Of a stretch of DNA of 64,000 nt, positions 1 to 64,000 are shown piece after piece. A program made the translations under genes and the position numbers. The DNA comes from Deuterostichococcus epilithicus (taxonomy: Eukaryota > Chlorophyta > Trebouxiophyceae > Prasiolales > Stichococcaceae): the NCBI GenBank assembly GCA_033439295.1, contig JAVTLE010000021.1:3472009-3536008 (forward strand), in the 5' to 3' direction. The number at the start of each line of letters is the position of its first letter. Within the stretch, counting starts at the first letter, position 1. The notes under the pieces are model-generated. The model was not told the DNA's origin. It saw only the letters and a list, made by a program, of their open reading frames with translations, and ran no database searches.

Positions 1-1409
1 TTCGCAGTGGGAAGGGGCATGAGGCGGCAGCGTCGAAACAAGGCATCGCACGTTGGGGCGTCCAAGCCAGAGGGTCGCCCAAACTCTGCTTTGATGCCAC
101 GCACGGCCTCTTGAACAAAGAGCACCTGTGGCAGATCGCCTCACTCATACTGTTTGCTCGGTTGCGATTCTTTGTTTTGACACAATGTCAGTGCTTACGC
201 AAGTCAAGGTTGACAGCCAGCTCCACAGAAAGCGGCTGCGTTTCAGGGAAACATGCCGATTATGTTGAGGCGATGCGCACCGCAATCAGAGCGCCGAACA
301 TCTCTCCGGCAAATCTTGTAAAGAGGTGTATGTACCGGCAGGCGCCGACAGCTGCCAGCAGTAGGATCATGGCGGCCGCCCAGACACATGTCCATGCGGC
401 CCACGCCAAAAACAGCTCCGGCCCTGCGCAGCCGATGCGTCACCAGTCGTAGGCTTCCCTTCTAGTGAGCTGTCACTGACTGCCCGTCCACAGCCATGGC
501 GACAAGGCAAGTCAGCAATCGACACGTCGCCCGTCTGGCAGAGCCTGCGGCGGCTGAGAAGTATAGTATGGCGCTAGCATGCAACAGCAGAAGCGCAGAG
601 AAGCGGCGCCGCACCGAGGTCGGCCCTGTCCTTTGCGAAGTGATACATGTAGGAGTAGGTCAGCACAATGGGCTCCGCAACGCCCACGATCAGCAGCGGC
701 TGTCCGCCGACGACCGCCTGTGGCAATTGGCATGCTGTCGTGAAAGAGCAGCGTCTGAAAAGTCAGGCACCGTAGCCGCTTGCCATTCATCTGCTGCCTT
801 GCGAACTTCGAAATGGGAGATATGGGTACGCTTGTGATGGTCATTGAGATCAACAGTGCAGTGGCACGTGACACCGCGACACCCTGAGCTCGCCTGTATG
901 ATGCCGGCCAGTGCAGTGGCGGTGAGTGTGTGCACACCAGACAGTATGCCATCTGCACGCCATGGGATCTGCATCAGCCCTACAGCATTCTCTCCGTTAG
1001 GCAGATGTCGCAGCCTGTGCGCTTCTTGACAGTCATGCGAGCGCGCGCGTGTCACAAACCTGTTTCCTGCACAAACTGCTCGCCAAAGGCTAGCGCCGGA
1101 ATGGCGCTACAGAAGAAGATGTACACTGCGGGAGCCAGTACCCTGCACCAAAAGAAGAGCGTAACAACGTCGGCATGCTGCGTACAGGTTGCCGGAATCA
1201 GTGCTTGGCAATTCCTCCGAAAGGCGCAGCGCAGGAGCGCACTGCCCAAGGACAGGGTCTTACACCCACGACGCCAGAAGCTTTCACCACCTGTGTTTGG
1301 AGTTCCAGCCCTCGACCCAGTCATTTTTGTACCACGGCAGCCTGCCTCTTACGTCCTCGGGTATGCCAGAGTTCAGCGGCCACTTGAGGCTGCGCCGGCG
1401 GGGCGGCAT
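1..1409 (-). CDS. BOR1-like borate/anion transporter (SLC4 family), N-terminal part
   Basis: Integral membrane anion transporter of the plant borate exporter (BOR) branch of SLC4. Six exons are supported: 1409-1291, 1142-1060, 952-894, 717-615, 423-281 and 125 to the window edge. Splice phases agree across all joins. The start at 1409 puts IPEDVRGRLPWYKNDW, the family's amphipathic entry, near the N-terminus. Next come the first membrane segment (VLAPAVYIFFCSAIPALAFG), the family signature GGQPLLIVGVAEP, and membrane segments with FLAWAAWTCVW and FTRFAGEMFGALIA. The last visible exon reads VLFVQEAVRGIKAEFGRP, matching the BOR 'MQQAIKGLVDEF' region. The third intron starts with GC instead of GT (893-892) and is fixed by phase 0 and the unbroken family match. 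The gene continues left of the window, so the C-terminal half is not seen. Borate as substrate is inferred from family; a related anion is possible. Confidence 0.9.
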
Positions 1410-2183
1410 GGCTGCTGTCTGGCAGTCGCGATGGGCTTGCAAACGACCACTGCAAGGAGTGTGTCAGATCAAGTGCGGCCCTTCCTTCTGATCGACTCCC
1501 TTCTAGCCCTCTGATGTCGCTGCCGGGTCACGCCACAACTGACTCAGGCTGACCCTTCCCGAAACCGAGCGGGATCACGATGCAACTGCTGTGTGTGGTT
1601 GGTGGCTAGGCGCGAGTGCACCGCCCTGTCGAGACGCGATCCGAAACGAAGGGAGGAAGGAAGAAAAAAGCGACCGCAAGTTAGTGGTGCGAGGGCCAAA
1701 TGACTAAAGCTTCGGAGTGACGTCAGGACCTCAGGGGGTATGAATGTAGACGAGCAATTTGCAACTACTTCCAGCAGGGCAGCTCAATATCTCCCAGAAA
1801 GCCAGGAAGCATTTCGAGTTATAACTGTCTTCTAAATGCACTGAAACATGATCGAGTTTGCGCAAGGCTATGCTCCGCGAAATCCCAAGGGAACTCATCG
1901 GAAAATCAATCTGCGACAATAAACCCAGTGGCTTGGATTGCCAACAAGCAGCTACGCTTGCACGCCTCGGGGACTTCGTAGTCCCAGCAAAGCAGCGCCA
2001 GCATATAGGTTTCCTTTTATTGCCCATCTGCCAACCGAAATGCCTAGATAAGCGCTGCCTGGGTGCCGGCGCTCTGGCAGCACACTCGGCGCTCAGCAGT
2101 GGCAGGCTGCAGTGGAATCGGCATGTGCTAGTTCATCGAACTGAACTCCTCTCTGGGCACCACTTGGTACAGAGTGTGGCGCC
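1410..2183. promoter_or_regulatory. Divergent intergenic region, BOR-like / TAF1
   Basis: 774 bases separate two start codons facing away from each other, so both promoters must lie here. It is less GC-rich than the flanking exons. I see no convincing TATA box or other named element, and its open frames match nothing I recognise. Confidence 0.5.
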
Positions 2184-5100
2184 ATGAGCAGCGACGCCAG
2201 TAGCACCAGCAACGAGAGCGATGACGAGTCTGGCGGCCGGCCCATGGTCGGCTTCCTTTTCGGCAACGTCGACAGCCGCATGCAGCTGCAGGACGATTAC
2301 CTCGACGAGGCGCGCAGCAAGATTGAAATGGCACAGCCAGCATGCCGCGCGCTTCGCCCAAGCATGCGCTTGATTCTGCACATGCTCATGTCTCAGCCAT
2401 GAATCTATGCAGATGCTCCTGAACTTCTGCCGGCGCATGCAACCAATATTGAGCTTGAGCCCAATGGCCATTGCAGGATGCGCGGGAGAGCCTTGCGGCG
2501 CTGGGCAGTGACCGCCTCGGCGGCGACAAGGAGGGACTCAGCCTGGAGGTGTGTACAGCTGCTTCTCAAATGCGCTGAAGGCTGCATCCGCAACCCTGTC
2601 TTTCAGGCATCAGCAGCCACTCAGCCCAGACCCAGCTGATGGAGGTTTGCGGCAGCCGTTTGCCGTATGTCATGAAGAGCACTCAGAACCTGCACAGGAC
2701 TTGCCACCGCAACCGATGCCTCCCTCTATTCCTGCCAGGGCATGGAGAAGGATGGCGGCGGCGGCGGAGGCAGCAATCCAGCTCCAGGCCGCAAGGCTGA
2801 CGGTGGTCGTACGGCGGAGCAGCAGAAGAAGGCGCCCGACGCGGCGGACTACAGCGAGGAAATGGAAATGATTGAGGACGCCTCCGAGCCGCCAGCGCCG
2901 CAGCCCGCGGCGGCGCTGGCAGCCCCCGCTGCACTCGGCTCCGCTGCGCTGCTTGGGTGAGGTTTCAAGGATGCGCCACTGGCTGTCGGTCTGGATTCAA
3001 GCAATGCGTTGTTTGTATGTATAGGGCTTCCTCGGATGGTGGCTGGGCTGTGGCTGCCGCCTGCATGCTGCTGAGCCTCCCCTGCTGTAGGCGTCTCCAG
3101 GCGGCAGGTGCTGGCGGGGGCGCCGCCGCTGCAGAGGACGACGACTACGACGAAGAGGACAACGCCGTACTGGCGATCGCCCCGCCTGCCGCCGCCGCCA
3201 CCGCCGCGCCGGCTGCCGTCACGCCGGCCGCCGCAGCGCCGGCCGTCGCTGCCTCTGGAGCCGGCGCCCCCCTTACGAGCGACCCTGCCGCCGTTGCGAT
3301 GCCTGCGTCAGCGCTGCTGGGGCGGGTTCCCTGATCCGCTTCATCTCTCGTTTCTCAACCGACACCGACATGCCTGCAAGCGGCTTGTTTGCAGACCATG
3401 TCAGCCGGCGGCACGGCCAGGTGCAATGAACCATGCTTTTGCCTGTTGCACAGCATCCGCCGGAAGCGATCGCCAGCAAGCGCCAAGCCCTCGTAACTAT
3501 GCAGGCGTCTGCAGGCGGCTGCAGCAGTGGGTGCTGCGGGCGGCGAGGACGACTACGACGAGGAGGACGATGACATCCTGGGTGTGGCCCCGCCTGCTGC
3601 CGTGGCCGCCGTCCCTGCTGCCGCCGCCGCCGCCGCCGTGAGGACGTTGCTGCAGCAGCCGGTGGNGCTGCCGGCGCCGCAGCCGCAGGCCGTGCAGCTG
3701 CCGCAGGCCCTGCAGCCGCCAGCGCAGCACCCGCAGCAGCCTGTGCTGCCGGCAGCGCAGCAGCCGGCGGCGCAGCTGCCAACGGTGCAGCGCGTCAGCG
3801 CTGCTGAGCTGGAGTCCCGCCAGCTGGCGCAGGCCAGAGCAGGTGGGCGACATCGCTGCGCTATTTATGCCTTCCCGTTAAAACTGTGCCTGGGTTTTCG
3901 TGGCTCTGCAGCGCCTCTGTCGGCAGTGCTGAAAATCCTGCCCGGTGTTCGTTGGGGACCGGTTTGGGGTTTGTATCAAGCAGTCCGGTGCCTGGTTCGC
4001 AGCCAATCCTCTACAGCCCTGCTTATTCGTGGAAAGGGTTTTGGGATATGATCTGTGGGCAGTGTCGTGTAGACTGACAATGCTGCAACCTAAACAAGCT
4101 GCACACTACGGCAGCGCGTGCCTTCATCGTCTGATCTGAACCACTGCAGGCAAGCGAGTGCCCGCAAGCTCTCTGGCGATGTCTGCAAGAGAACAATCCA
4201 AGGAGTTTGACACACGTTGTGGTGTGTGTCGTGAGCAGTGGGAGTCCAGCTGCCCGTGCTGGGCCGCGACGGCGCTGGTGCCATTCTGCGCTTCTCGGAC
4301 CTGTTTCCCACCGATGCCGTCCCCGACTCGAGGCCGCCGCCCCGTCGGCGCCGCGTGCGGTTCGCGCCTCCAGGTGGGGATGCAGGCCGTCCTCAGGTTG
4401 CAGATGTCAGTTGCGCAATGTGCCCCGAAGCCGTTGCCTTTGATCGAGTGCAAGTTGCGGTAATGTGTGTTTTGGCTTCCCTCGTGGACTTCAACGATCA
4501 GAAGTCTGGGCTCCAGCGAGAGGAAGGCTGGCATGAAGGAGCTCTCCTTGATGGAAGCCTCACCCCTCAGCAGCTGCGTGTGGTCGCCTTCGCTGCAGCG
4601 CCTCTGCCGGAAGCCATGGCAGCGGCAGACGGCGCCGTGGACGACGAGGCAGCCCTGGCGGACCCGGACACAGCGACGTGGGGCGCCGGCAGCTCTTCAG
4701 ACGAGGAGGGGGACCAGCAACAGCAGCAGCAGGGGCTTGAAGCAGAGCCGGCGGCCGCGGCGGCGGCGGCGCCTCAGCAGCGGCAGGAGCCAGCTGCCGC
4801 TGCGGATGGGGCCGAGCGCCCCCGCAGGCGCGCTTTGCCCTATTGTTGGCACGACTGGATCTTGCTGCCTGCTGCTAGGTGTTGTGGCCGTCTCCAGACT
4901 GGGCTCGATCACCAGGCCTTGCATGCTTCCTTGCGGCGCCGGATTGACCACGGCCTACCTGTCAATGACGGAACATCACTGGCAGCGGATGATGCCGCGG
5001 TGAACTTCGGCAGCTTGCGATGCCCTGCTGTCACGAACGACCTGCAGACCACTGCCTGTTAAAGTGTGCTGTGGCCCTCATCCTCAAACTGCTGCTGCAG

Positions 5101-8100
5101 CGTGGCTTCCATGGCCGGCGGCGAGCCCCTCGAGGGAACCGCGGCAGTAGCGGTTTCAGGCAGGGAGCCTGACGCCAACTTGCTATCGGACGATGACGAC
5201 TCTGCGCTGTCTCACACATGCTGCGAGGTGTGGCCTGACTTTGTGTTTCGTGTGTGGGGCTGGCTGTTGTGTGTGTGGGGGGGTGGCTTGTTGCGAGCAG
5301 CAGTTGCTTCGTGCACAACCGGATCAGGTAACGAAGGACGCTGAAGAGGTTGCGTACGTTTCAAGAGCAGGCAACTGCACCAGTGCTGGGCAATCTCACA
5401 GCTGCGGGCCGGCCCAGTCTCCAGCGATCTGCTCTGCGCCGCAGGGCGCGCACACAGCCGACTGGGAGCAGGCCATCGTGTGGGACTCTGACGCTGGGCA
5501 CGAGCCGCCGGGCGCTGCGCCCAAGGAGGAGTCCGAGGCCGACGACGCTTCCAATCCCGCTGCCGCCGCCAGCACCTCTGCCGGCACTGCGGCGGCAGCG
5601 CCGGGGCAGTCAGCCGGTGCCTGGCAGCTGCCGCGGGACGTGCGGTTGGAGCCGTTTGGGTCTTCGAGTGAGGCGTCCGTTTCAGCAGCAGGCTGCCGAA
5701 CCATGCACATGGTCTTGACGCAAGTGCATAACCTGTCTCATGGTGGCGTGTCATCCCTGATGCACTTGCAGCACCTGGCCTCCCAGCCCACAGGGTGAGA
5801 CTCGCCAAGACTCGCTGAACCTCATCCGCATGGCGCCGCCCTCCAGCACCCTGAGCGCGCCAAGCTGTGCGCTGCAGGGGGGCAGGCGGGCGCTGGCGCC
5901 ACCTCGCACGCGCAGATGCTGCGTCTGGAATCTCTTGGCGGCACGGCGGCGACTGCGGCGCCAGCCGACAAGGGTGGCGACGGCGACGCTGGAACACCGA
6001 AGCCGCCGCACCTTCCACTAGGCGCCCGCACACAGCAGGTGTGAGGACAAGGAAGCAATGCGCCCCTCCTGCTTGAAGCACTGCCACGCACTGCACAGCA
6101 GCTGGCGGCGGCAGCCCCTTGTGCCACAGCATGCCCCTTTGCAACAGCTGTCCATTCCGACGTGTTGCAGGCGGCATTGCCAGCATGCATGAGCTCGGAT
6201 GTGGGGTGTTGCCGCAGCCTTGACATGCCAGGAGTTGATGACGCAGATGCTGGACCGCGCTGCGGCGCAGCTGGCGGGCGGGGACTGGTTGGCGCACGTG
6301 CAGTGGGATACCAGCGTGCCGGCGCGGCCGCCGCGGCTGCTGCTCGACATGAACGACCCACACCTCACCTTCAGGTGCATTGACCTGTCCTGATCTTGCC
6401 ACCACTGCCCGCACATCCTCGATGCCTTTGCAGGTTTGGTCTCCCATGTCACAATTTGTTGTGCGTGCTTGTATGTGCCAGCCATGTGTCAGCGGGCGCA
6501 GCCCAGCGCCTGCAGTGCTGCAGCATGTCTCAGGGCCCTCTGGCACATCCTGCAGGGCCCTGCGCGGCACCGAGCTCCGCGACTGGGCGCACTCTGCGGC
6601 ATCTGTCGTGGCGCCTTTCAGCAAGGTGCGCTCTGGGTGGCGTCAAGTGCCGCACCGCCTCCAACTGGGCGATGTGGCATGCCTGGACATGCAACCGCCC
6701 TGCCACTGCCCATGCGGCAGCTTGGTGGCTGCTTCCCGTACGCACTTCCCAACAACAGCGCCGGAAACCCCGGAGAAAGCTTATGCGCTCCAGCTCGCGA
6801 CCCTGGACCACAGGTGAAGCTGGTGGCGGCGCCGCTGGTAGGTGAAGGCGACGCGGCGGTGCAGATGGCGCGCTGCAACGTGTCCAAGGACGCATTCTAC
6901 TCCGGGACGGTGCCACAACCCTCTTCTGCTGTCCAAGATCTTCATGCCAGCCAACCTGTAGCCCAGCAGCTGGTCCTTTCATGCCGTCTGTGAGGGACGG
7001 TGCCAGATTCCAAGTGACGACATGGTCGTCATTGGCAGCTTTGATGTCCTTCACCACAGCCTGCAATGACTGATCACGATTCCTTGACCCTGAACACTTC
7101 TCAACACCCTGTACACTCTCGTCAGTGGCGGTTGCTCTTCTGTAGACTTTCCTAGTGCCGCTGGAGGCTGTTCCTGGCCTCCATCTCACACACATACACC
7201 ACTCAGCAGCATTACCTTTCAGCTGCACATCGCTGCCAGAATGCTTCACAAAGCCTCATGTCACATCCACAAAGCCTCGTGTCACAGACACGCCGCTGGT
7301 TTACCCTGCCGCCAGGCCAAGAAGCGGGGGGACCGGGGCACGGCGGCGGTGGGCGCGCGGCACTCCCTGGCGGCGTCCTCGTTGGTGACGCTACCGACGC
7401 GGATGGATGCCGACACGCTGGCGCACCGGCCGCGCGGCCTGTGGGTGGCCCCAACCTCAGAGACCGCCCTTGGCGGCAGGGGCCGCCGCACAGGAGGTCC
7501 GCTTCTGGCCTCCCTGTAGGGGCTCAGGCTTGCAGTGTGTTATGCTGAGGCTGCTGGGTGCGGCCCCGAGCGCGGCGAAGATGGGGCATCTCCACGGATT
7601 CGTTGGCGTGTGGGCTGCCTGCTGCAGCCCGGCAGCCCTGGCAGTGGCCGACGCCGGCGCCGGCGCGTGCGGCGGCAGCGGCAGCGGCAGGCGACGTCCC
7701 TGCAGGATGACGTGCTGTCGTGCGGCTTAGAGCAGCAGTGGATCTGGCCCGAGGCTTGAGCTGCAGCTGATGTCTGTCACCTGGTAGGAGGCAGAGCCAG
7801 GTCTGCCAAAGCTGTGGTGGTCGCATGTGCGTCTTCACTGCAGACTTGCATGTGGCGCATGCAGGCGAGGGCGAGGCGTCTGTGCGGCTGCAGAGTCTGG
7901 TGTCCCCATCGTGCGGCGTGGCTCTGACGGGCGTGGCCCTGGCGGGTGTGCTGGTGGCGCAGCTGTGGGAGGCGGTGCGCTCCCAACATACCTGTCAAAT
8001 TTTGCCCAGACCCCAAGAAGCCAATGCGCATGCGCGATGTAGAGGCCCCTACCACGGGCCTGCAAGTCGGCTGTGGCGCGTGCTCTGTTCTCGCACCTGA

Positions 8101-11100
8101 ATGCTGTCCGCACAGCTGACCGCACGACCTTTGGCGAGCAGACGGCGAAACGGAAGGAATTCGCCGGCAGCGGCGCGGAACTGCCAGCGCTGATGCTGCC
8201 GCGCAAGCCGGCGGCAGTGCAGGCGGACCTGCAGAAGACTCTGGCTGGCAACGGTGTCGACGCCGCGGCCTCCAAGGTGACTTTGCCATGGTCGGCCTTG
8301 CTCTATAGCACCAAAAACAGATGAGAAAATTTGCTTGCTCAGAGGTTTCCTGCTCGTCTGATGCCCGCCTCTCAGCACTCCTACCATGCGTGTGGCGCTG
8401 CCGCCCGGTGGCGTGCCAACCGTCACTGAGTCAATGCGCCGGCACAACCGCCGGTGCACAGCGCCGGCGCCTGCTGGCCATGCTCGCAATTGTCGCCCAC
8501 ATGCCACCCGTGCACCTTACAACAGGGCCACGGCGGGCTTCTGCGCACCTGCCCGACAACCCTTCACCCGCACCTGTTGGAGCTCGCCCTCAAAAAGCTT
8601 CGGAAGCAAGGCGACTGCAGACGCTCTGATGCTCTTCTGACCGCAGGTGCAACTCTTCGTGCTGTACAGCCAGGTAGCGGCGCTGCGCACGCGGTTGGCG
8701 GCAGCGCTGCCGCCGCCCGACGGCAACGCGCCGACCCGCCCGCCTGGCGCTTTTGCGGTGCGCCACGGCGGGGTTTCCAGGGTTTGGGGTTCGGGATTCT
8801 CTCCAGTGCCATGCGCCCTCCCCTGCATTGGTTGCGCATGACAGCGGGCACGTTGGAGTGATGCCGCTATGCGACCATGAGGGCTTGAAGTCTGCATCCA
8901 AAAGGGGTCTTTCTGCACAGTGGCCACAGCCCCAGCATGCGCCATACGGCCGTGCAGAAGGGCCACTCACGAGCTGTTAGGCACCAGGTTGCGCTGTCGC
9001 TTGCAGAGTCACTTGCCTGCATGGCATGTTCGATGCCACATGCTGTTGCGCACAGCGGGTCGACACGCGCCCGACACTCAACTTGCTGTTTTCCGTTTTC
9101 CAATCTCGCAGAAACGAAAGGACCTTGCTCCCAACGACGGCCACATGCTGCTGCTGGAGTACTTTGAGGAACATCCGCCCCTGCTGGGTCGCCCAGGTGA
9201 ACTGTGAACTTTTTTTGCACCTTGAGCACACCTCCCTGTGCGCCCTCACCAAAAGCAACCGCGTCCGCTGCCTCAGCCGGTCGACAAGCTGGCACGGCAT
9301 GTCATCACAGCGGCAATGCCTACAGTCGCACAAGTTCACGGCCAAAGGCCCGCCTGTCTGCTGGCGGCCGCACCAACAGGATGGTAAGGCAAACGAAGGC
9401 CTGAGCGGAGAAACACCCTGCCCGGTCAGCAACAGCCTGGCTGCGCATGCCCCTCGTGACGGTAAACGGATTTGTCGATCAGCGAGCGCGTGCCGCCTCG
9501 GGCAGGTATGGGCGTGCGGCTGCAGACATTCTACCGCAAACGCACCCCCACCGATGCGGGGCACCAGGCGCTGCTGACGGGTGCGGCGCTCTCACGCTGT
9601 CTGTTGATCATATAGGGTTTGTTGTCTAGCATTGCCTCCGCATCCTCTCGCCACCTCAGACAAAGCCCTTCCCGCCGTCTTTGAACCCAAGTCGTCCGTG
9701 CGATTGCCATTCAGACTCGATTTTCATCCATTTCATCCTGGCGTTCAGGCAAGGAGCGCTGGCGTGTGGGCGCGGTCGTGCCGCTGCAGCCGGGCGACGA
9801 ATCCCCCTTCCTGGGCAACATCAAGCCGGGCGTGCCGCAGCTCGCTGTCGAGGTGTGCTCGGCGGTCGCCGCGCAGCAGCCCTCGAGGAAGCTCTCCGGA
9901 CATTTCCATGGTGCCTCACAGGCGGTCATTCAGGACGGCTGCGCTGGGGCTGTGCTGAGTGTTATGGAGGGCGGCAGCCGAGCGTCGTCAGCGGCATCTA
10001 CCGCAACTGTTCTTGGCGAAAATTTCCCGCCCCTGTCGGGCCCAGTTGACGACCGCCCCCATGCCGCCTGCCCCGCAGTCGCCCATGTTCAAGGCACCGG
10101 CATTCGGCTTCAGCGCTCCCGCTTCCGACTTCCTGCTGGTGCGCCACGCCAACGGCACCATGGCGGTTCGCGAGTTCCAGGGCGCCGTCGCCGTCGGACA
10201 GCAGGAGCCACACATCCGGGTGCCGGCGCCGCAGTCCAAGGAGAAGAGGCGAGCGAGCAAACCCGTCCCAGTCCGGCAGTGTCCCCGTGTGCCTGCTGCG
10301 CTGACATCAGAAGACCGGCACACGCAGGCGCTGGGAACCTCTGATACAGCAACGAGCTGAGCAGACAGCAGAGCTGACTTTGGTCGATCACGCATTGATC
10401 ATGCCGTGTTATTGGGCCTGGGTGCCGTGGGGGGCCAACTTCTGCTGGTGGGGGTCAGTTGACGGCTCCCTGGTGGCTGGCAGGGAGATCGAGGAGCGAC
10501 GGCTGGCGGCGCACGTGTGGCGGGAGCTGCGGAATCGCGCCGCCCGCCTGGAGAGGAAAGGCACCCCAGGGCCGGCCACTGTCGGTGCGTATACCTCCGC
10601 TGGCCTGCGCGACGGTCAGCATGGCGCAAGCTGCCGCAGAGCTTTCTGGTGTGCTCCCGCTGATGTGCTCCCAAGCCGTCGGCTCGAAGGAGACGCGGCG
10701 TGGCGGCAGCCTCCGGCCAGAGGGGCCACGCTGGAGAGCGCGCAAGCACAGTCGAGGTGCACCCTGGATGTGGGGCTGACATGTGTCGTCCTCCCCGCAG
10801 GTGTGCGGGAGCTGACGGAGTTGTTCCCGGGGCTGTCGGATTCGGTGGTCCGGGCACGCCTGAAGGACCGCTGCGGGTGCATCCCCTTCAGGGTGCGCTG
10901 CTGCACTCTTTCCCTAACACGTCTGGAGTTGCCCGAGTATGGCGCCTGTCCTGCTCCGTGCATCATGTCCTACGGGACCTGTTCCCCGGACCCTCGCTCA
11001 CCTGGCATTCGGGCGACATGCATCTGGTCACCTCAGCCGCTGGGGCATGCGGCCTGCTGCCGCAGCTCCCGGCGCGTCGTTGGCAAGCGCTGCCGCTCTC

Positions 11101-14100
11101 CGGCCAAGGCAGACTCCTGCGCGCGCCTGGCATGAGCTGTATCGATTCGGAGCTTTGCAGAGACATGGAGGAGAGACATGAGAGACGTGCCTGCGCAGGG
11201 TGACGAGTCGAAGTGGGTGCTGGCCGAGGGCGGCCGCACGCCCGCCGAGGCCGAGATGCGGAAGCTGGCGCCGCCCGACACCTGGTGCGACGTTATCATT
11301 GTTATGTTGTAATGATTTCGTTTGGAATTGAATATCAAAAACGTCGTCCTCCGAAACCTCTTCCGATCACTGCCGCAGCGTTGGTCGGTCCTGCGCTGGG
11401 CAGGCTGGAGCATGTGGAAGCAGGCAATGTTGTCTTGCCGGCAATGTGCTCTACGTGCAGCCAGTTCGCAGCGGCACAGTGTCGAGTCGCTGGCACAGCC
11501 ACGAGTCTGCCCAACACACCCCTCGCACACATGCCGCGCTACTTGTGCGCGCTACGGTTGCGCGAGGCAGCAAAGGATACAAACTGCCAGCGCCATGTCG
11601 CAGGTGCGCATTGGAGTCCATGCGGGCGGCCCTGGAGCGGTACCACAGCCAGGGGCTGTACGCAATTGAGCGCAGCAGCGCCGCCGCAATGGACCGCCTT
11701 GCCACCGCGTCGCAGCAGCTGCCTGAGGCCGACAGCCCGGTGAGAGCGGCCGCGCACTTCTCTGTAGGCGAACATACGCAGGGGATGATAGGCTCAGTCT
11801 GGCTGCTCCCCTCTCTTTGTCGCGAGCAGGGGGACAAGCTCCGACGCTGGGGGCTCTCTGCAAAGACAGATGTGCTCTGTCATCGCCTTGACTAGCTGTG
11901 CATCTGAGATGCGGAAAGGCCCTTCTGGACACAGCTCCATGAGCACGATCCGTATGTGAGCCATAGCATTTTTGAACGTCAGGCGGCGGCACTGGTGGAG
12001 CCGGCGGGACAGGCCACGACTGAGGGGTGTCACAACACTTTCTTCGCCGAGTGCCAAATGCTGTGACTGGGAGAGCACTCAAGCCGAAACCCTGAACCTC
12101 AAAACCCGCTGCGGACGCGCCGCAGGATGTCAAAGAGGCGGTGGCGCTGGTGGAGTCGGCTGGTCAGGGCGCCCCCTGGGCGGCGACCGACGCGTACGTG
12201 TCGACGGTGCGGGAGGGCCGCGGCAGCCTGGCGCTGTCCGGCGCCGGCGACCCCACGGGGCGCGGCGTCGGGTACTCCTTCACCCGCGACATCCGGCGGG
12301 TGCGTCTGTGCCGACTGGCCTGTGGCGCATGCGTCGGGTCGCCTGGCAGATGAGAGTTTTCAGGCCCTGCGGTGGCGGCTGCGCCGCACGCGCCGCCTGG
12401 CGTGTGGACGGCGGCTCGGGCAGCTGCGGTGCCCATCTGAAGCATGGCCGCCCCGAAGGGCAGGCCATGCAAGGCGCCCTGCCGTCTGCGCACCCTGTTG
12501 GTGGCTTCACACCCCGTAAAACCCGCCCCTGGTTTCCCAGCGGCAGCACAGGACACAGCGCCTGGGGGCATGCAGCGGCAGGAGGCGCTAACACAAGCAC
12601 CGGCGCCGACCCCATCTCCTGACAGCCGACTTTCGCTTTCGCATCGAGGACCTGCTGTTGCTGGTGCGCAGCACGCGGTGGAGCACCTGGGGCCCCGCAG
12701 CGGGGAGCGCGCCATCACGGGCACCGGCGCCGATCTGCGCCGCCTGTCCATGGACGACTCCCGGCGGCAGCTGCTGGCGATGGGCGTCGCCGAGGAGGAG
12801 ATCGCGCGTGTGTGACACCTCAATCTGTGTGTCATATCGAGGACCCGGGGGGGGTCATGCGGCCATGCAGATTCTTACTTGCTTAGCCATGGGCGGCGCC
12901 GAGGGGGGATCACACCTGCGGTGTTCGCCCTGCTCGTGTCAGGAGCTCGGTCATCAGCGTGGCCACAGCTGGCCGCGCTTGCTGTGTTGCCATCGTCAGC
13001 TGGACCTGCTGGTGAAAAAGATGGCGGCGCACCACCCTCCAGTCGAGGCGGCATGTCCCAGCGGCTGCGGCCAGCAGCACCACGGCTGTGCGAGGGGCAG
13101 GCCGCCACATAATTACTGGAACACCGCTCCCACGATGAAGCTTTAATAAGCTCAAATCACATCCATGTCTCGCTGCGCAGCGCTGACGCGGTGGAGCCGC
13201 ATCGCGCTGGTGCGCGAGCTGAGCAGCGCCGCCGCCGCCGACGGCGGCGCGGCGGCGTCCAAGTTCGGCACGCAGTTTGCGCGGCAGGCGCGTGAGTCGG
13301 CAGCGGAGCGGCAGGGCCGCTACCAGCACCAGTGCCAGGCTATCTTCGACCGCCAGGTATGCCCCTGCGGGGATGCACTCTGTGCTGTAGCTTGCACTGG
13401 TCCTGCGCCGTAGGGTGTGGCACCGGCTCGTGGCGGCTGCCTGAGCTCGTGCTATCTGGCCAGGCTGCGAATCGGCAGGCTTGGGGCTGCAGATCGTCCT
13501 CGCTCACAGAGCTTCGACTTTTGAGAAGTCAGGAGAAATATTGCTGGAATAAAATGCGTGTCGCAGGTGGCATTGCTGAACTGCCCGGACACGAAGGCTG
13601 TACCTGCGGAGGACGGCGGCGGGGGCGCAGCAGCGGCNGCTGGTGCCGCCGCCGCCGCCAACGGCGCCGCCCCGCATACTGCAGGCGCTGCCGTCGCAGC
13701 CGTCGCAGCCGTCGCCGCCGGCGCCGCCTCTGACGAAGACAGCTTCGGGGACCAGCTGGAAGGGCTGCTGGCCGGCAGTGACGACGACGCAGCGTCCAAG
13801 CCTGCCGCCAAGCCTGCTGTCAAGGCTGCCGCCAAGGCTGCCGCCAAGGCCACCGCCAAGCCTGCAAAGCCGAAGGTGGGCTGCTAGCCCGGTCTGTTGC
13901 AGGGGCACTGCTGAGTGATGGAGCTTCGAGCTTGCCGTCAGGCAGGCATTGCACACGGCACGCAGCGGTGCTGCAAGGCCAGCTGTGACATGCTGGCCTG
14001 GTGCGCAGCCAGCCCTCTCACATGCCTGTAAATGCGAAGCAGCTTCAGGAAAATCACAGCTCACTCGCTCATACGAGCGGAGCCAGGGAGCTGCAAACTT

Positions 14101-17100
14101 CCTCAGTCGCTTCCTCCCTGAGATGTCCTGAGTGCACGAGTTTCTCGCCGTGCAACCAGCCCAAAGGCAGGAGGAGGGCAGCGGTAGTGGTGCTGAACAT
14201 GGAAGCACAGCATGACGAGAAGCAGCTGTTCACAGCAACAAACACGACCCCTCTGAATGCATGGCTGCTTCCTCAATCAGGTCAAGAAGCTCAAAAAGAC
14301 GCCGGCGACGGCGCCGCTGGACGTGGAGGCTGACGCAGAGGAGGAGGCGGAACTGGCTCGCATGCGCGCCGCGGGCTTCACCGGCGGCGGCGAGGCTGCA
14401 GGTGAACCGCGCAGCAGGAACTGCGACACTGCTGCCGGACACATCCGTGCAGCTCCTCATTGGCGGAAGCACGGAGTCGCCTGCAGGCTTCACCTGCGGC
14501 GGCAAGGCCATGATGTGCAGCAATTGGACTGGACACAATCCTAGAGCCGAAGTCCTCCGGACTGGAGGTACCTAAGGGTGCCTCGCTGTGTTCTAGCTGC
14601 GGCAAGGCTGCAGGATGACGCGAGCCGCACAGCGCGGTCTGCCGGGCTGTGACCAGGCTGCAAGGCTCCGGAGGCTCACTTGATGCAGCCCTCCGCAGCT
14701 GGCTCAAAGCTGTCCCTTCCCACAGACGAGAGCGGCGGCGGGAAGGCGGCTGGAAGGAAGTCGCACCTGGAGGCAGCGCCTGGCGCGCGGCGCATCCGTC
14801 GCACCATCAAGTGGACCGCCGCAGACGGCTCGGAGGCCACCAGGTTTGGATCTTGCAGTGCTGCCCGGCAAGCAGTGCCTCTGAACCACACATGCAGTGC
14901 CAGTCATGGTGCCTTGCCTCTCAGCCGCTGCAGTCCCCTGTTGAGAGCTCGGGTGGCACACTTAGCGTGGTACGTCGCAAGCCAATGCACGACCCGAGAA
15001 TGATGCACATGCTATCGAAACTCAAAACGTGTGCAGTTGACTCCTGGCTCTCTGGTCAGCTTGGCTCTTTGGTCAGCTTATCCGTACGAGACATCAGCGA
15101 GGCTGCCGCCACAGCCTTCCCCATGCTTGCTCTAAAGCTGGCTGAAGTTTCAGCCCGCTGACAGGGAGATCATCGTCGCCAAACGAGAGGCGGTTGCGGC
15201 GCTGCATGCGCTGTGCGCCGCCGGCAAAGACATCGGCGGCCCCTGGGGCTTTGGCACCCGCCACATCAGGGGTGCGCTGGAAAAACAATAGGAAAGGGCC
15301 TGCGCCAGCAGGATACGGCTACCCCCCGAGTGACTGCCCCCCGGATCACAGCTATGATGCCGTGAGGCTGCTGCTGCGTGCATGTACGCAAATGATCTAC
15401 AAAACCCCCACACCCTGGGGCCCTGGGTGCTTGGTCCGCTGATGCGGCCAATGATGGCGGGAAGGCATTCGGCATGACCCCGACACCGGGCATTTTCTAC
15501 CGCGGTTCTGCTGCACATGCCTGCCGCACCTCGCAGTGCTGGCGCAGCCGTCCGGCAAGCACGCTGCACAAAGCGTCCTCACTTCGTCACTGCCGCGTTT
15601 CTGCTGCTGCAGGGAGGCCGTCGCGGAGGGGCCACCACCGCAAGAAGGTGAAGCTGCCCCTGCGTCCGCGGCTGAGGCGCTGTCGGTGCACGTCGATGTG
15701 GTTGTGATGGTTGTGATGGTGTGCTCCTGGTCGCATGAGTGAGAATCCAGGGCCGGTGGACCCACCTGCAGCCGCATCAGCATGTCCCCTGTGGTTGTGT
15801 CAAAGTGTGTCACCTTGCGGCATCTCAGAAAGGAGCTCCGCAACAAAACGCTGCAAGTCACCTCAAGGTGTCCATGTGGCTGCAGCTCGCGGCGGCTTCC
15901 AGGGCGCCCGCCAAGCGCAAGCAGAAGGAAATTATCGAGGTCTGCAGACACCAGCCTGTGCTCGGCGCCTGATTTGTACGCGTGTTTGCAGCACACAGAC
16001 TCTGTGGCTGCTTTTGAAAAGTGCCAGACCAGCTGCGCCGACTCATCATCCGGTGTCTATGCCACAACTTTGCTGCCTTGAACCTCTGCTGATTAATTGC
16101 ACTGTTGGCCCGCCCTGCAGTACGAGACGGACACGGAGGAGGAGGACGAAAGCCCCGAGCTGGCGGCGCTGTCGTCGCCGCGAGCCACCAAAGTGGGTAC
16201 TGCTTGGAGTGCATTTTTCAAAATCAAAAAGCAGACTGGGCTTCCCCCTTCGGTCTGGCCAAGTGCATGAGCGCGCAGCAAGTCCTGGAGCGGGCGTCTG
16301 GAGCAGGCTTTGCGTGCGGCGCAGCGCCGTCTGCGCCGTGCCAAATGCTCAGTGGCTGGCTTTCCAGCGCGGGCGATGCCATTGCCTGCATCGTGGCCAG
16401 CCTGGCCGCCAGTTTCCAGTCGTGCGCTGTCGACGCGCGACTTCATCCACCTCCGCTGCCAAGTCAGAGCTGCAATTCGTCTGATGCACAGCCACCAGCC
16501 GATCAATGCCACGTGCCTAGCCCGAGCGTGCTCTGCCTCTGCCAGAGTGTCAGGAACAGCGGTCACTTGTGTCCAGCCCGGTCGATGGGTCTGCGCCTTG
16601 AAAGCTTGAAAATCTGCTTCGTGTGGTCTGTTTCAATGTCTCTTGACACAAGTTGAACCAAGATACAGACCGGACTGTATGTCCTCTGCCAATGCAGAGC
16701 GGGCGCGTGAGCAAGCGCAAGCGCATAGTGGAGGACACCGAAGACGACGCGTCCGAGCCGGGCGAGGAGGTGGCCCCCGCGTCGCCGGGCGGCACCATTC
16801 AGCGCTCCTCATCGGGCCGCACGCTGCAGAAGGTGCGGTCTCCGTGACTCCGCACCTGCACCCGAGACGCGGTGCCGATCATGAGTAGAAGGAATCGGCA
16901 CTGGGACTGGCGAGCAGGTGGCGGGCCGGCCTGCTGGAACGGTGTTGGGGCTGCCCTGGCCGGTAGCGGGCGAGGACGATCTGCACGACAAGCGCACGGG
17001 ACGAGCAGCGCTGGCTTCGCCGGCGCAGCTCAAGCCTCGACGTGCTTGTGTCTGTGCAGGCGCCGAGCTCGTCGAGGGCTGCGCCAACGGGGCGGCGGGC

Positions 17101-18834
17101 CCTGAACGCGGTGCTGCGCCGCATCGTCACGCTGCTGCGCAAGCCGACGCACCCCAATGCGGCCGAGTTCCGCATCTTCCAGGCACGACGAGTCCCCCCT
17201 CGTGACACGTTGGCAGACGGTCGAGGAAGTTGATTTGAGGAAGGGGTCGCCCAATGCTGGCCCCGCCGCCGCAAGCAGCAGCCGCCAGCCGGCAGCGCAG
17301 CACCAGCCCCGTTGTCGTGCCGTCTTGGCTGCCAGCGCCTGCAGGTCTGCAGGTTTCAAGACATGTCAGTTGACAGGTGGATTACAAACGACGGGCCTTC
17401 TGACACGTGTTCAAGCTCCAGCGACTGTGGAGGCGGCCCATCAGTCGGCTGGTGCCTTTCAACGGTCTGCTGAATTTCGCGCCGTCCCGCAGAGTTCCAT
17501 CGACACCCTCACCCTCATGCTGCCCGGGGGCCGATGACGCCGGCCGAGCGCAGCCAGCGCCGACTTTCGTCTCTTTGGTTCGACACCCAAACCCTGACCA
17601 TAAACCCTGCACAGGAGCCAGTGGACAAGGCGGTTGCGCCAGACTACAACCAGTTCGTGCCGGAGGAACAGGAAATGTATCTTGCGGCCATGGAGCGGGA
17701 GGCGCGTGCGGGGCGCTACAACGGGCGGGGCGAGATGCGGGCCCATGCGGCACTGATCGCCGCCAACGCCGCCACCTACAACAGCGCCGGCGCCTGCGCC
17801 TTTGCACGTGCGTTGGGGGAGCTGCTGGGAGTGCCGCGGCGGCGGGCCACGCTGGCGGCAGGGCTGGCGGCTTGCATCGCACGTGCTGGCCCGCTGTGGC
17901 TGTGCCAGCACTCAGATGCAGCGGCAGCACACGAGCATGCTCTGACATCGGCGCAGCAGCGGCGGTGTTGGAGAGGCTGACGAGTGTGTGCAACTCGCCA
18001 GCGCCCGCGCTTTCATGTATTGTGTCTGATCTTGTAAATTTTCTAGCAAATTTTTGTGGTTTCCCTTGCAGCGGCGCTTGGCTGGGCGAAAGTGCTGCTG
18101 GTGACTGCTGCGGCGTGAGGCCGCTGGCGGCCGCTGACCCCTGTGCGACCTGTCCCAACCCTGACTCTGCAATCATGTTCCTTCCCCGCAGCGGCGGTGG
18201 GCTGGGCGCAGGCGCTGCTAGCGGCGTGCGATGAGGAGCTGCAGCGGCTGGAGCCTGAGCTGGACGCCGCAGAGGCGCGGCTGCAGGAGGAGGAAGGCAT
18301 TGGTGAGACCTCTCGTTGCGATTTGAGCAGCAACCTTGCGACAAGCCTTCAAGAGTGAAGCATCATTAGCAAACTTGGCACGAACCTTCAAGAGTGAAGC
18401 ACCAACATGAAGCGGGCATTTGTGAGCTGCTGCGGCGTCCCTCGGAGCTGTCCAGCACCCAGTGGCTTGCTGATATCTAGGTGAACGCCACGCTGGAGCC
18501 GTCCCACAGGCGACCTGCAGGAGCCACCCTGACTTGTTTCCCAACATTTTCCGCACCACATTTGGCAAGGTGTGAACAGTGAAGCGCCTGTGCGGCTGTT
18601 CTGACCAAGGCGCCCTGCGACGCAGTGCCGGTGCCGCTGGAGGGCATTGCTGTCGCAGAGACGGCGGGCTTCGATCAGTGGGTGGAGTGCGACCGGTGCA
18701 AGAAGTGGCGGCGGCTAAGCGAGGCAGCGCACTCGGCCACGGTGCACGGCGACAACCCCTGGTTCTGCGAGGCCAACCCCGACCCTGCGTTCGCTAGCTG
18801 CGACGTGCCGCAGGAGGAGTCGACGGAGGCCTGA
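2184..18834 (+). CDS. TAF1: TFIID subunit TAF1 with C-terminal bromodomain and CW zinc finger
   Basis: Largest subunit of general transcription factor TFIID, acting at core promoters in the nucleus. Exon 1 (2184-2309) has the TAF1 opening GFLFGNVDSRMQLQDDYLDE; exon 2 (2477-2548) continues DARESLAALG. Acidic exons follow to about 3843. Later TAF1 blocks, in order: VLGRDGAGAILRFSDLF (about 4255), DWEQAIVWD (5460), LLLDMNDPHLTF (6335), NAPTRPPGAFAVR (8725), DGHMLLLEYFEEHPPLL (9140), GMGVRLQTFYRKRTPTD (9510), ESPFLGNIKPG (9800), SDFLLVRHANGTMAVREF (10125), ELFPGLSDSVVRARL (10820), GDPTGRGVGYSFTRD (12245), DLRRLSMDDSRRQLLAMG (12730) and LTRWSRIALVRELSS (13180). One bromodomain lies at about 17085-18302 (PDYNQFV; NAATYN with the acetyl-lysine Asn). 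The last exon, 18626-18834, is a CW finger. I did not find the zinc knuckle seen in plant and animal TAF1. Donors at 2310, 3322 and 17183 appear to be GC. Exons between the named blocks are not individually fixed. Confidence 0.93.
3091..3843 (+). repeat. Tandem in-frame duplication of an acidic TAF1 exon
   Basis: Exons 3091-3321 and 3505 to about 3840 both start right after AG with a near-identical run (GCGTCT, then CAGGCGGC). Both encode RLQAA followed by an acidic core (DDDYDEEDNAVLAIAPPAA versus EDDYDEEDDDILGVAPPAA) and an Ala/Pro-rich tail. Both are phase 2 at the 5' side, because 'ALLGG' of the preceding exon is completed by the same G, so both can be included in one mRNA. The first copy must leave through a GC donor (3322-3323) to keep phase 2. 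An N base at 3666 lies in the second copy. Confidence 0.75.
18072..18120 (+). repeat. Decayed copy of the bromodomain-end exon start, with its acceptor site
   Basis: Within the intron before exon 18192-18302 there is a second CAG followed by a run matching the start of that exon at about three of four positions over 32 bases. The real exon reads AVGWAQALLAACDEE; the copy reads ALGWAKVLL and soon meets a stop, so it cannot replace the exon. The copy includes the pyrimidine-rich acceptor region (18055-18071). Confidence 0.7.
18626..18834 (+). other. CW-type zinc finger, terminal exon of TAF1
   Basis: The exon encodes WVECDRCKKWRRL, then NPWFCEANPD and ASCDV, ending with TGA. Four zinc-ligand cysteines (WVEC, DRC, WFC, ASC) and the invariant tryptophans of a CW domain are present. 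In plants and animals CW domains bind methylated histone H3 lysine 4. The exon follows an AG acceptor and starts with two bases (TG) that complete the codon left open by the G ending exon 18302, giving GIVPVPLEG in one frame. This phase match is the main evidence that it belongs to TAF1 and is not a separate small gene. Confidence 0.82.
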
Positions 18835-19909
18835 GACGCTCCCTCATGGATGAAACGGCCCGCAGCGGCGGCTCAGGCTGGAGCACCAATCCTGCACTGC
18901 AGGCTTGGTCGTTGGCCGCCGCATCCTCCTTGGGACACGCCAGTTCTTTCACATGATTGTGCTTATGACACCTAGTTTTCCTGAGGTTTTCCTGAACCCG
19001 GCGTGGGTTGACTAGGTTAGATAGATAGAGAGAGAAGGAGGCCGCAGCCTGCAGCTGGTGTGGCCAACGGCATCCACAGGACAGAGCTTCACCCGCCTCT
19101 ACATCTATAGCGGATGCTGATAATGGATGTTTCAAACTCGGAAGTCTTTTGTCCAAGCATACCTATGCAGTAACAGACATATTTTGCTCGGCGGCAGGCG
19201 CTCTGCCGCGAGTGCACAATTTGTCGGGTTGAAGTTCTACAAGCCGCATTTCCTGGACAGTCTGGCCAACAGTTCGAAAGTCGGATAACTTGCCAAAACG
19301 CCTTGCACACTTCGAAACGGCACGCCATCTGGCGTTGTGTCTTGGAATCAATCCCCGTACAGATCCACATCGAGATACAATGGCCGCCGCAATACAAAAC
19401 CGCAACATACCTACACAAGCAATCGAAAGCTGAGCCCGCATCAATGGCCATGGAGGCGCAGCAGAGCTCTCCAGTAACAACCCGCACTAAAGCGCATGAA
19501 GCAGGCCAGCCGCCCCGATACGATGTACACTGATCCCGCTGGATCCCGCAGGTTGCTGCTGGTCACCCCTGAATCAGGACGCGTACGCCTCTGCCGCGCG
19601 GTGTGGTAAGTGACAAGACTTTCCCATAGCTACTTTCAGGCATCCTCCCCAGGACAAAGGAAGCGGCAGTTCCGCGCGATGTCTGCATATGCCGGCGCCA
19701 GACCTGGAGGCACACGACACGGCAGGGCATCGGCGTCTGGCTTCGAGATTTTACCTCAAAGCAAAGCAGTCCTGCAATGTAAGCTAGGCCGAAGGCAGCT
19801 GCCCCCCACGAATGTGATCGGCTGACATGCAATCTCCCTGACAGGCAGCGCAGCAAGCAGCCAGTGGGGAAGCTCGGCAACGTGGCAAGCGTGCGTGGCA
19901 TCCACGCAA
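18835..19909. other. Convergent intergenic region TAF1 / USP
   Basis: About 1.1 kb between two stop codons, so only 3' ends are expected. It contains a short GATA/GAGA stretch (about 19017-19034). No protein family, tRNA or strong repeat was recognised, and no clear TGTAA polyadenylation signal was seen. Confidence 0.5.
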
Positions 19910-22900
19910 TCACGACTGGACGGCAAACACACAGCGACGCCGCTGAACCTCACCAGGTTGCGTCGAAACGAGCTGCTCCAGCTCCGTGGTCCGCTGGATC
20001 CAGGGCTCCGCGGAGTACGTCGCAATGTGCTCCTTCACCTGTGCGGCACAGCAGACGGTGAGTGCAGCGTGCATTGGCAGAAGCTAGCGGAAACGTCTGC
20101 ATCAGGCTCAGCGCACCGCGGGGGTGAGCTCCACCTCTGCACCGGCACTTTTTCGAACAGGGCGAGGCGTGTCGTGCAGCTCATCTTCGCGGTGTCAGAC
20201 ATGCAGGTTTCGGAATTGGGGGTGAAGACCCCGGTACTTTGCGCCAGGAGGCGATGCCGCCACTGGCAGGCTGATGCGGGTGCCCGAGAGCCGAGCCTGG
20301 AGCGTCCCCGACTTGCCTTGGCTGCGGTGTCTGGTCCCGAGCTGGCCATGCGGCACACCAGCTGCAGCAGCGGCGCCACCTCCAGCGCAGAACCCGCCAC
20401 CGCCAGCTCCACCAGGCCCTGCGCTGTGCGGCCGCTGCGGGCGGGGCCGCAGAGAGAGTTTCAGGCTTGCTGCATACGTGGTCGACTTGGGCCTACATAT
20501 GTGCGCTGCGCCCATGGCCTGGGGCCCAGTGAGTGGCGCCCTCCGTGAGGCGGCTGCCGGGTGCGTCCATCTGCGCTGCACCAGTTCCCCAGGAGCACCA
20601 CGATAGAGGTCGCCCACAGCCGCGGACAAGTTGCCAACAGCTCGACACGCAGGAGCACAGAGCAAGATGCACATTGCAGAGGTCTGCGGCCCAGGGCGCC
20701 GCCAGAACACCAGGACGAAGGGAAGGCAGCAGCCTGGGGGCATTCATAGCGGCCTGCTTGGGTGCCGGGGCGGGCAGGGGGCGCACATGACGGGGCGAGG
20801 AAGTAGCACTGCGCCGACGCGGTGCGGCAGCAGTGTGTCCGGTATCACGATGAGCTGAAAGGCGCCCTCCTGCAGGGTGGGGTGGACAGGCATGGGTGGC
20901 AGAAGGGGGAGTTGTCGGCCGAGTTGAGCCACTCGGTCACCGTCCTCATGGACGGGCATGGGCATGGGTGCCCAGGTCTGCTGTGTGATCCAGAGCGCGG
21001 CAGCAGGCCCAGCACGACCAGGTTGAACCACATCGTGCACAACCCTGCAACAGACAGCGCCGGCGCCTTTGGCGCGCCTTGCACACGCGAACCCTGAGAA
21101 CGCTGCACACACCAGAGCACGGGCGCTGACGACTCTGCAGAACACCGGGCAGCGCACAGCAGCGGTCGTACGTGCATGTTTATGTTGAGAACCCTATGCT
21201 GGAGGGGAAAACAGGGATGAAAAAGCGCACCACCACGCTGGGAAGAAGGTCTGCAGACACATTTGTGAGCGTCCGCAGCAGAGCCCCCAGCACCTTGGCC
21301 GAGGTGCCGTTGGCCTCCCAGCACATCGCGCAGCCCAGGCCTGGGCGCAGCAGCACCGGGGGTTTCGAGTCCGGGGGTCGATGCGTGCATGCCGCCTGGT
21401 CTGCGGGGCCGGAGAGTCAGCTTGCACGCTGGCGGCCGGCCGCCAGCAGGTTTAGGGCAGGAGGGAGGGGGGCGGAGGTGCTGCCGCAGGTTGTGAACAG
21501 CGTTCATTTTGCGAGGTACGACCCCAACCAGACGCCCGGAGGCGACACAGGACGGCAATGCAGCCCGGCGCACACAACTTCAGGGCGCCCCATTCAGGCG
21601 TCAGCCCGGGAGGGCGCGGCACCCCGCAGCGTGCGGGGTGTGAGGGTTCAGGGCTCCGGGGCAGCAACAGCGCAGGAGGGGCGCCGCTCACGGAGCAGAG
21701 TCTGGCTGTTCAGGCCCCGCGGCGAGGCGACCATGGGGACGATGTGGCTGACGGCATCGGGCGGCAGCGGGCCCCACTGGCTGACCGGCACCGGCGGCGG
21801 CGCCCCCAGCTCCCTGTCGATGGCGTACGGGTTGGGCGGGCTGCCGGCCTCTCCGAGCAGCATGTCCGAGCTGCGTGGCGCAGTGGAGGGTTTAGGGCCA
21901 TCCTAAAACTCAATTTGATGGACTGGAGGGTTTGAGGGACTCGTCCGTTGTGCCGGGAGGAGCCGGGTTTGGGCTCCTGCCGTCTGAATGCTTCAGGGCA
22001 GCAGAGCTGCAGCCTCAGGGGCGGCTGGCGAGGGTGCCTGGCCGCATCCTGCCTGGCAGGGCAGGCTGCCATCGGGGATGCGAGGGTGCAGGCCCGCTCA
22101 CCTGCACAGCAGGCTGGACAGCAGGCGTGCGGACGCCCAGGCGGCGGAGGGGTAGGCGCGATCCGCGTAGGCGAGCCAGGGCGCCACGTGACGCACGACC
22201 CCCATCTCCAGCAGCGCCCGCCGCGCGGCGCGGCTCGCTCTGCGGCGCACGGCGACAGTCGGATGGATGCCACAGCGGTAAAATCCTAAACTGCTGCGGC
22301 ACGGTGCGCGGCCGCACAGCGAGGCAGCGGGTTTGTGAGGAGGGCATCCGGTGCGGGTACCGCACTGCAGATAGGCGCGCGGGTGGAGCGGGGCATCGCG
22401 CGCAGGAGCTTGGCGGGGGCTTCGGATGATCTTCCTCGAAAGGGCAGGGCTGCCCGACGAGTCGGTCGGGAGTGCACAGGCAGTTTGACGGGCAAGCATG
22501 GCCGGTGGGAGCANGTCCGCCCCCTCCCCCACCCCCGGAGGGGGAGGGTGTGGGGGCGCAGCGGCGCACGAGGGGACAAGACAGGGAGGAGCGCGCCAGG
22601 ACAGGGGAAGAGACACGAAGGACCATGCATCGGTGGGATGCAAGACAGGATACACGGAACCCTAAACCCTACAGAGGCGCACATGGCCAGCTCGGAGAGG
22701 ACGTCCACGACGTGCAGCAGCAGGACGCCAGGCGTGCCGTCAGTGCCGGGTGCAGGGCCCCTCAGCAGCGGCTCCAGCGTCGCCGCCAGGCCGCCCACCA
22801 TGTCGTCGCCGCGTCGTGCGTCCTGCAGCCGGGACGGCAGCGTGTTCAGGCGTGCTCGGGTCAGGGTCTGGGGCCCGGCAAGCCCGCCCTGCGCTGGAGG

Positions 22901-25900
22901 TGATGCAGGCTGCAGCAGCAAGCTCGCATGGCGGGACACTCGTCTCACTGCGGGGCGGGACACGGCGCAGCGGTGTTGGGAGCGGCCCGCTGTGCTTGCA
23001 AGGGACACGACTCCTGAGCCTCCGCTCAGCGCAGGAGGCAGCAGTGCTCGTGCAGGCTGACAGACTGCTCGGCGCATCGAGCGATGCTGCTGCGAGGTCC
23101 CGGAGGGGGGCAAGCCAGGGGCTGACGACCATTCCAAGGGCATGCCAAGGCGGGCCAGAGGCTGAGATCGGCGGGGGAGCCGCAGCGCACCTCTGCGTCT
23201 TGGCCAACCTCAGTGGCGACCCGCACCGCGTGCTGCAGCAGGCCGCGCAGGAAGTCGAACACGTCACCCGGCACGTTGTCCAGGAACAGCGCCATTGCCG
23301 GGCCCTGCCGCAGGACGCGACAGGAGCGGCGGTGAGGCGAGCAGGGTTCAGGGCCGCGGTCTGGCAGCAGCTATGCTACTTTGACACTGCTGGGCCCTGC
23401 CCAAGGGTGCGCAACGGGCGCTCAACCCTGGTGAACCAGCGGGTGTGATGTGACTTACGGTGCAAGGACGCCCTGTGCAGATTGGATGGCATGAAACTGC
23501 CGCTGGCAAAGGTCAGCAGATGCAGAGGCCAGCAGCTACTGATTGAGGCTTCACCTTGACCGCCAGGTCGTGGAGGAACACGCAGGCGGTGGCAGGGGAG
23601 GCATCCATCAGCGCCGTCAGCGCCGCGCCCCACTCCTGCATGTCGTCCTGTAGACCCGCGTGCGCATGCAGGTACAGCTGCGGTGGCAGAGGGTGGAGGA
23701 TTTGGAGTTGACCTTGTGTCACGCGCAAATCTTGTGCTTGCAGTTGCGTAGGTGCCGTCACTTACAGATGATGCAGACCTAGGGGCACCACCGGGGCATC
23801 AGAGGCTCAGATCAGAGAACAGGGTGTGCACGCGGCAGTCGTGGCTTACCCGTGATGGATCAGGAAGCAGCCGCGCAAGCTCTGCCGCGCGGCACACAAA
23901 TCCGACACGATAAGCACAGGCGTCTCAATTGGACCTGTTAAGGCGCAGCCCGCAGCTCACCTTGAACATGAAGGAGGTGGCGAGCTCCATGACGACTCGC
24001 GCCGCGGCGTCAAAGTCCTCACCCCGCCGCGACGACGCCAGCGGCCGGTCTGCTGCGGCTGCCACGTCCGTGGCGCCACCCGCAGTGTCTGCTGCTGCGT
24101 CCGGCCGCTGCGGCNGCNGCGGCGCGGCCGCCGCGGCGCCGGCAGTGCGCCGCATCTTGGAGCTGCCCGCCTGGGTGCGTGCCTCCACCAGCTGCCGCAT
24201 GAACCTGCGGTCGGGAGAGCATAGCTGTCAGCCCAGCAGGGTTTTGTGCAGTTGAAGTCTGCGAAGTCTCAGGCTGACAGGACGCTGAACCGCTGACGCT
24301 GGGCTGCCACAAAGCCCTCGCCGCAACGACGCGACAGTGAACGCTCAGTTCCCAACAACAGTGCGATATGGGTTACTGCTAATCGTCACCCCCTACCCGC
24401 AGGAGCCTCTCGGCAGCAGCGCACCTGAAGTAGGGCTTGGTCAGCGTGTGCTTCTCCTGCAGTACTTGCAGGTTGTCCCGCATGACCGAATTGTACACGG
24501 ACGCCGGCATGCCGTAGGGTCGCTCCAGCTGCCCAGCGCCACTGTAGGTGGAGGCGTCTGTTGCTGCTGCTGCAATTGCCTCCGCCGCTGAGCCGGCCTC
24601 AGGGGGCCCGCAGACATCTGCGTGCGTGGCAGGGATATAACCTGTCATGCATCTGCACTCCAAAAAGTGCACACAAGAGAACGCAAGGCTGGAGTTGGAC
24701 TTCCGAGTGCACCAGGCGACAGCCTTTGCAGACTGACTGAATGGCGGCTTGAGCCGCGCACACGGCCGACTGACACCGCTTTGAGGCACGCTGAGCATTG
24801 GCACAGATAGGCCTGGCAGTAAAACTCAAAGACAAGGCCCACAACCGAAGAGGCAATGCCGCTGCGAACACTACTCTGCATGGTTGGTACGAACACACCT
24901 GCTGCGTCCTCGTCTGCTATCATAGGCTGCGGGCTGGCGGATGCCGCTGCCGGTGGTCGCACCGGTGGTGGTGACACCAACATCTCATCCGCATCAGGCT
25001 CCGCTGCCGCCTGGGCCTGGTCTGGCTGCGGCGGCACTGGCGGCACTGCCGCATCGGCCGCTGGAGGCGATGAGGCTGCCGCTGCTGCCGCTGGAGCGTC
25101 TGTCGTCCCGTCTGGCGGCGGCGCCGAATCGACGGCGGGATCATCGCTGGCACGCTCGTAGAACAGCATGTAGGCGCTGTTGGGGCGATCGTACTCCTGC
25201 AGGCCACGCATAGTGTCACACAGTTTTGTGCATCGCAGCAGACGCCGTTGATGGACTAAATTTGCAGCGCACTGTGGGCATCACCTCTGATGAGAAGTGC
25301 CAAAAGCATGCTAAGGAGTTGTTCACGAGGCTGTGGTTGGATGCCCCACAATAGTCTCGCGAACAGCCAAGTGCACATCAAAGCTGATGCCATGGTCGGA
25401 GCAGAGCACAGGAACGCCCCTGCAGGCCAGAGTGGCGAGTTCATCCACGCCTATGCCGCATGGCTGCACCTGCTGCTTGACGCCGGCCAAGGTGTTGTCG
25501 GGCGTGTACTTGCCGCCAAAGCAGTCGCGCTCCAGGCTGCCAATGTCCCACGGCTCCACCTGGTTGTCGTCGAAGCGGTACCACTGGCCTGCTGCGCCGC
25601 CGCCACCGCCGCGCTCCTGCACACAGGAGGCAGGACGCAGGATGCATGAGTTCTGGAGCCAGCCAGCAAAGGCCGACATGCTCTGTTATGCTGCATGTGC
25701 TGGCTGGCATCCGCACACAGCCTAACCTCCAACCCGTCAGCGTTTTGCTGTCCGGGTTGCGGCAGGTCTGTATGGCCGAGGCCACCTGCAGTGCAGAGTA
25801 CGCAATGGCTACATCAAGTGCATGTTGCCAGCTGCTGTGCCGGTCCACTGCATGTTCTGGAATCACAAAGTACACCTGGATGTAGGAGTAGTAGTGGCCG

Positions 25901-28900
25901 GCAAAGGCGGTGCCGGAGTGCACCACGATGCCCTTGAGCTGGTAGATGTCCTGCCTTCCGCCGCCGCCGCCGCCGCTGGCCGCCGGATCTGCAGCCAGCG
26001 CCGCCTCGGCGTCCTGCGGAGGAAAAGATGAAAATTACTTGTGACACAAGGGTAGATGGAAACAAAAAACGGGACCGCACATGGCGCATCGTCATTCCGC
26101 ACATGCGCAGTGGGTCGAGGAGGACATGGACAAGTAACGGAACCCGGTTTCGTAAGCACCTCTCCTGCTGTAGCAAGGCATACAGTTTCCAAGCGTCATC
26201 GCATGTACGCAGGCCGGTTTCAAGCAGCGATCCTGAGGAGGCGTCCCCTCCAAACCCACATGTACAGGCAGCACGTTACAAGGTCACCTTGCCAGAGGCA
26301 GCGGCATCGGCCTCCGCCAGGCCGTCGACCGTGTACGGGTGCATGTCCAGGCGCAGCGGGAATGCGAAGCGGTCCTTGATCTTCCACCGGTTCATGGTCT
26401 CGTAGTCGAACTCGAAGCGCTTGAGGTGGATGACAAGCGTGTGCGGCAGCACCTTGATGCAGCTGCGCTTCACTGCGTCCACCTGCACGGGCAATGAAAC
26501 TCAGTGGGATGAGTTCAGCAGCAGCCGCGGCAGACACCATCGCCGCCGCTCGCCACTCCACCCCCTCTGACACGAAAGTGCCATGCTGGAGACGAGAGTG
26601 AGTGCCATCCTGCGGCCTTGCGAAACCCACTGGTCGCCGCCCTCACTGCGAGCCCTGCGTTACAGATGTGCCTGCTCCAAGCGCTCATGACAGCAGGCAC
26701 CCTAAAACCCTAAACCCTAAACAGCTTGCCTTTTGCCCCACGTCCTCGCAGAAGTACTGGTTGTCGCCTTCCATGAGCTCCCCCTGCACGTAGAAGTCCA
26801 GCGACTCCTCCAAGCTCGCCTTGCCGCGCACATCCAGCGACACCTGCCGCCAACGCAAGGATGTGGGGGTTTGGACAATGAACCTTTAGGGTTTGAGTTG
26901 GGCGCATGCATGCATGTGTGGGCATGGCTGGTCGCCAAGCTCTTGCTGCTGCTGGCTGGCTCCACGGCTGCGCAACAGGTACCTGTTGGCAGGTCTGTTC
27001 GGTGCATGCTGTGTCAGCAGCCTGTGGGGATGCAGAGGGTGTCTACCTGGTAGAACTCCTCCTCCCTCTCGCTGCGGTGCGGCACGCTCTTGCAGATGAT
27101 CTGCAGCCCGGGGGAAGGGGAGTTTCAGCACCGGGACAGCGCTGCAAGCAGCAGGGGCGCACGACGTCACAGGTCTGTGGCAGCAGGAAGCAGGTCGGAT
27201 GTGTGACCGCAGGGAAGCGGGCGTGCCTGCTGCGCGAAGCGGCCGCCGATGACGGGCTGCAGGGCGGTGCGGCCGGCTGCCTGCCGCAGGTGCGCATCCA
27301 GCAGGTCCTGGCGGGCGAGGGAGAACGGGTTTCAGAGTCTGCAGCCTTTCGTGAAGCGCATCGCAGATTCGATCGACCGGTGCAGCCCCCGCGTTTGCAT
27401 GTTGTGGCGCGAGTCGGTGCAGCTGACCATGCATGCATGTCGACATGGGTTGCTCTCGCACTGCCGGATACGATTGCACAGTGCAGGGCCGAGACAGTGC
27501 GCCTCACCTGGTGTACATCCATGCAGTGCCCTCAGGTGCGGACATGCACAACGTTGACAAACGAGGTCGCCGCACCTGCAGCCGGGTGAAGAACTCGTAT
27601 GCGTCCTGGTGCTCCCGCACGTTGATGGGCGAACCGTCATAGTCGCGGAATGCGCGCCAGAAGGGGCGAGGGTGCACCGCCTCCTGCTGTCCCAGCGCCA
27701 GGTGTCCAAAGATGCTCTGCAGGGGGTGAACAGCCAGGCGTCAGTCCAGGTGTTTTTGCCAATTGTGTTCGCGGAATGCGCGCCAGAAGGGGCGAGGGTG
27801 CACCGCCTGCTGCCGTCCCAGCGCCAGGTGGGTGAAGATGCTCTGCGGCTGAACAGCCAGATGGAATGGGAACACGCACGGTGTGCTGTGTCCATCACAA
27901 ATGCATGGGGGAATTCTCTGGGAGCATGTGCGTGCGGCCCAATCATTTGTTCAGAGATCATGCAGGGACCTTCGAAGCGGTGGCCTTGAATTGCCTCGCA
28001 AGCTGCATTGATAGTCCTCTGCTCTGCCAGGACAGGCGCCCGCCGCGGCCATGATGCACACGCCTCCGCACAGTCGCAGGATCGCTCAGCTGCATGCCAA
28101 CACAGGGTGGTGGCAGCCGGAGCTTGAGCCAGGCCCTTGCCTGCATCTGGTAGAACACCGACTCCTGGCGCGCAGCCGGCTCCTCCTCGGGGCCGCTCAG
28201 GATGAGGCGCCGGATGGTCGGCTGCATGAACAGCTGCTGGAAGACGGAGTTCATGTAGCATGTGGCGCCGCCGTTGCGGATGCCCACGTAGCCGCTCAGA
28301 TTCCTGTGTATGCGGCGCGGCATGTCAGAGTCGGGCTCCAGCTCCCGCAAACCTGAAGGCAACCTCCTTGTGCCGCCATGGGTGCGCACAGGGCAACGCC
28401 GGCGGTAGCAGCTTTCCCGAGCAGGTATGGACCGCGGTGCCAGGAGTGGCATTGCACCAGTGCATCAGCACCGTGCACACGGCGGAGGCAGCAGCGCAAC
28501 ACTGTTCCGAGCAGCTGCCGACCCGATCTGCTCGAAGAAGCCGCTCCAGTTCACACAGTGACACAGGCGTGCTGTGTCAGGGTGGGAGTGCGCCCCACCT
28601 GGCAGTGGACTGCGGCTGATAGTTCCACAGGGTGTCCAGGCCAGTAACCTCGAAGTGCGCTGCCGTCAGCAGGCGCGCCCCCTCACGCAGGCAGCCGCCG
28701 TCGTGCGCCATGAGATCCAGCAGCAGGTCCAGCGCGGCCTGCAGTCATTGAAACCCAGAGAATCACGTGGCGGCTTGCCAGGGTTACATAAGTGTGGCGC
28801 CTTGCTGGGCTGAGCTGTGTGATGCGGCATTGGAACAGTCGCAGGCCTAGAGCCACTGTTCAGCTGCCGCTACTGCTGTCGACAGCAAGACTGTCTCTTC

Positions 28901-31900
28901 CACGTGGGTCTGCCCCATGCACTCACCCAGTCTCTCCGTGTCAAGGCGCCGCCGCCGCAGGCACAACCTTTACACAGCAGTGGCAGGTGGGACACCAGCG
29001 GCACTCACCTGGCGGCTGTCCTCTGAGGTGCAGCGCGGCGAAATGGCGCCGTCCGCCAGCTGCACAGTGACGTTGGCGACAGACTCCGGGAAGAGGAAGT
29101 CTGCAGACGGGACCAGGCGGCTGAGGCCACAGCTTGCAAACGCAGAGCCTCAGGTTTGCAGCTGCTGAGCACACGACTTGTGCATCGGTACATTATGTTG
29201 GCGCGGGCGGAGAGAACTCCCTTCCAACTTCCTCCTTGCCATCGCGCCTATGTACTGTCTGCGGGACACATCAACTTGGCGAGTACCGAACCTAGCGGCG
29301 CTGTGCTCTGGGTTGTACCTACACAGGTCACAAGGGACGCTACAGCGCTCAATCAGCCGTGCAAGCTCGGCCATATAACTCACGCTAGGGCAAGTGGAAC
29401 AGCAGCGCCATGAACATCCGGAACAACAAAAGCCTTCTTTCTGGCCAATGCCAGCAAACAGGCCATTGTTGATTCTGTTGCCGCATTGCGCTGCTGATCT
29501 GCTGCGCAACGATGCACTGAGTCAACCATCGACACCAGGGACGAGAAAGCAATTGCTGCGTTGCGGAAGATTTGCCCTTAAGGGAAGTGACAGGCCTGCA
29601 AGCTCCTGCTGCAGACTGCGACGCCCGGACCAAGCTCGGAGACAGGGCGCAAGACGATCAGAGTGCATCTCCTTCTGCACAAGCGTCGTGGAGAGTGGCA
29701 GCACGTCGGCTTGCACGTCAGCAAGTGGACTGCACAGGCGCTCACCTCGGATGAGCACGCCGACGAGGCCGCCGCGGCCGGCGCCGCCTAGCGACCGCCG
29801 GTCCAGCGCCCTGACGAGCGCGCCCAGCAGGCGCAGTTGTCCAGCAAGGCGCGCCTCCTCGGCGGCGCCGCCTGACTGCAGGCCCGGCAGGGCCGCCACC
29901 TGGCGCTCGAGCACCGCGGCGCCCGCAGCCGCCTCGCCCTGTAAGGGGAAAAATAAAAATAGGAAAGGAGCATGTGAGCGGTGCAGCTCTCCTGCTGCGG
30001 GTTGCCGGCGCACCAGCGACAGGAGTAATCAGAGAAACCATCATGTCTGCGGCAGAGCCGCCCGTGATGTGAGGTTGCACAGCGCAGGGCTGGTAAACAT
30101 GCAGACCGTGACGGCTGTGTTGCTGCAGACAGTCCATTACAGGTCTCGACAGCAGCACTGGCTGCAGCTCAGCTGATAGACCGCGCACCTCACGCAGGCT
30201 GCTGATGGCTGCCGCCTGCTGCTCGAACAGGGCATAGAACTCGAGGCAGTGCGCCAACGAAGCGTCCGCTGCAGCCTGTGTCAGGCGTCGGGTTGACGTG
30301 TCAAGCCAGCGCAAGCAGGGCTGTTGCAAACAGTCTGAAAATGCTGCCAAACAGATAGCAGGCCGATGCTGCTTGCTGAGTGCAACATGCATCCCGCATG
30401 AGCTCCCTGTTCTCCCACGCACACATCGACAAAACCCCAAGCACATGACAATGAACGAGCCCTCCGCAAGATCTGCTGTATGCTGATGCACACACACAAC
30501 AGAGCATGCGTGGCAGCTCTGCATTGCCATGTGCCTGCCCTAGTGTGCCTGCATGCAGTCGTGATCTTGTGGGACAAGCACATCAGAATCACAACTGCCA
30601 ATCCAGACAGAATGAGGTGCACTCGCAGTTGGCCGGTGCACCTGCGCCCGGGAGAGCGTGTGCAGCAGCCAGGCGCGGCCGCACGGCGCGTTCTCGGCGA
30701 TGTGCCGCAGCACCGACTGTGCCGAGCAGCGCACGCCGGCAGCAAAGGGGTTCAAGAGACCGCCCACCGCTGCGGCCTCCACGCCTGGAGCTCAAGAGGC
30801 CTCGGACCGTCAGGGCGCGGCGTCAGGGCGGCGGCGTCAAGAAACAGTGGTGTCTCGCTGGCCGTCCAGTGCCATGGAAATGCAACAGCAGATGGTGCGA
30901 TCAAGCACCTCTGTGTGTGCGTTTCCGCACATGCGCTGGCCGCCATGACAGCAAGCCTGCACCAGCTCGCTCGGCTGGAGGCCCCTCACCCGCAGCACGC
31001 CACAAGCCATGCAGCATGTGTCTCCGGCAGCCCTTTGCGCCGCGACACGGATGCACCCATCAATTGCCCATCGACTGACTTAAACCCTAACGCGCACCTG
31101 GCTGCCGCAGGTAGGCCTCCAGCAGCTCGGGATGCGCCGCCAGCAGCTCCACTGAGGTGAGCCATGCGGTTGCCGCCAGCGCGGACTGCGCGGCCGGCAG
31201 CGTGTCGCCGCCCTCGAACTCCTGTCGCAGCGGCAGATGGAGTGGAGACACACCGCGATGCAGGAGTGGCTGGAGGCATTTCGCGCCCGGGTCGACATGC
31301 GTGACACCCGACAGCGCAGCCCGTCTGTGTTTCGGTCGATCCCTGGTTGGGGTCGGCTGCGCAGAGCTGGTTCCCCTGGCAGTAAATTCTAAAACCTGTT
31401 GCCTGCCACACTTTGCAACTGATCCGGGCGCCTTTGCCGGGGCAGCGCTGATGGATGAACGCCAACAAGTACCTGCAGCTGCAGGCTGGCGCCCCAGCCG
31501 CTGCCGGCGGCGTGCGCCAGCGCCGCGAGCAGCCGCAGCAGAGCCACCAGNGTGTCCTCCTGTAGCGGCTGTCGCGGCAGCCGGGCGTCGGCGGCGGCGG
31601 GCGCGGCGGCCGCTGGCGCGTCCGGCAGCGCTGGCGAGCCAGGCACCGAGTCTGCGGCGCTGCCGCTGCTGGCGCCGCCGCCGCCGTCGACCGACATGGA
31701 AGTCGCCTCCCCCTGCACGACACAAACCCGGGGCATGGTGTGGCACAAGTGACTGCCACAGCCTGAATCGTTGCGGACGGAGTCTGCTCAGTGCCGCCGT
31801 GCCATCGCTGTGTGCACGCTGCTCCTGGAATGATCTACATGTTAGTGGTGCATGCACGGGCAGTTGGGGCCTCACACACAGCCAAGCCTGCTCATGGGCA

Positions 31901-33384
31901 GTGTGGCTCACACGCAGTCGTACGGCAGGAGGAGACACAGAAACTCCGGTGTCACACCACGCACCTGCGCGGGGCCGGCAGCAGGATCGGTGGGGCCACG
32001 GGCCACCAGCGCCACGTGTCGGAACAGCGCCACCGCCAGCTCGCCCAGTTGCGTCAGCACGTCAGGGCCTGTGCATCGCAGCAGTGCGGTTGGGATCACA
32101 CTTGCGCCGTTGGGATCATATTTGTTCTTGTATCCGGGGGAATTGTTCTTGCGCCGTGGTCGCGGCCACCGCTCAGTCGGCTGGGGGCGCAGTGGCCTTG
32201 CCATTGCTGGTGCGGCACACCAGCTGCACAGCCAGAAGTTGACGGGATACCAATCGCGAGAAGGTGGGTCGACACGCCGAGCTGCAGCTGTCGCAGACTC
32301 GGCATGATGCAGACAGTCGCAGATGAGCCAGCTGCGACATCGGGAAAACTTACTGTGAGCGCCGCGCCGCTGCAACGCATCGACAGCGTCGACAAGCACC
32401 GCAACGCAGCCATCGTGTGCAATGGCGTCCTGGAGGGTCGCCATGTCCGAGGTAGCGTCCGGCAGCAACGGCTGCGCCGGCAGCAGCATTGAGGCGACGA
32501 TCTGCGAGCGGCAAGACATCATTGAACGGCCGAGTCGGCCCTTACGCATGGACATGCACAGGACCAATATGCGAGTCGGCAGGCAGGATCGGCCACCCGT
32601 CTGAGCCACCCTCCGATCGGCATGCACTTTGCAGCAACCTTGCGATGCGGAAGGCGCTGCCGATTGGACAGGCAGCCAGCAAGCCTGCGCTCGGACGTGT
32701 GCCCACAGGAAACGGGGCAAAGCGCTGCGCATGGAACCTTTGAACCCTACGTTCTAGCCCGCACTTGCAGGTGATACAGCAGGCGTGCGGGCCCGCCGCC
32801 GCGCAGCAGCGCCGCCAGGCCCGCCGGTGGGTCCGNGCCTCTCAGCGCGGCACTCAGGGCGGCAGCAGTGGCGCGCCGCGTCGGCAGCGCCTCCAGCAGC
32901 TGCACCGACTGCCGCCGCGCGGCAGCCAGCGGGCAGCCGTCCGCCAGCGCCTGCAGCGCGTCGCTCAGCCCGTCCTGCATGGGGGATCAGCACTCTTCAG
33001 TGCCAGGGTTCCGCCCTCAGGAGCTTGTGATGGTCAAACCCCTAAAGTCGCTGGCGGCAGGCGGGTCAGTTAAGGTGTTCCAAGAGCAGAGGCGGTGGGC
33101 TGGTTCTGACGCTGTCGTTTGACGCCGACGCTGCCGCCGATGGAGACGGCGCGGCGCTCTGGTACAGTCTGTGATTTCTGGAGAGGGTCTCACGCCTGCG
33201 GCAGACCAGCAGCTGACAGCTGGTTCAGCGGCAGGGCTCACCAGCTCCGCGAGGATGCGGGTTGGCGCGGCACCGCCGCCCAAGCCCTCAGCGGGCCGCG
33301 TGTAGGTGTTGGGCCGGGGGCTGATGATGGCCTGCACCGGGATGCAAGCCGGTGATTGCCCTCAAAGACAACGAACCCAAGCGA

Positions 33385-33417
<33 letters not shown>

Positions 33418-36400
33418 GCACCATTGCACGACGTGCCGCGGCCCAGCTTCCTGCGCAGCCGGCAGCACAAACACGGGACACAGTCCCGCGACAGCTGCAG
33501 GAGCATCGCAGGGGTGTGCACTGCAGCCCTGAACCCTGAACCCTAGCCCTGCCTGCAGCAGCGGCGGCGGCTGCGTGGTGGCCTCGCGGAGCAACACCGC
33601 GTCGCTGGAAAACTCGTTGCCGGCAGTGATGAGGCGCACAACCTCTGGAGCGACGCCCAGCTCGGCCGCCACCTGCATGAAGTTTGTCTCAGGGTTTATA
33701 TACATTGAGTTTCATACGGTGGTTCAGCGCAAAGGCAAGGCTGCACCGCACTCAGGAGGGGCGCAGAGCCCCGGGACGCGCATGCAAAGGAACAGGTCAT
33801 GGACATTTCGCAACGTTCCCCCGCCAAAAGAGCGAGGTTTGCAACTGCGCATACAAGGGGGCGGGCACTGAGGCACCCATTGAAGATCCCCATGAGCCAA
33901 CACCGTGCCTGGCGGCGCAGAGCGCCAACATAGGCGTTGCCGTGCGTCGCGATGGTCAGGCGGCGCGACGGCTGCAGCGGGGCCGACACGTCGAAGCGCA
34001 TTGGCATGCCACGAAAGGAGGCGCCGTGTGCCGTCTCTGCCGGCATTGTGCGGCCCTACACCGGGCAAAGCAGCGTCAACGATTCCAAGGCGACATGGTC
34101 AGGACCTAAGGCGAAAACTTCTGGCCTGGAACAGAAGAGCGGAACGCCTGAAGTAGTGAACTATCTAAGAGAACACAGAGGCTCGCAATCCTACCAGGCC
34201 TTTGATAAGTCCCAAAAATGTGCAGCATTCATGCGGCAGCATGCGACGAGGACCCAATTGTGGACTGTTCTGCAGCAGCCAGCAGCACAAAAGGCGTGGA
34301 CTGCGCCAGGGACAAGCTGAACAGCCTCTCAGCACGCGCAGATGTTCTTCGCGAATGGGGCGTCGCATGAGCGTGAGCGCCGCAGCACGTGTATCCTTGC
34401 CATTTTCAATCTTTCTCCGTTTTCCGGGACCCCACCTGCCCGTGCTTGACGGCCTCCAGCACGAGCGCCAGGCACCGGCTGCAGCGCAGTGCCGCCGTGC
34501 GCTGCTCTGGCGTCGGGGCCATCGCGTCTGCTGCGCCGCCGCCGACCGCCGCCGCGGACGCCTCCAGCAGCCGCTGGGTGCACGTCCTGCAGTGCCGCCG
34601 ATGCCAAGACAGAGCTCGATCCCAGCACGAGGGTTGCGACACACGTCTGCGAGTGCAAACGAATGCAATGCTGTGGCGACAGGCACACACGACGCTGCCG
34701 CCGACCGGCGCGCAGGCGGTCCGGTTGTGACGCTCCAGGGATCTGCACGGAAATGCCTCTGGGCTTCTCCTGGCCCCTGCTGTCTCAGGAGATGGTGAGG
34801 CAAGGCGTCTGCTTTGGCCCCCAATTGTGCTCACTTCAGGAAGGCGGCCTGCACTGTGGGGCCGTCGGCGGCGAGCGCGCCTCCCAGCTGCGTGTGCACC
34901 TGCACCAGCAGCGACCGTGCGTCCGACGACACTGCCTCCGGCGCATCGAGCACCAGCCGCCACAGGTAGTCGAGGCCTGCAAGCGCAGCCGGGGTGCAGG
35001 TGTAGTGTGCAAGGTGCAGCGGAGTCAGCCGAGCTGTGTCAGAGAACGTGGAAGGCTCTGCACTATCAGCAACCAGTGCGTGTCTGCCCACATTGCTCAG
35101 TCAGGTCGAAGCTGGCCAAAGCGCAGAGGACTGGCGGCGACGCCGACTGCAAATGTGGCCTGGTGCGCAGTACCTGCCAACTGCTACCCTGCCCTCCTGT
35201 GAGCACTCCTGCTGCGGTTGCAACATTTGCCCCCGAGTATTTGGACCAGACGCCACTATCGAGATGTTTCCTGGCAGCGCACCCGTGAGCTGGACGTCAT
35301 CCACCAGGAAGCTGCCCTCCGTTTCGAACTGCAGCTTGCCCTCCTCGGCCGCCACCTGCTCATTCGGGCAACCTGCTCCTTCGCGCAAACTTTGGACTCG
35401 ATGCTTCATATCGTGCTGGGTTCACGCCTTGCCCAGCATCTCTTCCAGGCATGCACCCAAGCCTCCTTCTGTACGAATGTCTGAACGACCGGCAGCAAAT
35501 CCCCACACGTGTGTCAGGTGTCAGGCGGGGTCGCTTAGAACGTTGCACACTCCAATCACCTGCTGGAAGAGTGTGCTGAAGCAGGCAAAGGCGGGCGGCG
35601 AGGCGGTGGCAGGGTTCAGCCGCGGAAGATGCTCCGCCAGCAGCGTGCGGGCGTCCGGCGGCGCAAGGAACCCCTGCGGCTTGGCCGCGTCGCCCATCAG
35701 CCAGAAGCCAACCTCCCTGCGGCACAACGTGACAGTTGGCCAGTCAGGGAGTGAAACATGCCTGGTGCGGCAGGAATTTGCTGCCTGGATGAATGCAGGA
35801 CGCAGCATCCGGCTTTGGTGTGTGTGTGTGTGGACTGCAGGCACTCCTGAGGGAGGCGAGAGGGTAGCGTCCGCACGTGTCGCTGGCCAGGAATGGGGAC
35901 ACGACGAGCGCATCCCACAGTCGCTGCACGTGGTCCCAGGGCATTGGCTTCTCCCGCCATGCCGCTGCCGCCTGTGAGGCAAACAGCTTTCACATCGAGC
36001 TACACGTGTTTTCCGACAGCCACATCTGCACACTGCGGATGCTGCTTTGCCAGTCTGCTGTAGCAGCGCACACACATGCCTCATGGCACTGCTGCTCATC
36101 GTTCAATTTTACATAGACAGAGCACCTGGGATACATGTCTACAGAGACGACCTGGAATCTCCCTCCGGATATGCAAGTCGGTGTTCGGCTTCGGACCTTC
36201 AGGAAGCTGGCAAACGCGGAGACGGCAGTGGTGTGTGCTGCAGGCGCCGGCAGGGCGGCCGCTGGCGGGCCAGGCTCGGCGGTGGCGACCGCAGCGGCAC
36301 GCGCGGCAGCCAGGTGTCGCTCCAGGGCCGCCAGAACCAGCTCCGACAGTGCGTGCTTCGTCTCCAGCATGTCCGCTTGATGCACCCAAGCCCCATTCTG

Positions 36401-39400
36401 CGGGAGTTTGACATCCGAAAATTCAGCATCAGGCGCCCAATCCAGATACTGCTTAATTGCCCAAAGCCAAAACCTTCCACTGATCGATTCCGCTGATGCA
36501 GAGTGGTGGTGTCTGATCAGCATTGCTGACCCATTGCAGCTGGTGGCAGCGGTGACATATGTCGATGCTAACGCTGAGGCGGCAGCCGCAGGCTTCGACG
36601 CGATGGTGGCGGGCAGCCCACCTTGGCACCGACGGTGGCGTCGTGCAGCGTGGCGATCTGGCTCAGCACGTTGAGCGCCGGCAGCACCGCGGGCCCCTTC
36701 TGGATCTCTCCCACGCACTCCAGGATGTAGCTACGGGGCAGGGTGCAGGGTGTAGGCAAAAGGCGAGGAGCAAGCTTCAGAGACGGGAGTCGCCACAAAC
36801 TGCGCAAGCAGGCAGCTGTTTGCGGTGACAGCCGTTCGCGAAGTGACATTTTCGTGCGGAACAGGCGGGGATGGGGGAGTACGGACACTGCACTGCGCAG
36901 TGTAATCTCTACAAGAGAGATTGCATTCGCATGTGGGGTCGCACAGACAGTGCTGGAGAGACTGTTGCAGCACATATGCTAGGGAAGGAATGGCGTGGGG
37001 AGAAGTTCTGGGGGCGGCAGCTGAGTAGCGGGAGGTGCCGCCGTGACATCACACGTGCTCCAGTATGCGCCACTATCAGCAGTCAAGGGGCCCAGATGGA
37101 ATGAGGTTGCCTCACTCGTGTTCCAGGTGGCGCTGCTGCAGCACGGCGTCGTAGCGGAAGAGCGCATGCACCATGGTCACGGTGGGGCCGTCCGGCGCCG
37201 GCAGCGGCGCCTCCGCCAGAGCCAGCCGCCACAGCAGGTGCAGCACGCGGTCCGCCAGCAAGCCCTGTCATCAGAACATGTTTCCAGCTCCCTCCCAAGT
37301 CCGTCGCCAGGCCGTCAAGTCAACGTGCTTGGAGGGCTTCAGAGCATCACATCTTGGCGAGTTGCAGACCACCGCCAGTGCAACTGGCGCAACAATAGCG
37401 GCGGCCTCTGAGCAGGGGCACCAGACTGTTGCCGAGCACGGCGGCGGCGGGCCGAGCTGCCAACCACGCCAGCTCTGCTGGAACTAGTATGCCAACATTA
37501 GGTGCCGCCGAGACACTGTTTCTGGTCAGGCGTCCCCTGCTTCCCTTATCAGGGGTGACACTTTGCTGTCACACGTTGTTTGGTCCAGCAGTGCGGCTCG
37601 GAGAGGGCCTGGTCTTCCATAGGTTAAGAGGTTAGGAACACAGCACAAAGACAAGCCAGGAGCCACATCAAGACTGCATACTGCCCGAACCTCAGCAAGC
37701 CGGTCACGCGTGCCATCGATGAGATGACCGCCAGCCTGCCTTCAGTCGCTGCCTGGCTGCCATGCTACTGGCCCCTGGGGCTGGGAGCCTCCGCTGATCT
37801 GCCAAGGAAGCGCGGCACAGGCCATGCCCAGCGTCCTCAGCTGCACCCTCCAAAGCCCCGTGCAGCCGCTCAGCGGCTGCGGTCGTCAGACACCTCCACA
37901 GCCGCAAGGCAGGGCCCCGGGCAGCCCCTTCGCGTCCGACCTGCAGCCGGCGGGAGCGGCATGCCCTCAACCCTAAACTCGTGTCACGCACCTCCTTGTC
38001 GGACTCTGCCAGGCGGCGCAGCAGGCCCAGCAGCAGGGCGTCGCCCTGGGGGACGCCCGGGCTGCGCGCCTCAAACCGCCCAAACATGAGGTCCAGCTGG
38101 TTCTGCTCCAGCCGCATCGCCAGGCTCCCCAGCAGGTTGTACACGTTCACGCGCACCGCCTCAAAGGTGTCCGCCTGCGGGGTTTAGACATGTCGTGTTA
38201 TGTCATGTCAAACCTTTAACGAAAGACAGATGCTGTGCCTTGCTGCAGAGCTCCGCCGGGCGCCGCGCCTGTAAGCTGTGCCCAACAGCCGTGGCCGGCA
38301 GTTCCTGCCCTTTCTGTCCCGACGGTGCACCGCAGCACCAGCGCGGGCCCCAGGCGACAGCTACAGGGTGGCAGGGCACACACCTTCTGGGCCAGGTCCC
38401 ACAGGAAGGTGAGGTCGGAGTCGGCGACGCCGCCGGCGGGCGCCAGCTTGCGCAACACCCGCCCTACCAGGTCGGCGTACTGCCGCGTGTGCAGGTTGGC
38501 GCGCAGCAGCGCCGGCAGCACCTTGTCCGCATCCAGCCACTCCAGGGTGGCCTGCGGGACACCACCGACTACTGAGGCTGTTCCGACACCGCTTCTGCTG
38601 ACGCTGGCCTCGCGCGCTCGCGCCGGCAGCTCTTCGCACCCCTGTGCTTCTGGTTGATGATCATTAATTCTCCCACCCATCATCGTCCTCGGCATTGCAG
38701 CCTGTGATGCAGAGGCACAGGAACGACGCGTCGCCTTTTGCGACGAATTTGCTCATCAGTATCGAACCGAAATGCGCAGAGACTGGCCTCGAGCAGCTCG
38801 GCCGCGTCTGGGTCGTCTTCGAGCAGGCGGTTGATGCGGATGAGCATGGCGTCAAGCTCGCGCAGCGCCGCCAGCTGCCGCGAGAAGAGGCCCTTCTTCA
38901 CCAGGCACCCGATGTACAGGCGCTGCAGAGCCGCGACCTCCTGCGAAGCGTGAAGCAGCACTTTGGAACGGGAGCCTGGCAGGCCTGTGATCGACACTTC
39001 TCGAGGCCATACCGCCCCGGCTGTGATGCTGCCCGCTGGCAAGGCTGCCGCTCGCCTCGGCCGCAGCCCGTGGCCATGATGTCGCCAGAGAGCCACAGGG
39101 GTCATGTGATGTCCCCGCCTCCACGTCAAATTGTGCCGCATGCAAAGGGGCATGCAAGCAGCGGCATGACGGCAAAGTGCAGGGCCACATACCCTGTTGA
39201 CGCGCGGGTGGCCGGGCGGCGCCGCGCACGCGATGTCCCACAGGCTGGCAAAGATGCTGGACGCCGCAGACGTCCTGCGGACCAGCAACGTTCTAAGGTT
39301 AAGTTGTTGCAGAGCGATCGCCGGCTTGAGAGGAACGAAATGGGGAGTTCGAGGTAGATGTCGTGAGAGCATCTCAGCTGAGTCGGAAGCCTTGAAAGCT

Positions 39401-42400
39401 TGCAACGCGTTCAGGGCAGAGCTGCACTGATGCTCCCATGGCGGCGCCTGCTCGGTGCTGCGACGGCGTGAGCACTGCTCGGCCGCCCAGCCGACAGACT
39501 GCCTCTAAGCACGTGCACAGCGTCTGCTGCAGAGCAGGCGTCTTTGCTACTTCCACCCATACCTTTCCTGCCGCGTGAGCGGGTCCTCCTCAATGCGCAC
39601 TTTCACGCCCTCGACCAGGAAGCCCTCCACCCACTGCAGCGGCGCCAGGGTCAGCGATGGTGAATGGTCAGCACATGCGGCTGTTGCCTGGAGCGCGACC
39701 TATGCGGCACACATATTGTATACGGCAGCAAACAGCGATAAGCGAACATCGGGATTGTACACTGCAGTCGAAAACCACCTCGTTCAGCATCTTCTTGGTG
39801 TCCTCGTTCAGGTAGGGCAGCGCCTGCGGCGTGCAGATAGGTGCTCTGAACACATGCGACTTGGAGCAGCAAGGAAGCTCCATGCAAACAGCTGCCTGTG
39901 CAAGCACTTTGGTAGATGCAACCTCACATGTGCATCTCAGGGACGCTTCGCATCAACAGGTGCTGATCAGCAGCGGCCTACACATGATGGCAGCGTCCCG
40001 CACAAGTCGCGCCATCATGTGCCCATCTCTGAACAGAGAGATTGAAGGAACAATGACTGGGACCTGCGCCCCCACCTGCGCCAGGACGCTAAGAATGCCG
40101 TCCACGAGCGGCAGGTCGCAGCCAGGCTCGCCATCGCGTGGCGGCGGCGCCTGCAGCGCCGCACGCGCCACTTGCAGCCCGCCGTTGTTGGCAATTTCGT
40201 TGACAACGTGGGCCTGGAAGTAGTACAGGTACGTTTCGGATGCGTCGCTGCCGGGGCTGCCGCCGCCGGCTGCGGCTTCGCCGTCGGAGTCGATCACGAT
40301 GGGCGCCGCGTCGGCGGGACGCGGCAGCGGAGTCGCAATTTCGCCCAGCGACTGCGTGACACCAGCAAAATATCGAGTGCAGCACTCGATAGGAGATACA
40401 CAAGGGCAGACGCGCCAAGTCAGACTTGAGATCACCAAGACACCCCGCGACTTTCTGGCAGCGGCAAGGAACGTGCACAGCCCGATCAGATCTGTAGCCA
40501 GCTGCCATTCCCAAAGCAGCAACAGCCGCACACTTTTGCGAGACTCCGCCATGCCCAAAGCACCACACGGCAGCACCCGCATCGGAACCCCGGCCCTCAG
40601 TTGGGGCAGCCTGCGACTCCCAGGCAGGCAGCAGCACACCGGGGATGAGGCCTGTCGGCCCCTCCGCAGGCGCGCACCTCTTCAAAGGCGGGAGGCAGCT
40701 CGCTGGCGGCATTGTGCTGCGAGAACTCGGTTTCGAGGTTCAGCGCCATCTTGAGGTGCGATAGCAGGATCTGCGGTAGCAAGGAGGAACGAAGTCTGGC
40801 AACCATCCAGCGCATGTGGCGCAGCAGAGGAGGAGCAAGTCACGCCTGGCAACGGGTACTCAAGCTGCAGCGAGGAGAGCGGTGCAGCACGGTGGGACGA
40901 TGTGCACTGCAGGGGGGCTGTTGGGTGCAGGGAAGGTCGGTGGTGTGTGCCGTGCAGTGCAAGATGGCCAAGTCTTGCTGGAGTCAGACTTCCGCGCACA
41001 CATCCTCGCCATGTGTTCACTCACCTTTGCAGGGCGGGCCTTTACACCAGATCAGACATCCCCAGCACTGACTCCAGTGGCCCGTTGGTTGATGCATGCT
41101 TCACCAAATCAGTCGGCCAGGATACCCTGGCCGAACCTCGCAGGGCGATTCCTGATCTCGATGTGGAGAGGAGAGGGGAAGAGAGTGTTAGGAGCAGGGA
41201 AAGAAGACAGACGCACCTGCAGGTCGTCTTCTTCGTCCGTGTCGAGCTCGTTGGACTCCGCGTAGCAGCGCAGCCGTGCAATGGTGAGCTCCGCCAGCGC
41301 CACGCATGCCTGCAGGTGCGCGGCACACTCTGAGGAGAATGCTTATTCTGTTCAGAGCCTCCGCCTGCCAGTCTGACGATTGGTACCCGAGGCAGCGGCT
41401 GCAGCCAAAGGTTGGCAGCGCCTCAGTCGTCCCCGGTCCTGTACGTTTGCATCACTACGGTCCACTGCGGCTTGGCTGCCCGGTGCCCAGCCCCTAAAAC
41501 CATGCGCAGGCCGGCGTGCTCTTTGCGTCCGTATGACACCACCACAGTGCATGCCATGGCGTCAGGAGCATGTCAAGTGTTGTCAAGGCAGGAGGAGATT
41601 GTCGCCAAACAGCGCCCCCCTGGAGAATGCCGCTGACGTGCGCATGCTGAAGAAGGCCTCGTACGACAGGAGAGCAGGGCATGGCAGGGCATGCCAAGTG
41701 TTGTCGAGACGCGCCATAAGGATGTCGGACTGGATGGCGTCTCGCCAGCCGCGCACGGCGCGGTCCGTGAGGCACTTTTCAAAGGCCATCGGCACCGCCT
41801 CCTGCACCAGCTGCCGCACGAGGTTGCACTCCTGACGCGTCAGCGCCCGCGGCAGCGGCGCCGCGGCCGCGCCGGCCCGGTGCAGCCTGCGGAGTGGGGA
41901 GGGGGGTGCCCTCAGCTGAGTGGTCGTGAAACGGCAAGCATCGCTGCGGTTCAAAGGTAGCAGGTCGACAGCAGTGCCGACGGTGGGCGTGAAGGTCGCT
42001 TCTGTCTGTGAAGGTTGGAATCAGGGCCGTGCATAGAAACCGCACTGCGCGGCCCTGCATGCTCGATGCATTGGCACATGGAGGGGGCTGCGCTGTGGCC
42101 ATGTTCGGTTCACGGTCCATTGCGGTCACAGCCACGTGCGTTTGCGACATGGCAAAAGAAGGTGCATTTTTTCTGTTGCTGTAGAAGCACATGCTGAGAA
42201 TAGGCCGCCCGGCTTCACCTGTCCTTGAGCTCGATGCCCGCCAGCTTGGCAGCGTCGCGCAGGCACACGGCCAGACTCGCCGGGTACACACACCAGCTGA
42301 TGCGGCGCAGGCCCTCCATGACCTGCTGGAACGCCCGCGTGTCGAAACGCGGCAGCGGGCGAAGCCCCATGCCGCTGGTGTGCGCCGGTGAGGACAGCCC

Positions 42401-42496
42401 GCTGTCCGCGGTTTCCTCTGAGGACTCCTCCGTCAGGCCGACGTCCGTGACCACCTCGCTGGTGTCCGGCTCGGACCAGCGGCTGTTGTCCGCCAT
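19910..42496 (-). CDS. Giant ubiquitin carboxyl-terminal hydrolase of USP9X/FAF type
   Basis: Cysteine protease that removes ubiquitin from proteins. The chosen start is 42496 ([11 protein letters not shown]); an in-frame ATG at 42571 is possible. The N-terminal helical region tracks USP9X exon by exon: [14 protein letters not shown] (about 38010), [12 protein letters not shown] (37240), [16 protein letters not shown] (36670), [16 protein letters not shown] (35690), [14 protein letters not shown] (34970). A ubiquitin-like region follows ([17 protein letters not shown], about 34010). In the catalytic domain the Cys box [16 protein letters not shown] has its Cys codon at 28260-28258. [13 protein letters not shown] lies near 27620, [16 protein letters not shown] near 26420, the His box [14 protein letters not shown] near 25890 and [13 protein letters not shown] near 25570. 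[10 protein letters not shown] (25180) closes it, so the triad is intact. The C-terminal helical part includes [20 protein letters not shown] (21300) and ends at 19910. Exons near the C-terminus are less certain. USP24 or USP34 are less good family matches. Confidence 0.92.
22655..22675 (-). repeat. Telomere-like heptamers at a donor site in the USP gene
   Basis: On the coding strand the intron begins GTAGGGTTTAGGGTT directly after the SELAMCAS exon, which ends at 22673. The donor itself seems to be part of the TTTAGGG repeat. Confidence 0.6.
26699..26722 (-). repeat. Three to four telomere-type repeats just after a GC donor
   Basis: The plus strand reads CCCTAAAACCCTAAACCC and one more unit. 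On the coding strand this is TTTAGGG, starting about 7 bases into the intron that follows exon end 26730 ([10 protein letters not shown]). It is the longest interstitial telomere-type run in the window. Confidence 0.85.
27576..27860 (-). repeat. Duplicated catalytic-domain exon start in the USP gene
   Basis: The real exon is 27716-27576 ([19 protein letters not shown]). A second copy of its first 75 or so bases lies upstream at about 27846-27771, with a CAG acceptor before it, reading [19 protein letters not shown]. The copies differ at only a few positions, and these change residues. The copy runs out after WRAFRE, with no donor and none of the conserved [12 protein letters not shown] part, so as it stands it cannot supply the exon. 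Similarity continues about 15 bases 5' of the acceptor. Confidence 0.85.
33390..33418. repeat. (CAG)n microsatellite in a USP intron
   Basis: About nine CAG units on the plus strand, CTG in the transcript, between the exons near 33240-33340 and 33560-33690. It is non-coding in the model used here. Confidence 0.9.
41570..41735 (-). repeat. Short echo of an exon end in a USP intron
   Basis: The exon end near 41691-41735 ([10 protein letters not shown], coding strand) is echoed about 120 bases downstream near 41570-41612, where both share GCATG, then CAAGTGTTGTC on the plus strand and diverge on each side. The similarity is short and it is the weakest of the echoes listed. Confidence 0.4.
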
Positions 42497-43177
42497 GCGG
42501 CGGCGCTTGTCTGGTGCGCCAGGTCTCAGGCACCGCGTCGGGGCGGATGTGGTGCAACGATCGGAGGTCAATCAACTCCGGTCAACTTTCGCCTTACTTC
42601 GCTGCTGCGAAACCAATACAGGGCAGCATGGCTGAAATATGTATATGCACAGCTGACTGAGCTACGTGATGCAGGCGCAGCCGATGTGGCGATGCAATAT
42701 TGACGATTCAAGTTCAAGGGATTCAGCTGCTCGGTTGCTGGGTCGTCAAATAGCTGCACCCTCAGCACGCAGGTGCCGGCGGAGGCAATGCCAACATTAC
42801 CAGCGATTCAACGAGGCCCGCAGCACGGCAGAGCAGGCACTTTTTGGGCACAGACACTGCCGGGAAAGCACCCTTGTCGAAGCGGGAATCTCGTGAGCAG
42901 ATGCTGGGGACGCTCATCGAAGCAACAAGTACAACTGAACTTGGTGCGCCAGATCAAATTCCATGAAGCATCCACATGTATTGCAGCCTGTGAAATTCTT
43001 TGGACACGCGAACGCAGGTGCTGGCGAGCAGGTGCTGGCGAACATTCATCTCAATTTTTGGTCCCACCCGACCCCACGCGATTTTGTTGCACTCCACAGC
43101 TGGCTGCACAACGACCCCGCACGCTCTGACATCTCGAAAAGCTACCTACACAACGCGGAAGGGCAGTCATAGCCAGC
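42497..43177. promoter_or_regulatory. Divergent intergenic region, USP / Abraxas-like
   Basis: 681 bases between two start codons facing away from each other; it must hold both promoters. It is AT-richer than the flanking exons. No TATA box or named element could be defended. Confidence 0.5.
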
Positions 43178-45274
43178 ATGGCTCTCGACAGTGTCTCCAC
43201 CAGCGGCGCGGCACTGGCGGCGATGCTGACTTCACTGGCGACATCTCCAACCGACGTGGACGGCTTCATCCTTGGTGCGTGGAAGTCCATGATTTCAGGC
43301 TGTTGGTCCTGCTGTCGTCTGCACGGCGCTGCATCTGTGCGGTAGTGGCAGGCACTGCCGTGCACCTGCATGTGCTCTCAGATCGTCGAAAATTCAATCA
43401 CCTGCGATGCAGGCAGCGTGCGGTCCAGAACGAAGATCACGCTGCAGGACAACGACGGTGGGACACTGTCTTCACCGGTGCCTCGTGCCTGGCGGCGCCG
43501 CAGTCCAATGAAAGAGCGTTCCAGGACGGTGTGGAGGCTGTAGTACACGCGACTTCAATAAGTGGCGCCGCAATATCCTGCAGGGGCAGTCACATCGGAG
43601 GCGCACGACGCCACCGTCACCGCGCTGCCGTGCCTCGCAACCAGCTTCAGCTTCTACGAGCCCTCTGGCGCCGTTGACGGTGCGTCCGCGTTCGCCATTC
43701 GCCATCGGATGGAACATGCATCGCAGTACAGCCTCCGCCCTTCCGTCGATGGTGTCGCTCAGTGCGGGCATGTCAATGCGTTCCAGGCCAGAGAAGACGT
43801 GTTGAATACAACCGCACGGACACAACATAGTCGTGGCGAATGCAGGGGACCGGCTTGCAGAGCTGACGGCGGCATTCGAGGAACCGGTGCTCGGCTGGTT
43901 CACTTACCGCGCCGACACCAACCTCACGCCTTCTATGCGAGAGCAGGTGCTGATATGACTTCCCCGAAGATCAGATCAGGGTTGCTGAGCAGCATCTAAT
44001 CCGTCCCAGCGGAGAAGTGTGTGGCTTGGTGCGGCGCGGTCGCAGCACTGGACCACGAAAGGCTTTCATCCCCAGCATGACGCGACGGGATTGCTTCCGC
44101 TCTGGCGCCTTGCAACCCGCCAAGCCTGACTCGTGCGCCGTGCGTGCTGTACCCCCGCCAGGTGCTGGCGACGGCGGTGCTGCAGGCGCTGCGGCGGCAG
44201 CGCTATGGGGCCGGAGAGGAGTCGCGAGCGCCGCTGCTGTTCGCCAACATGTCCTCGCTGCGGCAGCACGGCGGCGCCAGCGCCAGCTTCCAGTACCGCT
44301 TCTACCAAAACAGCCGCCCAGAGCAGGCGCGTCCAGCTGGCTGCCCATCGGAAGTAAACTGCGCTGCTGGCGCCTTGCTTAATGCGCTCTTGACTTGAGG
44401 TAGAACCGATGCCTGTCCAGATCGGTTGCTCATCAGTAGCACGGGATGTGAATACTCCGCCGGATACCAAACATGAGCATCTGCTGGTTAACCCCTAAAC
44501 CCTGAATATCAGGGCCTGCAGCCGGTGCGGCTGACAGTACGCAACGTCGGCTCGGCGCACGGCCACCACCGCGACTTCGCGCTGCCCGCGCCACTGGGAG
44601 CGCTCCCCGCGGTGCCTTTCGCCCTCGACCCCTCGCCCGCCGCCGACAGCGGGCGCGGGGACAGCGCCGGTGGCGCCTCGCCCAGGAGCAGCAGCGCGGC
44701 GCCGGCAGCGTCGGCTGTGGCGAGCGGCGGCGGCAGCACAGCAGGAGCAGCCACGAACGCAGCCGCCAGCAGGGAGGTCGCCGCTAGCGATGGTGATGCA
44801 GCCGAGCGCTCTGACGCACTGCGTGGCGTGGCGCTCCAGGCCATGACCGGCATCCAGGAGCAGGTGCGACGTGTGCTGTCAGCGTTGGAGCTGATGTAAG
44901 AAAATCGGGTACTGTTCATCCCTTGGAGACTTCACAGGAGCAGTGGCTGCCGCGCCAACAGGGTGCATGACCAGGTGCATCCCTCCTGCACTACTCACCC
45001 AGGATTCTTCTGTGCCTGGGAGACGTATCAGGTATCCGCCACAGGCTAGCTGCTGCACGCGCCGCCGGGCTTCCGGCTCCCGGCGCGCCATGCGACACGG
45101 GTTGACTGCAAACAACCGAGGCTGCTTCCGCCGCAGGTGGACACCATTGAGCGGCTGTACTTCCAGATGCTGCGAGAGGTGGAGCGCCTAGAGCCGGCGG
45201 CGGCGGCGGACTGCGCCGCGGTGCAGGGCCGGCGCATGGCGGTGGATGCGCTGCACAATGCCCTGGCTTTCTGA
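43178..45274 (+). CDS. Abraxas/FAM175-like scaffold of a BRCC36-type deubiquitinase complex
   Basis: Catalytically dead MPN-domain protein. In animals Abraxas and Abro1 pair with the K63-specific metalloprotease BRCC36 in BRCA1-A and BRISC. Six exons: 43178-43274, 43584-43679, 43831-43946, 44162-44326, 44513-44863 and 45137-45274. All phases agree, giving 320 aa. Residues 1-33 carry STSGAALAAMLTSL and DVDGFILG, the family opening. SFSFYEPSGAVD and then PVLGWFTYRADTNLTPSMRE match the 'GWYRFRRNT..SYREQ' hallmark. No JAMM metal motif (EXnHXHX10D) is seen, as expected for this family. LFANMSSL and PVRLTVRNVGS follow. A Ser/Ala/Gly-rich linker leads to a C-terminal helix (VDTIERLYFQMLREVERL) that could be a coiled coil. 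The donor at 44327 is GC. No BRCA1-binding SPxF tail is seen. Confidence 0.82.
44491..44504 (+). repeat. Telomere-like CCCTAAACCC used as acceptor-side pyrimidine tract
   Basis: The motif ends 8 bases before the AG (44511-44512) of exon 5 of the Abraxas-like gene. Confidence 0.7.
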
Positions 45275-46705
45275 GCGGCAGGACGCTGTCTATGTTGTGT
45301 TCCTATCGCGTCTTTCAGTTGTAGGCTGAGAATGTAGAATACAAACCAATCGGACGTTGGCCTTTATTCGGCTAGTGCTAGTGCACTTTGAGTGGTGCTG
45401 GCCATCGACTGAACGGGCTTGTGTCAATCTGAGGGCATCGGCAGTCTGGCCAAAGTCACAGCAGGTTTTGCTTGCTCAAATGTCATCGGGCATACCGGCC
45501 TGCAGGTGACTGGCAAAGTGTCATAGCAAACGCCCTTTCCAGCAGGGATTGGCTGACTGCGCAACAGTTGCAGGTGCCCAAACAACTGCTCTGCATGAGG
45601 TACACCCCGCGCCACCACTCAGTCTGCAGGCGGCGAGGTGCCATCTCAGGACCCCTGCAGGGTACGTATTCAGTATGCGTAGTGTTTGGTTGGAAGTCGT
45701 GCCCAGGTGCTCAAGCTGCTCATGTGTCAGTGGCGAGGTGGGGTGCGGCGCTTCCATATGGCTGTCATATGTCCATGCCATGATGGCGGCGTGCTCATGG
45801 CTATAGCCATTTGGGCAAACAGCACTGGGTCACGCACCACTCTGTCTTCAAACCAATGAATTGAAGCATGCAACTTCGTTGGTGCAGCACCACTGCCACG
45901 CCATTCGAGGAGACGCATGCCTTTACCAAATCACCGATAGCCGGCATTGTGGCAATCCAGATAGTGCCTGTCCCGGCAGTGTAGACATGGGAAGGGGCTC
46001 ATCTGGGTCGGTGGACACTTCGTCCCAAACCTCACTGCAGGCCCCTGCATCTCGGATTTGGTTTTGGTGGTGTATGCTGCCGCTGCTGTTGCCAGCATGC
46101 TGCTTGCCGTCACACCAGCGCTGCTGCTACCTGCCACTGGCTGACTGTCCTGCCACCACTACCGCTGCTCCCCGTCAAACGCTTATGCCGGCTGCGTGTG
46201 CTGTCTTCTGCGTCCTTTCGCTGCTGGCTGAGGGTGTAGCCAGTGGCCTCGCCCCATCTGCCGGCGTTACAGCTCAGCAGCAGCGGCGGCTGTCGCCGCC
46301 AGCGGCGCGGTGGCTCAGTCATGTTGTCCACGAGAAGGGAGCGTGCCAAGTGGAAGGAGCACGTCGCGCTGCTCCCTGATTCATGCAGGCCTTCTGTTGC
46401 GCGACATGGCACCTTCAGCGCTGCAGATGACGATCTCGTCGATGGATTCCATGATGGACGGCATTGTCACGGCATTCAGCATTTCATTACACCAACCGCA
46501 ACACTTCCTTGGTCCTATTGCGACCGTATAGGTAACAAACTATCAGAAGGTCAGAGTGTGGATCCGTCTCCAGTGCATGTCCACCTGTGAAAACGCAGAG
46601 GTGCGCCACAGCGCACCACCCACCCTAGCCACAGGCGCTGATGAGCTCACGTGGCGCTTGGCACCGAGTGGGCTGCTGTTGCTGCTGCTGCTGTTGCTGC
46701 CAGGT
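45275..46705. other. Gene-poor convergent region
   Basis: 1.4 kb between the stop codons of the Abraxas-like gene and Cpn60. No host gene is recognised. It has a CTG-rich run near 46672-46700 just past the Cpn60 stop, and a possible transposable-element fossil listed separately. Confidence 0.5.
45720..46140 (-). mobile_element. Possible fossil of a retrotransposon gag region
   Basis: On the minus strand a short zinc-knuckle-like run, PCLHCRDRHYLDC, resembles the CCHC finger at the end of gag in LTR retrotransposons of green algae. Low-complexity Ala/Ser/Thr sequence precedes it, and sequence resembling nothing known to me follows. No terminal repeats, protease or reverse transcriptase were seen in the window. 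If real, it is a small, broken and probably old piece. Chance similarity remains possible. Confidence 0.22.
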
Positions 46706-49700
46706 CTAGTAGCCACCCATGTCAGCGCCGGCGCCCGCCGCCGCCGCCTCGGGATCCGGAATTTCTGTGACTACGACGTCCGACATGAGGAAGGTGCGTG
46801 CGACGGAGGCAGCATTCTCCAGCGCGCATCGGACCACCTGAGGCACGAAATGTGGACAACCTCAGCAAAGAGCACACGTAATCTGTTGCAGGAGGTGCAG
46901 TGCAGCGACCCCGCGGAGCACCAGAGTTGCACACTGGGTGCTCAGAAGACCCCCAGCAATTGCACAAGGCACCATGCGAAGTGGACAGGGCGTCGCATCG
47001 AAGTCGAATGTCAGCCCCGACCTGCCCAGCATGCCGCGCCCCACAGTGGAGCGCCTTTCGACGCCCGAGTACACGATGCAAAACCTTTTGAACCCTTCCA
47101 GGAGGCCCACCTTAGCGGGGTCGATGATGCCGGCGGCAAACATGTCCTCGTAGGCGCCGGTGGCCGCGTTGAAGCCCACCTTCACGTCGCCACTCTCCAG
47201 CACCTGCAGGAGGGGGCACACAGGAGCGTCGGCACGTACCCTTGATGACGATTAAATGCGCATGACCGTCCAGACCCAGACTAGCACCGTGCGCAGCCGC
47301 TCTCCAGACGGATGTGCTCACGAACTTGCACGCCGGGATCTGCAGGCAACCCACGTCTCCACAATGTGCGCACCTTGCCGACGACGACGGAGCCGTTGGA
47401 GCCGGCATTGCGGGCGATGAGCTTCAGGCTGTAGGGCAGTGCCCGGCGCACGATCTCCGCGCCCACCCGCTGCTCCTCGTTGTCCAGGCCTGCCTGTTTT
47501 GCAGCAAGAGTTGAGTTCAGCAGCGTCGTTGAGAAGGTAGGCGAATGGTTTGCCATCGTGGTTGTTGCGTCCGTTGACGTGATGGTCCCACGTTTCTGGC
47601 GCGCAGCGGGCCTGCCTTCCCGGCGCCAGGGCTGCCAGGTTCAGGCCCGCACCAGTCACGTTTCTCGCGACACTGAGTTGCATTCGCTCACGCGAGCCGA
47701 ATGTCCGCGGGCAGGAACTAACCCTGATGTTATCAACGTGCTGGGTGACGCGCGGCAGCGTGAAAGCCACCGCCACTGAACATGAACCGACTGACCGGAG
47801 ACTGTCAAGGACCAATGTTGCAGCGCAGATCTATAAAACACGTTGATCTCGTCAACGTGCTGGGCAAGGCACAGCAGCGCGCAGCTAGAGATGACTGCGT
47901 GTCAAGAGTGTTGACGCTCACTGCCGTCGGTGTGTACCCCTGACAAAGCGGTCGCTGATGACGGTGTGACACTAATGTCGATCGCAAAGACAGCTGTGGG
48001 ACACGAGACGCCGACAATGACCTCGTCGATGTTCTCCGCGAGTCGCAGCAGCTCGCAGCTGGCGGTGCTGAAATGCATTTTGGGTACAGTTGGTACCCTT
48101 ATGTAATCTCCCCTAATCACCCCTAGTGGAGCCGCCGCCCGGGACGGTGTCCAGGTCGCATGAGGAGGCAGCATACACACCTTGATATCGTCAATGTACT
48201 GCGTGAGGCGCAGCAGCGCGCAGCCGCCGCCGACGACGATGCCCTCCTCGACTGCGGCCACCAAAAAACGATGCCTTCGACTGCAGACTGTGTTTGGCCA
48301 CCAACAACGTCGCCACCAAACAAACAAACACCAAACAAGCAAACAAACATTTGGTTTGGTCTTGAAGCTTTTGGTTTCAAAGCATTCCATAGATTAGGGG
48401 TTTTAGTCCATTTCACCTGCGGCCTTTGTTGCGTTCAACGCGTCCTCCACCCTCAACTTCTTCTCCTTGAGCTCGGTCTCCGTCTGACTGCCAACCTACG
48501 AAACGGACAGTTGATGCACGTTTCAGCAGGTCCAAGCACGTGCGATGCTCGAGAGCACCTGTTGGGAGCAGATAAGCCTCCATTGGCTCCGCCGCTGGCT
48601 GGGCGCCCACCCAGGGAATGCGCCGCAGACTTCTTGGGAGCAGTAAAGCTGCACGGTTCGTCAGCCGTCCGCTGGCCAATGCAGCTTTCCAAACATCAGC
48701 AGCTGCCAACGAGCAGCACAGCCCTGGGTGAGGCGCGCTCGCGAGCTTGGCACACACCTGAACATATTAGGGCCACAAAGCTGCCATGCGATCCGATCAT
48801 CGCACCCGGACCTGTATGGTTGGCGACACCACGAAGCAGCCGAGCGATGCGATCTCCATCGAGCATTTCCGTCTCGGACCGAAGTGGCCATCTGCACATC
48901 TGCTCATGTGGACGTGGGGTGTTCACCTGGATGATGGCGACGCCGCCGGAGAGGCGCGCGATGCGCTCGTTGAGCTTCTCCTTCTCGTAGTCCAGCTCGG
49001 TGGCCTCCACCAGGTTGCGGATCTGCTTGACGCGCGCCTTGACCGCATCCTCGGAGCTGCCGTCGCCCACGATGGTGGTGGACTCCTTGGACACCTCCAC
49101 CTTGGCCGCCAGGCCGAGCACCTCCTCGCCGACCTGAAAGTTTAACGTTTAGAGTTTAGGGGCCGGCGCAGAGTTACTGTTTGAGTTGAGAGTGAGGCCC
49201 TCTTTGAAAAGCCTCCCTGAAAACCACCACCTTGGCCGCCAGGCCCAGCACCTGTTCGCCCACCTGGGGGAGGGAGAGCGCAGATCTTGGCATGAGTGTC
49301 AGGGACGGGGACAGGTCCCGGTGTTCCGTTCCGGCAGACGAAGCAACTGCCAACGGAACTTCAGCGGCGTGCACAAGCTACTGCTACCTGTGCAGCTTGA
49401 CGCCATCGCATGCCACAGCTAGCCGCAGTCGTGGTCTGGGCGGCAGGAGCCTGTCGTGCCGGCAGAAACGAAGCAGGGGCAATGCTGCTAGCGGCAGGAG
49501 GCGAGGAGGCTGAGCTCGTGTGCTTGCTTCACAGCAAAAGTCCATTCACGACACTTGCCGCACATGGCGCGAAACCCTGTACCCTCACCTTGTCCAGGGC
49601 CAGGCCCAGCTCGTCCTTAACAACCTGCGCGCCCGTCAGGATGGCGATGTCCTCCAGGTAGCTGCTCTTACGCTCGCCGAAGCCGGGCGCCTTGACCGCG

Positions 49701-52700
49701 ATCATCTGCAGCAACGGCACAAGGGAGGGAGGTGAGCACAGCCTCAGGATGCCGAGCGCCACGGTTCGCAGAGGAAGAAGGTGAACGAAAGCGCAGCCTG
49801 AGCTTCTGCGGCTCAACATCCACGTCATTGGGTCCCTGGCTGAGCAGCTCGGGGCTTGCTGTGAGGTCAGGTGAGTTTTAAGCTGTCTGTGAAGGGACGG
49901 CACCTCGCCGCTCTGTCAGAGTAGCGCAGGGCGCTCTGCGATAGGCTCAGCAGGTGCGCGTGTGCAGCCTGCCCTGACATGCGGGCCTGCGCAGACTTAC
50001 AACATCTGAAGGGCACCTGTGCACCTCCAGCAGAGCGCTTTAGCGGCGAGCGCGGCGGGACTTCAGTGTATCAACGGACGCGTCCCGGCAGGAGGCAAGG
50101 GACGTCCTCTGCAGCCGCCCCTCACCTTCAAGGTGCCGCGCAGCTTGTTGACGACGAGCGTGGCGAGCGCCTCCTGCTCGATGTCCTCCGCCATGATGAG
50201 CAGCGGGAAGCCGCCCCGGATGGCCGCCTCCAGGATGCCCACCATGTCGCGGGCGGTGGTGATTTTTTTGTCCACTAGCAGCACGCGGCAGTTCTCAAAC
50301 TCCGCAACCTGTGCGGATGCAGGGTCCCGAGTGTCAGAGCCGGGCGGCTGGGCTCAGGGCAGCGACCCTGGTCACCGCACTGCAGGCGCTGAGGTCCTTG
50401 ATGCAGCCCAAGGCAGAATGCGACAGGTGTTCGCCTCTGCCGCCTGCGGCCGGGAGGGTTGGCCCTGGCAGCTGCAGGAGGCGTGCGGCGGTCTGACACG
50501 TCCGCCAGTGTGCCAAAGCGGGCTGCAAGTTGGGCCTTCGTTGTGCCGCTCTGCCTTGAAACATCTGGCAAAAGGGGTGCAGGTTGTGGAACATGCATGA
50601 AACACAGGAACACTGCAGACGTCACGACCGCTGATGCCGAGCGTGACAAGGTCTACATGAGATTCCAAGGAGCCTCAGACTGCAATGCTTGAACTGTCAA
50701 CGCTTGCACCTGATGGGTTGCAGGCAAGGACATGCGCACAGAGCGTGAACCTGCAGCGGTCACCATGGCCGCCCCAGAGTCGGGGCGCCTGGCTACAGGG
50801 ATATCCTCTGCCCCAAAGAACCGCAGAGGCGCCTCACCATGCGCTCGGGGTCGGTGACGAAGTAGGGGGAGATGTAGCCGCGCTCGAACTGCATGCCCTC
50901 CACCACGTACAGGTGGTCCTCCGCGGTGCGGCTCTCCTCCATGGTCACCACCCCCGCACGGCCCACCTTGGCCATCGCGCCCGCGATGAGGTCGCCGATC
51001 TGCGCGAGTGCACCGTTTCGAAGGTTTTAGGCCTTCGAAACCACCTCCGACCCCCCCCCCAAAGGGAAGGGGGTCAGCCGGCGAGGCGAGGCTCACAGGC
51101 GGCGAGAGGCGCGGGCCAGAGGTTAGATGGGATGCAGCAAGTGCCGGCTGCCTGCCGCAGCGGCACGAAAACGCGCTTCCGTCTGTCAGACTGTGTGGAT
51201 GCAGCGCCGAGCCCGTGCCCACTGCCCTCCGCTCATCCGCTCAGCGACATGACACCCCAGGGAAGCACACGCACCACGCGGTTGTTGCCGGCGGACACGG
51301 TGGCGACGTCGGCAAGGCCCTCGTCCGTCACCTCTGTGCTGCTCTCCGCGAGACGCTTCACCAGCTGCGCCACCGTCTTCTCAATGCCGCGGGTGAGCTG
51401 CGGCAGGCGGGGGGCATGTCATGCGCGTCAACGCACAACATATACAACTACATCCTGGCATCAGACGCCGCGATGCATGCTACATGCGAAGGCACGAGTC
51501 CGAACGCGCAGCAGATGCAACTTGCTGAGGTGCCATGCGTGGCCCAGACACCCTGAGTCAAGGAGCAGCAAGATGACGGCAGCGGCGGAGGACGCAAGTG
51601 GCGCCCCACCTGCACGGGGTTGGCGCCGGCGGCAACAATCTTCATGCCCTCCGAAATGATGGCCGCCGACAGGATGGTGGCGGTGGTGGTGCCGTCGCCA
51701 GCAATGTCGTTTGTCTTTGCGGCTGCCTGCAAAGACTCGGCGCATGCTTGTTACAGCCTGGCCGCTGGCGCAGCAGCTTGCCGGCGTGCGCGCCGGTGCA
51801 TGATAAACACACAGAAGCGAGCTTGGGTGCCGAGCCCCAGGCCATCGGGGATCAGAGTGCAGCAGGGCAGGCATAGCACACCAGCATCAGTTTTGCCAGC
51901 CTGTCAGCATCCGCTGTCGCGACACCGGTGCAGAGAAGATCCTCTGGACAGCGGAGAGGATGACCCCGAAACGGAACGAGGATTGCATTGTGACTTGAAA
52001 AGCTCCTTCAGAGTTGCATCCCACCTGGCGCACGAGCTTGGCACCGATGTTCTCCACTGGATCCTCCAGCTCCACCTCCCGTGCCACCGTCACGCCGTCG
52101 TTGACGATCTTAGGGCTGCCATACTTCTGCTCCAGCACCACGTTGCGGCCCTGCAAGGCTTGCACACAGCTCGCTGTGTCTCGTTGATGTCTCAGAGACT
52201 TGGAGACTGCTTCGGGGCTGCGCTACTGCTCCAGACGCTGCGGCCCTGGAGGGCGGGTGCGAGTCAGCATGAGTGAGCCGGATTTGCCTCCTGCATCATC
52301 TCGCTGATGCAGGGCTGATGAGATCCGTGGCTCCTGGCTGACGAGATCGTGAGGCTGCCACCTTCCTCCAGCGATACATTGCAGCAAGTCGCTGCCCAGC
52401 CGAAGGTCGACTGCAACTCGCATTCAGTAAGTACCCATTCCAGCACAGCCCACGACCACACAGCACAGCCCACAGCAGCACAGCAGCACAGCAGCACAGC
52501 CCACGACCTCTGGCAGACGGCCTGCAAATCCCTCAAATGCTGCGGCCAGGAAGAACGCATGACTGTGCATCGGGTGCCTGCCCGCAGCACTGGAACACGC
52601 GCCAGCCTGCTGGAGACGAGGTCGTGCACAAAGCTGGTGTCGCATGCACAAGCATTGCCCGCTTGCCAGATCATCGGCGTCACCGACAAACTGCTGAAGG

Positions 52701-53224
52701 GAACACTCCTGGAACAGCTGACCATCTGACTGCGCTTTCGCGCAGCTGTGCTGCGATGACGCACACCCCCTGAAGCCAACGCACAGCGTCCCAGACATGG
52801 GCCATATAAACCCCACCTTGGGGCCCAGCGTGACGCCGACGACGGATGCCAGCTTGTCCACGCCGGCCTGCATCCGCTTCAGCGTCTCGCCGCTGCGGTT
52901 AAAGTGCAGCTCCTTCGCAGCGAAGGTCTGCACCGCGCCCCTCCGGCTGCGGCACAGGACGGAAGGCACGCCTGTTGTTCGGGTCTTGCACACTGGCGGC
53001 AAGCGGGGGCAACGCGGCCGGCAGTCTGCAAGCGATTGGCAGGGGAGCAGCGGTTGGCGGTCGGGAGCAGCGTCCCGCGGTTGCATAAAGTCTTACCTGG
53101 CCCGGAGCGCGTGTGCGCTGTGCTGGAGTGCCGCTGGCAGCACGACGCCGCGCGGGCGCAGCGCGTTTGCGCGCAGCACCGCCGCCGACTGCGATGTGCT
53201 GGCAGGCGCCCTGCAGGCATGCAT
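46706..53224 (-). CDS. CPN60B: Chloroplast chaperonin 60 beta subunit
   Basis: Group I chaperonin that folds plastid proteins, Rubisco among them, in a double ring with Cpn60 alpha and Cpn20/10. Fourteen exons: 53224-53097, 52946-52817, 52150-52025, 51726-51610, 51397-51275, 50999-50838, 50308-50126, 49705-49589, 49133-48927, 48495-48417, 48251-48181, 47493-47374, 47203-47111 and 46837-46706. All phases agree, giving 595 aa. Residues 1 to about 50 form a basic, Ser/Ala-rich transit peptide, followed by [23 protein letters not shown]-site motifs are [19 protein letters not shown] and [15 protein letters not shown]. The apical domain has [19 protein letters not shown] and [33 protein letters not shown] and [20 protein letters not shown] follow. 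It ends AGADMGGY, unlike the GGM repeats of bacterial or mitochondrial forms. Beta rather than alpha is judged from the N-terminal ELHFN and the C-terminal motifs. Three introns hold echoes of neighbouring exons. All 13 donors are GT. Confidence 0.97.
47709..48060 (-). repeat. Three decayed copies of a Cpn60 exon end inside the next intron
   Basis: Exon 11 ends at 48181 with [14 protein letters not shown]. The following 687-base intron has three degraded copies of this end: about 48060-48003 ([15 protein letters not shown]), 47882-47839 ([15 protein letters not shown]) and 47765-47709 ([13 protein letters not shown]). Similarity continues into the first intron bases, so the duplicated unit spans the donor. 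Spacing is about 170, 170 and 120 bases. The joined protein [14 protein letters not shown] reads correctly without any copy. Confidence 0.8.
48821..48868 (-). repeat. Decayed copy of a Cpn60 exon 9 segment
   Basis: It lies in intron 9, about 60 bases past exon end 48927. On the coding strand it reads [12 protein letters not shown] against [12 protein letters not shown] in the exon. Confidence 0.6.
49147..49162 (-). repeat. Telomere-like motif before a Cpn60 acceptor
   Basis: The coding strand reads CCCCTAAACTCTAAAC, 14-29 bases upstream of exon 9 (start 49133). Confidence 0.6.
49222..49265 (-). repeat. Decayed copy of Cpn60 exon 9 start with acceptor
   Basis: Upstream of exon 9 (start 49133) a copy of its first 40 or so bases reads [12 protein letters not shown] against [12 protein letters not shown]. 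It is preceded by CAG plus GT, as in the true acceptor. Identity is high over 30 bases, so this copy is younger than the ones near 48000. Confidence 0.75.
51015..51041. repeat. Perfect 10-bp hairpin beside a Cpn60 acceptor
   Basis: GTTTCGAAGG, a 7-base loop, then CCTTCGAAAC. The stem lies about 13 bases upstream, in transcript sense, of the AG before exon 6 (start 50999). A second imperfect stem pairs a long C run (51050-51060) with AGGGGGTC (51067-51074). Confidence 0.75.
52208..52392 (-). repeat. Two decayed copies of Cpn60 exon 3 start
   Basis: Exon 3 starts at 52150 ([16 protein letters not shown]). Upstream, in intron 2, about 52208-52255 shares the TGCTCCAG..GCTGCGGCCCTG core on the plus strand. 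About 52340-52392 reads [13 protein letters not shown] against [14 protein letters not shown]. Both are clearly worn; the second is convincing mainly by residue order. Confidence 0.5.
52436..52506. repeat. CAGCACAGC-type simple repeat in Cpn60 intron 2
   Basis: Irregular repeats of CAGCACAGC and CCCACGACC over about 70 bases, non-coding in the Cpn60 model. Confidence 0.8.
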
Positions 53225-54257
53225 GCAGAGCTGTCAGTCAGTCGTACAAGGAGGAACATCAATGGAGCTGGATGAGTGTGACTGCCATGTTGAAACGCCT
53301 CTGGCAGCACGGTGTGTGGTGCCGTACTGCATTTGCGGACTGCTGGCCGCAAACTTGACTGTGCGCACCATGTTTTGATGAGCCTAGCAAGCGTGCATGC
53401 CTGGCCAAGGACACACAAACGCAATGCCCTTCCACATTGGCGTTCCCTGAAGACGGACTTGCCCTGTTTTCTATCCCAAGGTGCCAGTGGCTGAGGAGAC
53501 TGCTGACTCCCAAATCAGCATGATGCAGCAAGATCCTGCCAAAGCTGCCATTGTGACAGGCGAAGTCGAGCAGGGTGATAGAATCCTTCTCGCTGGGTGT
53601 TTCGTGCTGGCCTGGCGCCCCGAGAAACGCATGCCAGAACGGCAGGGCAAGATCGTTATCTGCCGCTGGGCACGCCACTGCTCTGTGCGACGCTTCATGT
53701 ACAGATGAGACTCCTCAACCATCCAGACAACAGCTGCACATCCTGCAATTGGATCATACAAGTCTCCAGTCCTGGCCGACAGCAGGGCACTCACATCCTG
53801 CTCGTCGCGTTCATGATGTCCGTCGCACGCTGCGCCACGAGACCTCTTCGTTGATCGATTCCACGTTCAAGTACGTCCCTTGACTCGTCGTGACGTTCGT
53901 TTCAACCACACACGCGGGTGCAGCTTGCGAAAAGGGCAGGCCTGCGAGCGTCGTGACGGCTAAAACGCCGGAAGCTTCTAGGCGGCACCATGAGAGTCCC
54001 GGAAGGTTTCGGAGATAAGGCAAGCGCGCTGACGGCACTATTTGCGGTCGACGAACCTAGCTTTGGGTGTTCGGGGTGCCTCTCAGCATACATTGCGGCG
54101 CATCTGTTGAACCTCACTGCGTTTCATCAGGGTTGGAATGTGATCTCCGAAACGAAGCGAGCTTCCTGGGTAGGCTTAGGCCGCTCCGTGTGCACGCGCT
54201 AGACATCTTGCCTTTTCAAAAACATCGTTTCGAACGACATGTTAGCGCAGCAGCTCC
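53225..54257. promoter_or_regulatory. Divergent intergenic region, Cpn60 / GNAT
   Basis: 1.03 kb between two outward-facing start codons. A dyad GGAAGCTTCTAG near 53968 resembles a minimal heat-shock element (GAAnnTTC), but it lies 740 bases from the chaperonin start and is only a two-unit site, so it is weak. Uninterrupted minus-strand frames at 53259-53794 match no family I know. Confidence 0.4.
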
Positions 54258-56713
54258 TTGTGCGCGACCAAACAGGCATGCGCTTGGCAAAGCCGCATGC
54301 AAGGCTACCGCAGCTCACCTTCCGACGTGGAAATACCAGAGAGGCTCAGCTTCGACCAGGGAGCCTCAGGCACGGCACGATCTTCCGCGCGGAGCAGCCT
54401 GCGGCGGCTGCGGCGGAGACAGATGCGGCTCGGCCGTGCGACGGTCTGTCGACAACGGCGGGAGGCGCGATTCCTGCCAGTAATGGGTCATGGGCCGGCA
54501 AGGAGCCGGCAGCCATGGGAGACGCCGCTGGAGAAGTCCTTCTGGAGGTACGACACGACAGCACGTGCCTGTCGCGCAGCGGCGCCTGCACTGCACCGCG
54601 TGCACTGCAGTCTACCATCGGTGGCGGCGTTCAGGCAGCATCGTACTGGGACGCCAATCAGCAACGACCATGACAATTCAGCTGTGGCTGCCTATACCTG
54701 GCTGCAGCGGCAGCTGGGCGTAGGGCGGCTCACGATCGGGCGCATGGCGCCAGGGGAGCTGGGAGCGGCGGCTGTCATCGTGACGCGGGCATTCGCAGGC
54801 ACGCCCGAGGCGCAGTCGCTGCGTGACATCAGGTGCTTGATTATATTACCGTGCTCGATAAACCTCATATGTTCATAGCACATATATGCTGCATGCTGTT
54901 CCGAGCGCCTTGATCCAGGAGCCCCGGCCGCAGCGACGGGATCAACCTCAGGACTGACCTGCGCTGTGCTGTTGAGTGCGGCCTCGAGCAGCCGTGTGGG
55001 GGTTTGAGTCCCGGGACTGCATTGTCGCCCCAGCGATCCGACCGACCGGCATCCAGGGTTGGGCTTGCTCGGCTGCATGACCAGGCACCTGGCAGGGGCC
55101 TGATCAGGTCATGGAGTGCAATGCTGAGTTTCTGCGCTCCCGCATGAACACACAAATGTGCTGCCGGCCGAGTAGGTACCGAAACTTGTCAAGCCACCTG
55201 CACAGAGGCCACGATGCTGTGCGGTGCAGGGACTACATCGACACGCTGGCGGAGGATCCCGCGGAGTCACTGGTGCTGGTCGCGCGCCTGCGGCCGGCAG
55301 GTGAGCTGATCTGTTCCAGTTGCAGGGTTCAGGGTCTGCTGTTGCAGCTTGTGGCAAGGATTCGGCCAGTCCTGGACTCAAAGTCACTTGGCAGCATTAG
55401 CAGAGGGATCTGCAGAATTCTCCGTCTGAGGGGCGGCTAGCAAATCCACCGGTTTCGTGACTGATGTTGACAGCATCTGATTATCCAACAGGCGTGTTCC
55501 CGCGAGCACCGCATTTGTTCAAAAGCATCAAACCACGTGAAAGCACGAGCGCGTCGCCGCCGCAGACGGCGCAGGGCTGCCGGAGGGACGAGAGGCGCGG
55601 GTGGCGGGCGTCGCGATGCTGTCCTTCGTGCCAGCGACACGGGAGGCGTTCCCCAGCTTGCAGCCGCCGCCTGAGGCGGCGTACCTGTCCAACACCGCTG
55701 TGGATCCGTCCTTCCGAAGGTTAGCTGGTTTGCATATTGGGAGCATGCTCTGATTTTCCGGTAGGAGTCGTTTTACTCCAGCACTGCAGCCGCCCGAGGC
55801 GGCACACCTGTCCGATGCCGCCTGGCTCCGAAGGCAAGGCGGTTTTGATGCTCAAAATCTGGTGTGGTGGCGGACAGAGGGAAAACCCGTCAGCGTGCAG
55901 CCGGCGTGCCTGCTCAGCACTGCACCGGATGCTTCCTGCAGACAACCGCGCAGTCAGGAGCTTGCATAGTATCACGAAGTTTTGCCGCGGTCGCAGCCTG
56001 GCTGTCGTGCTGGACCCCTGCCTTGCAACTATGATGCTGTGCCGCGAGACCATCAGCCGTGTCCAAAGCAGGGAGCTGAGCGTTTCCCAGCCAGAGCCTC
56101 CTCTGCAGGACTGCAGCTGACGATCAGCGTGCAGCTGCGGCTCGCCGCCAATGCACAGCGCACCTTGAGCATTCGGATTGCAATGCGATCGCTGCAGGCA
56201 GGGCATCGCGCGGGCGCTGCTACAGGCGTGCGAGGACGCCTGCCACGCCGCCGGCAGCGACACGCTCACGTTACATGCTCGCCTGGCGGATGAGGCCGCC
56301 TTGCAGGTGCGACCTCGAGCCACGACAAAGAACTCCACACCTGTGGTGCCAGCCGATCGACAGGGCGGCTCAGGTCCAGGCTGAATTGCCACCGGGGCGC
56401 CCAGGCGCCTTGGCTGCGTGAGGTGCTATTGCAGGGCTTGCAGGCGTGTGCACTGGTCGACCGGCGCAGGGCCTGGATTAGTGCTGCATGCGAGCAGCCC
56501 CCTGTGGCTGGCCAGCACCCTCGGTTTGGTGCCACCTCTGCCCCCTGCCGCGGTCCATTCTCCGTGCGGTACGATTTGGCTCTCGACACGCATTTCCCGT
56601 CTGCACCGCAGCTCTACTCTTCAGCTGAGTTCAGGGACCTGGAGCGAGATCCCACCGGTTGGACTCCCTGGCGGCGCTACCGGCCGCGCGTGCTCATGGC
56701 AAAGCAGCTCTGA
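54258..56713 (+). CDS. GNAT-family N-acetyltransferase, plant plastid type
   Basis: Transfers acetyl from acetyl-CoA to an amino group. The related Arabidopsis GNATs act in chloroplasts on protein N-termini and lysines. Five exons: 54258-54832, 55206-55300, 55566-55719, 56198-56306 and 56612-56713. All phases agree, giving 344 aa. Residues 1 to about 135 are basic and Ser/Arg-rich and may hold a plastid transit peptide; the start is the first in-frame ATG and is uncertain. LGVGRLTIGRMAPGELGAAA opens the fold, then SLVLVARLRPAG, then GVAMLSFVPATREAFPSL and AAYLSNTAVDPSFR. The acetyl-CoA loop RRQGIARALL (R/Q-x-x-G-x-G/A) is split by intron 3 within the second Arg codon. The last exon starts LYSSAEFRDLERD and ends RVLMAKQL, with the usual aromatic 'LY' of motif B. 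The substrate cannot be told from sequence. Confidence 0.85.
55783..55836 (+). repeat. Decayed copy of GNAT exon 3 end
   Basis: Exon 3 ends LQPPPEAAYLSNTAVDPSFR at 55719. About 65 bases into the intron a copy reads LQPPEAAHLSDAAWLRR with two short deletions, and it runs through the old donor position (CCGAAGG in both). Confidence 0.8.
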
Positions 56714-57480
56714 CGGTCGTCAGCGGTCTGGGCCCTGCCACACCCCCACCCCGCACATGACTTGGCGGCGCAGCGGCTGGCGCTGCGGCGGGTGCACGCG
56801 CAGGGGCCTGGTGTCTGCGCTCGCTGACTACCGACCCTGCCTGGCCGCCGCGCTTCCTGTGCATGGTGCGACACCATTTCACCTTGAGTTTGAGCACCGC
56901 GCTGGAGCTCCCAGTTGGCGAGTGCAGGTCTGTGGTCTGCAGGCCCAGGCCTGCAGCAGTTGCTGCCCGGCAGTGCTGACCTGATACGAAACTCTGCCCG
57001 CATGTGCCTGCCATCACCTCGTCCCTGCTGACGCCAAGCATGTGATGGGGCCGTAACTGATATCTCAGGCTGTGCCTGCCATCCGACGTTTGGGCTGACA
57101 TGCTGCCTGCAACACTGCGCAGGCTGTCGACACGGAGCACGCTCAGTAAGTAGGCAGCGAGCGTGTGTTGATTGCCCGAGTGCGATGAGTCTACTCGTAC
57201 ATGTGTTTGACGCTGCCTGCGCTTCGGATTCTTCTCAACAATCGCTCGACTTCACAAGGGTGCACTTACAAGCACATTTCAGGCATGAGCTGCTCGTGGA
57301 TCACACAGACAAAAGCCGGTTCACAGTCTCTCGAAGGTCATTACCACCGCATCATGTTGCCAAAGTGCGCAAATGGCGCTACTGCCATAACCTTCTTACT
57401 TCATCCTTCTATACGTTGGGCAGCACCGCAGCTTTTTGCTTGCCACCCTTGCATCGCTAGCCGCGTTGCTAGCGGCGCCG
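56714..57480. other. Convergent intergenic region GNAT / NCL
   Basis: 767 bases between two stop codons. A plus-strand open frame at 57185-57460 has no recognisable domain or splice context. Nothing else is supported. Confidence 0.5.
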
Positions 57481-60400
57481 TCACTGCCAGCCAAGGAAGG
57501 TGTCGAGGCTCCAGACCAGCGCCAGGGAAGCAGGGAACAGCGCCAGTGCTGCTGCGCCCCACCACGCGGGGAAGGTCGCACGGCTGCCGCCTGCTGCGCC
57601 CACTAGTGCTGTCACGCCTGCACGGTCGCAAACATCCCGGGATGTGATGTAGCAGAGCGGCATCCGTGCAAAGGAGCATCCTTGTCTACGAGATTCAGTC
57701 TGCGGCAGCCGAGCACGACAGGAGGGAGCATGTGTGATGCTAACGTCGCTGGCTTGCTCGCTCGGCCACACCGGCAATGCCTTCAGCCCCCTGTTTAGAC
57801 AGCATGCTCTAGCCACTCGCATGTGCAGTGCTGCCGCAGCTGGCCAAACACGGCTGTTGTGTGTCTGAAAGCCGGTGCCACATGCTTGCGAACGGCGCAC
57901 CGACAATGACGGCCACCTCGGACGAGTACACCCAGTCCAGGCGCTGCTTGGCGACCACCAGCAGGAAGAGGCCCAGGCACAGGGTGTTGTTCATCGTCAC
58001 GGCGCCGTACACCTGCATCCTTTCACGGATGTTTGGACAGATGCGAGGGTGGAGCCTAAACCCTATTTGCACCGGCGACGCTGAAAACCCAAGTGCGAAC
58101 CCTTTCGTGGCAGAGCCCCAAAGACGGCTGAGCCTATGCTTGCTTGTTATTGTGCAGCTGATGCAACAATGCAAGCTCAACGCCGACAGTGGGCACGAGT
58201 GGTCAGGCAGGGGGGAGGGAATGCGGGAAGGGGGAAGGGGTCGTGCGCTGCACCTGAGCGAAGGTGAGGGAGGCGTTGCGCTGGCGTTTGCGGGCGGCAA
58301 ACTTGAGTGACGACAGCAGCTCGCTCGCGTTGCTGGCCAGCGGCGTCAGCACGAAGGCCACGAAGAAGGCGGGGATGCCGCTGGCCTGCGGGCGCGACAT
58401 CGGCTGGGTTCAAGGTCATGCCTCAGGCACAGTGCGGGCGGGGCAGGCACCAGTTCGGGGAGCGCGGGCGGGGCAGGCACCAGTTCGGGGAGCGCGAGCT
58501 CGTAAAGGTAAGGGCAGAGTTTTTCGAGGTGCGACACTCGCTGTGAGCAGCACCAGTGCTGCAGAACAGAACAGGTCTGTCCATCACGCACCACCCCAAC
58601 CCGAGGTGATGAATGGATGGTCTCCAGGCCTTGCCTGCGACAGGTGCGACAGCGAGTCCACCAGCGGGTCGGAAAAGGCGGCGCACACCGCGAGACCGCC
58701 GCCCATGCCTGCCACGGCGCGCACCGCTATCTGCGAGTCCGACAGCGGCTGCGCACCCTCCTCCAGGTCCGCGTCGTCGCCGTCGTCGCCGCTGACTGCA
58801 GCTGAGCCGCCCGCGCCCTCGGCGCTGCAGGCGGCAGAGTTGCAGAGCCAGCGTCAGGAGCCGCTGCGTCGCATCAGTGCAAGCCCAACCGCTGCATCGC
58901 ATCCGTGCAACCCCTGCGTTCTCGGCAGCCAGCTCAGCAGCAAGGAGTCACAGACTCACCTGGCGAGCACATTGTCTGGGACTGCGCCGCCGCCGGCAAC
59001 GTGCGCTTCCTTCTCCCGCACCCACCTGCACCATGCAATGTGTCTCGCAGTCAGCTCGCAGAAGCATGAAGCGCGGTTGGTGACGGTGCGATTCCACGGT
59101 GCTGCTTCAGAAGCATTGACGATCAGACGAGCTACTCGTGATGGACCGTTCGACCACCAGATTTGCGGAGGCATGATGCCCATTTGTCAAAAGCCTGCAG
59201 CAGCGGCAGACGCAGTCCAGGTGATGCAACGGGAAAGCGTCTGGCTTTTATGGCATCAGGAACCGCCTTACCCAGCAGCTCTCAGCCGCCGTGATTCGTC
59301 GTAGCGCACGGTTTCCTCTCGCATTGCAGAAACCCCGTGATTTAGCTGGACTGTGCGCCTGCCCAGCGCGGCGGCAGAGTCGCCGCGGGTGATGCGCCAC
59401 ACCATATCCAGGGTTCCAGATTCGGAGACCACCCCTCCCTCAGCAGCTCGACCAACCCTACCTACGGACTGATCCGCCTCAATCTGCAGGTCCACTTTGA
59501 GGTGTACCTGTCCAGCGCGGTGGCGAACTCCGTGCGGGTGATGCGTCGATCGGCATCAGGGTCCAGCTCCTTCAGCCAGAAGCGCAGCTCGCCCTCCGCA
59601 TCCGCCAGCCGTGCCGCGGTGCTGACCTCAAGCGCTTCCAGCATCGCGCCCAGCTCGCCTGGTGGAGCAGGGTCGAGCCTGGTTTCAGCAAGCTTGTCAG
59701 ACGAGACATGCGGCGATTGCGGCGATCAACCGTGCCACGGCGCTGAACCCCCAGCACCTCCAGCGTCGCGCATCGCTCACCAGAGGTGCCAGGGGTCAGA
59801 GGTGGTGATCGTGAGGGACTGACAGGCACATGGTGACGGGGCTGAAGTCTACCAGGTTCCGAGTAGAGATGGTGGCTGTGGTCGAAGGTTATCAGCGGCG
59901 GCCGTACTGCTGCCGCCGCTGCTGTGGCCCACTCCGAGTCGACACATTGCTGGGCTGCTGCTGCTGCTGACACAAGCGGGCTGCTGGAGGAGATGCAGTT
60001 GACACGGCACTGGGCTGTCGATTTTGGACGTTGGCCTGCAACGAAGTGCCACCAAGTGCATGTCAGCATGCCTGTGTCCACAGCGCCGTCGTCGTCGGTG
60101 TCGAAGCGGTCGAACAGTCCGGCGACCGCCTCCTGCCGCAGCGCGCCCCGCGCATCGACCAGCGAGCCCAGCGACGCGGCGGCGTCCACCAGCGCCGCGG
60201 CCGCGGCGATGCGCTGCCGCTTGCGCCGCGCCTCCGCGATCTTGCGCTCCTGCAGCTTTGGCACCGCCACCTGCGGCGGGCCAAGCACAGCACCACTGGG
60301 TGCGCTGCAGGGCTGGCGACAGAGTCGATACCCGAGTGCATTGTTTGGAAGACGCTGTCAGAACCTACGAGGGTCAAGACCCTCAGACGCATCGGACAGA

Positions 60401-62300
60401 TCCGGCAGGCAGAGCGACGAAAGCTCATGAAGGTGGCACCCCACATGCTGACCTACCGCAGCACCCTTTACAGACCCGCACCTGGTACGCGCAGTAGGCG
60501 GCGAGTGCGAGCAGGCAGGCGACGCCGCCCGCCGAGGCGGCTACAGGGTCCCCCACGTCCCCTAGGAATGCTGGCACCTGAAGGCAGCACCGGCAGCGGT
60601 GGAGCAGGGCAGTCGCTGAGTTTTGTGACCACGCGTAGAGGCTTCGTAGCTGCACAGAGAGGGTCCCAGGTGATGTGCTCGAAAGGGGCTGGCGCTGCTG
60701 AGCCGGAGGGGGGCCGCAGCCAGCGAGTGCTGCCCAGTCGTCTGACGGTGCCGCAGCAGCTCTCACAGCCGGCAGAGCCCTGGGCCGGGAGCTGCGACAG
60801 TCACCTGGACGCAGCCGTACAGCAAAACGGTGGCCAGCATGATGCGCGCCCCCGGACGCACGTCCGCATCCGTCGTGATGCCGGTGGTCCTCCAGTCGTC
60901 ATCCCGCGTAAAAGTCTTGTCGATCGCACGGCCCTGCGGGCAGTGGCCCGGCAGGGCGGCGACCTCAGACCCTCGATTGGCGTGCGGTGCAGCAGCGATG
61001 CACGGATGTTGGTGCCAGACTCAGAGCCCGCCACCAGCATGGACTGCGGCCACCCATCAGCCTGCGGCCTGTTGCCATGGCAAGTCTGAGCCAGCGCCGC
61101 TGCCGCATCTCGGCAGATTGTCGGCAACGAGCTCCGCCGCCACCCATGCACTGCGGCTGCAGACACTCGTCTCAGATCCTCACCTGGTCGTCGAAGTCGC
61201 AGCGGCCGGCGAGCACTGAGCCGCCCCACGCCAGGGTCAGGAGCATGACAGTGCTGCCCGCTAGTGTCCCTATGCCAACTGCCACCTGACAGTAAGAGCC
61301 AACAAGGCGCGTCAGACTTCCGCATCACCTCACCAATCCAGACTGTTCGGCAGTGGTATGCCGGTTTTGGATCTGGTCTTGGCGCTTGAAAACATGCGGC
61401 CACAGGGTGAGGCTTTAGGGTTTAGGATCAGGACAATCACCTGCTCCGCAACCTGCTCGCGGCTGCCACCAAGGCCCGACACTGCAATGATGAGTGCGTC
61501 CGGGAGCGCGCCCAGCACCGGTAGTACAAGGCCTGCGGTGTCAGTGGCGCCAGACATGCGTATGCATCATTGACTGCCACACCAGGCTTGCCGGAGCGTG
61601 AGCAGCACTAGCACTTTATGCAGGGGCGGCGGCGCCAGCACGAAACAGAAACTTCCAAATCTTCAGCGACATTGAGTAGCGGCAGCGTGTCCATCCGCAT
61701 GTCGGGCAGGCGGGAATGCTGCGCTTCAATGCAGTGTCGCATCTCTGCCGGTCTCACCTCCAATGAGCCCCGGGTCCAGGATTTCCAGCAGCAGCTCCGA
61801 GCCGTCCGACAGGATGTTGGCGCCGCTCAGGATCACGAAGCCGAAAACCAGCACCTGGGTAAGGTGCAGGGACCAGCAGGCTGGAAAGCAGGGTGAGCTC
61901 CCGCAGCAATGGCGGTAATGAGCTGGGCAATGCGACCAATACGTCGGTCGTCTAAAATGCAGCTTTGTCGAACAAGGGGCTTTATGCTGATCAGCTGGCG
62001 GATCGAGCAGCGATCTTGCATCTACCAGCACAGAGGTGCCGTGCGAGGCAGCACCTCGAGTACGGAAGATGCTAGGGGGCTGCCGCTGAGGTGCAGCACG
62101 CTGAGGACCGCATCAGGCGCCTGCATAAGCGCCGCAGCAGCCAGGAACGCAGCTGCCAGCAGCAGCTTCCGTGCCGTCTTTCTGATCAAGGAGCCGCTCT
62201 GCGCCCCTGTGGTGTGACACGCCGACTCGGACTGGCATGAGACGCTCAGCCATGTGGAGATGGTCGGAGTGCAGACGGCAGTTGCGATAGCTGCCTGAAC
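57481..62300 (-). CDS. NCL-type Na+/Ca2+ exchanger with EF-hands
   Basis: Membrane cation exchanger like Arabidopsis NCL, probably vacuolar or plasma membrane, moving Ca2+ against Na+ or H+. A hydrophobic leader (RKLLLAAAFLAAAALMQ, about 62175) suggests a signal peptide. The first exon and start are not fixed, so the right end is approximate. Next come VLVFGFVILSGANILSDGSE (61855) and the alpha-1 repeat PVLGALPDALIIAVSGLGG (61535), then GIGTLAGSTVMLLTLAWGG (61270) and ARIMLATVLLYGCVQ (60850). EF-hand 1 (DTDDDGAVDTGE) spans two exons, joined across a GC-AG intron (donor 60071). EF-hand 2 (DPDADRRITRTE) lies in exon 59658-59518 and has Arg for the usual loop Gly. The alpha-2 repeat IPAFFVAFVLTPLASNASEL (58380) follows, then AVTMNNTLCLGLFLLVV (58005). 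The last exon ends FPASLALVWSLDTFLGWQ at 57481. Confidence 0.9.
58434..58493. repeat. Two direct copies of a 30-bp unit in an NCL intron
   Basis: GCGGGCGGGGCAGGCACCAG plus TTCGGGGAGC occurs twice back to back without a mismatch. Confidence 0.9.
59345..59422 (-). repeat. Decayed copy of the EF-hand 2 exon
   Basis: It lies about 100 bases downstream of exon 59658-59518 in transcript sense. The copy reads LDMVWRITRGDSAAALGRR against LDPDADRRITRTEFATALD, and includes the region matching the donor. Metal-ligand positions are largely lost. Confidence 0.75.
61413..61426. repeat. Telomere-type TTTAGGGTTTAGG in an NCL intron
   Basis: Two heptamers close to the donor after REQVAEQ. On the transcript strand they are C-rich, an exception to the strand rule seen elsewhere. 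Confidence 0.8.
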
Positions 62301-63103
62301 TCGCCCAGATTTTTCTTGCCTGGTGTCTGTTGCTGTGGTGACGCTCCTGACGTGCTGCTATCCGCACAAGTCACCAGTAGCCTCTGTCTTCGCTGCGGCC
62401 GTGCCACAGCGCAGCGAAGACACTCGCCACGGTGAAGGCTGATTGGAAGCGGCAGCTGGACAGACGTTGGTGCTGCCTGTGCTGCCGGGAGTCCGTGAGT
62501 GGCTCTCGCTGCCTGGCGGGTGAGGCTCAGCTGGATGCCAGCGGCGCCGCAAATAGGTTGTGACCGACGCCCACTGCGGAGAAGTCCAGCTTCCATGTTC
62601 GGCTGGCTTCACACTGTTCAGATGTGCAGTATTCGATGTACAGCAGCTCAAAGCGAGGCTTGCAATTGGTGCATGATCTGTGTGATCAGGTTGTGCTGTT
62701 TACCGTCGCAGAGTCCACGCAAGTGAGCTCGCTGCAGTCCTGCTGCCAGGACCAGCCTCCGCATACGCTTGTGGCCGCAAACAACTTTACCAGCATACCG
62801 ATGCTGACCCCGGAAGCTGGCATGGAAGCTGATGCCGGTGGCAGGGTTTACACCTTGGTCAGTTTTGAGCGATTCGTATTACTTGGAACTCGTCAGCACA
62901 TTGTTCAACGTGCGCCATGAGACAGTGAGGCCCAGAGACTCGGCTTTGCAAGCATCAAGCAGTGCTCGTCACGTCTGCATTGTCTGACGGCTGATCTATC
63001 AGCTCTGAGGTAAACCGGAATCCTGACGCTGCCGGCGCTTCAGAGCGCAGCGTTCATGCCAGACAGGACTTGTGTGACCCAGGTACCGGTCTCGGCACGT
63101 GTA
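62301..63103. other. Intergenic region between NCL and homoserine kinase
   Basis: About 800 bases. It should hold the NCL promoter and perhaps its first exon, plus the 3' end of homoserine kinase. An open minus frame at 62358-62651 has no family match. No element could be named. Confidence 0.4.
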
Positions 63104-64000
63104 CTAGTCGTCCAGCACGTAGGCGCCTCGGCTGTCCACCCTCACCACCGTCGCAAAATTGACCTCCAGCGGGCCGTGCTCCCGGAACGCTGCCGCCATT
63201 GCGTCCGCCACCTTCTGGCCCGAAGCCTGCGATTGAGGACACCAGGAAGTTATGTTTGAAATGCCGGGGGCTGCCACAGCCACGAAGTTGTGGTGCTTGG
63301 TGCGTCCCGTCTCTCGAGCGCTGGCTGCCACACGCGCACTTTCCAATGCCGAGCTGCATGTCACCATAACCGGGCCCCGCAAAAGGTCGATCCTCATCCC
63401 CAAGGGGTACGATTGCCAAAGTGCCGGCACCTGGTCTGCAACAACCGCCACACAGGTCGGCCCGGCGCCGCTGATGGTGCAGCCGTAGGCCCCCGCCGCC
63501 TTGGCCGCAGCCTTCACCTCCCTGTGCCAGGGAGCCAGGTCTGCATTGCACTTCAAATGTGCATGCGGGCCGGTCGTGTCCATCTGAAAGTACGCCAGGC
63601 GAGTGGGCATACCCCTCTATCGGAGCAGCATGCCAGCTTTCAACGTCAAGCGTGCTGCCTGTCAGCTCAAAGTAGCTGACAAGAGCGTGACCGTTAGCAC
63701 AGTACCCCAAGGCTCCATGGAAGCCGACTAGAGCCAAGCATGCAATGTCAACGCACCTGAAGCCGGGGATGAGGGCGCCGCGCACGGGTTCCACGATGAT
63801 GTCCGAGTCCAGCGCCCGGCCCAGCAGCTGCGCATTGCCCTCGCAGATGGCTGCCACCTGCACGACGGGGATGGGTTGCCATGTCGTTCAAGAAATGCGG
63901 TCTATTCGAGCAGCATGGCTCCTGAACACCAGACGCTGACCTTGTGCACGACATCGTTGAGAGCGACGGATGAGGGAACTGACGGCTGCAAAATGCAGTC
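63104..64000 (-). CDS. Homoserine kinase, C-terminal part
   Basis: GHMP kinase that phosphorylates homoserine in threonine synthesis, in the chloroplast of plants and algae. The 5' end lies right of the window. Visible exons: about 63860-63760, with QLLGRALDSDIIVEPVRGAL and IPGF, the family's 'SDKIVEPTRAPLIPG' block; 63540-63431, with DLAPWHREVKAAAKAAGAYG and CTISGAGPTCVAVVADQ, the GHMP C-terminal glycine loop; and 63226-63104, with SGQKVADAMAAAFREHGPL, ending VLDD. The last two join in phase 0. The join between the first two is not resolved: the phases I read differ by one, so a small exon or another acceptor probably exists near 63600. The order of blocks and the isoform-type ending fit plant homoserine kinase. 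Confidence 0.88.

What the first reader, a model, noticed from the sequence alone, without database searches (positions are those of the whole stretch)
17085..18834. TAF1 fused to a CW histone-reader domain
The exon after the TAF1 bromodomain encodes a complete CW finger (WVECDRCKKWRRL..WFC..C). The bromodomain exon ends one base into a codon (ATT G, then GT) and the CW exon supplies exactly the two missing bases. Human and Arabidopsis TAF1, as I know them, have no CW domain. In animals H3K4me3 is read inside TFIID by the PHD finger of TAF3. A CW domain, whose known role is H3K4-methyl binding, on TAF1 itself could do the same job here with another fold on another subunit, next to the acetyl-lysine reader. 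That functional idea is inference.
Basis: partly seen in the sequence, partly recalled or inferred. Interest (0 to 1): 0.82.

Follow-up and report, generated by a model that had tools for sequence, protein, structure and literature searches.

The report
TAF1 carrying a CW histone-reader finger
In this photosynthetic, probably green-algal, genome the gene for TAF1, the largest subunit of the general transcription factor TFIID, appears to end in an extra exon for a CW zinc finger, a fold known elsewhere to bind methylated histone H3, so this TFIID may read two histone marks through one subunit.

Summary
The gene is TAF1: DUF3591 E 3.4e-64, TBP-binding E 1.1e-11 on its first two exons, human TAF1 core E 3.2e-55, bromodomain closest to human TAF1. 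Both DUF3591 hits of the genome lie in it. The next exon, 18626-18834, encodes a full CW finger (PF07496 E 6e-15; nearest solved structure MORC3). It joins the bromodomain exon in frame, shows the gene's codon-position signature and has no in-frame ATG, so it most likely is TAF1's last exon. Zinc ligands and both pocket tryptophans are present; H3K4-methyl binding is likely but untested. New here: no TAF1 zinc knuckle was found; the one Bromo_TP hit looks like TAF8 rather than TAF3, with no PHD detected near it; a competing exon at 18510-18569 would end TAF1 before the CW. Not shown: a transcript, a second species with the fusion (no eukaryote collection was searchable), binding. I file it as a new variant of a known kind: TAF1 with an added reader domain.

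The parts
2184..2309 (+). TAF1 first coding exon (MSSDASSTSNESDDESGGRPMVGFLFGNVD...), TBP-binding domain; its donor would be GC (gcgcgc), tentative
   Evidence: model; PF09247 E 1.1e-11 on exons 2184-2309 plus 2477-2548
2477..2548 (+). TAF1 exon, rest of the TBP-binding domain
9112..13356 (+). TAF1 core (DUF3591), 11 exons of the model: 9112-9196, 9506-9580, 9749-9852, 10079-10248, 10484-10584, 10801-10892, 11199-11284, 11604-11739, 12126-12299, 12672-12807, 13181-13356
   Evidence: PF12157 E 3.4e-64; human TAF1 6mzm chain A E 3.2e-55
13567..16832 (+). TAF1 linker, 8 exons of the model: 13567-13875, 14281-14401, 14726-14843, 15165-15271, 15613-15647, 15886-15939, 16121-16192, 16698-16832; where other TAF1s carry a CCHC zinc knuckle, none found here
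17060..17182 (+). bromodomain exon 1 (donor GC, gcacga; a GT 9 bases further on would also keep the frame, by eye)
17615..17807 (+). bromodomain exon 2 (EPVDKAVAPDYNQFV...NAATYNSAG), keeps PDY and YN
18192..18302 (+). bromodomain exon 3 (LLAACDEELQRLEPELDAAEARLQEEEGI), last helix; ends one base into a codon
   Evidence: aligned to human TAF1 [20 protein letters not shown]
18303..18625 (+). last intron, 323 bases, GT-AG; contains a competing exon-like stretch 18510-18569
18626..18834 (+). last exon: CW zinc finger (18676-18819) and stop TGA 18832-18834
   Evidence: PF07496 E 6e-15 (place); MORC3 CW E 4.2e-11
18061..18146 (+). decayed copy of the start of exon 18192-18302 inside intron 17808-18191; joined from 17807 it would meet a TGA (by eye)
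   Evidence: local alignment score 59 against a maximum of 44 in 200 shuffles
19778..19782 (+). TGTAA, possible polyadenylation signal (recalled for green algae); first one after the CW exon, none between 18034 and 19777
   Evidence: which scanned 17000-20500 and found two, at 18033 and 19778; weak, about one is expected by chance from base composition (my estimate)

Best explanation
A TAF1 gene acquired a CW zinc finger as a last exon directly behind its bromodomain. The protein works as an ordinary TAF1 (TBP binding, DUF3591 core) whose C-terminus is a two-reader module: the bromodomain takes acetyl-lysine and the CW finger takes the H3 tail at K4, most likely in a methylated state, so that TFIID is held on promoter nucleosomes bearing both marks. 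Shown here: the domains, their order, the reading frame. Inferred: that the mRNA joins them, that the finger folds, binds H3K4me and does so in TFIID.
For: TAF1 identity. CW profile match. All four Cys (CDRC, WFC, ASC), both pocket Trp (QWVEC, KKWRR) and the core Trp (WFC) line up with MORC3. In MORC3 (W410, W419) and ASHH2 (W865, W874) these Trp form the binding pocket (passages of PMC9043364). MORC4 CW, with such a Trp pair, binds H3K4me3 at about 0.1 uM, whereas MORC2, lacking one cage Trp, does not recognise histones (passages of PMC7596504). Coding signature, frame and absence of an in-frame ATG. A separate start within the last intron feeding the CW frame: one ATG (18407) with two GT donors, scoring -4.4 and -2.3. 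The genome encodes H3 tails with K4 (5 of 6 matches identical over all 31 residues asked). In animals TAF3 in TFIID binds H3K4me3, and histone acetylation enhances TFIID binding (passages of PMC7294231).
Against: No RNA evidence. The last intron's donor scores 4.9 (other 21 introns 4.3 to 9.5) and its acceptor 6.4, below all 21 others (6.5 to 12.4; those were scored with themselves in the matrix, this one was not). Better-scoring sites lie in the same intron: acceptor 18510 (7.6), donors 18569 (9.8) and 18480 (7.0). At the place of MORC3 Glu453, which closes the pocket, this protein has Ser, with Glu nearby (my count). No relative was found in four scans, but the collections are of viruses, bacteria and archaea. 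The structure prediction was poor (mean pLDDT 53.5, single sequence).
Confidence: 0.6

Rival explanations
1. The CW finger is in TAF1 but only in some mRNAs: splicing chooses between the CW exon and a stop-bearing exon at 18510-18569 (ending ...GIGDLQEPP), so the cell makes TAF1 with and without the reader.
For: Exon 18510-18569 has better-scoring sites (acceptor 7.6, donor 9.8) than the CW junction and carries a stop in the incoming frame; a decayed exon copy at 18061-18146 could act likewise.
Against: Site scores come from a matrix of 21 introns of my own model; no RNA data; conservation of the short exon could not be tested.
Confidence: 0.3
2. The CW finger on TAF1 serves DNA or nucleosome binding in place of the missing TAF1 zinc knuckle rather than reading H3K4 methylation.
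For: The TAF1 zinc knuckle binds promoter DNA and is called strictly conserved (passages of PMC5854669) but was not found here; MORC4 CW also binds DNA (passages of PMC7596504).
Against: Both methyl-lysine pocket Trp are kept; MORC3 CW, the nearest in sequence, is said not to bind DNA; a knuckle split by an intron could have been missed.
Confidence: 0.15
3. The CW exon belongs to a separate small gene or is a stray exon not joined to TAF1.
For: No transcript seen; the junction's splice sites are not the best in the intron.
Against: No ATG in the CW frame, poor donors for the one start in the intron that could feed it, phase fits TAF1, same strand, codon signature.
Confidence: 0.1
4. The fusion is an ordinary, old feature of green-algal TAF1, already visible in protein databases though not discussed in papers.
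For: Could not be tested: no collection of eukaryotic genomes was available; Arabidopsis and human are distant comparisons.
Against: No direct evidence against. No title or abstract start in the listings reports such a fusion (3 of 3 papers listed; 20 of 22; 5 of 5; 15 of 218; 3 of 3; 7 of 7; 2 of 2).
Confidence: 0.4

Closest known systems
TAF1 (TFIID subunit 1; human TAF1, Arabidopsis TAF1/HAF1)
   Same: TBP-binding N-terminus, DUF3591 core, C-terminal bromodomain; one bromodomain, as in Arabidopsis (passages of PMC4949998)
   Different: CW finger added behind the bromodomain; no zinc knuckle found; no ubiquitin-domain hit in the 973-residue model (exons between 2549 and 9111 were not modelled)
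CW fingers of MORC3/MORC4
   Same: MORC3 chains are the closest solved relatives: NPDP-F--C-VP-E motif, Trp pair and Cys set
   Different: on an ATPase there, on TAF1 here; four extra residues before WFC; Ser where MORC3 has Glu453 (my count)
ASHH2/SDG8 CW-SET methyltransferase
   Same: CW finger with the same Trp pocket; this genome has a CW exon with weak AWS and SET hits (both under cut-off) close behind it on C11
   Different: a separate gene; its CW exon shares 12 of 28 aligned residues with the TAF1 CW
TAF3 PHD finger of animal TFIID
   Same: a reader of H3K4me3 on a TFIID subunit, helped by acetylation (passages of PMC7294231)
   Different: other fold, other subunit; not detected in this genome

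Membership tests
TAF1 | DUF3591 core | tested here: met
   E 3.4e-64, 217.6 bits against cut-off 25; human TAF1 E 3.2e-55
TAF1 | N-terminal TBP-binding domain | tested here: met
   PF09247 E 1.1e-11, 45.2 bits against cut-off 25
TAF1 | C-terminal bromodomain of TAF1 type (not present in all TAF1s) | tested here: met
   PF00439 E 2.6e-9; 6 of 7 solved sequences matched are TAF1, best whole-sequence E 1.3e-11, best single domain 1e-5
TAF1 | CCHC zinc knuckle between core and bromodomain (widely conserved; I do not take it as defining) | tested here: inconclusive
   no Cx2Cx4Hx6C in the three + frames of 1-20000; three looser pattern hits (5725, 8502, 13374), none convincing, the last one in an intron of the model; 3 weak PF15288 hits, none over cut-off and none on C18; half-motif scan gave no convincing pair; a split knuckle cannot be excluded
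TAF1 | assembly into TFIID | not testable with these tools
   needs protein work
CW zinc finger (PF07496) | profile match over the curated cut-off | tested here: met
   55.4 bits against 27.5
CW zinc finger (PF07496) | four zinc Cys and conserved Trp | tested here: met
   alignments
H3K4-methyl-binding CW | two pocket Trp | tested here: met
   aligned with the MORC3 pair W410 and W419
H3K4-methyl-binding CW | C-terminal residue closing the pocket (ZCWPW1 Trp303, ZCWPW2 Phe78, MORC3 Glu453) | tested here: inconclusive
   Ser at the counted place, Glu at +5, +6 and +9 from the last Cys (my count)
H3K4-methyl-binding CW | binding to H3K4me peptides | not testable with these tools
   bench assay
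TAF3-PHD type H3K4 reading in TFIID | histone-fold subunit with PHD | tested here: inconclusive
   1 Bromo_TP hit of 2 candidates, TAF8-like; no PHD near it; exon-wise search only

The most novel reading that the evidence does not exclude
In this lineage TFIID moved H3K4-methyl reading from the TAF3 PHD to a CW finger on TAF1, beside the bromodomain, while TAF1 gave up its DNA-binding zinc knuckle: a swap of promoter DNA contact for histone-mark contact inside the general transcription machinery, possibly switched by splicing.
Probability: 0.3. Interest if true: 0.8.

Novelty: new variant of a known kind. Interest (0 to 1): 0.62.

Why it matters
Whether H3K4 methylation instructs transcription through TFIID is an old question. 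A TFIID whose H3K4 reader sits on another subunit with another fold would be an independent evolutionary instance of the link, and a simple, separable last exon makes it testable by deletion.

Tried and rejected
Relatives: the CW exon and one TAF1 core exon (12126-12299) were searched in viral contigs and genome contigs; no relatives, as expected of collections without eukaryotes. Structure prediction of the CW exon alone was poor, so no fold search was run. Considered and rejected: chance match of the CW profile (E 6e-15); a mis-joined copy of another CW gene of this genome (the two other matches at protein level are 40 and 43 per cent identical, E 5.6e-5 and 9e-4; of seven CW peptides aligned one by one the closest shares 21 of 45 residues); a second TAF1 gene without CW (both DUF3591 hits, of 3 candidates, are in this gene).

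Model building: my first exon table lost the frame at the fifth exon; I moved three donors (to 9580, 10248, 11284) and left out the first two exons. Boundaries in the core were thus chosen to keep frame and homology, so 'all in phase' is partly by construction. The region 2549-9111 was not modelled. Two of the 22 introns of the 23-exon chain are GC-AG.

Papers: the TFIID evolution review of Antonova et al. 2019 is not held; I know it from its title in a reference list. Passages only were read of PMC8638923, PMC8559703, PMC7596504, PMC9043364, PMC5854669, PMC4949998 and PMC7294231; every other paper was seen as a listing. Of the 11 listings, two papers were opened.
Full report
What was claimed.

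The gene. A hand-built 23-exon chain from 9112 to 18834 reads open in one frame. Its first part matches DUF3591 (E 3.4e-64) and human TAF1 over query residues 3-445 (E 3.2e-55). The 5' end at 2184 encodes a TBP-binding domain (E 1.1e-11). The bromodomain is encoded by three exons. Its best solved relatives are human TAF1 (6 of 7 sequences matched; whole-sequence E 1.3e-11). The alignment to the first human bromodomain covers residues 60-178 of the 187 given (domain E 1e-5) and that to the second covers 84-185 (domain E 0.049), so it runs well into the third exon, 18192-18302. DUF3591 was found nowhere else in the genome (2 hits of 3 candidates, both here).

The CW exon. 18626-18834 encodes 68 residues plus two bases of the junction codon, with a full CW finger nearest to MORC3 (E 4.2e-11). 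It is one of eight CW hits in the genome, six of them over the cut-off; one of the others is followed by weak AWS and SET hits, as in ASHH2. It is not a copy of them. Its G+C by codon position follows the rest of the gene, while the intron is flat. The reading frame has no ATG, and the one ATG in the intron that could feed it has only very poor donors (GT donors only were tried). So it must be spliced to something upstream on the same strand, and TAF1 is what lies there in the right phase.

Doubts about the join. The sites of the last intron are not the strongest at hand. Its acceptor (6.4) scores below the other 21 and its donor (4.9) near the low end. An acceptor at 18510 and donors at 18569 and 18480 score higher, and an exon from 18510 would end TAF1 with GDLQEPP and no CW. 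Intron 17808-18191 holds a decayed copy of the following exon. Both could give TAF1 forms without the CW finger. The intron length, 323 bases, is typical (22 introns of 168 to 505 bases, middle value 321). TGTAA, which I recall as the green-algal polyadenylation signal, is absent between 18034 and 19777; this fits a transcript running through the CW exon but is weak.

What it does. Zinc ligands and both pocket Trp are present. MORC3 and MORC4 CW domains bind H3K4me3, and MORC2, which lacks one cage Trp, does not recognise histones (passages of PMC7596504). The residue that closes the pocket differs among CW fingers (passages of PMC9043364) and is not clear here. I therefore expect H3K4 binding with a preference for methylated forms, of uncertain selectivity. 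Next to a bromodomain this would give two-mark reading. In animals H3K4me3 is read in TFIID by TAF3, and acetylation strengthens TFIID binding; yeast TAF3 has no PHD (passages of PMC7294231).

Two further observations. [quoted passage not shown] Second, the only Bromo_TP hit is TAF8-like, with no PHD motif in the 10 kb around it and none of the 26 PHD hits near it. Both are absences in an exon-wise search and are stated with that caution.

Known or new. I found no paper describing a TAF1 with a CW finger in the searches; these were judged from listings (one search listed 20 of 22 papers, only 15 of 218) and from passages of two papers. Protein databases of other algae could not be searched, so how widespread the fusion is remains open. 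The genome has 39 chlorophyll a/b-binding-family hits and so is that of a photosynthetic eukaryote; 'green alga' is inferred and 'trebouxiophyte' untested.

Verdict. Observation confirmed; fusion at DNA level well supported; transcript and function inferred; a new variant of a known kind.

Noticed in passing
window 18061-18146: Decayed tandem copy of the start of TAF1 exon 18192-18302, with its own acceptor-like CAG, inside the preceding intron; it could act as a stop-bearing alternative exon.
   Followed up: partly
window 18510-18569: Exon-like stretch with high-scoring acceptor and donor inside the last TAF1 intron; in the TAF1 frame it carries a stop after GDLQEPP.
   Followed up: partly
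window 13567-17182: The TAF1 CCHC zinc knuckle, described as strictly conserved, was not found between core and bromodomain; a stretch RRGHHRKK in exon 15613-15647 lacks the Cys.
   Followed up: partly
window 17182, 10248, 2309: Three TAF1 introns of my model begin with GC instead of GT.
   Followed up: no
window 25441-26034, - strand: Reading frame with a weak match to a ubiquitin carboxyl-terminal hydrolase (PF00443 E 8.6e-5, just under the cut-off), on the strand opposite to TAF1 (the other 7 of 8 frames scanned gave nothing).
   Followed up: no
L046 4775-6697: CW exon with weak AWS and SET hits behind it, probably an ASHH2/SDG8-like methyltransferase gene.
   Followed up: partly
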